Shown piece after piece: positions 1 through 64,000 of a DNA stretch of 64,000 nucleotides. This DNA comes from Henckelia pumila (lineage: Eukaryota; Streptophyta; Magnoliopsida; Lamiales; Gesneriaceae). The notes under the pieces are model-generated. The model searched no databases. It was not told the origin of the DNA and saw only the letters and a program-made list of their open reading frames with translations. A program made the position numbers and the translations under genes. The stretch covers positions 131,224,375 through 131,288,374 of the forward strand of contig NC_133121.1 in NCBI RefSeq assembly GCF_033568475.1, read 5' to 3'. The first letter of the stretch is position 1; each line of letters begins with the position of its first letter.

Positions 1-161
1 TTATAATTAGTTTGTGAGCTGAGATCTAGTTGTAAACTTGGATTTTAATTAATTAGTGACAGATGAGATACAAATTATAAATTATACATACATGTTTATA
101 TGTTTCGAACGAGATTTCCAAATACCATCTAAGATGGTTGAAAATAAAGTAAATATAGGAA

Positions 162-467
162 GAAAAAAATTTTGGTCCGATATGTTTGTCATTTTGCGAA
201 TTCGATCCTTTATATTTTTAGATTTCAGTTTTAGTCTGCTATTTTTATTTTTTTGATAATTTTAGTTTTTTTTTATGTGGCGCTGATGTGGCACAAATGC
301 AGGGTTGATGTGGAGCTGACGTGTACAGTGTCACGTAAGTATTTTCGAAAAAAAAGAATTGAAATTGCCAAAAATCAAAACATGCGGGACTAAAACTGAA
401 ATATGAAAACATAGAAAACCGAAATAACAAAGTGACAAACATACATAACCAAAATTGCATTTTTCCC
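162..467. repeat. MITE-like inverted repeat, family 1, copy 1
   Basis: The two halves are imperfect inverted complements: the left arm has TTTGTCATTTTGCGAATTCG and TTTCAGTTTTAGTCTGC, and the right arm has their complements around 380-450. The centre holds the motifs TGTGGCGCTGATGTGGC and GAGCTGACGTG. Related copies lie at about 7,522-7,837 and 21,612-21,919. This is a non-coding foldback repeat; the superfamily is not determined. Short open frames on both strands here come from the repeat. Confidence 0.6.
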
Positions 468-1472
468 TAAATATTATTATTCTAGTTTATTTTCTTTCCC
501 CGTAATGCTTTTTCATTCTATATTTCTTATCACACCATAATGCTTTCCCCGTAATGCGTTTTCTGATAAATTATATTTTAGAATTTCAAAATAATCAATA
601 CCTTATTAATAAACTATATCTATATATATATATATATAATTAACTTAATAAGGGAATTATATATGTATGTATATATATATATTTATAGAACTTGTTCAAG
701 CCATTGTTAATTACATGAGATGAAATATACAATTTAGAAAAATATTAATTACCCAAAATTAAACAAAGTCAAAAAATAGACATATATAATTCCCTTAATT
801 ATTAAGTCAATTATATATCAACTCTCAAAGGATTTAGTCAACAAGCAATGCATGCAGTCAAATCTTACCTTCCCCATCTGAACAGACACACTTCCACACA
901 AAAACACACACACTCAGCCTAAAAATTACCCACACTGGACGCACGCACATTGAGGGTTGAATAGGGGTCACTTGGAGAGTATATATTTTTACATTTTCAT
1001 TAATTATACAGATTAAATTTACTTGTCTAACAAAAAAGAGAAGGAAAAAAAATTACAATAGCCAGTAATTTATTCACATGTATTATCTACGTAATAAGTC
1101 GACTCTCGCTTTTAAGAATAAAAATTAATTATATCTAATTTTATATAATAAATACTTTTCTGAGATTAATAATAAATTGTAGGTAGTGTGAGCTAGTGTG
1201 TGTGTTGACCACCTCACCCTTTTGGTTTCGATTGAGAGGCCATTCTGCCCACGTGCACTTCCCCCTCATAGTTTGTTCCAAAACATAAATATCGTGTAAT
1301 ATCATATTTTTGTATATAATTATAATTACTATGTGGTTAACTATTTTTTTTTCCATAGAAGTAGTTTCTGAAAAAAATTGTAAAAGAACTTAGTAGTACT
1401 TGAATATACATCATGAGATAACTTATTTCTTTATTTGAAAAATATATGTGTGATCCACTTTCTTTGCCAGAA
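468..1472. other. AT-rich intergenic DNA, no gene seen
   Basis: AT-rich with TA-rich patches near 620-690. I see no coding signal on either strand; the short open frames are interrupted and have biased, low-complexity composition. Confidence 0.6.

Positions 1473-1516
<44 letters not shown>
1473..1516. repeat. (TA)n microsatellite
   Basis: An uninterrupted TA dinucleotide run of about 22 units. It also produces a spurious Tyr/Ile-rich open frame on the minus strand. Confidence 0.95.
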
Positions 1517-1518
<2 letters not shown>

Positions 1519-1562
1519 AAAACACTAATACAAAAGTATAAAATTATCAGTGATAATTTAAT

Positions 1563-1800
1563 TCCCACCGTTTGGTTTGAGTGATAGGATAAGTAATACA
1601 TAGATAAATAATATAATGTAAATTAAAAATAAAAAAAATTAGTTAATACATTATTTGATTTGATGGATAGATTATAATTTATTTGATTTAATTTATGTAA
1701 AATTAATAATTAATAAATAGATAAATAATATGACGAAAATAAGACAAAATTTATTGAGATAAATTATACATAGATTAATAATACATCAAACCAAACAATA
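1563..1800. mobile_element. Tourist-like MITE, family 2, copy 1
   Basis: Starts with CCACCGTTTGGTTTGAGTG and ends with ATACATCAAACCAAACAATA, which are inverted termini. The interior closely matches, in opposite orientation, the element at 55,171-55,413, which has clear TTA target duplications. The target duplication of this copy is degraded, so its ends are approximate. Confidence 0.65.
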
Positions 1801-1938
1801 AGGTGAATAAAAACTGTCTTTTGTGTTGTGTTTTTTTTAAAAACAAAATATTTCAATAATGACCTTAGTTTGTTTTTATGTTGTTCAAACTTTGATTTTT
1901 TTTAATTTTATTTTTACAAAACTATTCTTATGTTGTAA

Positions 1939-2272
1939 GGTACCGTTTGAAGTTAAAGACGAGATAAATAATGTAAAGATAAGTAATATATTGTAATAAA
2001 AAATAAATAAAAAATTATAGTTAATATAATATTTGATTTGATTGATAGATTATAGTATGTTTGATTTGATTAATTAAATTTTATATAAAAATAGTAAATT
2101 ACCATCTTGACATTTTAATAATTAATAAAATATGGATATTATTATTTATAAAGGGTAATGTAGTAATTTAAATTTAATGATTGATTGATATAGGATAAAT
2201 AATTAATAATTTAATTGATGTAAAATATATAATTAATGGGTATATAAATAATATGACAAAACAAACAATACC
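1939..2272. mobile_element. Tourist-like MITE, family 2, copy 2
   Basis: Flanked by TAA on both sides (1,936-1,938 and 2,273-2,275), with termini GGTACCGTTTG and CAAACAATACC. The interior carries family motifs such as ATTTGATTTGATTGATAGATTATA. It is longer than the 243-bp member at 55,171. A 3-bp TWA target duplication is typical of PIF/Harbinger-derived Tourist MITEs. Confidence 0.65.
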
Positions 2273-2275
2273 TAA

Positions 2276-5200
2276 GATTATTATAAAATTCGATGAAATA
2301 AAAATAAATTTTTAAAAAAATTATGATTATACGAACAAGCAACAACGCTAAAAGTGTCAACGGCTAATAAACCCTGGCTAGCTAGTGTCTGTTGTTCTCT
2401 GGTTGGCAGGTGTAGCTACTACTTAGTCGTGGGTAGGTGTTCTTTTTGCCTGAGTTGCACAAAACCTTAAAAGAAAGTCCAAATTACACCCCACCCCCCC
2501 AACCCCACCCTCTGTAAAAACTAAAAATCCCCCAGAATTACCGGGCACCACGATCTATGCAGTCAAGGACAAATGGTGTTATGGCATATATACATACACA
2601 ATTTGTCTTTTACAATTATATTACAATATAGTATATATATATATAGTTAAAATACATATTATTTTATCAAAATTCATGCAACAAAAGGCACGTACAACAC
2701 TAATTTTTTAATCTCAATATATATATATCATTTAAATTCAAACCCGATTTTTTTATTTTTTCCTCATATTATTCATTTTTCATTAAAAAAAAAACATAAA
2801 AATGTCATCAAATGAGGGAGACCAGACAGACAGCAACAAAAGTTTTAGCAATACACATTAAATTAAGGGTGATCAGATCAGACTGACACTCCAAACTGAC
2901 TTTTTTAATCAAAATTTCCAATTCATTAACTCTGAGTCAAGGGAATTTTACTCATTAATTTAATAAAATTTTAATTAATTGATTTCAAACAATAATAAAT
3001 TTAGCATCCAGAAACTTTCTTCAACTAATTGTATTATTATTATACCAAATCATTTTCATGAATATAATTAATTATGATAATTTAACCACGGGATTATAAT
3101 TTCTTTCAAAAAAAAGTGTTATTATTATATTACATGCAGGCCAGGTTACATTATTGTATCTAAATCCAATCTGGTTTCAGAAGATCTGCCCATCGTATCA
3201 ATCTTGTCTAGATCACACATCAACATCAAACCATCGTTTTATCAAACACCTATATTAGTTTTTTTAAAAAAATTTTTATTTAAAAAATGTGACCATTTTA
3301 TGGAGAATTTATGAAAAATATTGAAAATATACTTTCCTTACTCATTCAAAATTTTTTTTTTACTAGTCTTATCTAAAGTAATTGTACACAAATATTATAT
3401 TTATTTACTCACGTGCGACTTTATGTAATTATTAATTATTATTCTAATGTACCATATTAAACATATATATATAATATCAATATTCCGAAAAAGATGGTAA
3501 TGCGTGCTATACTAATTCGCTACAAAATTATGAATATACGTTGCTAAAAATATCTTTTACTTTTTAAAATATTATTATTTGATATAAAGGTTAAAGTTAT
3601 ACAGATTAGGATTATTGAAAAAATTATATAGGATTGAAATAAATAATGATACGTTTGATTTAAATGATTGATATCGGGATTGAGATAATGGTAAATTGAA
3701 AATTTAATTTTTTACCCTTGTAATTATAAATAAAAATTTAATATTATATTAATTATTCATTTTTCTTAAATTTTAAATTCAAACCACAAAAAATAACTAA
3801 AAATATTAATCAAAATATAGAAAATAATAAATTTAATAATAATATAAATATGAATTTATTTTTATAATTAAAATATTAATAAATAATTTTAATTTTAATT
3901 TTTTGTTATCCAGATTAACTTATTTTATTCTAATTATTTTAAATAAAAATTATTAACAATTACAATATTACTGTTAAATAAATAATATATAAATAATTAA
4001 TAATAATTAAAATATGGGGAATAGTAATAAAATTAATTATTAATTAGTTATATTATAAATTATTTTTATTTTTATTATATTAGTTATTAAATTTTCACTG
4101 TTTTCAAACTAAAAACTAACTAAAAAATTAATAAAATTTATAAAATCATTAAATTTAATAATAATATAAGTATGCATTTATTAAGAAATATAATAATAAT
4201 CTGAATATTAATTTTAACGTTAAATAAAGGTTGATAACAATATTAATTATTAAAATGTCACTATTTTAATTTCCAAAGCACAAAAAATAACTAAAAATAT
4301 TAATTAAAATATAAAATAATTAAATTTAATTATAATATAAAAATTAATTTATTTATAATTAAAAAAGTAATAATAATTTTAATATTGATTTTAAAATTTA
4401 ATAACAACATAATATTAATATTATATTATAAATTATATTTAAATAATATTAAATTTCTAGAATTTATAATAATAGTTTTAATATTAATTTTATTGTTAAA
4501 TAAAGTTAATAGAAATTATAATGTTACTGTTAAAATTAGTTATATTATAAATTATATTTAAATATTATTAAATTTCTTGAATTTATACTTACTTAAATTG
4601 TAGGGTATTATAGGGAAATTTTTTTTTATCAAGCTTCATCCCTCCTTCTTGGTATTATTTAATCTCATAACCTGTTTGATAGCCATGACAAGAGGGTGAC
4701 TGAAAAATAATCAGCTATAATCACAAGTTTGGTACTTCGAAATTATCCCAACGTTTGTCACATGGCCCGCACTGTACACATTAAATGGTGCATAACTTAT
4801 CAGAGTTGAACTCGCGTGATTCTTTATGCAAGCCATGGATTATATGAAAAATTTCCTATTTTACCCTTTTATAATTAAATCTAAAATAAATCCCTTCGTT
4901 CTTCAATTTTGTTACGCGTTGCTGATTAGATAGATATTGAAAAATTGTGGTTATGGAATCAATAATTAAATGCGATGTGAGAAATTTTGGTTTATATCAA
5001 TATTAAAAATATATTGTTTATTTGAGAAAATATATACACACATTTATAAAAATATAACGGGTTTTAATATTTATCAGCAATTAGAAATCGTCACAGATTC
5101 GGTACTCAATATTTTAATTATTATTAATTAGTTTAAAATAATATTATTAAGAAGAATAATAGTAAGTAAAATAAAATGACACTAATAATATTATTATTAC

Positions 5201-6263
5201 TATGAGTAATAATAACAAGATTAAATAAATTCTTTCTCAATAATAAATAAGAAATACTAGCAACATGACGAATAAGAAGAAGAATTAGTAAAATAATTAA
5301 TAATAAAAGTTCAATTAATAATGATATTAACTGTAAAATAGTAAGAAAATTAATTGACGCGAGTAAGAGTTAAATTAATAATAATAAATTAATAATATTA
5401 AATGTAAAATTAAAAATAATGGATAGTAGCTAGGAGACAAATTAATAATATAATATATTCAATTATATTAATTATAATTATAAAAATATAAGAAATATTA
5501 GGAATTAAATATTACTGATTATAAAAGAATAATATAATCACTTATAATGAGAATAATAAATTTGTAATAAGTTTATTAGACTTATTATATATTATCATTA
5601 ATTTAATATTAATTTACTTATTTCTTCGTATTCTTATTGTACTTAATATTGATATGATCAATATATTTTAAAAATTATTTATTATTTATTTTATAGATTA
5701 TTTTGTTTTCTATTATTTATTTATTGTTTTTGTTTATATATTAAGATTAGGTAATTATTTACACATAGTGGGGATATTTTGGTCATTACATGGTAATACA
5801 AAAAATTAATCCATACTGTTAAAATCATACCAAACATTATATATTTTATCCCACCATTATATTTATCCCTATCTCTCATATTTTTATCACTCTAATTACT
5901 AATCTTTTACTTATCATATCACACGTACCAAACGAAGCCTTCAAATAATAATAATCTCTACATTGTGGGCCGAATGCGGACTGGACGAGCCTATCATAAT
6001 ATATATCATGCATATCAAACACATGATAAGACATGAATGAATTATTAAAAATTAAACGCACTCAATTTAATTTTCTTGACCCCAATCCAAGCCTTTTCTT
6101 CTTATCTCTATTTCATCAAGAAAATTGTATTTCTTAAAATAATTTTGATCCTTATCCTTTTAATTTAGTCATATACTCAAAACCCCAAAAATCTCACTAA
6201 TTCTTAAATACATGTTTCTTTTATTTAAGAATTTAATTTAATTTTTTTCAAAAAAACTTTTTT
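2276..6263. other. Very AT-rich intergenic DNA, no gene seen
   Basis: About 4 kb of extremely AT-rich sequence, densest at 3,640-5,760, built of short degenerate TAATAA/AAATTTAAT motifs. The only moderately GC-containing patches are 2,360-2,560 and 4,660-4,830. I see no coding frame, RNA gene or clear element ends. It may be old decayed transposon sequence. Confidence 0.5.
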
Positions 6264-6868
6264 AGAGGGTGTTTGGCAGAGCTTAAAAGCTCTTTCAAAC
6301 AGCTTATAAGCTGTTTTAGAGCTTTCAAGCTCTGAAATGTGTTTGGTAAAATTTTTTAAAAAACAGCTTATAAGCTATCAAAACAAGTTGTTTGACAGCT
6401 TATAAGCTGTTTTTAAAAAAATAAGGGGGATGTACTTTTAAAAAAAAAATTATTTTAATATTTTATCTCTCTAAAATATCCTTGAATATTTTAATAAATC
6501 TCCATCTTATCCTCCACTCATTAAATATTAAATATTATTTTAAAAAAATTACAAATCACATAAATTTTTCTAAAAGTAAAATATTAAAATAATTTTATTT
6601 TTTAATATAGGTTTATTCTAAAATTATTTTCGTATATATATAACTCGAAATATTATTTTCATAAAATTATATCCTTTTTTGTAATTTTGACAATAAAATG
6701 ATCTTATAATACTAAACATATCAACATCTTTAAGTTGGTTAAAATAAGTTTACCCAAACACTTTAACAACTTATTTTTAAAATAAGTTCTAACAGCTTAT
6801 AAGCTCATAAAATAGCTTTTAAGCTCTAAAAGCTTATAAGTTTTTTTTAATAAGTTTAGCCAGACACC
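6264..6868. mobile_element. MITE-like element with GGTGTTTGGC termini
   Basis: The left end GAGGGTGTTTGGCAGAGCTT is matched inversely by the right end GTTTAGCCAGACACCTTC. Subterminal CAGCTTATAAGCTG-type palindromes recur at both ends (6,290-6,410 and 6,790-6,840). The flanking dinucleotide TA on each side may be a target duplication. The internal ~370 bp is AT-rich and non-coding. Confidence 0.6.
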
Positions 6869-7521
6869 TTCTAATCCACCTATCCACGAGCATAATTGTT
6901 CAATACATATTCTTTTAGCATTAATATTATTTTAATAGTTTAATGAATTTCGTTCTCCGTATGAATTTTTGTGGCATCATCTTCGATTAATTATATCAAT
7001 ACAACTCAAATATTTTAAAATTTACGTCAACTCAAATTTAATGATCACTCGTCTAATACGGACAAATATTACTCTCAACAATTATTATAATTTCTTTCTT
7101 TATTCTTCTTTTTTTTAAACATATTATCTAAATATATAAGGTATGATGATGATATACGATGATGATGATGGTAGTAATAGTAGTAGTAATAGACTAGTAG
7201 TAGTAGGATAAATGTTCATCGTGTTATAACATTGGGAAAAAAATATGACTATGCATGCCAAATTTACCGAATTCATCGTGTCACACTCCCTCCATTTGTC
7301 TTTTGGTCTGCCCCAAGTGAAGAATCCAAAATCGAAATATTATTTGTAACAAATAATATATATCTTATGGAGTATACTATACGAAAAGAATGTGCAAGGT
7401 CTCCATACTAATTCGTTAATTTATCATTTGATCATTAATTTGATGTCTATTACGTAAGTTTTATAATTTTCATATTGCCTTGGTCAATTGTAAAATTATT
7501 ATATGATTCATATAAGTTTTG

Positions 7522-7837
7522 ATAATAGGAAATTGTAATCTTGTCATTTTGTCATTTTATGATTTTGGTCATTTGTATGATAAAATTTCAGTTTTAGTCA
7601 TGTAATTTTTTATTTTGAAAATTTTAGTATTTTTTAATTGGGAGTGCTGATGTGACATCAGCATCACATCAGCACTGCATTAATTTTATATCGGAGCCAA
7701 GTCGAAAAAAATGACTAAAATTATTAAAACAAAAAAATAAAAATAATAAACTAAAATTGAAATCTGATAACATAAAAGACCGATCAAAATTACAAATAAA
7801 CAAGCATATTAGACCAAAAAACAATTTCCCCTTATGA
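7522..7837. repeat. MITE-like inverted repeat, family 1, copy 2
   Basis: Ends AGGAAATTG and CAATTTCCCCTT are inverted. The centre is a palindromic run of CATCAGCA/TGCTGATG motifs at about 7,646-7,676. Arms contain TTTCAGTTTTAGTC and its complement as in the copy at 162-467. Non-coding. Confidence 0.6.
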
Positions 7838-10132
7838 TAGTTATCATTTTCTCTAATCCTATAACATACAAATATCGATCTCATCATTATTTAACAGAAA
7901 AAAAAATTCCAAAACGACTCCATACTCCAAGAAATAATTACAAAACTTGATGAAACTAATAAATTTTTATTGAAAATATGATCATATGAACACGTACGTA
8001 ACGCGTGCATTGTATCTTATACAATATAGTGCTCACATACTACTTTTGTTTTATAAGTGGATTGATTATTCGCAACATGTCTTCACCCACCCAATTAAGT
8101 GATCTGTCACTGTATATTTTTAATAGCTTGTGCTTAACGTGTCGCGTAGTGACATAATAATATTTTAATTAACTTTATTTGCTCGATAATCACAACCTTT
8201 CCACCAATCACAACGAGTCTACGGACGTAGATTAACCCATTAATTTTTCTCATAATCTCATGCTTAAATCCGTGGTCCCCCACCATGTTTGTTACCTAAA
8301 ACCTTCCCTTTTTGAATGCATTGCAAATTTAAATAAATATAATTTAGGATTTATTTATAACACTAAAAAAAATTTAATTTAATTTTATATGCGACATGTA
8401 ATCGACAAAATGGAATGAAATTTAGTGTTTATCCAGCAATTATAAGTGCGTTTCTTGTTCTTACGACGATGATGAAACCCACAGCTTCTATTTTAAATTA
8501 AACCTCGGGATAGTTACAATAATTTGTAGTTATAAATTTTTTAGCTAATTAATCTTTAAATATTTTCAACGGCAAGATTAGATATTGTTTCCACCAACTT
8601 TCATGCTGATTTTAAGCAAGTCCAAGGTTTTGTCAATGCGATGGCAATTATATCAAACAGCTGTGGTGCTCCTTTTTCTGTTGCCTTTTTTTCTTTTTAA
8701 TTTAATTTAATTAAATTAATAAATCTTTGCAGGTTTCTAAATTCTAACTTCAAACCCCATCCACTCAATTTTCTAATATATCTAGTGGGAGCCATACACA
8801 CACCAAAAGAAAAAAAAACAAAAACACACACACACGCATATTAATTATGTTTCTTACGAGACTCGAATGTATATCTATAGTAAAAAAATAAAATTTTTTC
8901 ATAAATTGAGACAAGTCGAAACTTATCTAAAAATATTGACTCGTAAAATGATCCTACAAGAGCTTTTGTGTTGCATGTGTGTGAGATATTACTTATTAGT
9001 TATTATTAGTCCCTCATACCAAATTTTGTTAGTCATTTTTTTTCCGGTTATCTCAAATATAAGCATGCACCATATTTAATATATTTATATTCTTCTTGAT
9101 ACTAGCGACTTACATACGCAATGCGTGTGTTTGTTAATATATGTATTATTAAACTATAGAAGATAAAATATGATCCTCAAACAGTTAAATACATGGTGGG
9201 AGTTACTTTTCAAAATTTGAAAATCAACATATTTGATTTTTTAATTAAAAAATAATTTATTAGATGGAGGTAAATTTTAAAAATTCACTTAAAAGTACCA
9301 AAACAGTTACTATAACCTCCTCCTTTATTAAAAAAATAGATAGTAATAGATACCTCTGTTTTAATTTGAGATTTGTAATTAATTAAAAATTAGAAAGATA
9401 ACAAACCATGAGTATAAGCACTGGTTAAATAAAAAGTAAAACTGGAAAGTTTTTTGTATATTTGATACTCTCAATGAATTTCTTTTAATCTCGGTGTAAA
9501 TACTAAATAGCAACATGACTAGCTATATTATCAAGACAAATATCACATTTCCACCATAAAAATATTGATAGCTAGGCATTAGCTTCGGGATATGGTAGTA
9601 GTTATTTATGTTTTTAATTTCAATTTTTTTTAAAAGTTTCGTTTCGCAATATATTAGTTCAAATATCCGTAATAAATATGTTGATTTTTTTTATTTATAT
9701 TTTTGTTATCGAGATAATATACATAAAATACAGAGTCGGTTCGATAAAGTACGTACTTTGTAGGCGACAAACATTAGTGAGTTAAAGGTGGGGTTTGAAG
9801 TTAAGTGTTAAACAATTGGTTAATTAGAATGCAATTTAATTACCATAATGTACTCATTATATATGATTGCAGTACAAAATATATATTATCACATCATTAA
9901 ACAGAGTTTTATGCATTAAAAATGATTATGATTAACCACTAATCATTTGGTTGGGAAGAATTACTGTTATATATATATATATAAATGCCTAGATTTCAAC
10001 ATGCATATTGAATATAGTCTTTTATTATTATGTATATAATATATATATATATATATATAGACACACACGTGGGAAATGATAAATCATATTCTTTTTAATG
10101 GAAAAGATGTGTCCGGTTTTCTTTATGATTTT
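7838..10132. other. AT-rich intergenic DNA, no gene seen
   Basis: No convincing coding frame. Contains CA-rich and TA-rich patches (8,795-8,835; 9,968-9,982; 10,033-10,060). Nothing else identified. Confidence 0.5.
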
Positions 10133-10310
10133 TCATGGAAATAATTTTTTTAATTAAAATATAAACTATCGAATGTTGAATGTGAAAATTATATTAATGC
10201 AATATGCGGCGCTTGATTGTTTTTGGAATTTCTATTGATGATATTATGTTACTTGAAAATAGTCTTATTGTTATGTAACCAAAAAAATATATATTTGCGT
10301 TTTTAAAACA
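10133..10310 (+). repeat. Dispersed repeat shared with 39,411-39,590
   Basis: Runs from TCATGGAAATAATTTTTTTA to the stretch after ATGTAACCAAA, and matches 39,411-39,590 almost base for base over long blocks, for example TTGTTTTTGGAATTTCTATT. The two copies lie 29 kb apart in the same orientation. No terminal repeats or coding frame were found, so the element type is unknown. Confidence 0.7.
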
Positions 10311-10536
10311 ATATATTTATTTACTTTTAAAAATATTACGTGTGTGACATTTAAAAGAAAATTGAAAATATAATGTGATTGGAGCGTAAGTGTCACATCA
10401 ATAAAATTAGCATGCAGAAAACACAAGTGATACGTGTGCGTAATATTATTTATTAAAATAATTGATTTCGATAGTAGAATTATAAGTAGTTAAAATAAGA
10501 AATTGTAGTTAAAATAATTAAATAGGATAAATAAGT

Positions 10537-10716
10537 TACTATATTATTATTGTTGTTGTTATAATGTACATAGTAAGAGGTAAAACTAAAATCACTATTT
10601 TTCGTAAGTTAAAATTTTATTTTTTTTATTGCTATATTATTATTGTTGTTGTTATAATAATATACATAATTAGAGGTATAACTAAAAGCACTAATTTTCG
10701 GAAGTTAAAAATTTAT
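10537..10716 (+). repeat. Two-copy tandem repeat (~94 bp)
   Basis: The block CTATATTATTATTGTTGTTG...GTTAAAA occurs at about 10,537-10,612 and again at about 10,632-10,711 with a few substitutions. It makes a biased open frame that is not a gene. Confidence 0.7.
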
Positions 10717-11695
10717 AAACCAAAACAATCATTGGATGTGTTAAATTTGGATCCGATCAATTGGGCTCATCCAAAGCCCAATATCATTTCGGCAAATAAA
10801 AGCACCGGGCCTGATATGACATTATGACTAACGGAATAATGGGCCTGAGGGATGTTTATATGTGAACCGTACTGCTACTACGATTAAAAACTCGTTTTAA
10901 AAAAAAAAAAATCATCACCATTATTAAAATTTCCAATAATCGAATGGTTTTAAAAGCACGAATAGTACTTCCCCCTCCGTTTGATCATGTGTGACACTCT
11001 CTCTATCTCCATTATATAGATTTATTTTCCTATTTTCGATCGTCCAAACATAGAATCCAATGTATACGTTCAACGGTTAATGAGACACTATTTTAAGGTA
11101 GTACCAAAATCATAATTAATAATTTAATATTATAATGCTGATATGACAAAAAATATTTTTTTTATCATTTTATATTTTCTTTGTAATTTTAATGTTCGAG
11201 ATAAGCAAGTGTGTCTCGAGGTCTACGCTCAAATCTCGTCGAGCGAGCAGATACTTTATATGATTGTAATTTGAATCAAAATTGTATTTATACTCTAAAA
11301 AAATAAAAAATAAAAAAATCGTTCAAAGTAATTTTCAATGTGTGGAAAATTAAACAAGCATGCATGTTTTCTTACACAAAAAGGAAAAATGTAATTTCTA
11401 TTCCACACATTTTTATGCTCTAATCATCATAAATAACAGTATAACACGCGACACCAACACAAAATTTACATGATATAATGTATATTTTTAATTTTATGAT
11501 GCAATAACTAACGATAACTAGTCAATAGGTCTAGCAGATCTAGACTCCTGTAGCTTTTTAAACAGAGCCTCACACTTGAACTTCTCTTTATAAACAAAAC
11601 AAAATAACTAAATCCCAGAAAATAATAAGAGCCAAATCTTAGTGCCACTTCGAGATAGACAAACTTGTAAGCTTTTTCCAGAGAACTACAGCATG
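10717..11695. other. Intergenic DNA 3' of the SCAI gene
   Basis: No coding signal. The part next to 11,696 must contain the 3' UTR and polyadenylation site of the minus-strand SCAI gene, but I cannot place them exactly. Confidence 0.5.
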
Positions 11696-14600
11696 TCAAT
11701 CACAAGGGAGAAGAGTAGTGGCCGCGAAGATGAACCTGTCTGTGGCACCAAATATATCGGCTAGCTGGGCAACTAATGCCTGACATGCAGGGCTCATTGG
11801 GGAGACTACTTCTGGAAGACGAGGCATGCATTCCGGAACAAATTCTAACTTCTTGTTGGATTGAGAGTACAAAAACAATACCGCCCGACAGAAAATAAAT
11901 CTGCAAAGGTGAAACGAGGTACAGTTCTAAGCATGCACTCAATACAAACTATTTTCCTAACGTGAAATAGAAAAATTAAACATCCGGGGCCAATGTTATA
12001 ACTTATAACATCACCAAAGTGGAGGAGGTGACTTTGCTTGCTATCTTGAATTTTTTGTTCCTTGGATTTTATGGTGAACGTTCATTAAAGCAAACTTCGG
12101 TGAGGATGATTCAAGCTAGACTACTAGGTCTCCATACAAGCTTCATTGCAAGTAGACAGTACAGAATATCCGCAAAAGAAACAAGAATTGTCGTACAATA
12201 CAGGAATCAGTTATACCTTAAAAGTAGTCGCCTCAAGAATGGATCACTTAAAATTTGAGACCAGACAGGATCAAGATTGTCTGATGCTGCCAATAAAGAC
12301 CCCCATTCATTTGATGAGGATTGGAGCAGCTTTTCAGCTTTATCGTACAGGTCCTGTTATGAAAGCATGTAAGCAAGAAGACCAAGACATGTTAAATAAC
12401 CTGCAGGAGTGTTAATACTACTTCTACCACACCTTTCCGATGTCTGAGCCGGTAAAACCAAGCAATAAAACTAGAGACTGCAACGGAGCTGTGAGAAAAC
12501 TGGTGAACAAGCTTCCACTGTGTTGACGACTCAATTCCACAGCAGGCAAAGGCAACGATATGGCAGGAGATAGGAGCATCGCAACCGGTTCTCCTTTTTC
12601 TGAGCCACTCATAGCCTGTTATTATTTAGTGCGTCAATTGATTTTTCCCAACAGCAAAACTAGTTGTAGATCAAGACTTGAAAAGCCTAATAGGTCGATG
12701 CAAAATAGTTCGAAATTTGGAATTCTCCTATGCCCAATGTGTATAATGGAAGTTCTGGCAAGGTAGCAAGTAGACTTCTTATTTTATTATGTTCTTCCAC
12801 ACAAATGCAATCCTCCACCATTTCGATGTGGATACATGGTAACAAGGTAACATAACAAAACCGATGACCCCCAGTTCGCAGTGTTTGCTCAAAAAAATGA
12901 AGAGCGTACTAACTGAAATTATAATAAAAATTTTGAGACACTTGTTAATGTTTTTCCAGGATCCAGCTAAAGACCATATCATATTACCTCGATTTGTGAA
13001 CATTGAAGCATGCTACATTATTTTAATGAATGGGAATAAAGCTTAAACCAAAAGGTAAAAACAGCCAATCAATGGGGATACACCAGACAAGTTCAGACAA
13101 AAACATTGCATAACCACTGATTTGTCAAGAAAAAACCTGAAATTTCTAAGATACTTGCCTTGAATGATTTACTATTTTCGCTGTCAATGACCAAGAATAG
13201 GGGCCTTCTAGTGAAAGGCAATATATCAGAGGGATATATGCAGTTCATACCTGAAAAACAACACAATGATTCAGATTTAAGCATATGCATTCTTCATGAA
13301 AACTGAAGCTTAATGTGAGAAAATTAATGTCAGGCAGGACGACCATATTGTTGCTTTGAACAAAACTGAGCAAGGGACCAATTTTAGCCTCCATTACCAT
13401 CCTAAACATCTATTCTGATAGGAGTAGAAGATGTGTATCTTGGAGTAGGTGTCCTACAAGCCACATCTGGCTGATTTTGTTGCCTATTCTCTGCATTTTA
13501 ATTCAAATATACACTATATTTACCTAAATCACCATTACAATAAGTTCCCTTGAATATGCACTACCAAACCTCCAACTTTTTGTTTAGTTAGAACAGAATA
13601 GTTCTCCAATTAAACTTGACAAAGAGGAAATCATTAGGCAATGCATTATCATCACAATAAGAGTACAACACACTACCATTTCAGTACCTCCATGACCACG
13701 AGGCCCAATATGTAAGCAATCAGCACCACGAGCAGGGTGATCAAGTCCAGTGCTAAGATGACGAGAAGATGTGAGTTCGAAGTTGGTTGAATGAAACTGA
13801 AATCCCCTCGAAATGTTTTCAGAGTAGCCAGTAGAGCCAGCATGAGTTGGTGACGATACAGAATATGTGCTGCTTTCTATGGAAAATACATGATGTTAAT
13901 AATTTTTTGCCACAGCGATGTAAGTTCTGCTACAGGAAATATATGAATTGGAACAGGAAAATTACAAGAATGGGTTTCAATACCTGAGGTTGAAAGGTAT
14001 ATTAAAAGAATTCCATCCGTAGAAAGCTCCTCACAAACTGTCCCTAGGACCTAACAAATACATGCAATGCCACATTCTTAAATGGATGGTTAGTAAAAAA
14101 AATGGCATGATTAGCTATGAATAATTTGAAGTAATCCCTAATATACTTGCAGAGAGCTTGAACCATTAATCAAATATTCACTATTACATCATACTTTTCT
14201 TTACTATGTAATCTGAAGAATATTCATATCATATGGGTTAAATTTGACCCCATGTGTAGATATAATAATTATTTCATCCATTACTATAACTTCTGAATAT
14301 GACTTTATGCATAATGACGGGTTGCCTCAATAATTGGTATCAGGAAGAATATGAATATCTAATGACCGGTAAATTTAACAATGTGTTCCATTCGACTCTG
14401 TTTCGTGAAATTATTTTTTGTCTGATGCAACTCATTTGCAACATATTAATGACTAAGAAGAACCAAGTTGATGGTTAATACTTACTGCAATGAAATGGGT
14501 AACAGATGGGCGATATAAGATGGCTTTCCGCGGATTAGGTGGCAAAGTTGGATCAGTGATATCCTTATTCACACGACTAGGTCCTGAAGCCCCATTTTGA

Positions 14601-17600
14601 CCAGTACCAGACCAAGGTCCAGTTGAGGTAGCTATGCTTGGCTGGTAAAATGAACCACCAGGTTCCCACTCCAAACATTGCAGCATTCTAAAAGTGTCGA
14701 GGGTGAGTTCAGAAAACTTGACCTGTTGGGCAAGGATAAGATGACAATGTGAAACCTATAGTTATCAAGTCTAGAATTAAAAATCTCGAGTACATATATA
14801 TGTATGTATGTATCAAAAACCACATATTAAAGCGATCATGTTTTCCGTTGGAATAACAATTAAAGAGTGCAAACCTCGTTAGGATGGTAGCTGCATAGCA
14901 AGGCATCTCTCAGTTTTAGGCTTTTCTTCCCTTCCAAACCAATAGGGAGGAAATCTGGTTGAAGATCCAATACAACGCTGTATCTCAAAGGCCTGTTATT
15001 CATAAATGCTGTGTCAACTTTCAGCAATTTGACTATCTCTTGAATCACGAGCTTCCACTCTTTAAAGTCAGTTTCCTGAAAACATGTACAGAGGTAACTC
15101 AACATTAAAATCCACAAGCTTATATCATGATCCAGAATATCTGGTGAGCATCAATCAACATTTCTCACACAGCCTGATTCCGCATAACAAAGCAATGAGT
15201 CCATTCTCAAAAAACAGCTACCGGTAGCACATCAAGCGTTACTAACATAGAAGTAATAAGAACCTAATTCAGTACCTTACCAACCAAGTAAGTATAAAAT
15301 TGTGTCCGCCGATTGCAGCCCTGAAAAATATGTAATTATATCCAGGTAGGTATTTCCCTATATATACCTGAACTAAATTGAAAGCAATTCTTAATGCATT
15401 TCAGCAGGGATTTTATGGTGCCAAAGATCTCGATGACTTATTACTGGCAAATTCTTGAAGGAAGTCTAGTCATGAAGCTAGTATCATGTATGCCTTCTCA
15501 AATCCAACGTCTTCGTGCATGCCATCACTAGACATTTGTCTCACACCTTCCAAAGCCTTTTGTGTTTTGCCCTATGTCACAAACCTGATGAGGCAGCTTG
15601 CAGGATTACAATTTTTTTTAAATGATGTAGGTGAAGTCAGGCATTCTCCAAAATTTGTGTGAAACAAACATCTTAGAAATACCTCATTTTTTTTGTTAGC
15701 CTAGCCATAATGACCTAGTTAATGCCTCCTTAATTCATGGCAGGTTATACTAAATTCCAATGACATTCTAGCTGAATTATGTAAACCACCAATTAGACAA
15801 CCATATCCTACATAGACTTTCATCTCAAAGTGTATCATGTCATGGAAAGCACCTACACAATGAATTGCTGTCATATTCAGAAATCACAAAGTGCATACCA
15901 CCATTGAGCACATTTAGAAATAGGCATTGGCAGCTATGTGTGTCAAAACTTGGCAAAGCTTATGACAATGACAAATTGATCCTTCACAATACAATAAAAA
16001 TTGCTTGAACTTCAGTTAATTGAAGCACCATATCAAACAGTAATTGGTTCAGAGACACATCAGTTTAGACAATAAATTATATGTTCAACACAAAATTCAT
16101 TTTTACACATAGATCCCGCATACTAAAACCATTCTACCATGAATCTGTGTCACGCCCGATAGTATATATTGCACATCAAGTACGTAGAGAAAATCACCTG
16201 AAATGTCCTCTTGCACTCGTCCAGTAACATTTTCAGCTGATTCACTAACTGATAAACTACCTCTCGGCGATTTAACACCAGGCAAACTGTCAGAAACCGA
16301 GCAATAAACCTCAGCTGTTTGCTAGCCAGATTTATATCTTGATGTAGACCATCCTTAAAATACTCCCTAGTCATAATTGCCTCATAAAATACGTAAGATT
16401 CTGACAAATAATTGGCCTCACTAGTCCTCATGTACTGTCCAAAATAGAGCTGTCCAATCCGTGATGCTATCTCCCCAATCTCCCATCTCTTCAACCCAGC
16501 CTCCACCAACTTTTGCCGATTCTCTTGTTGAAGCTTCCAGAGCTGAGTATAAACCTTAAAGACCTTGTAAAAGTATGTATCATATCTGGTGAAATAAATA
16601 GCAAGAATTATGACCTTTGATCCTAAGGTGAGGGGTGAGCAATAAAAAAATTTACAGCACGTAGTAGTAATCGACTTTAAACAGTGGAGCGAATCTAAGA
16701 GCCTATAATTAATATATTATATATGTAAAACCACTAGACTATAAATTCAGTATCTGGTAAATTACTGTTGTCTAACAATTGCAAAATCACTAACTTTGCC
16801 TTCATCTACTCTTCTGCATAATCTTGATTCACGAAAACCTGCTCCTCTTGATCTCCACTAAATCATGAAAATTCAGTTTTTGAACCTTAAAATGATCAAT
16901 ATATAGCCACAAGTGATTTTTCCACAGGGCTGGTATTTACTACATAGTACTAGGTACCGAACAAAGGAAGTCTGGTTGTTAGGATGGAATGAAGCTGGAT
17001 ACCTTGGCAGTGAAATCAGTAAATGGGTAAGCAAAGCAATCGTCACTTTCAAGTAAATATCAACTTCTAGTAATTTTTCAAAAGATTTGTGTTTCATATT
17101 TCAAATATCAAATCCCCTCCGCCCCCCTCATTTTGAATTCTGTTCCATTCCTACACATAGGTGAGTGTATACAAGCATGTAATGCACTCATCAAATCAAA
17201 ATTTGAAGGCACCAGGGTAGACCAGAAATTTTGTTGAGAGCAAGCTAGTGTATTTTTGGGATGGACACTTGTTAGGTGAATGATCCAGAGCCGGAGCCCA
17301 TACTTGAAAGATTTTTCTTCTAAGGGGACCTTAGAACCTCTCTAGTTTCTTAGTTAATGCATAATTGCTAGTGAAGTCAGTATAGGAGCTAACATTGCCC
17401 ACTCCACATCTGACGTCTTCATGGCAAGTCCCGATGGTTTTACTCACTCAACAGTCTATAGTACACCTTAATTCAAATTATCATGTGAATATGCACTACA
17501 ACAATGAAAATGATCTAATGGAAACCCTCTCCTATACTTGGTCACCACTCCCATACTTATGTTTCTTTATTTTCAAGGAGCAAACCAATATTATGCCATA

Positions 17601-18012
17601 AAAAAAAACAGAGAAGGGAACCTCACAAACTTATTACCGGCCCGATTTGCTTGCAGAGCCAATTTGCGTGTAACAAGGGTGGGCAAATTTTATATTTTTA
17701 AAGTAAATTATATAAACGTTGAATGGGATTGGCTGCACTGATCACATTTTCAGAATGATCCTGAATAATATTGAAGGCAAACGCACCATCTTCCAATATA
17801 TCAAACAAAAGTCACCACCAAAAAAATCAAATAAATAAACAAAAAAGAAGGGAACTTGGGAGGTGATTTTGGGTTAACCTGGTGCGTTGATAATATGGCA
17901 AATCGCGGATCTTTGAGAACTTCTTGTCGGCTTTAGCCACCAGAGCCCAGTACACCTCGGTCACCGGTATATTACTATTACCGCTTCCACTCTGATGCTG
18001 ATTCTGGGACAT
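11696..18012 (-). CDS. SCAI: SCAI-family protein (DUF3550/UPF0682), 11 exons
   Basis: Complete gene. Coding exons in transcript order: 18012-17879, 16585-16198, 15320-15276, 15075-14875, 14722-14486, 14050-13984, 13876-13688, 13250-13159, 12615-12433, 12353-12217, 11900-11696. They sum to 1,878 nt (625 residues plus stop) and every phase closes. The product matches plant UPF0682 proteins along its length, with blocks such as RWEIGEIASRIGQLYFGQYM, LRYSVVLDLQP, CIYPSDILPFTRRPLFLVID and EKGEPVAMLLSP. Length is close to that remembered for Arabidopsis At3g03570. Animal SCAI is a nuclear cofactor that restrains MRTF/SRF transcription and acts in double-strand-break repair; the plant role is little known, so function here is only family-level. 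All introns are GT-AG except intron 8, which is GC-AG (donor at 13158-13157). An in-frame ATG ten codons upstream (18042) is an alternative start; I chose 18012 for its MSQ-type start. No frameshift or stop is visible. Confidence 0.93.
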
Positions 18013-19035
18013 TTGACTTGTTTCAGGACAGCATCCAATCAAGGGATTCGATCAAAACACCCAGAAGAATTTCTAGTTCGATTCAACCAAAATATAGCAG
18101 TCAACTCATCAATACAATACAATTGTTAAAAAAATCAGCTGGAAAATTGGGTCGGAGGGGAGTTTCTATTACATCAGTGTTGGTGATTTCAAGAAAGAAT
18201 GGGAAGAATTGGAAGTCAGAAAGATTTTGGGAAAATTAACTGATAGTGTGCTTTGTTGTGGAATTCTGATGTCATTATTATTACCAGCATCTTTGCACGC
18301 ATCTTATGTCACTTGAAAATTTTTTTATACTTAATTTTAATAAAAAAATTTAATAAATTTATAATAATAAAAATATTTTTTTAAAAAAATAATCACTCTA
18401 AGTAGTTAAAACTTAAAACATCATCTATTCTATTAGATTTTTTTTATTTTATTAGTTTTTTTAAATAATTTCAATTTAAAAATAGATAAATAAAATGATT
18501 GTATTATATATTAAATAAAAAATTAAATAAAAACATAAAAATAATGGAGAGAAACAATTTTAGTGTGTGTGTGTTTTTAAATATATTTTAATATTTTGGC
18601 TTATCAAGATTGGTCTCTTGCATAATAATAGTAATAAATTTTTTTAGCATCATATTTTTAATTTAAAATAAAATATGAAAATAATTTTTAAAAAATTCGA
18701 CATTCTAAATAAACAATATAAATAAATAATAAAAATTCCTGAGGCGGGTTTTAAGACACGGCATTTTTTAATTAAATTAAATCAATAATGTTTTTTTAGT
18801 AATTGTTCATATTTATATATTATTTTAAAGTTTTCAATCAAAAGACTTCATTTGAGATATCATTTCATGCATTATATAAAGTATTTAACTAGATTTTTCC
18901 CGATGTCAAAAAAAAAACTAGATTTTTCTCATAACTTATTTTTTTATTGGAAAAACCCGAAAGAAAATAATTAATTTGTTATTGCATGCAACTTATCTCG
19001 GAGATGTAAGTATTCTGATTTAAAACTTTTAATAT
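18013..19035. other. Upstream region of SCAI, AT-rich
   Basis: 18,013-18,240 is likely 5' UTR and proximal promoter of the minus-strand SCAI gene, less AT-rich than its surroundings. From 18,300 the sequence is AT-rich with no coding frame. Confidence 0.4.
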
Positions 19036-19149
19036 ATATATATATATATAAAAGCTGAGTTTTTACTAAATATAGTAATTTCCCCCCAAAATATAATTAC
19101 TAAAAAAGGAAATCATATTAATTAATGCTATATATATATATATATATAT

Positions 19150-19540
19150 AATGAGGATGATGATTTTTTATTCAAAATTTAATAAGATATTATCATTATT
19201 TTGAATTTTAATTAGTTGTTTTGTGTGTAAAAATATCCATAATTACTATATATGATAATATGTCAATTTTTGGTTCACAAGCATTGTGTAATGATCACGA
19301 AATTACCATAAAAAGTTCCGGCCCAAATTATTAGTTTTAAAAGGAAATAATAGCTAAATTATTGGACAATAAATTACCATCAATTTAAATAAGGCAGTCG
19401 TATAATATGTACATTAAATTAACATTAATTTAAGCAAAACTATCATATACCATGTATAAATTTTGTACACCATTTTAAGTCTTCTGAGTTACATTCTTAA
19501 TTTTTCTTGAATTTAAACCAGTATTTTGGTATGCATGCGA
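19150..19540 (+). repeat. Diverged direct repeat, upstream copy
   Basis: Blocks such as GATATTATCATTATTTTGAAT and GGCCCAAATTATTAG followed by CAATAAATTACCATCAATTT recur in the same order at about 20,150-20,690, about 1.15 kb downstream. The upstream copy is preceded at 19,035-19,060 by TATAAAAGCTGAGTTTTTAC, resembling the start of the Helitron at 20,424, so this is probably a decayed relative of that element. Confidence 0.55.
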
Positions 19541-20423
19541 AAATTTCCATAAACACTAAACATTATCATAATGAATTTATTTAACTAAATAACCATTGTT
19601 TGACCATGATTTGGAAATATAACCTTCTCAATTTTTTTTTTTTGTTCTGTTTTTGCATTTTCTTTGTATTTGAAGGTCATTTTGCAATTTTTTTTTGAAG
19701 GAAGGTCATAAATCAAAAAATTTCGTTGACCAAGGTCATTTTTCAAACTCTCTCACATTATAATATACTAATTTTTTGTTCAAAATTTGATTTGATTTTA
19801 TCACTAATTTTATCATTCATTAAAGCTCATAATTTTGCTTCGTTTAGATTGATTCACATTTTCATATTTGATGTCACAAAAATAATTAGTTCAAATTTAC
19901 TTAATTAAGAGAAATTTGATTTGCCAAAAATAATAATAATAAATAGATATTAAATAATAATTTAAATATAATAATATATCAATTTTCAATTCAAAATTTA
20001 CTGTGTCGTTGACATAATTTAGAAAGTATAATTTGTTTACACAATAATAATGTTATAAGAGGGAAAGAGATAAATATCAACTCTATACAAATTTTTTATA
20101 CAACAATAAACGCCTGGAAAGTTTGTTTCTGTTCAAATTTTGTATATTTATGATGATTTTTTATTTAAAATTTGAAATTTAATCGGATATTATCATTATT
20201 TTGAATTCCAATTAGTTTTTTGTGTATAAAAATATTCATAAATAATATATATGATAATATACCAATTTTTAGTTCAAAATTGGATAAAATGTTGTATTTA
20301 AAAAAAATTAAAATAATTTTGTTTCTCCATATATATGTGAAAAATAAATTTTATATACATAATACTGTCTCAAATTTCAGTTATTTTTTTTACATTCTTA
20401 GTTAAAATTTTCATAAATACAAT

Positions 20424-21432
20424 CTATTAATATATAAAAGCACAGTTTTTGTCATATATAAAAAGTTTCGGCCCAAATTATTGGTTAAAAAAAGAAATAA
20501 AAGCTGTAATTACTGGACAATAAATTACCATCAATTTAAATAAGACAGTCGTATACTATGTACATTAAATTACCATCAATTTAAGCCAAACTATCGTATA
20601 CTGTGTACAAATTGTGTACACTGTTTTAAGTCTCTTGAGTTAACTTTTTAAATTTTTTTGAAATTTAAACCAATATTTTGGGTGGTTTTATTATTTGAAT
20701 TCAAATAAGAAAGACCAACATACTGAAATTTAATGAGATAACCGAGAAATAGCTATAAATAATCCAACAATGCACAAATTCAGTACTACACATTCGGTCA
20801 AATTTCATCTCCCAAATCTCAAATCACATTACAAATTTGAAAATGCCTCCACTGTTCACACTACAAATGTTGTTTTCTTACTTTGGGATCGAGAGTGTAT
20901 GAGACTTATAGGAAAGACAACCAGATTCATGGATTCTTTGGCATATATACTGTAATGAAATTGCGTAAAAATTTTAAAAGGCAATCTTATCTGAAAAAAT
21001 TTAAAGTTTATTCACATCACAATCATTAAATTTTATTTAGAGTTTCAATACATTGAAGCAGAGAATAAACACAACCCAACGTCTACCAGATTTAAACAAC
21101 CCAACCATATTTTCACAACTTAAGTATCAAGGATCAATTTTTATCTCATGTTGAATTTCTTTTGAAAAAACCCGTTTTTAGTCATTGTCAGTTGTATATC
21201 GTTGTATCCAGAGTTAATCCTAAAGGTCTAAATTTTTTTATATGTGATAGTGATAGTAACAACAAAAATTCAACGATCAATGTTGTATTTAAGGAGTTTT
21301 TTAGAATATAATTTTTTTTGTTGATTGCTTGATTTATAATATTTTTATTTGTATTTTAAATATCTATAAAATTTTTCATAGTAATTATTTTTTAATAATA
21401 CCATCCCGTGCATCGTACGGGTGGAATACTAG
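20424..21432 (+). mobile_element. Non-autonomous Helitron
   Basis: Begins TCTATTAATATATAAAAGC after an A and ends in CTAG followed by T, the host A/T context used by Helitrons. About 8 nt before the CTAG is a hairpin at 21,405-21,421 with a 7-bp stem (one G-U pair) and a 3-nt ATC loop (CCCGTGC/GTACGGG). This is the canonical Helitron 3' end. Nothing resembling Rep/helicase is encoded in the ~1.0 kb body. A 61-codon open frame at 20,770-20,955 is not recognised and could be captured sequence or chance. Confidence 0.72.
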
Positions 21433-21611
21433 TTGATATAAAATTTTAGTTTCTTAATTTTTTTAAATTTTTTAAATTATTTTTTATAAAATAAATAAAT
21501 TGGGATAGATTATGCCTGCCATGATGGACAATTTAGAACAATGATCACAATAAACAATTCAATTTTCTAAACTGGCTCAATTAGCCGATGACCCAACAAT
21601 AAAGTCAATGG

Positions 21612-21919
21612 GTGAAAGAATTGTAATTTTGCTTGAATATATGCGTTTTTTTTATGTGCATTTAGTCATTTAGGTACTTGAGTTGTTAAATTTCAGTTTA
21701 TTCATTCATTTGTTATTTTTTGTAATTTCAACAATAATATTGATGTGGCATGCAAATTTCAATGTTATTTTGACACCATGTTAGTAGTAGTATCGCATTA
21801 GAAAAATGACTAAATAAAATTTTAAAAAATTAATGGATTAAACATGAAATTTGACAACATAGATCATAAAAATAACGGAGTAACAAATATATAACACCGA
21901 AATTCTGAATTTTCCTTAA
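21612..21919. repeat. MITE-like inverted repeat, family 1, copy 3
   Basis: Decayed relative of the repeats at 162 and 7,522. The left side has GTTAAATTTCAGTTTATTC, the centre TTGATGTGGCATGC, and the right side the inverted complement ending GAATTTTCCTTA. Confidence 0.45.
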
Positions 21920-21960
21920 GGAGCCTAAATCGCGTGAAAAATAATATGAGCATATATATT

Positions 21961-22126
21961 ATAAGACGGTCTCACTAATCTATATTTGTGAGATTGTTCA
22001 ACCTGGTCTATACATGCAATGAAAAATAATACATTTGATATAAGAATAATATGTTTCATAGATCAGATCGAATTGAAAATTCATTTTACAAAATAAACAC
22101 ATGAAGACGGCCTCACGTGAACTCTT
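21961..22126. repeat. AGACGGTCTCAC-type short repeat, copy 1
   Basis: Starts AGACGGTCTCACTAATC and ends GAAGACGGCCTCACGTGA, with an AT-rich centre. Relatives at 62,733-62,885 and 63,057-63,185 share the palindrome GACGGTCTCA/TGAGACCGTC. A short dispersed non-coding family. Confidence 0.5.
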
Positions 22127-22951
22127 GCATTCTATTGGAATAAAACAACATATTATCATTTCAAATTTTTATTCAAATTTTTATTGAAACAACATATTAT
22201 CATTTCAAATCTATACCTAAAATAGGGCACAATTACATGTCACTCGCCATATATTATAATATAAAAAAAAATTAAAAGTCGTATAAAATTTTGTTGGAAT
22301 TTACCACAAAACTAACTCCAACTTTAACTTTGAACAATGATATGTATATCATTTGGAAATCTCTCACTCACATTAGAATAAATGAATTTTATTTGTAAAC
22401 TTTCAGAGCAATTACTTCTAGCCCAACAAGAAATTAATGGATACCATTATATTTCTTTCTTGTGTTTATGCTTTCTTGAATCTGTTTTCTTCTACACAGT
22501 GAGAATTTTCAGATTCAACAAGGGATACACATTAGAACTCTTGAGAGAATCAAGAGAGTGTGATCGAAGAATAAATCTCAATCACGGTTACGGTTGTGAA
22601 TCTGATTCATATGTAGTTCTATAAAATATACTGTGTATTGTTCCAATTTTGACAACCAATAAAATGGTTGTTGTTTTTCTGTGGATGTAGATTCTTGCAA
22701 GAGGATCGATTCGAACACGTATTTTCTGGTGTTATTTCTTTATCATTACTGTTATTGAGTGTGAATGAGTTCTTATCAGCGAGTAGTGTACTGTACAGAG
22801 GTGATCCTTTTGTGCATGTGACTAAGATTTGAGATTGTGCATTGCTGAATTGGCTTAAGAACCAACACAATACTATGTGAAATATTATTGCTTGTTTGCA
22901 TAAACTGTAGGAGCAATAAAAATATAAGCTCGTTGTCACGGAATTAGCTAT
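22127..22951. other. Intergenic stretch of unknown origin
   Basis: Less AT-rich than its surroundings (22,380-22,950), with transcript-like sequence but no long frame and no recognised domain. It could be the remnant of an LTR element or of a gene; I cannot assign it. Confidence 0.3.
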
Positions 22952-23093
22952 TCTAAGATCACATGTGACATTTGCTCCTTAAATTTGCCCCTTGCGAGTA
23001 CTAGCAAAGCAGTCGTTGTAATCTTCTAAGTTCACATGCGATCTTTGCTCCTTAAATTTGCCCCTTGCGAGTACTAGCAAAACAGTCGTTGTA
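22952..23093 (+). repeat. Two-copy tandem repeat (~74 bp)
   Basis: TTTGCTCCTTAAATTTGCCC and the following CTTGCGAGTACTAGCAAA recur almost exactly in two adjacent copies (about 22,952-23,025 and 23,026-23,093). A degenerate GCACAAGTGTGTGTG / GCGCAAGTGTGTGTG pair follows at 23,095-23,137. Confidence 0.8.
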
Positions 23094-23822
23094 GCACAAG
23101 TGTGTGTGCAACTTTTACAGCGCAAGTGTGTGTGTCAAGTGTTTGCAAAAGACATTTGAGAATGATTTGTATTGTTTTCAACTTGGTGATTTACAAATCA
23201 GGAATCCACTTTTTATAATAAGACTTTCTACAATGAATGACTAAAATCTTTTTAATCCGACGATGGAGATTAACTCTCGAAAAACTTCTTATATCTACAC
23301 AAGTCTAGATGTTTCAATCTACATGATTTTATACATGTCTTTTATATATACACATGAATTCTAGAGAGATCTAATCTTGAATGTTCTAGAATTTATGATC
23401 TCCACAATGCAACACACTTAAAGATTTATAGAATGCATATGAATATGTCGATTGTGATCTTCCTTGCTTCTTTTGTTTTTGTTCCTAAAGGAATAAGTTG
23501 ACTACCTCTATTTAGACGAGACATATGGGGTTAACATACAAAGTAGAATCTTCAATTATGTTTTTTAATTTTTTTTATCAATCAATTATTTTCACTTGAA
23601 CCGCTTTTTCTAATGTTCAAACAAGTGTATTGTATTTTATTTAATAATCTCTAAATTATTATAGATGAAAAACAAAAAGAAAAGAAAAGAAAAAGAAACA
23701 CAATTTTCTAAAACATTTCTTAATCCCACCAAACTCCCCTTTTACTCTGTCTAGCTCTCAGCTAAGCTACACCAAACAATTTTAAGCAAAATCAATCATT
23801 ATTGACAAGTACATAATAATAA
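23094..23822. other. Intergenic DNA, no gene seen
   Basis: Mixed AT-rich sequence; the AAAAAGAAAAGAAAAG-type purine run at 23,665-23,700 is the only obvious structure. Confidence 0.4.
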
Positions 23823-23843
23823 GGGGGGGGGGGGGGGGGGGGG
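23823..23843 (+). repeat. Poly-G tract (G21)
   Basis: A run of 21 consecutive G residues, flanked by AA and AAGGAAAAAAG. Shorter G runs occur nearby (23,945-23,950; 23,971-23,978; 24,133-24,139). Such a long G run is rare in AT-rich plant DNA and may vary in length or be a sequencing artefact. Confidence 0.9.
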
Positions 23844-24179
23844 AAGGAAAAAAGAAAAAGGATGACACCTACTTCTCAACTGATAAATTGACATAAATCT
23901 CCAAGCATTCTTAGCCTGAATTATTGTTCCATCGCTTTCGATTGTGGGGGCAAACCGGCATTTTTTTTTGTGGGGGGGATTTCTTCTTGAAAATCAATAC
24001 ACTCCCCGCATCAAAATCGATCAACTAACGTGAAGTAAGTAAATCGAACTCGACCACTTGACACATATTTAATTATTTTACTAGTAAATATGACGACGTT
24101 TTACTTGTAATTAAGGTTTTGCAAATATTTTAGGGGGGGAAAAGAATAATCATTTTATTTTGTCAATCATATATGAAAA

Positions 24180-24370
24180 ATGCTAGATGTACACCTTGTA
24201 GTGTACACCTTGGTTTACACACTTACTTAAAATTTTTCTAATTTTCCTCATTAATTGCAAAATACCCATGATAAGAAATAAATATCTAGTTAATCAAGGA
24301 AAATTTTATAATGAATAAGGAAGGATGTAAACCAAGGTGTATACCGAGATCTACATCTAGCATTACTCAT
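24180..24370. mobile_element. MITE-like element, family TGCTAGATGTACACC
   Basis: Left end ATGCTAGATGTACACCTTG; right end CCAAGGTGTATACC then GATCTACATCTAGCATTACT, an inverted match. ATAT(A)TGA / TCATATAT sequences flank it. Related elements lie at 24,970-25,127 and 52,573-52,768. Non-coding. Confidence 0.6.
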
Positions 24371-24969
24371 CATATATATAGTATTAGTAGTTTTTAATTT
24401 CTCAAAGAAGCTCGACCGACATTCTCTCTATGGTCAACATCTCGAGTAAATGAAGATGGGAGAAATAAAGGTTTAAAAGTAACGCCAATAAAAATAAAGT
24501 GAAAGTATACGAGGACCATATCATACTGTATATTTGAGGAAACAAAATTCTTGTCCATATATATAGAGAGAGAGTTCGAACAATGCATATAATATTAAAT
24601 ATATAATAATGATGCATTTGCCAAGAACTGTGAGACCATAAAGTGGAGTTGGGCCATCATAAAATGGAGATAATAATAAGCTTTACGGAGTAATATTATA
24701 CTAAAAAAAAACGTGATTCCCATATGTTTTTAAAAAGTCCCATAAATCAAGATTCTAATTTTGTCGAGAGAATACCGAAAATAAAATAATGATTCTCTGT
24801 GCATTCGTGGTGGAGCCAAGCTCTATAAACTTTTTAAATGTAAAGAAACGAAATCAAATTTGTAATCGTACATATCATGTTTAAATTTATTTATAGAAAT
24901 ATATATGTATATATAGGCCGAAAAGTTTGATTGTATTATTATTTCTTGCCAAATTAAAATTGATATGGT
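24371..24969. other. AT-rich intergenic DNA
   Basis: Nothing recognised. Two overlapping minus-strand open frames at 24,394-24,617 are short, lack homology I recognise, and are probably chance. Confidence 0.4.
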
Positions 24970-25127
24970 TAATGCTACATGTATACAAAGTTTTACATGT
25001 TGAATTACACATGAAACTTAAAATTATATGATTATTTTACAAAAAAATCTAAAAAAATACATGTAAGATAATTGTAATATATAACTTAATATATAAAACC
25101 GTGTGTACATGTAACATTATCCAATAT
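24970..25127. mobile_element. MITE-like element upstream of the ATL gene
   Basis: Inverted termini AATGCTACATGTATAC and GTGTACATGTAACATTA enclose ~130 bp of AT-rich DNA. Same terminal family as 24,180-24,370. It lies about 195 bp upstream of the ATL start codon and contains the best TATA-like sequence before that gene. Confidence 0.5.
25090..25098 (+). promoter_or_regulatory. Candidate TATA box for the ATL gene
   Basis: TATATAAAA lies 223 bp before the ATL ATG. If used, transcription would start near 25,120-25,130, giving a ~200-nt leader that includes a pyrimidine-rich CTTTCACTTTCACTTTA patch. No stronger TATA motif lies between it and the ATG. Assignment is by position and consensus only. 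Confidence 0.35.
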
Positions 25128-25320
25128 ATCTACGAACCAACAACTTTCACTTTCACTTTAGTTTCCTTCCATTCCAAGTCCTCTAATCTTAACTTGCATT
25201 CTTCTCAACTTCCAGTTTCCTAACATCACCAAACCCCGGAAATTTGTTGAACACATTGGAAATTTCATCCGCAGGTTGTCGAAAATATTGTTCGAAACAC
25301 ACAAATTCAGCTAGGCAGAC

Positions 25321-26343
25321 ATGGGTTCGGTGGGGAATTCGAATCCTTGGGCACCATTCGACAACTACAGAGACTGCTCACAGGGGATTTGCAGCAGATT
25401 CTGCCTCCAGTTTTGCTACACGATCTTCCCTCCGCCGCCGTCGGACGATTCGACTCCTTTCTCCCCTCTGATCATCGCCATAATCGGCGTCCTCGCCAGC
25501 GCCTTTATCTTGGTAAGTTACTACACCATTGTGACAAGATACTGCAGGAGAAATGATCACACCGCAAGAGTAGAGAATCAAGAAAACCGAGACGAAGCCG
25601 GTGGGGAGCACTGGCAGGCTGCGTCGGGTGGATTGGATGAATCACTCATCAAGACCATCACGGTTTGCAAGTATCAAAAAGGCGATGGCCTGATCGAAGG
25701 GACAGAGTGTGCAGTGTGCCTCGGTGAATTTCAAGAAATGGAGTCTTTGAGGCTTCTGCCAAAGTGCAGCCACGCCTTTCACTTGCCTTGTATCGACACA
25801 TGGCTTAAATCCCACTCGAGTTGCCCCTTGTGTCGTGCCGGGGTCTATTCGTCTTTGCCACATCCGACTACACCGATGCAGCAGAGTAGTAGTAATAGTA
25901 GTACTAGTCAAGTTTCATCGGGTTTAAACATGAGTTCTTATGAGATTCAGCCACGCAGTGACCTGATCCTAGTGGTGGATAGTCAAGAATTAGAAAGGGT
26001 TTGTGTTAGTTTTGTTAGTGATGATGGTGTATCTCCAATTCCAAAGAGCCCGATATTTCAAGAAAGTTTGAATTCGAGTGGTATTGTAGAAAGTGTGAGA
26101 CGGATTCAGAGATCGGTTTCTTTTGGGGCGTTTTCGAGTGAACGACGTTATCTGATCCCCGATATAATGAAAATTGATGGAGGTGATGAAGGTTTACAAG
26201 TAAAGAGTAATGAATCTTGGAGGGCTATTGGTTCCTCAAAGGGGAGAAGTCATGAAGTTGGATTGAAAAGGTCTGTTTCCAGTGACAGATTTTTGTTGAC
26301 AGTTCAACACAAAGGCAAGAATTCTATGTTCCCTACCAATTGA
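25321..26343 (+). CDS. ATL-family RING-H2 finger E3 ubiquitin ligase
   Basis: Intronless, 340 codons, as is typical of ATL genes. Residues ~49-72 form one hydrophobic membrane span ([20 protein letters not shown]). The ATL signature GLD follows at 104-106. The RING-H2 finger is complete: C130, C133, C149, H151, H154, C157, C168, C171, with the Trp at 161 expected to contact the E2 enzyme (C-X2-C-X15-C-X-H-X2-H-X2-C-X10-C-X2-C). The first ~48 residues are Cys/Pro-rich; the C-terminal ~165 are Ser-rich and probably disordered, with a conserved-looking block [17 protein letters not shown] near residues 258-274. Family knowledge says such proteins pass ubiquitin to substrates at endomembranes or the plasma membrane. 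Overall it most resembles Arabidopsis ATL51/ATL52; substrate unknown. The ATG at 25,321 gives the expected N-terminus; the overlapping frames on both strands are shadows. Confidence 0.93.
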
Positions 26344-26532
26344 AGTTACAAATCTCAACACAAATTGTTCTAATTATTTGTACAAATGTTGAAATTTACA
26401 AATACAAAGGAAATTATATATTGGCCTGATTTTCTTTTCAATTTCTTGGAAAAACTAAGAAGGTTGGAACACATATGAAGTCATAAAGGTTTTAGGAGGA
26501 ATAACGGATACGGCTTTGTTGCGGCAAAAAAA

Positions 26533-26565
<33 letters not shown>

Positions 26566-26907
26566 ATATATATATATATATATAATATTGAGATATCAGT
26601 ACAACTTTGTATTTTCAAGAATTAATGAATACATAAAATAAAGGAAAGATAGGAAAGATAACAGTGTAAATTTTATTTAATGATTTGATTGGTGCGAGAT
26701 ATATATTTAATCAAAACACCAAATTGCATAGGAAAAAAATGATGAGATTGTATTATTATAAACAATCCATCAAAGGGAATTGCACAGCCTCAAACAAAAT
26801 AAATAATTGAGTTGATCTGATGGCTCCAATTTAAAAATGTATAATTAAATTCTAATATGTGAAGTGAGCTATATATAAATATTTTTTAGAAGATTAGGAA
26901 AAAGGCT
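26344..26907. other. 3' flank of the ATL gene
   Basis: Contains the probable 3' UTR, then CA/TA microsatellite sequence at 26,530-26,585. No coding frame. Confidence 0.4.
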
Positions 26908-27467
26908 AGTATACAAAATGGAAATTGTTCGGAGTTCGGACTAATTCTATAAACCGTTCTCACGGTCAAACCTGTAATCAAAGAACTATATATAAAGCTA
27001 TATATGTTTTAGAAAAATGATACATCGTCCGAGTGATCGTATAGTTGAAGTACGTACATTTATATTGATTTTAGTTATAGATAAAGCAATCTACATTTAT
27101 TTATTCATATATTACGTACTTCTAAATCATGATGCATGCATGTTGCGAAATAAATTGTCTAATTAGAACAATTCATTTTATGGGCCGGACGTTACCAATT
27201 GGTTGATGAGATTAGATAAGATAAATCTGAAAATGTAATTCATAAATCAAGAAATGGCCATATTTTTTTTTTTTTTTTTTTACTGTATGTTAATGAAAGA
27301 TATTAATTATTAATTATATATAATACTCACAATATATAAGAGACAATTAAACATACAAACATACGTTCGAGAAGTTTAGTTTTGAAGTGAATAAAGTCAT
27401 GCTAATTAAATCGTTGGAATAATGCATGGTTTTAGCTATCAATAATAAAATGTAAAACTCCCAAGTC
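26908..27467 (+). repeat. Direct duplication, copy 1
   Basis: Matches 30,987-31,467 from ATACAAAATGGAAATTGTTC through AATAAAATGTAAAACT with very few differences, except for a segment of about 80 bp (27,000-27,050 region) missing from the second copy. Both include TTATGGGCCGGACGTTACC and a long poly-T tract. No coding frame or terminal repeats were seen. Confidence 0.85.
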
Positions 27468-27724
27468 GCATGGGCTTTTTTAAATAATTAATATAAAAAT
27501 AAAAAATTATAAAAATATACCATGTTATAAAATTTTATGGAAGTATGATAATCCGGGACATACCATCCCGGATTTGGCAGGTTTTTGCCATGGTTGGCAG
27601 GGTGGCATATTCCAATTTTCTTTCTTTTTTTTTTTTTTTAATTTTCAATTATTAAATAAATAAATAAATCTTAGTCAATATATTTAATTAAAAAATAAAG
27701 TATTTTAAAGACCAATAAAATAAT

Positions 27725-28893
27725 TATCATAAAATGAAAATCATACCATTTATTTTATTGTTCTTATGTTTCATAAATTAATTTATGAAATAAATTTTAA
27801 AATAATTAGAGTTAATTTTATTAATTAACTCTAATTAATATAAATATTAAGTATTGTATTATCATTACTAATATGAGTATATAAAGTACAAAAAAGTTCA
27901 TTTAGCTTTTTTAATATTATTATCGTGGTTTTATTTAATAATATTTTGAATTAAAAAATACTAAAAATTATAAATTTTAATTTTTCATAAAACATAATAA
28001 TTAATTTAATCTAAAAATATTTTTTTCTTTTAAAAATAGAGAAATTATTACACAATGAATTATGAAAAGTTTAATTTTTTTTTGGCCAATAAAGGGTTTT
28101 TGGATAGAACAAGAAAACAAAAAAAAAAAAAATCGAGTTAATTCACTAAATAAAATAATATTTAATTTTAAAAACTTGATTTATAATTTTAATTAAAATT
28201 ATTTAATTGATTTAATATTAAAGTTATGCTATTTATTAATTTTAATATAAAAAAACTTGAGTTAAATTTATTTAATTGAGTTAATATTAAATTTATTTTA
28301 ACCAAATATTATTTTATTTAGTGAATTAACTGGAAACAAGTTTTTTTTTTTCGTTTTCTTATTTTATCCGAAGATCGTTTATTGGCCAAAAATATAATAA
28401 TAATTAAAATTTTCATTAGTTATTGTGTAGTAATTAATTTTTCTATTTTTTTGGACAAAATATTTGTAAATTAAATTTATTATTAATTTTTTATGAGAAA
28501 ATAAAAGTTATAATTTTGATATTAATTCAAAATGTTATCAAATAAACCATAATAATAATATTAATAAAACTAAATGTAATTTTCTTGTACTTTATATACT
28601 CATATTACTAATGATAATACACTACTTATTATTTATATTAATAGTGAAAGTCATACCATTTAATTAATTATTCTTTTGTTTCATAATTTAATTTGTGAAC
28701 TAAATTTCTAAAATAATTGGATTTGGTTATATTAACTCACATATTTAATTAACAAATCAAGTATTTTGAATTCCATTAAAATAACTACCATAAAATGAAA
28801 GTCATACCATTTAATTAATTATTCTTTTGTTTCATAATTTAATTTGTGAACTAAATTTCTAAAATAATTAGAGTTGGTTTTATTAATTACACT
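27725..28893. repeat. Large foldback with flanking direct repeats
   Basis: Two diverged arms (about 27,835-28,140 and 28,330-28,655) are reverse complements, for example ATGAGTATATAAAGTAC at 27,871 and its inverse GTACTTTATATACTCAT at 28,589. A near-perfect inner palindrome is centred near 28,235. A direct repeat starting TCATACCATTTA (27,742; 28,651; 28,803) and containing TTTCATAAATT/TTTCATAATTT occurs before the left arm and twice after the right arm. Non-coding; probably an old foldback transposon. Confidence 0.6.
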
Positions 28894-28979
28894 ATTAGTA
28901 TAAAAAATCTACATGTATGCATTTTTCAGTCTAGGTAATTGCTCAGTCTTTGACCATGACCAAATATATGATAAATAAT

Positions 28980-29105
28980 GTAAATTTTAAATTATCGATA
29001 ATCGTATCATGTGATATTGTCATCTTAAATGTAGAATGATTTTAAAAAGTACATAAATTACTTGACCAATTACCTAGACTGAAAAATGCATACATGTAGA
29101 TTACT
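28980..29105 (+). repeat. Perfect 126-bp inverted repeat, left arm
   Basis: Reverse complement of 29,427-29,552 with no mismatch that I can find. Arm landmarks are TTATCGATAATCGTATCATG and ACCTAGACTGAAAAATGC. The loop is 321 bp. A ~40-bp piece of the same sequence (CTACATGTATGCATTTTTC...) also occurs just upstream at about 28,908-28,950, in the orientation of the right arm. Confidence 0.9.
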
Positions 29106-29426
29106 ATTTTGTGCTACAAACCAACCCTCTCCTGATCAATTAGCAAAGGTTCTGACTATATATTATTAATTAGTTGATAATTTTGTATGATAAATGCATT
29201 AAAAATATGTTTTTAACATCAAATTATTATTATAATTATTATTATTATTCGTATATTTCCAACTAATAATCAGTCAGATAAAATTTCGTAATACATCAAT
29301 GAGCTAAAATTTGTAAAAATTGATTGTTTATCCAATCGGTTTTAATTAAGGGCATTAATTAATTATATAATAATTTGATTCACGATCATTGCTCAGTCTT
29401 TGACCATGGCCAAAAGAGCTGAAATG

Positions 29427-29552
29427 AGTAATCTACATGTATGCATTTTTCAGTCTAGGTAATTGGTCAAGTAATTTATGTACTTTTTAAAATCATTCTA
29501 CATTTAAGATGACAATATCACATGATACGATTATCGATAATTTAAAATTTAC
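29427..29552 (-). repeat. Perfect 126-bp inverted repeat, right arm
   Basis: Partner of 28,980-29,105. It is preceded by GCTCAGTCTTTGACCATGGC, a near copy of the sequence at 28,941-28,960. If transcribed through, the pair would form a long perfect hairpin. Confidence 0.9.
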
Positions 29553-30278
29553 GCATGCAAACGGGTCCATTTACATTTTCAATACTTCAGCGAAATACTT
29601 TGTATCATTTCACAAATGAAGAAAAAACATGCACGAAGCATTTTACACTCTTGTTCATTTATAGGGAAATTAAATTATTTGAAGCTCATATATATGTATG
29701 TATAGGGACGGATCTAGGAATTAGAGTAAAGGTAGGCTTGAACTTAAAGTAATAAATTATATATTATGATAAAAATACATAATAAATTTTATTCATTATA
29801 TATTTTGAAACTCATTTGAAAATTTCATGAATTTAGAGTAATGCTACAATAAATAAGACTCAAAATTTTTATTTTTTCCAACCACTATAATTTATTTTGA
29901 TGCAACAATGAATAATTTTATTATTCAAATAATATATTTTGCTCTCAAATCATGAAAAATATCACTTTTCAATATATTAATATCACACAACTATTATAAT
30001 TTTAGAAATTAATATGAAAACAATATATTTCATTTGTATCTGTATTTGATACTTGAGAGATCGAAGTCATAAACTAAATTTTATAGAAAAATATAAAAAA
30101 AGCATACAAAATTGAAATTTACTATATTAATAATTATTTTGAAATTATATATATATATATATATAACCAAAAAAACGAGTTGTGCTATAGCCTAGCACTG
30201 CCCATATGTTGATTCGTCCATGTGTATATAAAATTGTTTAAATTTCTGTCATAAATATTACAAATTAACTTGCAGTTG
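29553..30278. other. AT-rich intergenic DNA
   Basis: No gene recognised; a 65-codon open frame at 29,555-29,752 has no recognisable features. Confidence 0.4.

Positions 30279-30338
<60 letters not shown>
30279..30338. repeat. (TTA)n microsatellite
   Basis: About 20 uninterrupted TTA/ATT units. Confidence 0.95.
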
Positions 30339-30986
30339 GCAACACTATGCTATAGAATTATATAAAGTGTAATTTATAATATAGATGTGATTCTTAGAAT
30401 ATATGCGCATAATCAATTGGTGTGTCATGCATGAAAGACATAACGTATAAATTACAAGGGTTTGGTCATGGTTCTTAACTATATATATTTTAAACTTCAA
30501 CATTAAATCAATCGTCCTTAATTAATATGCATGCTTCTTTAATTTGGATAGTCTTCCTTCATATATATATAGTTTCAACTCTTGCTAATTAACTTGTTCA
30601 CTACGTAGGACAATCTATATACCATTGTAATGGTTTGGATTAGGAATATAGACTAAAAAACGTGTGCATGCACATGCAAAAACAAGAAACTAATAATTAA
30701 AAGATATGATCGAACCCAATATAAGATATCATCGAAGTTCAATTCGGATTTACTATATCATATATTTACACCGCCGGCTGGTTCATTGTGCTTGGCTCCT
30801 AATTTCCAATACACGCATGCTAAGTACTGTTTAATTCGACCCATTAAAAGTAGCGGTCGGCGAGCTTGCAGTCGATGCTTCTGAACTCATGTCTCTCCTC
30901 TTTCTCGCCACCGGAATCGCCCCGTACTTCATGATTGCTTTAGATTGAGTAGTGTTTTATCACTTAATTCTTTGTATGTGGCGTAA
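30339..30986. other. Intergenic DNA with a small GC-rich island
   Basis: 30,765-30,950 is markedly more GC-rich than its surroundings. On the minus strand, 30,940 to about 30,845 reads open from an ATG with a basic start (MKYGAIPVARKRRDMSS). It could be a fragment of a protein-coding gene, but I do not recognise it. Confidence 0.3.
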
Positions 30987-31467
30987 TATACAAAATGGAA
31001 ATTGTTCGGACTAATTCTATAATAAACCGTTCTCACGGTCAAACCTATACGTACATTTATATTGATTTTAGTTATAGATAAAGCAATCTACATTTATTTA
31101 TTCATATATTACTTCTAAATCATGATGCATGCATGTTGCGAAATAAATTGTCTAATTAGAACAATTCATTTTATGGGCCGGACGTTACCAATTGGTTGAT
31201 GAGATTGGATAAGATAAATCTGAAAATGTAATTCATAAATCAAGAAATGGCCATCTTTTTTTTTTTTTTTTTTTTTTTTACTGTTTGTTAATGAAATATA
31301 TTAATTATTAATTATATATAATACTCACAATATATAAGAGACAATTAAACATACTAACATACGTTCGAGAAGTTTAGTTTTGAAGTGAATAAAGTTATGC
31401 TAATTAAATCGTTGGAATAATGCATGGTTTTAACTATCAATAATAAAATGTAAAACTTCCAAGTTAC
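30987..31467 (+). repeat. Direct duplication, copy 2
   Basis: Second copy of 26,908-27,467, 4 kb downstream of the first, lacking the ~80-bp internal segment. High identity suggests a fairly recent duplication. Confidence 0.85.
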
Positions 31468-32060
31468 ATGCATGAGACCGGCGGTCAGTTGAATGTGACG
31501 GGTTGCAACTATGAAATATTATTATTATCTCTAAATTAACTTTTTGTAGCTTGAGTTGTGATTTTCTTTAATTTGTGTAGTATCCCGAAAGTTTTATACT
31601 TCAAAGTTCAAATATTTACTTCTTACTCTAACCTAGAATGCAACAACAAAAATTTGGTCGGGTCACACTTCAAATATTTTAGACAACTAGATCGACCGCA
31701 CCATGATCGAGTTGGCTGTTTGATTGATCAAATCCGCCCCCGTTTAATTAACTCTATCGGTGGTTATAATCCGGGATATTAACTCATTAAAACAAGACAA
31801 TAATTGAATTATGGAGAAATTAACTCATGAAAAAATATTTATTTCTAAATATGTGCTAACGAAATATCCTAATTCATGCATGCCAATATCACCAACGCGT
31901 CCAACAGAACTAGCACAAGTTGCAATATTGGTCTCCAAAATTTCTGAAAACTCTTTTCCAACTTAATTAAACATTCCCGAAAATATATATTTTCATACTT
32001 TTGTATACCGTATATCATTCAAAATTTTTCATTGATGTTAAAAATAATTTTGTTATTGTA
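31468..32060. other. Intergenic DNA, no gene seen
   Basis: Mixed sequence with no recognised domain. The 74-codon frame at 31,558-31,782 has no identifiable homology and is probably chance. Confidence 0.35.
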
Positions 32061-32064
32061 TTAT

Positions 32065-32421
32065 ATCAAAACCATCAAAATTAAGAAAATTCGAAGTTAC
32101 ATACTAAGATTTTTTGGTTTGTATAAGTGATTAATTAGTAAGAAGTTACTCGGTAATTCGCTCAAATTCAAATTATCATAATTTTATTGGGTTAGACTTT
32201 TGTTGATATATATATACCATATATATCTAGTAACTTTAATTTATTATTAAATTAAAAAACGTATACAATTCAACCATCAAGATTAAAGAAATTCGAAGTT
32301 ACATACCAAGATAATTTGGTTTGTATATATAATATAAGTGATAGTAATAAGTTATTCGATAATCGGCTCAAATTCAAATTATCATATTTTATTGGGTTAG
32401 ACTTTTTGTTTTTATACCATA
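32065..32421 (+). repeat. ~202-bp tandem duplication, interrupted by Harbinger A
   Basis: GAAATTCGAAGTTACATAC and GCTCAAATTCAAATTATCAT each occur twice with a ~202-bp period (from about 32,085 and 32,287). The second copy is cut by the Harbinger element at 32,425 and its continuation (ATTATTAAATTAAAAAA) is found after it at 34,706-34,730. Confidence 0.7.
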
Positions 32422-32424
32422 TAA

Positions 32425-34687
32425 GGGCACCAGTAATGGGAAGGTTTATAAAAATATTAACCTCCCCTCAAAAACCCCATCCCATTAGGGTTTTTTAATA
32501 AATTTTAAAAACCGGTCCCAAGATTTAATTTGGAACCGGTTTTAATTTTTTTTTTAAAAAAATATTTTGTAAATGCAAGAGGGGGAGCGCACTCCCCCTT
32601 GGGATGCGGGCGTGTTACACGCGTGCGTCAGGCAACAGGTAGCCTGCTGCCATTTTTTAAAACAAAAAAATTTTATTTTAAAAATTAAGATGAATTTTTT
32701 GATTTGTTTTCAAACGGCTCTTTATATATTTTTTTCATAATTTTTTTTAACATTCAACGGCTAGCTACTTGAATTTTTATTTTTATTTTTTTATTTTTTA
32801 TTTTATTCATAACGGCTACATAATGACAATTTTTTAAACTATAAATATACCAAACAATTTTTCATCAACTTCTATAATCATTTTCTCTATTTTTTTCATC
32901 TCTACTCTAAAATGTTTGAAGATCCAAATAATTTGAGCACCGATAGAATTATCGAATTCTTTAAAGAAGAGTTGTTGGATGATACTGATGAACAGATGAT
33001 GCTGGAGATCATTCAACAACAACAACAAATGCTACTTGAGGTAGCTCGGATTAGTTGCGAGGGATGACATAGAAAAAGGTATTTGAATCGAGATCGTGAA
33101 GCTGGACGTGCTCGTCTTGTCAATGAATACTTCAGTGATGCAGCGATATTTCCAATTGAAGTTTTTCGAAGATGATTTCGTATGCAAAAAGAATTATTTA
33201 TTCACATTGTCTAAGCCTTGCAAAAGCATTCTGAATATTTTCAGCTGAGGGTTGATGCAACAGAAAAAAAAAGGTTTGTCTCCACTTCAGAAATGCACGA
33301 CAACTATCCGTCAATTAGCTTATGGAGCCCCTGCCGACCATTATGATGAGTACCTACGAATTGGTGAAAAAACTTCCATCGATTGCCTATTCAATTTATT
33401 TCGATGTGTAATTGAGGTATTTGGGGCACAATACTTGAGAAAACCCAATGCTACTCACATCCAACGTTTACTTCAAATGCACGAGGAAAGACATGGTTTT
33501 CCTGGTATGTTGGATAGTCTTGATTGTATGCACTGGGAATGGAAAAACTGTCCGGTAGCTTGAAAATGTCAGTTTATTTGAGGAGATCATGGAGTCCCAA
33601 CAATTGTACTTGAAGCAGTCGCCTCTGCAGATTTGTGGATATGGCATGCCTTTTTCGGGGTCGCAGGATCGCGTAATAATATCAACGTGCTTAACGAATC
33701 ACCTTTATTCAACAACGTATTACAAGGAAATGCACCAGATGTTCATTTGGGATCTACCTGCAATGGGCCACTTTTTTTAAGAATTTTCCGTGCCCTCAAG
33801 ATATGAACAGAAAGAAGTTTAAAGAAAGACAAGAGGCTGCGAGGAAAGATGTCGAGCGAGCATTTGGAGTACTACAATCTTGTTGGGCAATAGTTAGAGG
33901 TCCCTGTCGATTTTGGTACAAGAACAAGTTGAAAGATATCATGCTAACATGTATAATTTTGCACAACATGATTATTGAGGATGAGGGAGATACAGTGAGT
34001 AATTGGTCAAATGAAGATGAAAACGATCCTCCCGCACAGATAAATCAAGGCTCAACAGAGGAATTTCGTGAGTACATAAGAAGAAATTGCGAGCTACGTG
34101 ATAATTAAGTATCTTCCTCATCAGCTTCGAGCCGACTTAATTGAACACATATGGGCATACTACGGCTGCGATGAGTAAAGAATAATTAATCAAGAAATTA
34201 TGGAGTATTTTATTATCATATGTTTTATTTTTTTGAAATATTCTGTATTTGCATGTGTTTTTGTATTTTGTAATTGTTATATGTTATTTTTAATTTCAAT
34301 TTATGTATGGTACTTTTTAAAATTATGTTATTTTGTTTTTATTAAAGTCTCTTTCAATATATCCAAAGTATCTGTTGCTTTTAAAGTTTTTTAAGTTTAT
34401 TTTTTTCAAATTATTTTTTTCATAAAAATCAATGTTTTAAAATTAAAAATACAAAATAATACTAAATTTAAAATTATAATTAATAATATATATGATAAAA
34501 GAAATAAATATAAATTAAATTATAAATAAATATAAGTGAATTGAGAGTGAGTCCCATAAAAAGATTGTTGAAGAGATTATTGATAACGGAGAGAGGTTTT
34601 AAAAAGAGATGGAGTTTTTAATTTTTGATGTGACAGTGACGTGGCAGAATAAAAACCCTGGGAAGAGGTTTAGCATTACAGATGCCC
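32425..34687 (+). mobile_element. PIF/Harbinger transposon A
   Basis: The element is 2,263 bp, flanked by TAA on both sides (32,422-32,424 and 34,688-34,690). Its termini GGGCACCAGTAATG and CATTACAGATGCCC are inverted. It encodes a degenerate PIF/Harbinger-type DDE transposase. A TAA/TTA target and such termini are diagnostic of this superfamily. The only recognisable coding content is the transposase; the second (Myb-like) reading frame of autonomous elements is not seen. Confidence 0.88.
32912..34108 (+). pseudogene. Degenerate PIF/Harbinger transposase (element A)
   Basis: Reads from an acidic N-terminus (MFEDPNNLSTDRIIEFFKEE) to ELRDN. Recognisable blocks are SPLQKCTTTIRQLAYGA, GFPGMLDSLDCMHWEWKNCP (first catalytic Asp region), FFGVAGSRNNINVLN (second Asp) and VERAFGVLQSCWAIVRG (catalytic Glu region). 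It is broken by stops near 33,065, 33,172, 33,211 and 33,561, a frameshift in the A-run at 33,262-33,272, and a deletion near 33,745 that removes the block after NAPDVH. The DDE triad regions survive, so decay is recent, but no functional protein can be made. Confidence 0.85.
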
Positions 34688-34690
34688 TAA

Positions 34691-35022
34691 CTATTCAAAT
34701 AAAAATAATATATTATTAAATTAAAAAAATGGGTACGCAAATCAACAGAAAAAGATAGGAGAGAGGAATGATTGTTGGTTGCTGTTGATTTGACGTGATT
34801 TGAAAAGTTTTTTTCTACCCAAAAAGCAGACCATCTGTATCACAACGCAACCGTACGTACATAAATGAGACTCAATGAAAACATACTCGCCTAATATTTC
34901 GTCTTGTACCTACGCACTACCCTGTTAATGTGACCATTTATTGATACATGCATGGTTTATTAAAAAATAATAAATATCATATGAGATATATTGATTAATA
35001 TAAATAGTTAGATATATATTAA
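34691..35022 (+). repeat. Duplicated flank F, copy 1
   Basis: About 330 bp between Harbinger A and B, repeated at 37,091-37,421 with high identity (for example GGAGAGAGGAATGATTGTTG and CGCCTAATATTTCGTCTTG). It is host DNA duplicated together with part of the transposon. Confidence 0.9.
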
Positions 35023-37087
35023 GGGCATCTGTATTGGGCCATGCTTCAAATTTTTTCAACTCTTTTCCTCCCGAATATAATTGCGTGGCCGCTAATTTTG
35101 TTTACTCTCTCTCTCCAAAAAACTCAACTCAGCCCTAATTTTGTTTTCTCCCCCCACTGTTCGTTGATCTTCCTCCCACGCCATAAATCCTCGCTATGTG
35201 CGTTCCAACATCTCCTCAGTCTTCCACCAGCGCTATCATCCTCAAAGTTTGTCTTGCCAACGTCGTATGTTTTCCTTTCCTCCGTCTCTTTCACGATGGA
35301 AAATGTATGTGCGCTCGGTTTTTTATTTTTTTTCAACTATTTACTTGTTTAGTTCTGTGATTTCCGGTGGCAAAGATATTGTAATCGAGCTTAGGTAGAA
35401 TTTTGATAAAGCGGAACTCGATTTTCAGCCCTCAAAAACCCCACCCCAATTACATGTGTGGGGTTTTCAATAAATTTTAAAAACTGGTCCCAAGATTTTG
35501 GGACCGGTTTTAATTTTTTTTTTTCAAATTATTTTGTAGATGGTAGCAGGTTTTAATTTTTTTTTTATTATTTTGTACATGCAAAAGTGGGGAGTGCTGC
35601 GGCGCGCGCATGTATAAGGCAGCAACGTGCTGTCTGTTGCCATTTTTTAAAACAAAAATATTTTTATTTAAAAATTGAGCTGAATTTTTTGACATGTTTT
35701 CAAACGGCTCTTTACATATTTTTTTTCATAATTTTGTTTTCAGTTTTTTTTATCATTCAACGGTTACTTGAATTATTTTTTTTATTTTTTCTTTTATTCA
35801 TAACGACTATATAATGACTATTTTTTCAACTATAAGTATACCAAAATTTTTTTCATCAACTACTATAATCAATTTATCTATTTTTTTTCATCTCTACTCT
35901 AAAATGTCCGAAGATCCAAATAATTTGAGCACCGATAGGATTATCGAATTATTTAAAGAAGAGTTGTTGGATGATACTGATGAATAGATCATGCTGGAGA
36001 TCATTCAACAACAACAACAACAACAAATTCTACTCGAGGTAGCTCGAATTATTTGCGAGGGATCACATAGCAGAAGGTATTTGAATCGAGATCGTAAAGC
36101 TGGACGTGCTCATCTTGTCAATGAATACTTCAGTGATGCACCGATATTTTCAATTGAAGTTTTTCGAAGACGATTTCGTATGCGAAAAGAATTATTCATT
36201 CGCGTTGTATAAGCCTTGCAAAATCATTCTGAATATTTTCAGTTGAGGGTTGATGCAACGGGAAAAAAAAGTTTGTCTCCACTTCAGAAATGCACGGTAC
36301 CTATCCGTCAATTAGCTTATGGATCCCCTGCCGACCATTATGATGAGTACCTACGAATTGGTGAAAAAACTTCCATCGATTGCCTATTCAATTTCTGTCG
36401 ATGTGTAATTGAGGTATTTGGGGAACAATACTTGAGAAAACCCAATGCTACTGGCATCCAACATTTACTTCAAATGCACGAGGAAAGACATGGTTTCCCT
36501 GGTATGTTGGGTAGTCTTGATTGTATGCACTGGGAATGGAAAAACTGTCCGATAGCTTGAAAAGGTCAGTTTACTCGAGAAGATCATGGAGTCCCAACAA
36601 TTGTACTTGAAGCAGTCACCTCTGCAGATTTGTGGATATGTCATGCCTTTTTCGGGGTCGCAGGATCGCGTAATGATATCAACGTGCTTAACGAATCACC
36701 TTTATTAAACAACGTATTACAAGGAAATGCACCAGATGTTCATTTTACAGTAAATGGCACACAATATACAAAGGGATACTATCTGACCGATGGGATCTAC
36801 CAGCAATGGGCCACTTTTTTAATAAAAATCAATGTTTTAATATTAAAAATACAAAATAATATTAAATTTAAAATTATAATTAATAGTATATATGATAAAA
36901 GAAATAAATTCAAATTAAATTATAAATAAATATAAGTGAATTGATAGTGGGTCCCATAAAAAGATTATTGAAGAGATTATTTATAACGGAGAGAGGTTTT
37001 AAAAAGAGATGGGGTTTTTAATTTTTGATGTGACAGTGACGTGGCAGAACAAAAATCCCGGGTAGAGGTTTAGCATTACAGATGCCC
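35023..37087 (+). mobile_element. PIF/Harbinger transposon B (chimeric left end)
   Basis: Flanked by TAA on both sides (35,020-35,022; 37,088-37,090). Left terminus GGGCATCTGTATTGG, right terminus CATTACAGATGCCC. From about 35,432 rightward it is a close homologue of element A. The first ~410 bp are unrelated to A beyond the terminus and include CT-rich, more GC-rich sequence that could be captured host DNA. Confidence 0.85.
35906..36822 (+). pseudogene. Truncated PIF/Harbinger transposase (element B)
   Basis: Closely similar to the transposase of element A, starting MSEDPNNLSTDRIIELFKEE. It has stops near 35,986, 36,210 and 36,558. It retains the block after NAPDVH that A has lost, with TKGYYLTDGIYQQWATF, but everything downstream of it, including the catalytic Glu region, is deleted and joined directly to the element's right end at about 36,823. 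It is inactive. Confidence 0.85.
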
Positions 37088-37090
37088 TAA

Positions 37091-37421
37091 CTAGTTCAAA
37101 TAAAAATAATATATTATTAAATTAAAAAAATGGGTACCCAAATCAACAAAAAAAGATAGGAGAGAGGAATGATTGTTGGTTGCAGTTGATTTGACGTGAT
37201 TTGAAAAGATTTTTCCACCCAAAAACCAGACCATTGTATCACAACGCAACCGTACGCACATAAATGGGACTCAATGAATACATACTCGCCTAATATTTCG
37301 TCTTGTACCTACGCATTACCCTGTTAACCTGACCATTTATTGATACATGCATGGTTTATTAAAAAATAATAAATATCATATGAGATATATTGATTAATAT
37401 AAATAGTTAGATATATATTAA
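37091..37421 (+). repeat. Duplicated flank F, copy 2
   Basis: Second copy of 34,691-35,022, beginning CTAGTTCAAATAAAAATAAT and ending at the TAA before the short element B'. Confidence 0.9.
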
Positions 37422-37541
37422 GGGCATATGATTTGGGCTATGCTTTCAATTTTTTCAACTCTTTCCCTCCCGAATATAATTGTGTGGCCGCTATATGGCA
37501 GAACAAAAATCCCGTGTAGAGGTTTAGCATTACAGATGCCC
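37422..37541 (+). mobile_element. 120-bp internally deleted derivative of Harbinger B (B')
   Basis: Flanked by TAA (37,419-37,421; 37,542-37,544). Its left ~72 bp match the left end of B (through GTGTGGCCGCTA) and its right ~47 bp match the right end of B (GGCAGAACAAAAATCCC onward). It therefore has the structure of a MITE made by internal deletion, and it sits at the same position relative to F as B does. Confidence 0.85.
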
Positions 37542-37544
37542 TAA

Positions 37545-38296
37545 GATGGTTGTTTTACTAGAATTTTATCATATCTTTATCGATACTATCCCAATAATAT
37601 AATTAAGAGTGAGTATTTTTAAATATTTGTGAGCTCCGATGAAAAAATAATAGACACACATGAATTGATAAATATGAACGCTTAAATCTTGTGTTGAGAC
37701 GATGTATGTACAGTTAGGATTTCACTTACCTTCTAATGCATTTGTATCTAAAACATAAAAATTTACTTTATATCGTATTTTGAGTTAATTTATTTTGATA
37801 TATTTTTTATTTGATTCGATCCACTGAAAAATAATATTTTTATTTTATCTATGGATTAGATCGATCCGTAACACAAGAAACTCATCTTATTTACATTACT
37901 TGGTTTCTATTTCAAGTCCTTAAACATTTATATCGGTTTCATTATACATGTATTATAATATGTGTATGTACATTTTTTTTTCTCGAACAAGAACCCTTGT
38001 TAAAATTAATTAGAAATTAAATTTAGAAAAATTAATTCTTTTCAGATTTTTATAAACTTTATTTATTTTCTTAACAACAACTTTTCATATGAAATTAATA
38101 AATAATTTTTTTAAATTTTATAATTGAATCCCAAAATTAAAATACCATCGGTTCCAAATTTGAAATATTGACTTAAAAATTTTATTTTGTGAAAAAATTA
38201 ATATAAACTATCCGTATGTCACCCAACTGACTCACTTTTCACCCCTTCTTTCTTCGTCTTCCTCCATCCTCTTCCTCCCTCCTCTCGAAAATCGAA
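37545..38296. other. AT-rich intergenic DNA
   Basis: No coding frame or repeat recognised apart from TATGTGTATGTACA motifs. Confidence 0.4.
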
Positions 38297-39206
38297 ATGG
38301 CTGAACTTCTCTCTACAGTTGTTTCTGATTATTTTTTCCGTCAAAAGGTCAAAATTAAGGTGCTGAGATCTCTGATTTTCCTTAACACGATATGCTTGCT
38401 GGGTGCGTATGTGGGGCTCCAACCATGGACGAGGATGAACCATGAGACTGCAACCATGTGATCCCAACCATGGACGTGGATGATAAAGCATGCGAGTTTC
38501 GTGGGGATTATACTGGCAACTTTCGTTTATAAAAGCATTGGAAGGATTCCAAATGAAGACCAAATAAAAGTGGCTGCACTGTCACTGGCCGGTTTCGTCA
38601 ACTGGACATGGCTTGGTGCACTGGTTCCCCATGTAGAGATGATGGCCCTTCCACCCATGCCGCCCCTTCTGGTGGAAGGAGTACCGAGCCATCATCTTCT
38701 TTTAGGCCAAATACTAATCCAGGACGGGTATTTATTTTCTCAAAAAGTCGATTTTTTCTTTTTTTTTTCGATTACTGAATTTTTTAAAATCAAATTTCAT
38801 ACTTTGTGCTCTTGTGGGCTTGTTACTACATTTGGTGTACAAATAAATTGGAGCGGCGGCTGCCGTGGAACATGGAGTATTTGCTCCTGTGCATGCTGGT
38901 GGCAGTCAGCTGGGCAATTGCTTGAAGTTGTTTATTTGGAAGAGGATCGATCTACTGGTTGACGTTGGTTAGTTTCTCTACGTACTCAAATATGTGTTCT
39001 TTGAATCTGAACGTAAAATATGTCACTAGCTAGTTTTCCCTGTTTCAGCTTCTTAGCGTAAATATCTCTTCCATATTGTATGCCCTCGCATATGAACATG
39101 AGCTTGCCACTGGCCGTGGTGTCGGATCTATAGCGTATTCGGATCTATCTTTCTGATTCTTTGCCTTCGGCCCACAGATGGCTTGGAAGGCCATCATATG
39201 TCATCT
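38297..39206 (+). pseudogene. U0: diverged, broken copy of the array gene family
   Basis: Starts MAELLSTVVSDYFFRQKVKI and continues through LLGAYVGLQPW. A short local duplication around CCAACCATGGACG introduces an in-frame TGA at 38,459-38,461, after which the frame stays open (HASFVGIILATFVYKSIGRI, WTWLGALVPHV). The later part equivalent to exon 4 (38,990-39,205) holds SVNISSILYALAYEHELATG but then a TGA (TTC TGA), and its donor site is ATATGT instead of GTATGT. It has no intron where U1-U4 have intron 1. Protein family not recognised; hydrophobic segments suggest a membrane protein. It marks the left edge of the array and is the most diverged member. Confidence 0.6.
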
Positions 39207-39410
39207 TTATTGTTTATCTATATGTAATTACAAACAATAATATATTTAATTTTGTTTACTGATCTTGGTGTAAAACTTGTACAAAAAAATAGTAGGACGA
39301 CTGTGAAAACGCACGGGGCAGGGAAGGCAACTGAATGAACACAGTAGCGATACGACTAGAGGTTTGAATTTCAAAACTGAAAGAAGGCAAACAGTTTTTT
39401 TCATTATTTG

Positions 39411-39590
39411 TCATGGAAATAATTTTTTTAAAATATAAACTATCGAATGTTCAATGTGAAAATTAATATTAATGTTGTATGCGTTTGATTGTTTTTGGAA
39501 TTTCTATTGATGATATAATGAAAATTTGCTCTTAAGTCTTAATTATAAATTATGTAACCAAAGAATATATATTTGTGTTTCTCAAAAAAA
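39411..39590 (+). repeat. Dispersed repeat shared with 10,133-10,310
   Basis: Lies between U0 and the first full unit of the tandem array. Same orientation as the copy near 10.2 kb; this one lacks a few bases after AATTTTTTTA. Confidence 0.7.
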
Positions 39591-39599
39591 TATTCATTT

Positions 39600-42585
39600 G
39601 ATTTTCAATGTATCAGAAACGTTTGTGCAAAAAAGATAAAAATAAAAATAAAATAAAATCCAACTTCTAAAAACAAGCGAATGTGACCCCGATTTTATCG
39701 TCGATCTCAATTCTACCGGTTAAATGCCAAAAAACATAAGAAATGATGAAGAAAAATCATTAATAGCAAATGAAACTTCAACATTACTACTAAAAATTTG
39801 AAAATGACAAGTGTTTTCCATAAAATAAAATAAAAATGTTGCTGGAAATTTGGAGGACTACGAAATGACTGAAAATACTTACTGGAAATCTAGAAAAATA
39901 CAAGAACAATGATGAAATTTTGAAAATGTACAGAAATATGCTGAATAATTCGAGCTTTTGGAGCCTGGAATTGTTGGATTGCTGGTTGTGTGTTGTATTC
40001 TGCATTAATGCCTCTTTTATATGCTGGTTCTCGAGTCAGTTCCTCAACTGCTCAACTCCATTAGCCCATTATTTGCAGCACTAACAGCCCCACTAACAGC
40101 TCTACTAACTCTTAACCGCTTTGACTTGGTATTCCCCTCTTTCTTTCTCAACTTGGTTCCTCGTGTGCCGAAGGTTCGCCGAATGCCCAACTTTACCATC
40201 CCACTACTTATAACTGATTTGAATTGATATTCTCCTCTTTTTCAATACAAACCAAAATTTACGTGGAAAATTCCCAAAAATTTATTAGGATAAAAACCAA
40301 GGGCAAGATAAAAAAATTTCACTATAATATTTGGAGAAGTACAACCTCACTCTGTGTTTTCAAAAAGACAGTATCTTGATACGGAAGAAAATTTATCTCA
40401 CTAATATGTATAGAAATACACTCAAATGTATTTGAATGCTTTAGAACAAGAGAAATAACTAATTGTGGGATGCTTTATTCTGATGGAGGGGAGCTGCCTC
40501 TGCTCGTAAACATTGAAAAAAAAAAATTCAATAAAATTTTCCTTCAATATTTGCGGTACATGTGGCTTCATCACCTGCCACCTTGTCCCCATGCATTATT
40601 AATCTGCCAACTTACCCTATTTTGAAAAGTCAAACCGACATTAACAGCCGTTGAACCTGCGGTTAGGACTTATTGTGATTATAAGCACCGCAATGTTGTC
40701 AAACTCAAGGTTGATTCATGTTTGATATGCTTATTTTAAGCTTTTTTTGTTTTTCTTTAGTTTTTAGTTTTCTGTTTGTTTTTAGCTTTCTAAGTTGTTT
40801 ATTTTAAGGTGCGGAGAGCTTTGGTCCTATTGAATGTGATGTGTCTCCTCGGTGGTTATTTGGAACTGCAACCATGGATCTGGAAGAAGAATTATGTGAG
40901 CATGGAGAGATTTTTTCTGGCCATGTCTGTGTACAAGAGTATCGATCGCATACCAGAGAAAGACGAGATCAAAGTTGGGGCACTGTTATTGGCATTTTTG
41001 TTTCAGTGGACATGGTTGATGTCGGCTCTGATTCCTATTCCTAATGATGTAGAGTTGCCACCAGAGGAGTTGACCCTTCCATCTATGCCTCCTCCGGTGA
41101 AAGCTGGAGTGCTCACATTTAATCTACATTTTCAGGATGAGTATGCTTTTAAAACACTTCTATTTTTCTATATTTTTTGTTGGGTTACAAAAAAAAAATT
41201 TTTAATTAAGTTTTAAATTGTGTGCTATTGCCGGAGCATTATTGCATTCGGCTTTTATCTGGAGTGAAAATGAGTGGAAGTGGTTGCCGTGAAAGATGGA
41301 ATCTTCACACCTCTGTATGTTGGTGACACTGATATGGGCCGTGGCTTCATCTTGCTTCGTTGAAGGAGGCTCAATGTTTTGGTTGACATTGGTTGGTTTT
41401 TCTACTGATCAAATATTTGTGTTGTTCTTCGAGTTATTTGAAATATATTTTCTCGTTGGAATTAATTGTCTGATATTTTTTGAATCTGGACGTAAAAATA
41501 TTGAAATATCGTGACAACATAGGTGTTTTCTCTTGCAGCTTCTCATAGTCAATATCTCTTCTATGGTATACGCCATGACATACGATATTAACTTACTTCT
41601 GCCGTTGGTATCGGATCTACAGGATACTCGGATCTGGTTTATGGACTCTTGGTGTTAGGGCCACAGAAGGCTTGGAAGGCCATCGTATGTCAGTACTTAT
41701 GTTGTCTTCTAAGCTATATAATCTATATATAATTATTACACACATTGTCCATCTTTATTTCATTCTTTTATATTTGCTCGTGATTCTACTAATCATCTTG
41801 GTGTATTTAGGTCAAATTATTGTTCAAGAAAATAGTGCTACAGCCCACAGAGACATAGAATAGTTGGCAAGGCCTGAGATGACGTGGGAAGAGATTCCCC
41901 AGCATTGCGGGTTCGATCCTCCTGTGGAGCATACTTTTTGCTGAAATATTGTTGTGGTATGCTCTGGAGGTTGGCCATGTTGCTTCCTTCTTTTGGTATC
42001 CGTCGCTCGTGCACATCCCTCGATTTAAGATCCGTATGAGTCAATGAGCCTCTGACTCATGTGGTATGCAATCAACTCTTTTAGAAAAAAATAGCGTTAT
42101 AACTTTGAAAAGGTACGGTGAGGCGATGAGTGATCTTTTCTTTTATTTTTTAAAAATCTTGGTTTTTTTTAGTTGTCTCATATATAATTTAATTTTTGTT
42201 GCAGTGGGATTGACTGGATAAGGGGTAGGGGAGACCAAAAATGAATGAAGGAGCGATTTGACCACTTTTTAGGGAGGTTTGCATGTCAAATTGTTGATTT
42301 TGGTGAATGGATGAAGGAGCGATTTGGCCACTTTTTGGAGAGTCTTGCATGTCAAAACTTATTTATTAATATTCGATATGCAATATATGTACTTATTCAG
42401 GAGTATGCATGATATGATGTATTTTATACCGATCCATCATTTGAGTAGGAAAACTAACTAACTATTTGAAACTCATTATTATGTTATATTTATTTTAAAT
42501 TTCTGTTATAGATCTATTAAGCATATATATCCATTTGCACATAAAAATTGACAAATTTTTTGTATTGGAGGCGTGCCAGGCACGT
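39600..42585 (+). repeat. Tandem array unit U1 (~2.95 kb)
   Basis: Units are counted from the conserved landmark AACTTCTAAAAACAAGCGAA (39,662; 42,610; 45,563; 48,521; 51,479). Spacings are about 2.94-2.96 kb. U1 is the most divergent of the four full units at its left end (poly-A/T variation and an additional AAAATAAAAT stretch). The left ~1 kb is non-coding; the gene lies in the middle. Confidence 0.85.
40809..41858 (+). pseudogene. U1 copy of the array gene, two lesions
   Basis: Exon structure follows U3: upstream coding segment ending 40,709, then exons 40,809-41,140, 41,211-41,391, 41,539-41,684 and 41,811-41,858. Exon 3 contains an in-frame TGA at 41,290-41,292 where U2-U4 have TGG or TGA-free sequence. 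Exon 4 is 146 nt rather than 147, because of a 1-base deletion near 41,585 that shifts frame. All splice-site dinucleotides remain intact, so the copy may still be transcribed but cannot encode the full protein. Exon 2 alone gives the open frame from RRALVLLNVMCLLGG onward. Confidence 0.65.
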
Positions 42586-45536
42586 TTGTGCCAAAAAAAT
42601 AAAAATAAAATGTAACTTCTAAAAACAAGCGAATGTAATCCCCGGTTTCATCGTCGGTATCAATTTTACCGGTTAAACGCCAAAGAACATAAGAAATAAT
42701 TAAGAAAAATCATTAATAGCAATTGAAACTTCAACATTACTACTAAAAATTTAAAAATGACAAGTGTTTGCAATAAAAAAATAAAAAATGTTGCCGAAAA
42801 TCTGGAAGAACTACGAAATGACTGAAAATATGTATTGGAAATCTAAAAAATTCAAGAACAATGATGAAATTTTGAAAATGTGCAGAAATATGCTGAAGAA
42901 TTCGAGATTTTTGAGCCTGGAATTGTTGGATTGTTGGTTGTGTTTTGCATGAATGCCCCTTTTATATGCTGGTTCTCGAGCCAGTTTCTCAACTGCTCAC
43001 CTCCATTAGTCAACTACTTGCAGTACCAACAGCCCCACTAACAGCTCTACTAACTCTTAACTGCTTTGACTTGGTCTTTCCCTCTTTCTTTCTCAACTTG
43101 GTTCCTCGAGTGCCGAAAGTTTCCCGAGTGCCCAGCTTTACCATCCCACTACTTATAACTATTTTGAATTGGTCTTCTCCTTTTTTTCAATAGACACCAC
43201 GATTTACGTGAAAAATTCCCAAAAAATTATTAGGATAAAACCAAGGGCAAGATCAAAAGATTTCACTATAATATTTGGAGAAGTACAACATCTCTCTGTG
43301 TTTCCAAAGAGACACTTTCTTAATACAAGAAAAAATCTATCTCCCAAATATATATAGAAATACACTCAAATGTATTTGAATGCTTTAGAACAAGAGAAAG
43401 AACTGATTGTGGGATGCTTTATTCTGATGGAGGGGAGCTCCCTCTGCTCGTAAACATTGAAAAAAAAATTCAATAGAATTTTCCTTCAATATTTGCGGTA
43501 CATGTGGCTTCATCACCTGCCATCTTGTCCCCAGGCATTATTAATCTTCCAACATACCCCATTTTGAAAATTCAAACCGACATTAACAGTCGTTGAACAT
43601 GCGGTTAGGACTTATTGTGATTATAAGCACCGCAATGTTGTCAAACTCAAGGTTGATTCATGTTTGATATGCTTATTTTAAGCTTTTTTTTGTTTTTCTT
43701 TAGTTTTTAGTTTTTTGTTTGTCTTTAGCTTTCTAAGTTGTTTATTTTAAGGTGCTTAGAGCTTTGGTCCTATTGAATGTGATGTGTCTCCTCGGTGGTT
43801 ATTTGGAACTGCAACCATGGATCTGGAAGAAGAATTATGTGAGCATGGGGGGATTTTTTCTGGACATGTCTGTGTACAAGAGTATCGATCGCATACCAGA
43901 GAAAGACGATATCAAAGTTGGGGCACTGTTACTGGCATTCTTGTTTCAGTGGGCATGGTTGACGTTGGCTCTGATTCCTATTCCTAATGATGTAGAGTTG
44001 CCACCAGAGGAGTTGACCCTTCCACCTATGCCTCCTCCGGTGAAAGCTGGAGTGCTCACATTTAATGTACTTTTCCAGGATGAGTATGTTTTTAAAACAC
44101 TTCTATTTTTCTATATTTTTTGTTGGTTTACAAAAACAAATTTCTTAATTAAGTTTTAAATTGTGTGCTATTGCCGGTGCATTATTGCATTCGGCTTTTA
44201 TCTGGAGAATGAGTGGAAGTGGCTGCCGTGGAAGATGGAATCTTCACACCTCTGTATGTTGGTGACACTGATATGGGTCGTGTCTTTATCTTGCTTCGTC
44301 GGAGGAGGCTCAATGTTTTGGATGACATTGGTTGGTTTTTCTACTGATCAAATATTTGTATAGTTCTTCGAGTTATTTGAAATATATTTTCTCGTTGGAA
44401 TTAATTGTCTGATATTTTTTGAATCTGGACGTAAAATTATTGAAATGTCGTGACAACATAGGTGTTTTCTCTTGCAGCTTCTCATAGTCAATATCTCTTC
44501 TATGGTATACGCCATGGCATACGAATATGAGCTTAATTCTGCCGCTGGCATCAGATCTACAGGATACTCTGATCTGGTTTATGGACTCTTGGTGTTAGGG
44601 CCACAGAAGGCTTGGAAGGCCATCGTATGTCACTTATGTTGTCTTCTAAGCTATATAATCTATATATAATTATTACACACATTGTCCATCTTTATTTCAT
44701 TTTTTTATATTTGCTCGTAATTCTACTAATCATCTTGGTGTATGTAGGTCAAACTATTGTTCAAGAAAATAGTGCTACAACCCACAGGGACATAGAATAG
44801 TTGGTAAGGCCTGAGATGACGTGGGAATAGAATCCCCAGCGTTGCGGGTTCGATCCTTCTGTGGGGCATACTTTCTGCTGAAATATTTTGGGGGTATGCT
44901 CTGGAGGTTGGCCATGCTGCTTCCTCCTTTTGGTATTCTTCGCTCGTGCACATCCCTTGATTTAAACTCCGCATGAGCCAATGAGTCTCTGACTCATGTG
45001 GTATGCAATCCCTTTAGGTGTCAACTCTTTTAGAAAAAAATAGTGTTATAACTTCGAAAAGGTACGGTGAGGCGATGAGTGATGTTTTCTTTTATTTTTT
45101 AAAAATCTTGGTTTTTTTTTAGTTGTCTTATATATAATTTAATTTTTGTTGCAGTGGGATTGACTGGATAAGGGGTAGGGGAGACCAAGAATGAATGAAG
45201 GAGCGATTTGACCACTTTTTAGAGAGATTTGCATGTCAAATTGTTGATTTTGGTGAATGGATGAAGGAGCGATTTGGCCACTTTTTGGAGAGTCTTGCAT
45301 GTCAAAACTTATTTATTATTATTCGATATGCAATATATGTACTTATTCATGAGTATGCATGATATGATGTATTTTATACCGATCCATCATTTGAGTAGGG
45401 AAACTAACTAACTATTTGAAACTCATTATTATGTTATATTTATTTTAAATTTCTGTTATAGATCTATTAAGCATATATATCCGTTTGCACATAAAAATTG
45501 GAATTTTTTTTGTATTGGAGGTGTGCCAGGCATGTT
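42586..45536 (+). repeat. Tandem array unit U2 (~2.95 kb)
   Basis: Highly similar to U3 throughout, including the non-coding left half. Gene copy at 43,752-44,795. Confidence 0.85.
43752..44795 (+). pseudogene. U2 copy of the array gene, one frameshift
   Basis: Exons 43,752-44,083, 44,154-44,330, 44,478-44,624 and 44,748-44,795, with an upstream coding segment ending 43,651. Exon 3 is 177 nt instead of 181: four bases are missing at TCTGGAGAATGAG (U3 has TCTGGAGTGCAAATGAG), shifting the frame. Exons 2, 4 and 5 are open and all GT/AG sites are present. A single event therefore separates it from coding capacity. Confidence 0.65.
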
Positions 45537-45736
45537 TGTGCCAAAAAAATAAAATAAAATGTAACTTCTAAAAACAAGCGAATGTAATCCCAGGTTTCAT
45601 CGTCGGTATCAATTTTACCGGTTAAACGCCAAAGAACATAAGAAATAATTAAGAAAAATCATTAATAGCAATTGAAACTTCAACATTACTACTAAAAATT
45701 TAAAAATGACAAGTGTTTGCAATAAAAAAATAAAAA

Positions 45737-46147
45737 ATGTTGCTGGAAATCTGGAGGAACTACGAAATGACTGAAAATATGTATTGGAAATCTAAAAAAT
45801 TCAAGAACAATGATGAGATTTTGAAAATGTGCAGAAATATGCTGAAGAATTCGAGATTTTTGAGCCTGAAATTGTTGGATTGTTGGTTGTGTTGTGTTCT
45901 GCATGAATGCCCCTTTTATATGCTGGTTCTCGAGCCAGTTTCTCAACTGCTTACCTCCATTAGTCAACTTCTTGCAGTACCAACAGCCCCTCTAACAGCT
46001 CTACTAACTCTTAACTGTTTTGACTTGGTCTTTCCCTCTTTCTTTCTCACCTTGGTTCCTCGAGTGCCGAAAGTTTCCCGAGTGCCTAGCTTTACCATCC
46101 CACTACTTATAACTATTTTGAATTGGTCTTCTCCTCTTTCTCAATAG
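45737..46147 (+). other. Open frame in the left half of U3, status unknown
   Basis: 136 codons starting MLLEIWRNYEMTENMYWKS and ending ITILNWSSPLSQ. Its second half (MLVLEPVSQLLTSIS...) stays open in all four units (40,021; 42,945; 45,917; 48,860 regions), but the first half is interrupted in the others by small indels. No domain recognised. It may be an upstream exon, part of an old LTR-like sequence, or chance. Confidence 0.2.
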
Positions 46148-46520
46148 ACACCAAAATTTACGTGAAAAATCCCCAAAAAATTATTAGGATAAAACCAAGG
46201 GCAAGATCAAAAGATTTCACTATAATATTTGGAGAAGTACAACCTCTCTCTGTGTTTCCAAAGAGACACTTTCTTAATACAAGAAAAAATCTATCTCCCA
46301 AATATATATAGAAATACACTCAAATATATTTGAATGCTTTAGAACAAGAGAAAGAACTGATTGTGGGATGCTTTATTCTGATGGAGGGGAGCTCCCTCTG
46401 CTCGTAAACATTGAAAAAAAATTTAATAAAAATTTCCTTCAATTTTTGCGGTACATGTGGCTTCATCACCTGCCACCTTGTCCCCATGCATTATTAATCT
46501 GCCAACATACCCCATTTTGA

Positions 46521-47752
46521 AAAGTCAAACCGACATTAACAGTCGTTGAACCTGCGGTTAGGACTTATTGTGATTATAAGAACCACAATGTTGTCAAACT
46601 CAAGGTTGATTCATGTTTGATATGCTTATTTTAAGTTTTTTTTTGTTTTTCTTTCGTTTTTAGTTTTCTGTTTGTTTTTAGCTTTCTAAGTTGTTTATTT
46701 TAAGGTGCTGAGAGCTTTGGTCCTATTGAATGTGATGTGTCTCCTCGGTGGTTATTTGAAACTCCAACCATGGATCTGGAAGAAGAATTATGTGAGCATG
46801 GGGGGATTTTTTCTGGCCATGTATGTGTACAAAAATATCGATCGCATACCAGAGAAAGACGAGATCAAAGTTGGGGCACTGTTACTGGCATTATTGTTTC
46901 AGTGGGCATGGTTGAGGTTGACTCTGATTCCTATTCCTAATAATGTAGAGTTGCCACCAGAGGAGTTGACCCTTCCACCTATGCCTCCTCCGGTGAAAGC
47001 TGGAGTGCTCAAATTTAATCTACTTTTTCAGGATGAGTATGTTTTTAAAACACTTCTATTTTTCTATATTTTTTGTTGGGTTACAAAAACAAATTTTTTA
47101 ATTAAGTTTTAAATTGTGTGCTATTGCCGGAGCATTATTGCATTCGGCTTTTATCTGGAGTGCAAATGAGTGGAAGTGGCTGCCGTGGAAAATGGAATCT
47201 TCACACCTCTGTATGTTGGTGACACTGATATGGGCTGTGGCTTCATCTTGCTTCGTCGGAGGAGGCTCAATGTTTTGGTTGACATTGGTTGGTTTTTCTA
47301 CTGATCAAATATTTGTGTAGTTCTTCGAGATATTTGAAATATATTTTCTCGTTGGAATTTATTGTCTGATATTTTTTGAATCTGGACGTAAAACTATTGA
47401 AATGTCGTAATAACATAGTTGTTTTCTCTTGCAGCTTCTTATAGTCAATATCTCTTCTATGGTATACGCCATGGCATACGAGTATGAGCTTACTTCTGCC
47501 GTTGGTATCGGATATACAAGATACTCTGATCTGGTTTATGGACTCTTGGTGTTAGGGCCACAGAAGGCTTGGAAGGCCATCGTATGTCACTTATATTGTC
47601 TTCTAAGCTATATAATCTATATATAATTATTACACACATTGTCCATCTTTATTTTATTCTTTTATATTTTCTCGCGATTCTACTAATCATATTGGTGTAT
47701 GTAGGTCAAACTATTGTTCAAGAAAATAGTGCTACAGCCCACAGGGACATAG
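46521..47752 (+). CDS. U3: unknown multi-exon, probably multi-pass membrane protein (5' end unresolved)
   Basis: Four exons fit together exactly: 46,705-47,036 (332 nt), 47,107-47,287 (181), 47,435-47,581 (147) and 47,705-47,752 (48, ending TAG). Together they make 708 nt with no stop. Introns are GT-AG, 70-150 nt and T-rich. An upstream coding segment ends at 46,604 (donor GTTGATT) and is open back to a TGA at 46,518, but has no ATG, so a further 5' exon is needed. Hydrophobic segments are RALVLLNVMCLLGGYLKL, ALLLALLFQWAWLRLTLIPI, the region from HLCMLVTLIWAVASSCFVGGG to WLTL, and LIVNISSMVYAMAY. A Pro-rich loop, LPPEELTLPPMPPPV, lies between the second and third, and the protein ends FKKIVLQPTGT. 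I do not recognise the family; I infer a small membrane protein of about 260 residues. It is the only array copy without a visible lesion. Confidence 0.6.
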
Positions 47753-47830
47753 AATAGTTGGTAAGGTGTGAGCTGACGTGGAAAAAAATTCTCCAGCGTT
47801 GCGGGTTTGATCCTCCTGTGGAGCATACTT
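47753..47830 (+). repeat. tRNA-like (SINE-like) sequence right after the U3 stop codon
   Basis: AGAATAGTTGGTAAGG resembles a pol III A box and GCGGGTTTGATCCTCC (U1, U2: GGGTTCGATCC) a B box, about 38 nt apart. It begins at the TAG stop codon of the last exon. The same sequence follows exon 5 in U1 (41,857-41,940), U2 (44,794-44,880) and U4 (50,693-50,775), so it predates the amplification. No tRNA cloverleaf can be drawn. A SINE supplying the 3' end is the favoured reading, but the ends are not defined. Confidence 0.35.
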
Positions 47831-48490
47831 CCTGCTGAAATATTGTGTGGATATGCTCTGGAGGTTGGCCATGCTGCTTCCTCCTTCAGGTATCCGTCGC
47901 TCGTGCACATCTCTCGATTAACTTTCGCATGAGTCAATGAACATCTGACTCATGTGGAATGCAGTCTCCTTCGGGGTCAACTCCTTTAGAAGAAAATAGT
48001 GTTACAACTGTGGAAAGGTACGGTGAGGCGGTGAGTGCTCTTTTCTTTTATTTTTTTATAATCTTGGTTTTTTTTTTTTGAGTTGTCTTATATATCATTT
48101 AATTTTTGTTGCAGTGAGATTGACTGGATAAGGGGTAAGGGAGACCAAGAATGAATGAAGGGGCGATTTGACCACTTTTTAGAGAGGTTTGCTGTCAAAT
48201 TGTTGATTTTGGTGAATGGATGAAGAAGCGATTTGGCCACTTTTTGGAGAGTCTTGCATGTCAAAACTTATTTATTAATATTTGATATGCAATATATGTA
48301 TTTATTCAGGAGTATGCATGAGATGATGCATTTTATACCTATCCTTCATTTGAGTAGAGAAACTAACTAACTATTGGAAACCCATTATTATGTTATATTT
48401 ATTTCGAATTTCTAGTATAGATCTATTAATCATATATATCCGTTTGCACATAAAAATTGGCAAATTTTGTATATTGCAGGCTTGCTAGGC

Positions 48491-51430
48491 ACGTTTGTGC
48501 CAAAAAAATAAAAATAAAATCTAACTTCTAAAAACAAGCGAATGTAATCCCCGGTTTCATCGTCGGCATCAATTTTACCGGTTAAACGCCAAAGTACATA
48601 AAAAATAATTAAGAAAAATCATTAATAGCAATTGAAACTTCAACATTACTACTAAAAATTTGAAAATAACAAGTGTTTGCAATAAAAAAAAATAAAAGAT
48701 GTTGCTGAAAATCTGGAGGAACTACGAAATGACTGAAAATATGTACTGAAAATCTAAAAAAATTCAAGAACAATGATGAAATTTTGAAAATGTGCAGAAA
48801 TATGCTGAAGACTTCAAGATTTTTTAGCCTTGAATTGTTGGTTGTGTTGTGTTCTGCATGAATGTCCCTTTTATATGCTGGTTCTCGAGTCAGTTTCTCA
48901 ACTGCTCACCTCCATTAGCCCACTACTTGAAGCACTAAAAGCCCCACTAACAGCTCTACTAACTCTTAATTTCTTTGACTTTGTCTTTCCCTCTTTCTTT
49001 CTATTCCTCGAGTGCCGAAAGTTCCCCGAGTGCCCAGCTTTACCATCCAACTACTTATAACTATTTTGAATTGGTGTTCTCTTTTTTTTCAATAGACACC
49101 AAGATTTACGTGAAAAATCCCCAAAAAATTATTAATGTAAAAAGCACGGGCAAAATCAAAATATTTCACTATAATATTTGAAAAAGTACAATCTCTCTTT
49201 GTGTTTCCAAAGAAACAAACTCTTAATACAAGAAAAAATCTATCTCACAAATATATATAGAAATACACTCAAATGTATTTGAATGCTTTAGAACAAGAGA
49301 AATAACTGATTGTGGGATGCTTTATTCTGATGGAGGGGAGCTCCCTCTGCTTGTAAACATTGAAAAAAATTCTCAATTGAATTTTTCTTTAATATTTGCG
49401 GTACATTTGGCTTCATCACTTGCCACCTTGTCCACATGCATTATAAATCTGCCAACATACCCCATTTTGTAAAGTCAAACCGACATTAACAGCTGCTAAA
49501 CCTGCGATTAGGACTTATTGTGATTATAAGCACCCCAATATTGTCAAACTCAAGGTTGATTCATGTTCGATATGCTTATTTTAAACTTTTTTTCCTTTGT
49601 TTTTAGTTTTCTGTTTGTTTTTAGTTTTCTAAGTTGTTTATTTTTAAGTGCTGAGAACTTTAGTCTTATTGAATTTGATGTGACTCCTCGGTGGTTATTT
49701 GGAACTGCAACCATGGATCTGGAAAAAGAATTATGTGAGCATGGGAGGATTTTTTCTGGCCATGTCTGTGTACAAGATTATCGATCGCATACCGGAGGAA
49801 GACGAGATCAAAGTTGGGGCACTGTTACTGGCATTCTTGTTTTAGTGGGCATGGTTGAAGGCGGCTCTGATTCCTGTTACTAATGATGTAGAGTTGACAC
49901 CAGAGGAGTTGGTCCTTCCACCTACGCCTCCTCCGATAAATGCTGGAATTCTCACATTTAATCTACTTTTCCAGGATGGTTATGTTTTTAAAACATTCCT
50001 ATTTTTCTATATTTTTTGTTGGGTTACTAAAACAAAATTTTAAATTAATTTTTATATTGTGTGCTATTGTCAGAGCATTATTGCATTCGGCTTGTATTTG
50101 GAGTGCAAATGAGTGGAAGTGGCTGCCGTGGATGATGGAATCTTCACACCTCTGTATGCTGGTGACACTGATATGGGACGTGACTTCATCTTGCTTTGTC
50201 GGAGGAGGCTCAATGTTTTGGTTGACATTGGTTGGTTTTTCTACTGATCAAATATTTGTGTAGTTCTTCGAGTTATTAGAAATATATTTTCTCGTTGGAT
50301 TTAATTGTCTGATATTTTTTGAATCTGGAGGTAAAACTATTGAAATTTCGGCATAACATAGGTGTTTTCTCTTGCTTCTTCTCATAGTCAATATCTTTTC
50401 TATGGTATATGCCGTAGCATACGAGTATGAGCTTACTTCTGCCGCTGGTATCGGATCTACATGATACTCTGATCTGATTTATGGATTCTTGGTGTTAGGG
50501 CCACAGAAGGCTTGGAAGGTCATCGTATGTCACTTATGTTGTCTTCTAAGCTATATAATCTATATATAATTATTACACACATTGTCCATCTTTATTTTTT
50601 TATTTTATATTTGCTCGTGATTCTATTAATCATCTTGGTGTATATAGGTCAAACTATTGTTCAAGAAAATAGTACTACAGCCCACAAGGACATAGACGAG
50701 TTGGTAAGACCTGAGGTGACGTGGAAAGAGATTCACCAGCGTTGTAGGTTCGATCTTCATGTGGAGCATATTTAATGCTGAAATATTGTGGGGGTATGCT
50801 ATGGGGGTTGGCCATGTTGTTCCCTCATTCAGGTCCTCGTCGCTCGTGCACATCCCTTGATTTAACCTTCGCATTAGCCAATGGATCTCTGACTCATGTG
50901 AAATGCGGTCCCCTTCATGGTCAACTCTTTTAGAAGAAAATAGTGCTACAACTGTTGAAACGTACGGTGGGCAGTGAGTGCTCTTTTCTTTTATTTTTTT
51001 AAAATCTTGTTTTTTTTTTAGTTCTCTTATATATCATTTAATTTTTGTTGCAGTAGGATTGACTGGATAAGGTGTAGGGGAGACCACGAATGAATGAAAG
51101 AGCGATTTGGCCACTTTTTAGAGAGGTTTGCACGTTAAATTGTTGATTTTGATGAATGAATGAAAGAGAGATTTGACCATTTTTTGGAGAGTCTTGCATG
51201 TCAAAACTCATTTATTAATATTCGATATGCAATATATGTACTTATTCAGGAGTATTCATGAGATGATGAATTTTATATTGATCCTTCATTTGAGTAGGAA
51301 AACTAATTAACTATTTGAAACCCATTATTATGTTATATTTGTTTTGAATTTCTACTATATATCTATTAAGCATATATATTTGTTTGCACATAAAAATTGG
51401 CAAATTTTTTGTGTTGCTGGCGTGCCTGAC
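48491..51430 (+). repeat. Tandem array unit U4 (~2.94 kb)
   Basis: Same order of landmarks as U1-U3 but more substitutions, consistent with older or unconstrained divergence at the right edge of the array. Confidence 0.85.
49649..50690 (+). pseudogene. U4 copy of the array gene, many lesions
   Basis: The exon 2 acceptor has lost a base (TTTTTAAGTGCTG instead of TTTTAAGGTGCTG). Stops occur at 49,681-49,683 and near 49,843. The exon 3 acceptor AAG has become AAT (near 50,049), and the exon 4 acceptor CAG is missing (CTTGCTTCTTCTC at about 50,370). A further TGA lies in exon 4 (TCT ACA TGA). Remaining similarity to U3 is still high at the nucleotide level. Confidence 0.75.
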
Positions 51431-51815
51431 ACGTTTGTGCCAAAAAAATAAAAATAAAAATAAAAATAAAAATAAAATTTAACTTCTAAAAACAAGCGAA
51501 TTTAATCTCCGGTTTCATCGTCGCTTTCAATTCTACCGGTTAAATGCCGAACATAAGAAATAATGAAGAAAAATTCATTAATAGCAATTGAAACTTCAAC
51601 ATTACTACTAAAAATTTAAAAATGACAAGTGTTTGCCATAAAAAAAGATGTTGCTGGAAATCTCGAGAAACTACGAAATGATTGAAAATATGTACTGGAA
51701 ATCTAGAAAAATTCAAGAACAATGATGAAATTTTGACAATGTGCAGAAATGCTGAAGAATTCGAGCTTTTGAGCCTGAAAATTGTTGGATTACTGGTTGT
51801 GTGTTGTGTTCTGAA
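51431..51815 (+). repeat. Truncated fifth unit (U5)
   Basis: Repeats the first ~385 bp of the unit, from TTTGTGCCAAAAAAATAAAA through TGGTTGTGTGTTGTGTTCTG, then breaks into unrelated sequence at GAATGAAATGATCC. This is the right boundary of the tandem array. Confidence 0.85.
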
Positions 51816-52572
51816 TGAAATGATCCATCTACACTTGCTCCATCGAAGAGGGTGTCCAACAAATATAACAACGTGAACGTAAACGAATAAAATGGTCTTT
51901 ATATAAATACTAGCATTAAAAATACTAGTTATAATAAAAATGATTTATATAGACATATTTTTCTATTTCTAAAATAAAAAAAATTTCATTCATATAAATA
52001 AAGATATTGTATAAAATTAAATATGTTCAAATTTTATAAAATTATATTAATGGTTTATTTGCAATAAATTTAATATTATTTATCGATTTTTATAAATCAA
52101 ATTGATAAGTAAAAATTATTTATATTGATTAATAAAATATTTTTTAAAAAATAGAATTATTTTAATTAAATATAAATGACACTCCACTATTAATTTTAAA
52201 AATTGAATTAAAAACCACAATTATGAATTAGAAAATTCAAAAATATCGAGAAAAAATTTACAAATATCAATAAATATCATGAAAAACAAATTTACAATGA
52301 ATACACACCTCTTCAAAATTTAATTTGACCGTCTAATCTGCAGCAAATGCGAATGGTAAAAAAAAATTAAAAAAAATAAGAAAAAGAAAGAAAAATAAGA
52401 AAAGAAATAAATGAAATACTTGTCATTAACTAGAGAGGGGAAGTACAGCTCGAGTCTACATATGTCAATTAATTTAATTTTAATATTATACAAGAGAATG
52501 CAGAGTCAACATACAAATAATTTTTTTTAAAAAAAAATAACTAAATTTCAACTACATAATCTTAATTTTTTA
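51816..52572. other. AT-rich intergenic DNA
   Basis: No coding signal; an A/G-rich patch at 52,360-52,410. Confidence 0.45.
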
Positions 52573-52768
52573 AGAATAATGCTAGAGGTACAATATATAT
52601 TGTGTACAGCGATATTTACAACAAATATATCGTGAGATTTTGCTATTATATCGTGATATTTTAGATTCAATTTATCATGAGATTTTGATAAATGAAATTT
52701 TTGTATTGAATTTTTTGTGTTGTACAAATTGGTGTATAAATTTGGTTGTACATGTAGCATTGCTCATT
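52573..52768. mobile_element. MITE-like element, TGCTAGAGGTACAA family
   Basis: Left end AATGCTAGAGGTACAA, right end TTGTACATGTAGCATTGCTC, inverted. The interior has repeated ATCGTGA/TCATGAGATTTTG palindromic motifs. Same terminal family as the two elements upstream of the ATL gene. Confidence 0.55.
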
Positions 52769-53115
52769 TTTTAATGTCATAATCTTTAATTTTAAATAAA
52801 GGATATTCTCCATTTCCATTACCCCATCAAGACTAATGTGACAAGGTAACAAAATGCTCAAGCTCATCAATTTCCTGCACGTAATACTGGACTCAACAGT
52901 GAAGGTGTGACGCCCGGGGCTGAAGAGGCAGGGAGTGATCGCCGGTGCCAAGAGGTTACACGGACAATGAGCGGCTCCTGGTAGGCTTCTAGGCGGAGGG
53001 AGACATGAATGAACCGATCCTGCCGGAATGAGAGGGATTCTGAGACTGTGTAGGTATGAGACTGCATAGTTGAGGAGAGCTTAAAAGATTTCATATGTAC
53101 TACTCATATCAAGAA

Positions 53116-53225
53116 GGTGCATATTCTTTTCGGGTTCTCATCACATAAGAACTCCAAAGTTAAGCGTGCTTGACTTGGGGCAATTATAGGATGGGTGACC
53201 CCCTGGAAAGTTTCCCAGGGTGCGT
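53116..53225 (+). ncRNA. 5S rRNA-like domain of Cassandra LTR1
   Basis: GAACTCCAAAGTTAAGCGTG and GGATGGGTGACC match the pol III internal control region of plant 5S rRNA (A box and intermediate element/C box). It is part of the LTR, not a genomic 5S gene. Confidence 0.85.
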
Positions 53226-53284
53226 GTGAGTGAGGACATAAGCACGCTGGAAAGACTCGTCTTGATACAGTGGGTCGTTACAAA

Positions 53285-53297
53285 TGGTATCAGAGCC
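53285..53297 (+). promoter_or_regulatory. Cassandra primer-binding site
   Basis: TGGTATCAGAGCC, the standard complement of the 3' end of plant initiator methionine tRNA, immediately downstream of LTR1. Confidence 0.92.
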
Positions 53298-53566
53298 GAC
53301 CTCTCTTAGTACGGTATGGTTCGGGGACGAACCAAGCGGAAGCTGGTGGGCATGTGACGCCCGGGGCTGAAGAGGCAGGGAGTGATCGTCGGTGCCAAGA
53401 GGTTGCACGGACAATGAGCGGCTCCTGGTAGGCTTCTAGGCGGAGGGAGACATGAATGAACCGATCCCGTGCCGAAATGAGAGGGGATTCTGAGACTGTG
53501 TAGGTATTGGACTACATAGTTGAGGAGGGCTTAAAAGATTTCATATGTACTGCTCATATCAAGAAG

Positions 53567-53676
53567 GTGCATCTTCTTTTCGGAAGCTCATCACATAAGA
53601 ACTCCAAAGTTAAGCGTGCTTGACTTGGGGTAATTATAGGATGGGTGAACCCCTGGGAAGTTTCTCAGGGTGCGTG
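53567..53676 (+). ncRNA. 5S rRNA-like domain of Cassandra LTR2
   Basis: Same 5S-like core as LTR1, with GGATGGGTGAACC (one substitution/insertion in the conserved GGTGACC). Confidence 0.82.
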
Positions 53677-53929
53677 TGAGTGAGGACATAAGCACGCTGA
53701 AAAGACCCGTCTTGATACAAGGGAGCGTTTCAAATGGTATCGCAGGGAGTGATCGCCGGTGCCAAGAGGTTACACGGACAATGAGCGGCTCCTGGTAGGC
53801 TTCTAGGCGGAGGGAGACATGAATGAACCGATCCTGCCGGAATGAGAGGGATTCTGAGACTGTGTAGGTATGAGACTGCATAGTTGAGGAGAGCTTAAAA
53901 GATTTCATATGTACTATTCATATCAAGAA

Positions 53930-54039
53930 AGTGCATCTTCTTTTCGGGTTCTCATCACATAAGAACTCCAAAGTTAAGCGTGCTTGACTTGGGGCAATTA
54001 TAGGATGGGTGATCCCTTGGGAAGTTTCCCAGGGTGCGT
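53930..54039 (+). ncRNA. 5S rRNA-like domain of Cassandra LTR3
   Basis: Same core with GGATGGGTGATCC. Part of the truncated third LTR. Confidence 0.82.
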
Positions 54040-55170
54040 GTGAGTGAGGACATAAGCACGCTGGAAAGACTCGTCTTGATACAGTGGGTCGTTACAGAAG
54101 GTCTTTTCACCTCCAAGTTTCACAGCTATACTATCTGCAGTATCATGGAGCCCGTGCACAGTGGCTGTGATATATGCAAGTGACAGATAACCTGCATTCT
54201 CCAGAATTTTAACACGCTCCCTCATATCTCCAAGATACAACGCAACATGAAATTTGCTAATCACAAGCTTTGTATCAGCAATAACAATTGAGTGTTTGCT
54301 TAGTAAAGCAACAAAAGTCATATCTTGAGACCAAACGACATACCTAACTGCAGGAGTTTGAAGACCCCCAACAACATTCCTTCGTTGGAGATCAAATATG
54401 ACAAACCTGTCCTCTGCTCTATAGAATAGATTTTCAGTGCCCGCGAAGAATATAGCATCAGTAGCAATTGGAAGAGCACACTTTTTTACTATACCATTTT
54501 TCAGGTTCTTGACCAAGACTTGATTGCTGCTCTTCTCAAGCACAGCAAACCTATTTTGGGTAACAAACATTGCTGACCCCCCAACACCTCTTTTTGCCTC
54601 TCGCATTGTATTGACTCCACCACAGCTAGCTGTCTTTCCGAATAACATAGAGCTCATATGATCTCCCATCCACATCTGACAAGACCAAGACAGCATTCCC
54701 AGTAGGACTGTAAGACAGAGTTCGAGGCCTTTGATTTAAAGTATGAGAACCAGGTCCCAGGATTGGCATCATTCGAACATCTTTATGAGTTGAATAGTCG
54801 AACAAACAGAGAAATCTATCCTTGAAAAAGATCACCAAAAGGCAGGGCGCACTCTCTCCAACTTGAAAACAATCATGCCATTAACATGACCAGCAGCCAA
54901 AAGACTTATCTCATGGTGTGCTGATAGGATCCCTAACTGGTCATGCTCCCTACTAAACGGATGCAGGAAAGTTCCTTTTGTTGCGTCCCAAACTCTGATA
55001 CTCATGTCTTCAGAACTTGAAACAAATGATGTCCTGCCTTGCAGTTGCATGAAATAAAACATATGACACGTCATTCATGTGGCCTCTTAATGTGTCCACC
55101 TCCCTTCTCTCCACACCTTAGACCAAATAAATCACACATCAGCCCCTCAAGTCTGACACTTAATGACTTA

Positions 55171-55413
55171 GGCATTGTTTGGTTTGATGCATTATTAATA
55201 TATGTATAACTTATCCCAATCAATTTTGCCTTATTTTTGTCATATTATTTATCTATTTATTAATTAATAATTTTACATCAATTAAATCAAATAAATTATA
55301 ATCTATCTATCAAATCAAATAATGTATTAACTATTTTTTCTTATTTATTTTTAATTTACATTATATTACTTATCTATGGATTACTTACCCTATCACTCAA
55401 ACCAAACGGTGCC
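55171..55413 (-). mobile_element. Tourist-like MITE, family 2, copy 3
   Basis: 243 bp, target duplication TTA on both sides (55,168-55,170; 55,414-55,416), termini GGCATTGTTTGGTTTGA and CAAACCAAACGGTGCC. It lies in an intron of alpha-COP copy 2; copy 1 has the uninterrupted site near 60,070, so insertion followed the duplication. Confidence 0.85.
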
Positions 55414-56780
55414 TTATACAACTAAAGGAATCCATGATCATGAGATATGCTCAAAAGATAAAATGAATCTGATAGAAATAAATCACAATAGGCCTGTTAT
55501 ATGAAAATCCAGTGAAATCTAGATTCAGTACCCTGGTCATATTGGCAAGGAAAAAGAATCTAACTCTCTTTGATCAGAGAAACTACCAAATTCTTAAAAT
55601 TTTAATCGATGGCAGCATTATGCCATCAAAACAGATAAAAGAGATGAGTTCAGGGTAAATATTCACATAGTTAATGTGCTAAAATGTAGCTGGCGATCAT
55701 CCAAATACACAACCTAACAAATTTTGTACACAACATCACCAAGTCGGCCAATCTCTCGCTGCTCTATATGCTTTCTCATTAATTGATAACATGTAAATTG
55801 GAAATCCACCTTCCTTTTGCAGCTCCCTATGAAACTTCAGCAAACATATAATTTCATAAAACGACAATCCAAAAATGGCACATATCAGAAACCTTAGCAC
55901 TAGATTATAGCAAAAAGGTTAGAAAAATGATAACGAAAAGTAGAAGATTTCGATATGTCAACCACTTTTTTATGCTACAGATGAACACAATGTCAAGCAC
56001 TACATGAATGTCTACACTCTACACGAATATATATTTAGGCATCGTCATGTGTCATTCTAAAAGGTACTTCAAGGCTACAACAACCAAAGGGCAGTGGCCC
56101 ATACCTTCCATTCTACCGATTTTAATTTGCCAGGCTTCTGCATAAACTACGACACGAAGAGTAGGATGGAAAGAAGCCCACTTAGCCCCTAGATAATAGC
56201 CTTCAAAACAACCTAAGAAAGGATGACCGGCCTTGCAAGAATTGTCTGTATCCATTTGAGACAGTTGTAGTATGACACCAACATCCCAAATACGAATAAA
56301 ACGGCCTAAGGATGCTGAAACAAGCAAGTTTTCTTTGGGGTGGAACGATGCACACGCCACAGCATCCTTGTGCACATTCAACACATAAATGCAAGTTTGG
56401 GACTGCCAATCCCATATTCTAACTATCCGATCATCACTTGCAGTCTTGCACTAACAATCCAGTGATACTTGTGATGAAATTGAACTGTTAGGATATAATC
56501 AAAATGACCAAGAAGAGTAAACAGACACCTACGTAATCTGTAATTCCACACCTTGATCTTGAAATCATCACCTGAAAATCAATATTTTGGTATAAACAAG
56601 AATGATGCATCTCAATACAAGTGTAGAATAAACATTAAAAACAGAAGCCGATTTAAAAGCAACACAAAAACATTTTCAACATTATATTCTATAATCTTGA
56701 TTGAAATTGAGTTCAATCACAGATCCCTGAAACCAAATGATCGATGAGATTACAACTTAATAACTTATTATATACTAAGG

Positions 56781-56872
56781 TAGTGTTTGCAACATCTAAA
56801 AATAAGTGATTATGGAGATTTGTTAAGAGAATCTTCATAATCACTTATTTTTAGAGGTTGCAAACACTAACT
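56781..56872. mobile_element. 92-bp foldback MITE
   Basis: Two ~40-bp arms are near-perfect inverted complements (AGTGTTTGCAACATCTAAAA and TTTTAGAGGTTGCAAACACT, both extending through AATAAGTGATTATG) with a ~10-bp loop. A longer element with related AGTGTTTGCAA termini lies at 57,606-57,950. Confidence 0.8.
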
Positions 56873-56989
56873 AACTTAGATAGATAAAAATTTATCAGAA
56901 CGATATAAAATAAATTTTTTGTCAAACATCTAGTATATAAAAATATATTCAATTTTTCTTAATTCTATGTAAAAAGTAATGAATTTTTT

Positions 56990-57135
56990 TTTTGAGCCAT
57001 ATTGATTAACTCGGGTTGACCCAAACTCGATCTATTTTTTTGCGGATCAACCCAATTTAACCCGAAGTCGAAAAATACCAACCCCTACTCATACTTTTTC
57101 AGGTCGATTCGGGTTGGGTTGACGGGTGGAATCCT
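56990..57135. repeat. Short repeat rich in CGGGTTGACC motifs
   Basis: ACTCGGGTTGACCCAAACTC on the left and GATTCGGGTTGGGTTGACGG on the right, with complementary AACCCAATTTAACCCG between, giving local inverted structure. Non-coding; family unknown. Confidence 0.4.
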
Positions 57136-57605
57136 CTTTTAATCCCTACACAAGCGTGTCTAGTCTAGGCAAAGCATGGTAATTATAAGCAAATTAAGTT
57201 ATAATTAACGAAAGTGAAATTAAAGAAGAAGTCCGAGGACCTTACATGACTTGAAAAGTTTTCTCCATAGGGTTAATTCGATCTTGGGTGCAAACCAATC
57301 ATCACATCCCACGTTCATATATATAACCAATTTCATATAAACATCGTGCCACGGGTTTGAATCGATTATTTATTTATTTATTTATTTTTCGAGCAGTTGA
57401 ATCAATTGTTCTGTTCTATATTTTCCTTTTTGCATTTTATTATTCCAATGTAAGCATATTTGATCTATGTTATACCAAGAGTAGTACCCGATATAGTACA
57501 AGATATTGAACTTTATAAAATTTGCTGATTTTTATTTTAAAGTATCGATAATACATTTACTAAATATGATATCACGATATTAACGAGAAAATTCGCATAA
57601 CTTAC

Positions 57606-57950
57606 TTAGGGAGTGTTTGCAATAGATTATGCTTTTGTAAAATTGATTAATTTATAAATTATAAAAAAGTTAAAAAAAATCAAAAGTTGAAAGTGTTTGA
57701 AAAAATATGTGAAAATCTAAAAATCAAAGTTGGGTAATGTTTGATAAATAAGTGATTAAAGTGATTTTAATAATGGCCTTTTTAGAATCACTTTTGGAGA
57801 ATCATAATCAACACATGACTAGCTCTTGGGTTTCAAATAAGTTAAGCATAAGCTAACACATAATCTAGATTTAAGAAACACACAAAAATGATTTTTTTAA
57901 GCTAAAAGCCAACAATCACTTTTTTTTAGTGATTGCAAACTCTCTCTTAG
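57606..57950. mobile_element. MITE-like element with AGTGTTTGCAAT termini
   Basis: Left GGGAGTGTTTGCAATAGATT, right AGTGATTGCAAACTCTCTC, inverted; subterminal AAAGTGATTTT/AATCACTTTT motifs are also inverted. TTAG flanks each side. Non-coding. Confidence 0.6.
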
Positions 57951-58253
57951 TCGAAAACTAAAAAAATATCCAAATAAAGAAAATGACCTGTGATTTGATG
58001 TCTCACTTCCCTTATGACGGGAGACTTGTGACAAGGTTTGGTCAAAGATAACATAATTTTCTTCCATCTTTGAACCAAAAGCTCATGCGCATCCGATATG
58101 TTTGAAATTTCAGTGTTGATGTTCCCTTTTCGACAAAATTAGAAACTTCCGAGAAGATTGAACACCAAATTGGCCTTCATTTTCCTCGTATCCATCTCAT
58201 CAATATCAAAACCCTCAGCCCTGTCGGCATCTTCATAATCCTTGTTGTGTCAA
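57951..58253 (-). other. Tail of alpha-COP copy 1: acidic-linker remnant and unknown open frame
   Basis: Just after the stop at 58,254 the minus strand still reads DYEDADRAEGFDIDEMD (58,238-58,188), similar in character to the acidic linker of alpha-COP. Further on, 58,143 to about 57,990 stays open (FCRKGNINTEISNISDAHE...) without resemblance to alpha-COP known to me. The C-terminal third of the coatomer gene is absent from the window. Confidence 0.35.
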
Positions 58254-60233
58254 CTATCTATCATCAAGGAGACCCTTAAAATTAACCATTGACAAAGGCC
58301 AATTTCCTGCACGTAATACTGGACTCGGGGGTATCAACAGTGAAGGTCTCTTCACCTTTGACAAATGCGAAATACTATCTCCAAGTTCCACAGCTATACG
58401 ATCTGCAATACCATGGAGCCCGTGCACAGTGGCTGTGATATATGCAAGTGGCAGATGACCTGCATTCTCCAGAATCTTAACACGCTCCATGATATCTCCA
58501 ACATACAAGGCAACATGAAATTTTTTCATCACATCATTCTTGACCTCAGCAATTCTCGGCATTTCTGATAATTTATGCAAATTACCAGTTATCAGGTAAT
58601 GAAAGAAAGTCTCTCAAAGTTTTTGGTCTTCTGGTATGCAAATTCAACAATCCCAGCATTTCCTTGACGGAGTGCCTCCATTCCTAGTTTGTACCAGTGA
58701 TTTTTTTCATCAATCATTTTTGCAGATTCCAAAGCATTCTCAATATTACCGCTTTCAAGGGCTAAGTTAAAGCGGGTACTTTCATCCTTCGCTAAATAAA
58801 GAGCGCTCTATGGGAAGCCCTTTTGCAGCATATAAGCAATTATGGCCTGTCCACATAGTTTTGAGTTTTTTGTCATATCTATCGCATGGTCAAATCTCTT
58901 TCCCAGTAAGGACAGCTTGAAACTATACTCAGTTGAATCAATAAAGATATGACGGTTTTCCCCCTCCCGATCCAAGCAAAATATTGAGTTCCCATATATT
59001 TTCGTGATATATACTGGATCATCCAATGTCTTGATAATTCCGCTGTCCCCATTTGGAAGGCAATACTTGATGTGTGTCAGTGTTGTATAGACGAAGATTC
59101 CATTCTCATCCCATGCTCCACTCTTGACATGCATGGTCTCGCGAAGAGTGCAGCGGGGCACCAGCTTTGTATCAGCAATAACAATGGAGTGTTTGCTCAA
59201 TAAAGCAACAGAAGCCATATCTGGAGACCAAACCACATACCTAACTGCAGGAGGTTGAAGATCCCCAACAACACTCCCTCGTTGGAGATCAAATTTGACA
59301 ACCCTGTCCTCTGCCCTACAGAATAGATATCCAGTGCCCGCGAAGAATATAGCATCAGTAGCAATTGGAAGGGCACTCCTTTTCACTATTTCATTTTTCA
59401 GGTTCTTGACCAAGACTTGATTGCTGCTCTTCTCAAGCACAGCAAACCTATTTCGGGTAACAAACACTGCTGAACCCCCAACACCTTTTTTTTGCCTCTT
59501 GCACTGTATTGCCTCCATCATAGCTGTTTTTCCGAACAACATATAGCTCATATGATCCCCCATCCACATCTGACAAAACCAAAACAGCATTCCCAGTAGG
59601 ACTGTAAGACAGAGTTCGAGGCCTTTGATTTAATGTATGAGAACCAGGTTGGAGGATTGGTGTCAATCGAACATCTTTATTAGTTGAATAGTCGAACACA
59701 CGGAGAAATCTTTCCTTGACAAAGATCACCGAATCACGGCTAACAGCAAAGGCAGGACGCTCTCTCTCCAACTTAAAAACAATCATGCCATTATCATGAC
59801 CAGCAGCCAAAAAATTTATCTCAGGGTGTACTGATAGGATCCCGAACTGGTCATGCTCCCTACTAAACGTATGCAGGCAAGTTCCTTTTGTTGCATCCCA
59901 AACTCTGATACTCTTGTCTTCAGAACTTGAAACAATGATGTCCTGCCTTGCATGAAATAAAACACAGGACACGTCATCCGTGTGGCCACTTAATACGTCC
60001 ACCTCCTTGCCCTCCACACGTTAGACCAAATAAATCACTTATTAGCCCCTCCATTCTGAAACTTAATGGCTCATGCAACTAAACTACTGAAGCAATCCAT
60101 GATCATGAGATATGCTCAATGAGTAAAATAATTTGATAGAAGGAATTCACAATAGGTATGTTGATCAAGAAACTAAAAAATTCTTCAGGTTTTAATGGAT
60201 GGCAGCATTCTGCCACCAACACAAATAAGAGCC

Positions 60234-60548
60234 CGTTTGCTTTCAGAAAGTTTTTTTAAAAAAATAAGTGATTTTTAAGTTGACTTTTTAAAGCATTTTT
60301 TTAAGTAAAAACTGAAATAATTTTGTGTTTGCATAAATAGATTGAAAGCACTTTTTTTAAGTTGAGTTATAAAAAAAACATTTGAAAAGCTATAAATATG
60401 AGTTTTAAAAAAAACACTTATTTTGGCTTAATTAAGAGATTTAAAAAGTACTTCAAATTTATCCAAACACATTTGAGATAATCAAAGCACTTTTTTTTTA
60501 AAAAAAAACACTTATTCTCTTTTGTCTACTGAAGCCAAACGCACTTTA
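60234..60548. mobile_element. MITE-like element in the intron of alpha-COP copy 1
   Basis: Termini GCCCGTTTGCTTTCAG and CTGAAGCCAAACGCAC are inverted; the flanks share (T)AAG. Alpha-COP copy 2 has the uninterrupted site near 55,645, so the element arrived after the duplication. The interior is poly-A/T with AAGTGATTTTTAAG motifs, and there is no coding content. Confidence 0.7.
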
Positions 60549-61631
60549 AGCGAGAAAAATTCACATCGTTGATGTGTTATAATGTAGCTGACAATCATCC
60601 AAATACACAACCTAACCAAATTCAATACATATCATCACCAAATCCACCAATCTCTCGCTGCTCTATATGCTTTCTTTCTCATTAATTGATAACATGTAAA
60701 TAGGAAATCCGCCTGCCTTTTGCCGCTCCCCATACGATCCAGATATGGCACATATCAAAAACCTTAGCACTAGCTTATAGCAAAAAGGCTAGAAAACGAT
60801 AATGAAAAGTAGAAAATTTCGAGAGAGGTGTCAACCACTTTTTTATGCTACAGATGAACACAATGTCAAGCACTACATGTATGTCTACACTCTACACGAA
60901 TGTATATGTATGCATCGGCATGTGTCATTCTAAAAGGTACTTATAAGACTACAACAATCAAAGTGCAGTAGCCCATACCTCTCATCCTACCGATTCCAAT
61001 TCGGCAGCCTGCTGCATAAACGATGACACGAAGAGTAGGATGGAAAGAAGCCCACTTAGCCCCGGGATAACAGCCTAAAAAATAACCTTTGAAAGGATCA
61101 CCAGCCTTCCAAGAGTTGTCTTTATCAAGTTGAGACAGTTGCAGTATGATACCCACATCCCAAACACGAACATAACGGTCTGAGGATGCTGAAAGAAGCA
61201 AGCCTTCTTTGGGATGGAAAGATGCACATGTCACAGCACCACGGTGCCCATTCCACACATAAATGCAAGTTCAGGACTGCCAATCCCATATTCTTACTGT
61301 CCGATCATCACTTGCACTGACAATCCAGTGATACTCGTGATGAAATTGAACTGTTCGTATATAATCAAGATGACCAAGAAGAGTAAACAGATACCTACGT
61401 AATCTGTAATTCCACACCTTGATCTTTAAATCGTCACCTGAAAAACCAATCTTTTGGTTTCAACAAGAATGATGCATCTCAATACAAGTGTTGAATAAAA
61501 CATTCAAATCAGAAGCCATTTAAAAGCAACACATAAACATTTTTAACATTATACTTCTATAATATTGTTTGAAATTGAGTTCAACCACAGATCCCTGAAG
61601 CCAAATGATCAACGAGATAACAACTTAATAA

Positions 61632-62265
61632 AGAGAAAGATTATACACTAACTAAAATAGAAACGACACTAGGAATTAACATAGTGATGTTGATGAAATT
61701 TGGACCATCAAACTTTCTACCAAACTTATAAATGCATCACTCACTCCAAGGTAATTACAATTTTTCCAAACAACGGTTACATCAGTAAGGTGGCATCATA
61801 TCTAAATTATAAGCAGACCTTTTGCCTCAGTTCGAACCAAGCTCCACTCCACCAATCAACATTTCCCAGCGATCATAAAATAGAAAAAGAATAAGCAGGC
61901 TTTTTATTAATATTTTGTAGAAAAACCCTCTTATGAGGCAAACTAAAATAAAAGCATAGACCACCATAGCAAAACCAAGAATCTTTTTTTTATATATCTA
62001 ATTAAAATATATTCATCAGATAAGCGAGGAAAAATAAAATAGAGGCCAAGATAACTGTGCCACCTAAATTCACCACACACAAAAAATGCCAAAAACATAT
62101 ATATATCCCCAAAAATCCAATTGGGGAAAAAAAAGTGATCTTGCCCACCGGCCCCCGAATCAAAATGTCATCAGATCCAGAAGAAATTTAATTACATGAA
62201 TCAATCATAAATCTTGTTGTAAATACAAATACAAAAGAAAATAACAAAAATATAAAAATATAGAC
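61632..62265. other. Intron 1 of alpha-COP copy 1, part not present in copy 2
   Basis: The homology between the two copies stops at about 61,631 (copy 2: 56,766), so exon 1 and most of intron 1 were not duplicated. No other feature seen; the short open frames here are chance. Confidence 0.55.
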
Positions 62266-62473
62266 CTCCAGATACAAATAGCGGGTGTGAATCATGAAAA
62301 TGAACACCACGAACGGGTCCATGATGTTCGTGAAATCGATCGATGAGAGTGGCCCTGTAATAATCCCAGAGCTGGATGACTCCGCTGTCGAGACTGGCCA
62401 AGATCCATGGCCTCTTCCTGTGAAAACTCAAACCTCTCACACACTCACTCTTGGTCTCAAACTTAGTCAACAT

Positions 62474-62732
62474 TCAGACTTCAAATTCAAACTCCACACA
62501 AACAATAAAAAGACAAACGACATCCGAATCTCCTAACTAATTGGGTTATATATTTTTGTTAAAAAACGAGTTCGGGTTTGGGATTTTGTTATAATCATTT
62601 TAGTGCAGGTCTTGATATTAGATTAAACTATAGATTTTTAAAGAGTTTAAAATAATGGTATTTAAAAAAAACAATAATTCAAGAGCAATTTACTATGGGA
62701 TAAATATAAATAGTTGAAGAGTAACACCTCGG
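62474..62732. other. Upstream region of alpha-COP copy 1
   Basis: AT-rich, about 260 bp between the ATG and the next repeat. No clear TATA box was identified. Confidence 0.3.
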
Positions 62733-62885
62733 TTAGACGGTCTCATTTGTGAGACGAGTCAACTCTACCCATATTTATAATAATAAGTAATACTTTTGGT
62801 ATAAAAATGTAATATTTTTTAATGAATAACTCATATAAGAAACTCGTCTAAAAAAAATGACCCTTGAGACCGTCTCATGAGTTTT
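62733..62885. repeat. AGACGGTCTCA-type short repeat, copy 2
   Basis: Starts TTAGACGGTCTCATTTGTGA and ends TTGAGACCGTCTCATGAG, i.e. inverted ends. Relatives at 21,961 and 63,057. Confidence 0.6.
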
Positions 62886-63056
62886 TGTCATAATTGAATT
62901 AACATGTGATTCAGCTAACTATTGATTTTACGAAAAAGTGTGTAATGTTTGAAAAATATATTATTTTTATTTAAATAAAATGAACGCGTCCTTATTTTAA
63001 ATGTTTGTTTTATATAAGTTAAGAACAAGTCTCTTGTTAATCACCAGTTTTATATT

Positions 63057-63185
63057 CGTGAGACGGGTCGATTCGACATATATTTACAATAAAAATTTAA
63101 TAATTTTGACATAAAAAATATTTTTTTTTCACGGATCGAGTGCAATAAAAGACACGTCTAAAAAAAATGACACATGAGATTATAT
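63057..63185. repeat. AGACGGTCTCA-type short repeat, copy 3
   Basis: Diverged member: TGAGACGGGTCGATTCGAC on the left, AGACACGTCTAAAAAAAATG followed by ACACATGAGATT on the right. The centre matches copy 2 (AATAAAAATT...TTTGACATAAAAA). Confidence 0.45.
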
Positions 63186-64000
63186 CATAACAGTTTTTGT
63201 GATAAGTTAATTTATCCCATGCATGTAAATGGAAAACCAAATGTCTTAAGTTCTTTTTGCTGCTGTGTTTAGAAAAAAAACTTAGGTAGTGTTTGAAAGA
63301 GCTTGTACGAAGCACTTCTCAGCTTTTTCTTGACAAAATTTTGATAAATTGTTAAGAAAAAGCCGATAAATACTTTTTAAAAGCTCTATCTACTAGACAA
63401 TAATACGGCCTTTTAATTGTTTTCCTTATATAATATAGCATTTTTATTTATCTTAAATTACTTAAAACTATATTTTGTGAATGCCAAAAACAAAATCTAA
63501 GATTTAAAAAGTTTATCGTATCCTGAATTTGTTGGTGTTAGTGTAATTATTTTGATGTATATAATCAGTTTTTCCCTAAAAATATTTTAAGCACTAATGC
63601 TGATCAATTTCCACATTTTCTACAATATGGTATTCCTATTGATGACACACCACTTTTTCCATAGCATATATATTTTGATCAAATCACATTTGATACCAAT
63701 AGGGAATATTTTGGAAAAATAAAATTTGTTTGACCATGAATTTGAAATCCATGCATCTCAAAGAAAAAGGGAAAGAGAACCAATTTCCATTTTATGAAAT
63801 TATTTTATGCCTGCTTCAGTGCTTTGTCTAGTATAGCATATATAGTACAATATGCTTTAAAAAAAAAAAAAAATCAATAGAGAATCACGTGGTTTTTGAA
63901 TGAGTCGCCCAAATGGAAACAAAGTCCAAAGAGAACAATTTGAATTTTTGGACTCCGTTGTAACAATAAAACCACAAAGCCCTCTCCCTCTCACAGTTAA
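63186..64000. other. AT-rich intergenic DNA
   Basis: Contains a weak GTGTTTGAAAGAGCTT...AAAAGCTCT inverted pattern at 63,288-63,400 that may be a decayed MITE. No gene seen up to the window end. Confidence 0.35.

Follow-up and report, generated by a model that had tools for sequence, protein, structure and literature searches.

A tandem array of damaged gene copies alternating with LTR fragments in Henckelia pumila

Architecture of the array

The array described here is very probably a row of tandem pseudogene copies that arose from a genuine gene by retroelement-assisted duplication. The region studied covers positions 38297..51815 of the window, the whole analysed stretch of 64,000 nt from contig NC_133121.1 of H. 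pumila (885-Mb genome), and comprises four ~2.95-kb units (U1-U4) and a partial fifth, adjoined by a diverged paralogue (U0). A period of ~2.95 kb had been proposed from the sequence-only reading and is confirmed by the spacing between the exon-bearing segments (2939-2957 nt), the order along the array being LTR-gene-LTR-gene-LTR-gene-LTR-gene-LTR. The truncated fifth unit of that reading is indeed a partial last copy, ending at 51819, but it consists of LTR sequence with zero exons.

U0 (38297..39210, plus strand), located by tblastn pieces, has an ATG, lacks intron 1 and carries stops in three exons (2, 3 and 4); the TGA in exon 2, in frame and inside a short duplicated stretch, and the missing intron were read in the sequence. 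Compared with U2 and U3, the gene pieces of U0 show 66-74% identity, whereas the spacer following it, which is part of the array, reaches 87-91%. U0 had been taken for a diverged, founder-like copy: the gene pieces agree with a diverged paralogue, but U0 as founder of the array was dropped, since the gene has diverged much further than the adjoining spacer.

Gene copies and their damage

The suggestion that exons 2-5 of U3 fit in phase with GT-AG introns was borne out: the exons (332, 181, 147 and 48 nt; 46705-47036, 47107-47287, 47435-47581 and 47705-47752, i.e. 46705..47752 on the plus strand) join to a 235-aa frame plus stop. U3 is the only one of U1-U4 with an open exon 2-5 frame, which, together with its intact splice sites, is a point against the pseudogene reading. 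Exon lengths were said to be common to the units, which applies to 13 of the 16 exons of U1-U4 but not to U1 exon 4 (146 nt), U2 exon 3 (177 nt) and U4 exon 2 (331 nt).

Frameshifts, stops or lost splice sites were found in U1, U2 and U4. U1 (40641..41858, plus strand) has an exon-1 remnant at 40641-40709 and exons at 40809-41140, 41211-41391, 41539-41684 and 41811-41858, with a TGA at 41290 in exon 3 and a 1-nt deletion in exon 4. In U2 (43583..44795, plus strand; exon-1 remnant 43583-43651, exons 43752-44083, 44154-44330, 44478-44624 and 44748-44795), 4 nt are deleted from exon 3. U4 (49486..50695, plus strand) carries stops in exon 2 (TGA 49681, TAG 49843) and exon 4 (TGA 50462) and has lost the exon-2 donor as well as the acceptors of exons 3 and 4.

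All four units start with an extra first exon, absent from the earlier description, of which a 69-nt remnant is left. In U3 (46536..46604, plus strand) these 23 codons abut the end of LTR-2 and were recognised by their by-eye likeness to exon 1 of downstream copies. An exon-1 start codon is missing from 4/4 units because LTR-2 ends inside exon 1, its terminus CCGACA joining the remnant directly in every unit; an internal ATG in exon 2 might conceivably serve as start codon instead.

A SINE in the last exon

U1-U4 all have a tRNA-type SINE, flanked by target site duplications (TSDs), within their last exon. The 48-nt exon 5 reads into this element, which provides its stop codon. In U3 it spans 47737..47988 (plus strand; TSDs 47720-47736 and 47990-48006), with an A-box-like site at 47750 and a B-box-like site at 47803. 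In the units these putative Pol III sites read TAGAATAGTTGG (A-box-like) and GGTTCGATCC (B-box-like). The other plus-strand copies have approximate borders: 41843..42084 in U1 (TSDs 41826-41842 and 42085-42101), 44782..45033 in U2 (TSD pair at 44763 and 45034) and 50680..50933 in U4 (TSDs 50663-50679 and 50934-50950). The TSDs are 17-bp pairs differing by one change in U3 and U4 and by more in U1 and U2.

A genome search with the SINE gave 1280 first-look candidates, 40 of which were scored; 37 of these lie outside the array and are 84-87% identical, and the scored matches are spread over C1-C4 and smaller contigs. The length is nearly constant, none of the 40 scored matches covering less than about 230 of the 256 query bases. 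TSDs of 12-20 bp border 17 of 20 fetched genomic copies, with shuffled flanks equalling the TSD length in two of the 17 (L066 and L076) and three fetched copies having one common TSD.

The SINE is more diverged than the remainder of the unit. Small RNAs often silence tandem retroelement-rich repeats, and this extra divergence could be taken to favour an array whose role is to give rise to small RNA or regulatory transcripts and for which the protein does not matter; nothing in the sequence requires such a role, however, and we consider it extremely unlikely.

LTR fragments between the genes

The ~1-kb spacer between the genes is composed of two fused LTR fragments, LTR-1 and LTR-2, both of which are dispersed genomic repeats. 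For the LTR-1 stretch there were 846 and for the LTR-2 stretch 592 first-look genome candidates; 40 were scored in each case, and in each case 36 of the 40 lie outside the array. Intact relatives of the spacer show LTR pairs with TG...CA termini. Intact LTR-1 pairs elsewhere are flanked by the TSDs CCGAT (L033) and CCATC (L029), and LTR pairs are also present in L040 and L044. Beside the LTR-2 pair of L040, on the minus strand, lies AGTGGTATCAGAGCC, a putative Met-tRNA-type primer site; on this assignment LTR-2 would be a copia-like LTR on the minus strand.

All blocks are on the minus strand. The one between U2 and U3 (45482..46535), delimited through dispersed genomic copies with its ends read against LTR pairs, consists of LTR-1 (45482-46142) fused to LTR-2 (46143-46535); those between U1 and U2 and between U3 and U4 lie at 42532..43582 and 48441..49485. 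In the left block (39618..40640), identified by unit homology beginning at about 39618-39644 and by the LTR-2 terminus at 40635-40640, LTR-1 lacks its start (about the first 50 bp) and is fused to LTR-2. The right block (51381..51819) keeps the LTR-1 start and has nothing past about 440 bp; in the three internal blocks neither of these parts is missing. This pattern, with partial LTRs at either end of the array and hybrid ones within it, is what unequal recombination between LTRs would leave behind. From the junctions one can read the steps by which a gene that was already broken was amplified with the help of LTRs.

The gene family and its coding constraint

The corrected U3 exon 2-5 protein had no significant match in Pfam (best E = 2.4) or PDB (best E = 0.77) and none in NCBIfam, so that the earlier statement that it resembles no known family held in these searches. 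A structure prediction for the exon-2 product (mean pLDDT 53.7) was too poor for a fold search. In this genome, 12 exon-2 copies were detected, all within one 46-kb cluster of three tandem arrays with units of about 2.95, 2.6 and 1.35 kb; no gene copies were found in the genome outside this cluster, and all 12 are damaged.

Between subfamilies, exon-2 dN/dS was 0.25-0.42 in seven computable comparisons (Fisher p 0.0045 to 1.5e-5), which share sequences and are therefore not independent. A genuine ancestral gene is indicated because dN/dS is about 0.3 between subfamilies, and the proposal of a multi-exon gene for a hydrophobic protein beneath the array is supported by these values. This points to an unnamed gene family, living members of which could be sought in other plants.

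Among U1-U4, exon divergence did not differ from intron divergence in any of the six pairs (Fisher p 0.24-0.88). Of 76 unit-private changes 26 were silent, with 21.9 expected without constraint (P = 0.17), and for U1-U3 alone the figures were 14 of 37 and 10.2 (P = 0.11). Pairwise dN/dS (0.56-0.78) was below 1, significantly so in no pair (Fisher p 0.08-0.41). The units hence show no detectable coding constraint within the limited power of four copies, which a mild or weak constraint, or one relaxed only recently, might have escaped. The sequence-only reading had named the lack of a coding-biased substitution pattern between units and homologues as a refuting result; the outcome is split, coding bias being clear between units and homologues while the units among themselves are near-neutral.

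That reading suggested a lineage-specific working gene family, possibly with copy number or diversity under selection. Such a family would be in line with the open exons 2-5 of U3, the nominal dN/dS below 1 among units, the constrained ancestral gene and three separate tandem arrays side by side. Against it, U1-U4 lack an exon-1 start codon and all have a SINE in the last exon, all copies are damaged, exons are as diverged as introns, private changes appear unconstrained, and the spacer that was amplified along with the genes comes from retroelements. The claim of selection on a working gene is thus not upheld, and we regard it as highly unlikely; even a tidy tandem array whose exons join in phase is not necessarily the product of a selected gene expansion.

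Proposed origin of the array

Tandem pseudogenization of a genuine gene would have proceeded as follows. In the copy ancestral to U1-U4, derived from a gene for a hydrophobic protein, a minus-strand, putatively copia-like LTR-2 came to end in exon 1, with loss of the start codon and very likely of the native promoter, and a SINE inserted into the last exon, as its TSDs show. The broken copy would have been flanked by two minus-strand LTR-1 fragments, the left one without start and fused to LTR-2, the right one cut after about 440 bp. Both fragments have a few hundred bp in common, and unequal crossing-over there, as deduced from a single assembled sequence, would have duplicated gene plus LTR, although the first duplication may have come about in some other way. 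Further rounds would have produced the present order, after which the copies drifted without detectable coding constraint. The neighbouring array B tells the same story, an LTR with the TSD GCCGA lying in its exon 1.

Alternatively, a non-autonomous LTR element might have picked up part of a gene and taken it along as cargo (transduplication), given that same-family, same-orientation LTRs flank every gene piece and that LTRs and gene pieces likewise alternate in the neighbouring array B. However, inspection by eye showed neither a primer-binding site nor a polypurine tract where the array-A LTRs face the gene, introns are kept, and no gene copy was found beyond the one cluster. Moreover, the array-B LTR sits in exon 1 with its own 5-bp TSD (GCCGA), which argues for insertion into the gene. 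We therefore judge transduplication improbable.

Returning to tandem duplication of a broken gene, a wider and rather speculative idea is that a plant membrane-protein family, so far unknown, was amplified three times at one locus, that LTRs of different families entered the first codons of exon 1 in two arrays, and that the family was then lost. If true, amplification with the help of retroelements and the death of the gene would form a local cycle, which may mark the loss of the gene function in this lineage.

Comparison with known systems

One literature search on solo LTRs and unequal exchange in tandem gene arrays yielded no paper. A close likeness is to the banana RGA08 NB-LRR cluster, where crossing-over between duplicated non-coding stretches of ~1 kb altered gene number (PMC3017797). 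The NB-LRRs there are under diversifying selection, and its authors found no evidence of LTR retrotransposon involvement, whereas in H. pumila all gene copies carry damage and LTR fragments make up the repeats. With copia-type LTR retrotransposons the array shares the TG...CA termini of LTR-2 and, in L040, AGTGGTATCAGAGCC beside the LTR, but it holds an LTR fragment only. The SINE resembles tRNA-derived SINEs of plants, for example Au, which occurs in wheat introns and some exons (PMC5787218): it is short and dispersed, has TSDs as well as A- and B-box-like sites, and lies inside a gene. It differs in ending with a short T run, while for SINEs in general an A- or AT-rich end is given in the introduction of that paper (PMC5787218).

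Gene copies of the window array

In the window, a repeat search recovered four exon-bearing segments (U1-U4), spaced by 2939, 2957 and 2943 nt, along with a spacer portion present in five copies, which bears out the tandem array proposed in the sequence-only reading. Its claim that exons 2-5 of U3 fit in phase also holds: joined across GT-AG introns, they give 235 codons and a stop. In the product, residues 1-22, 54-77, 112-130 and 145-184 form hydrophobic stretches, and a Pro-rich loop lies near 78-98. In agreement with the earlier impression that it belongs to no known family, searches of Pfam, NCBIfam and PDB gave no match (lowest E-values 2.4 in Pfam and 0.77 in PDB). A putative multi-pass membrane protein is the most we can say.

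Damage, present in 12/12 family copies, is least in U3. U1 has a TGA at 41290 (exon 3) and has lost 1 nt from exon 4; U2 has lost 4 nt from exon 3. U4 contains two stops in exon 2 and one in exon 4, and has lost the exon-2 donor and the acceptors of exons 3 and 4. In the diverged upstream paralogue U0, stops interrupt exons 2, 3 and 4.

Upstream of U0, Plant_tran/DDE transposase pieces (33695-36929) presumably derive from a Harbinger-like transposon. The window also holds a minus-strand SCAI-like exon (16150-16716), a RING-finger protein gene (25315-26343) and two partly duplicated coatomer-alpha-like gene pieces (53998-60020) with a 364-bp tandem repeat (53375-54083); a COPA/B second beta-propeller match lies at 58808-59629, the other coatomer-alpha-like pieces being assigned by eye.

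Retroelements in spacer and last exon

The spacer stretch at 45545-46142 (LTR-1) is dispersed in the genome (846 first-look candidates; 36 of the best 40, which were scored, lay outside the array), with matches extending back to 45483 and copies often in pairs ~1.9 kb apart. In two fetched loci, L033 and L029, the copies are LTRs (TGTTTG...CAAACA) flanked by 5-bp TSDs, CCGAT in L033 and CCATC in L029. The adjoining 46143-46535 represents a second LTR family, LTR-2 (592 candidates, best 40 scored, 36 of those outside the array). In locus L040 this family forms 472-bp repeats, TGTTG...CGACA, and an LTR is adjoined by AGTGGTATCAGAGCC on the minus strand, which we take to be a Met-tRNA primer site. 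Since both LTRs of the window array lie on the minus strand, their promoters would face away from the gene. Locus L030 (C3:174689000-174698999) contains five successive LTR-1 copies ~1.9 kb apart, an arrangement resembling a short LTR element repeated in tandem with shared LTRs.

The last exon of U1-U4 harbours a dispersed SINE (47735-47990 in U3; 1280 first-look candidates, best 40 scored, 37 of those outside the array, 84-87% identity) with A-box-like and B-box-like sites. TSDs of 12-20 bp were present in 17 of 20 fetched copies and absent in three; shuffled flanks reached equal length for 2 of the 17. Three fetched copies have one common TSD and are probably copies within a larger repeat, so not all fetched copies are independent. 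The left TSD in the units is AAGAAAATAGTGCTACA, with one change in U4; the right TSD shows a single mismatch to it in U3 and U4, and more than one in U1 and U2. The TAG stop of 'exon 5' lies inside the SINE sequence.

Family copies, arrays B and C

The genome searched comprised 885 Mb on 133 contigs, and the window occupies positions 131224375-131288374 of contig C2. An array-C exon-2 query (E up to 10) returned 29 matches, 13 of them with E below 0.004; all 13 fall within C2:131262854-131309024 (C2 here denoting the contig) and correspond to 12 copies, a split copy accounting for the extra match. The remaining 16 had E of 0.055 or more. All 11 matches of U0 exon 2 were in this cluster, exon 4 found the five window copies, and exon 3 gave nine cluster matches plus one elsewhere at E = 0.1. 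As only the best candidates were scored and the assembly is possibly incomplete, the genome may contain a distant living copy.

Array B, downstream of the window array (C2:131293262-131302629; loci L008, L009), consists of four ~2.6-kb units, 92-93% identical, each with a 650-bp LTR in exon 1. This LTR is likewise dispersed (1331 first-look candidates, best 40 scored, 36 of those outside the array, 90-93% identity). At the left end, ATGGCCGA is followed by the LTR and then GCCGAGAAAGC; the 5-bp duplication GCCGA places the LTR insertion in exon 1 just past the start codon. Array B repeats the theme of the window array, an LTR in exon 1. Its exon 2 is frameshifted in 4/4 copies. By eye, exon 3 is interrupted by an antisense gag-like stretch.

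Array C, also downstream (C2:131305330-131310063; loci L009, L010), comprises three copies (C1-C3) and a partial fourth in ~1.35-kb units, about 88% identical. Exon 3 carries a stop in 3/3 copies and the intron-1 acceptor is altered. Exon 1 starts with ATGGCC... in all three, and AAG|GTTAAG directly follows its end in copies C2 and C3.

In each window-array unit, a 69-nt stretch begins directly at the LTR-2 terminus CCGACA and ends GTCAAACTCAAG|GT, in phase with exon 2; no ATG is left in this stretch in any unit. Position, splice site and by-eye likeness suggest an exon 1 remnant. In U0 (38297-38731), exons 1 and 2 are fused, intron 1 being exactly absent; introns 2 and 3 are kept, as judged by eye. 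Inspection by eye also suggested a possible further donor (U3, U4) and an acceptor after the SINE; a sixth exon may therefore have been present in the ancestral gene.

Selection

The sequence-only reading had considered copy-number or diversifying selection and named dN/dS near 1 as part of its refutation. Between units this applies insofar as no constraint was detected among U1-U4 by exon/intron, dN/dS or private-change tests, but between subfamilies it does not. Pairwise divergence of U1-U4 was 0.044-0.093 in exons vs 0.035-0.076 in introns, with no pair different (Fisher p 0.24-0.88), and dN/dS was 0.56-0.78 (Fisher p 0.08-0.41). Among unit-private changes, 26/76 were silent against an expectation of 21.9 for unconstrained change with an identical mutation spectrum (P = 0.17), and four were nonsense vs 5.3 expected; for U1-U3 alone, 14/37 were silent (expected 10.2, P = 0.11). 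Mild constraint among U1-U4 may exist. Ratios within arrays were 0.80 for U2-U3 exon 2 (p = 0.75) and 0.57 for C1-C3 (p = 0.21).

Seven exon-2 comparisons between subfamilies gave dN/dS of 0.25-0.42 (U1, U2 and U3 vs U0; U3 vs C1, C3 and the array B copy B4; C1 vs B4; Fisher p 0.0045 or lower, bootstrap upper bounds 0.54 to 0.73), ratios that are rough because silent sites are near saturation (dS 0.74-2.2). For U0-C1 and U0-B4, silent differences had reached saturation (0.77 and 0.81). Exon 4 gave 0.42 for U0 vs U3 (p 0.028) and 0.38 for U0 vs U2 (p 0.0097).

Amplification

The four gene copies are enclosed by five LTR blocks. The LTR-1 start is missing from the left block, accompanies the LTR-2 fusion in each of the three inner blocks, and is present in the right block, which ends at 51819. 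Crossover within a shared LTR-1 stretch would predict this pattern. We read the window array as tandem retroelement-truncated pseudogenes of an unnamed gene family. LTR-assisted unequal recombination most likely produced them, an ordinary process whose traces are unusually legible at this locus.
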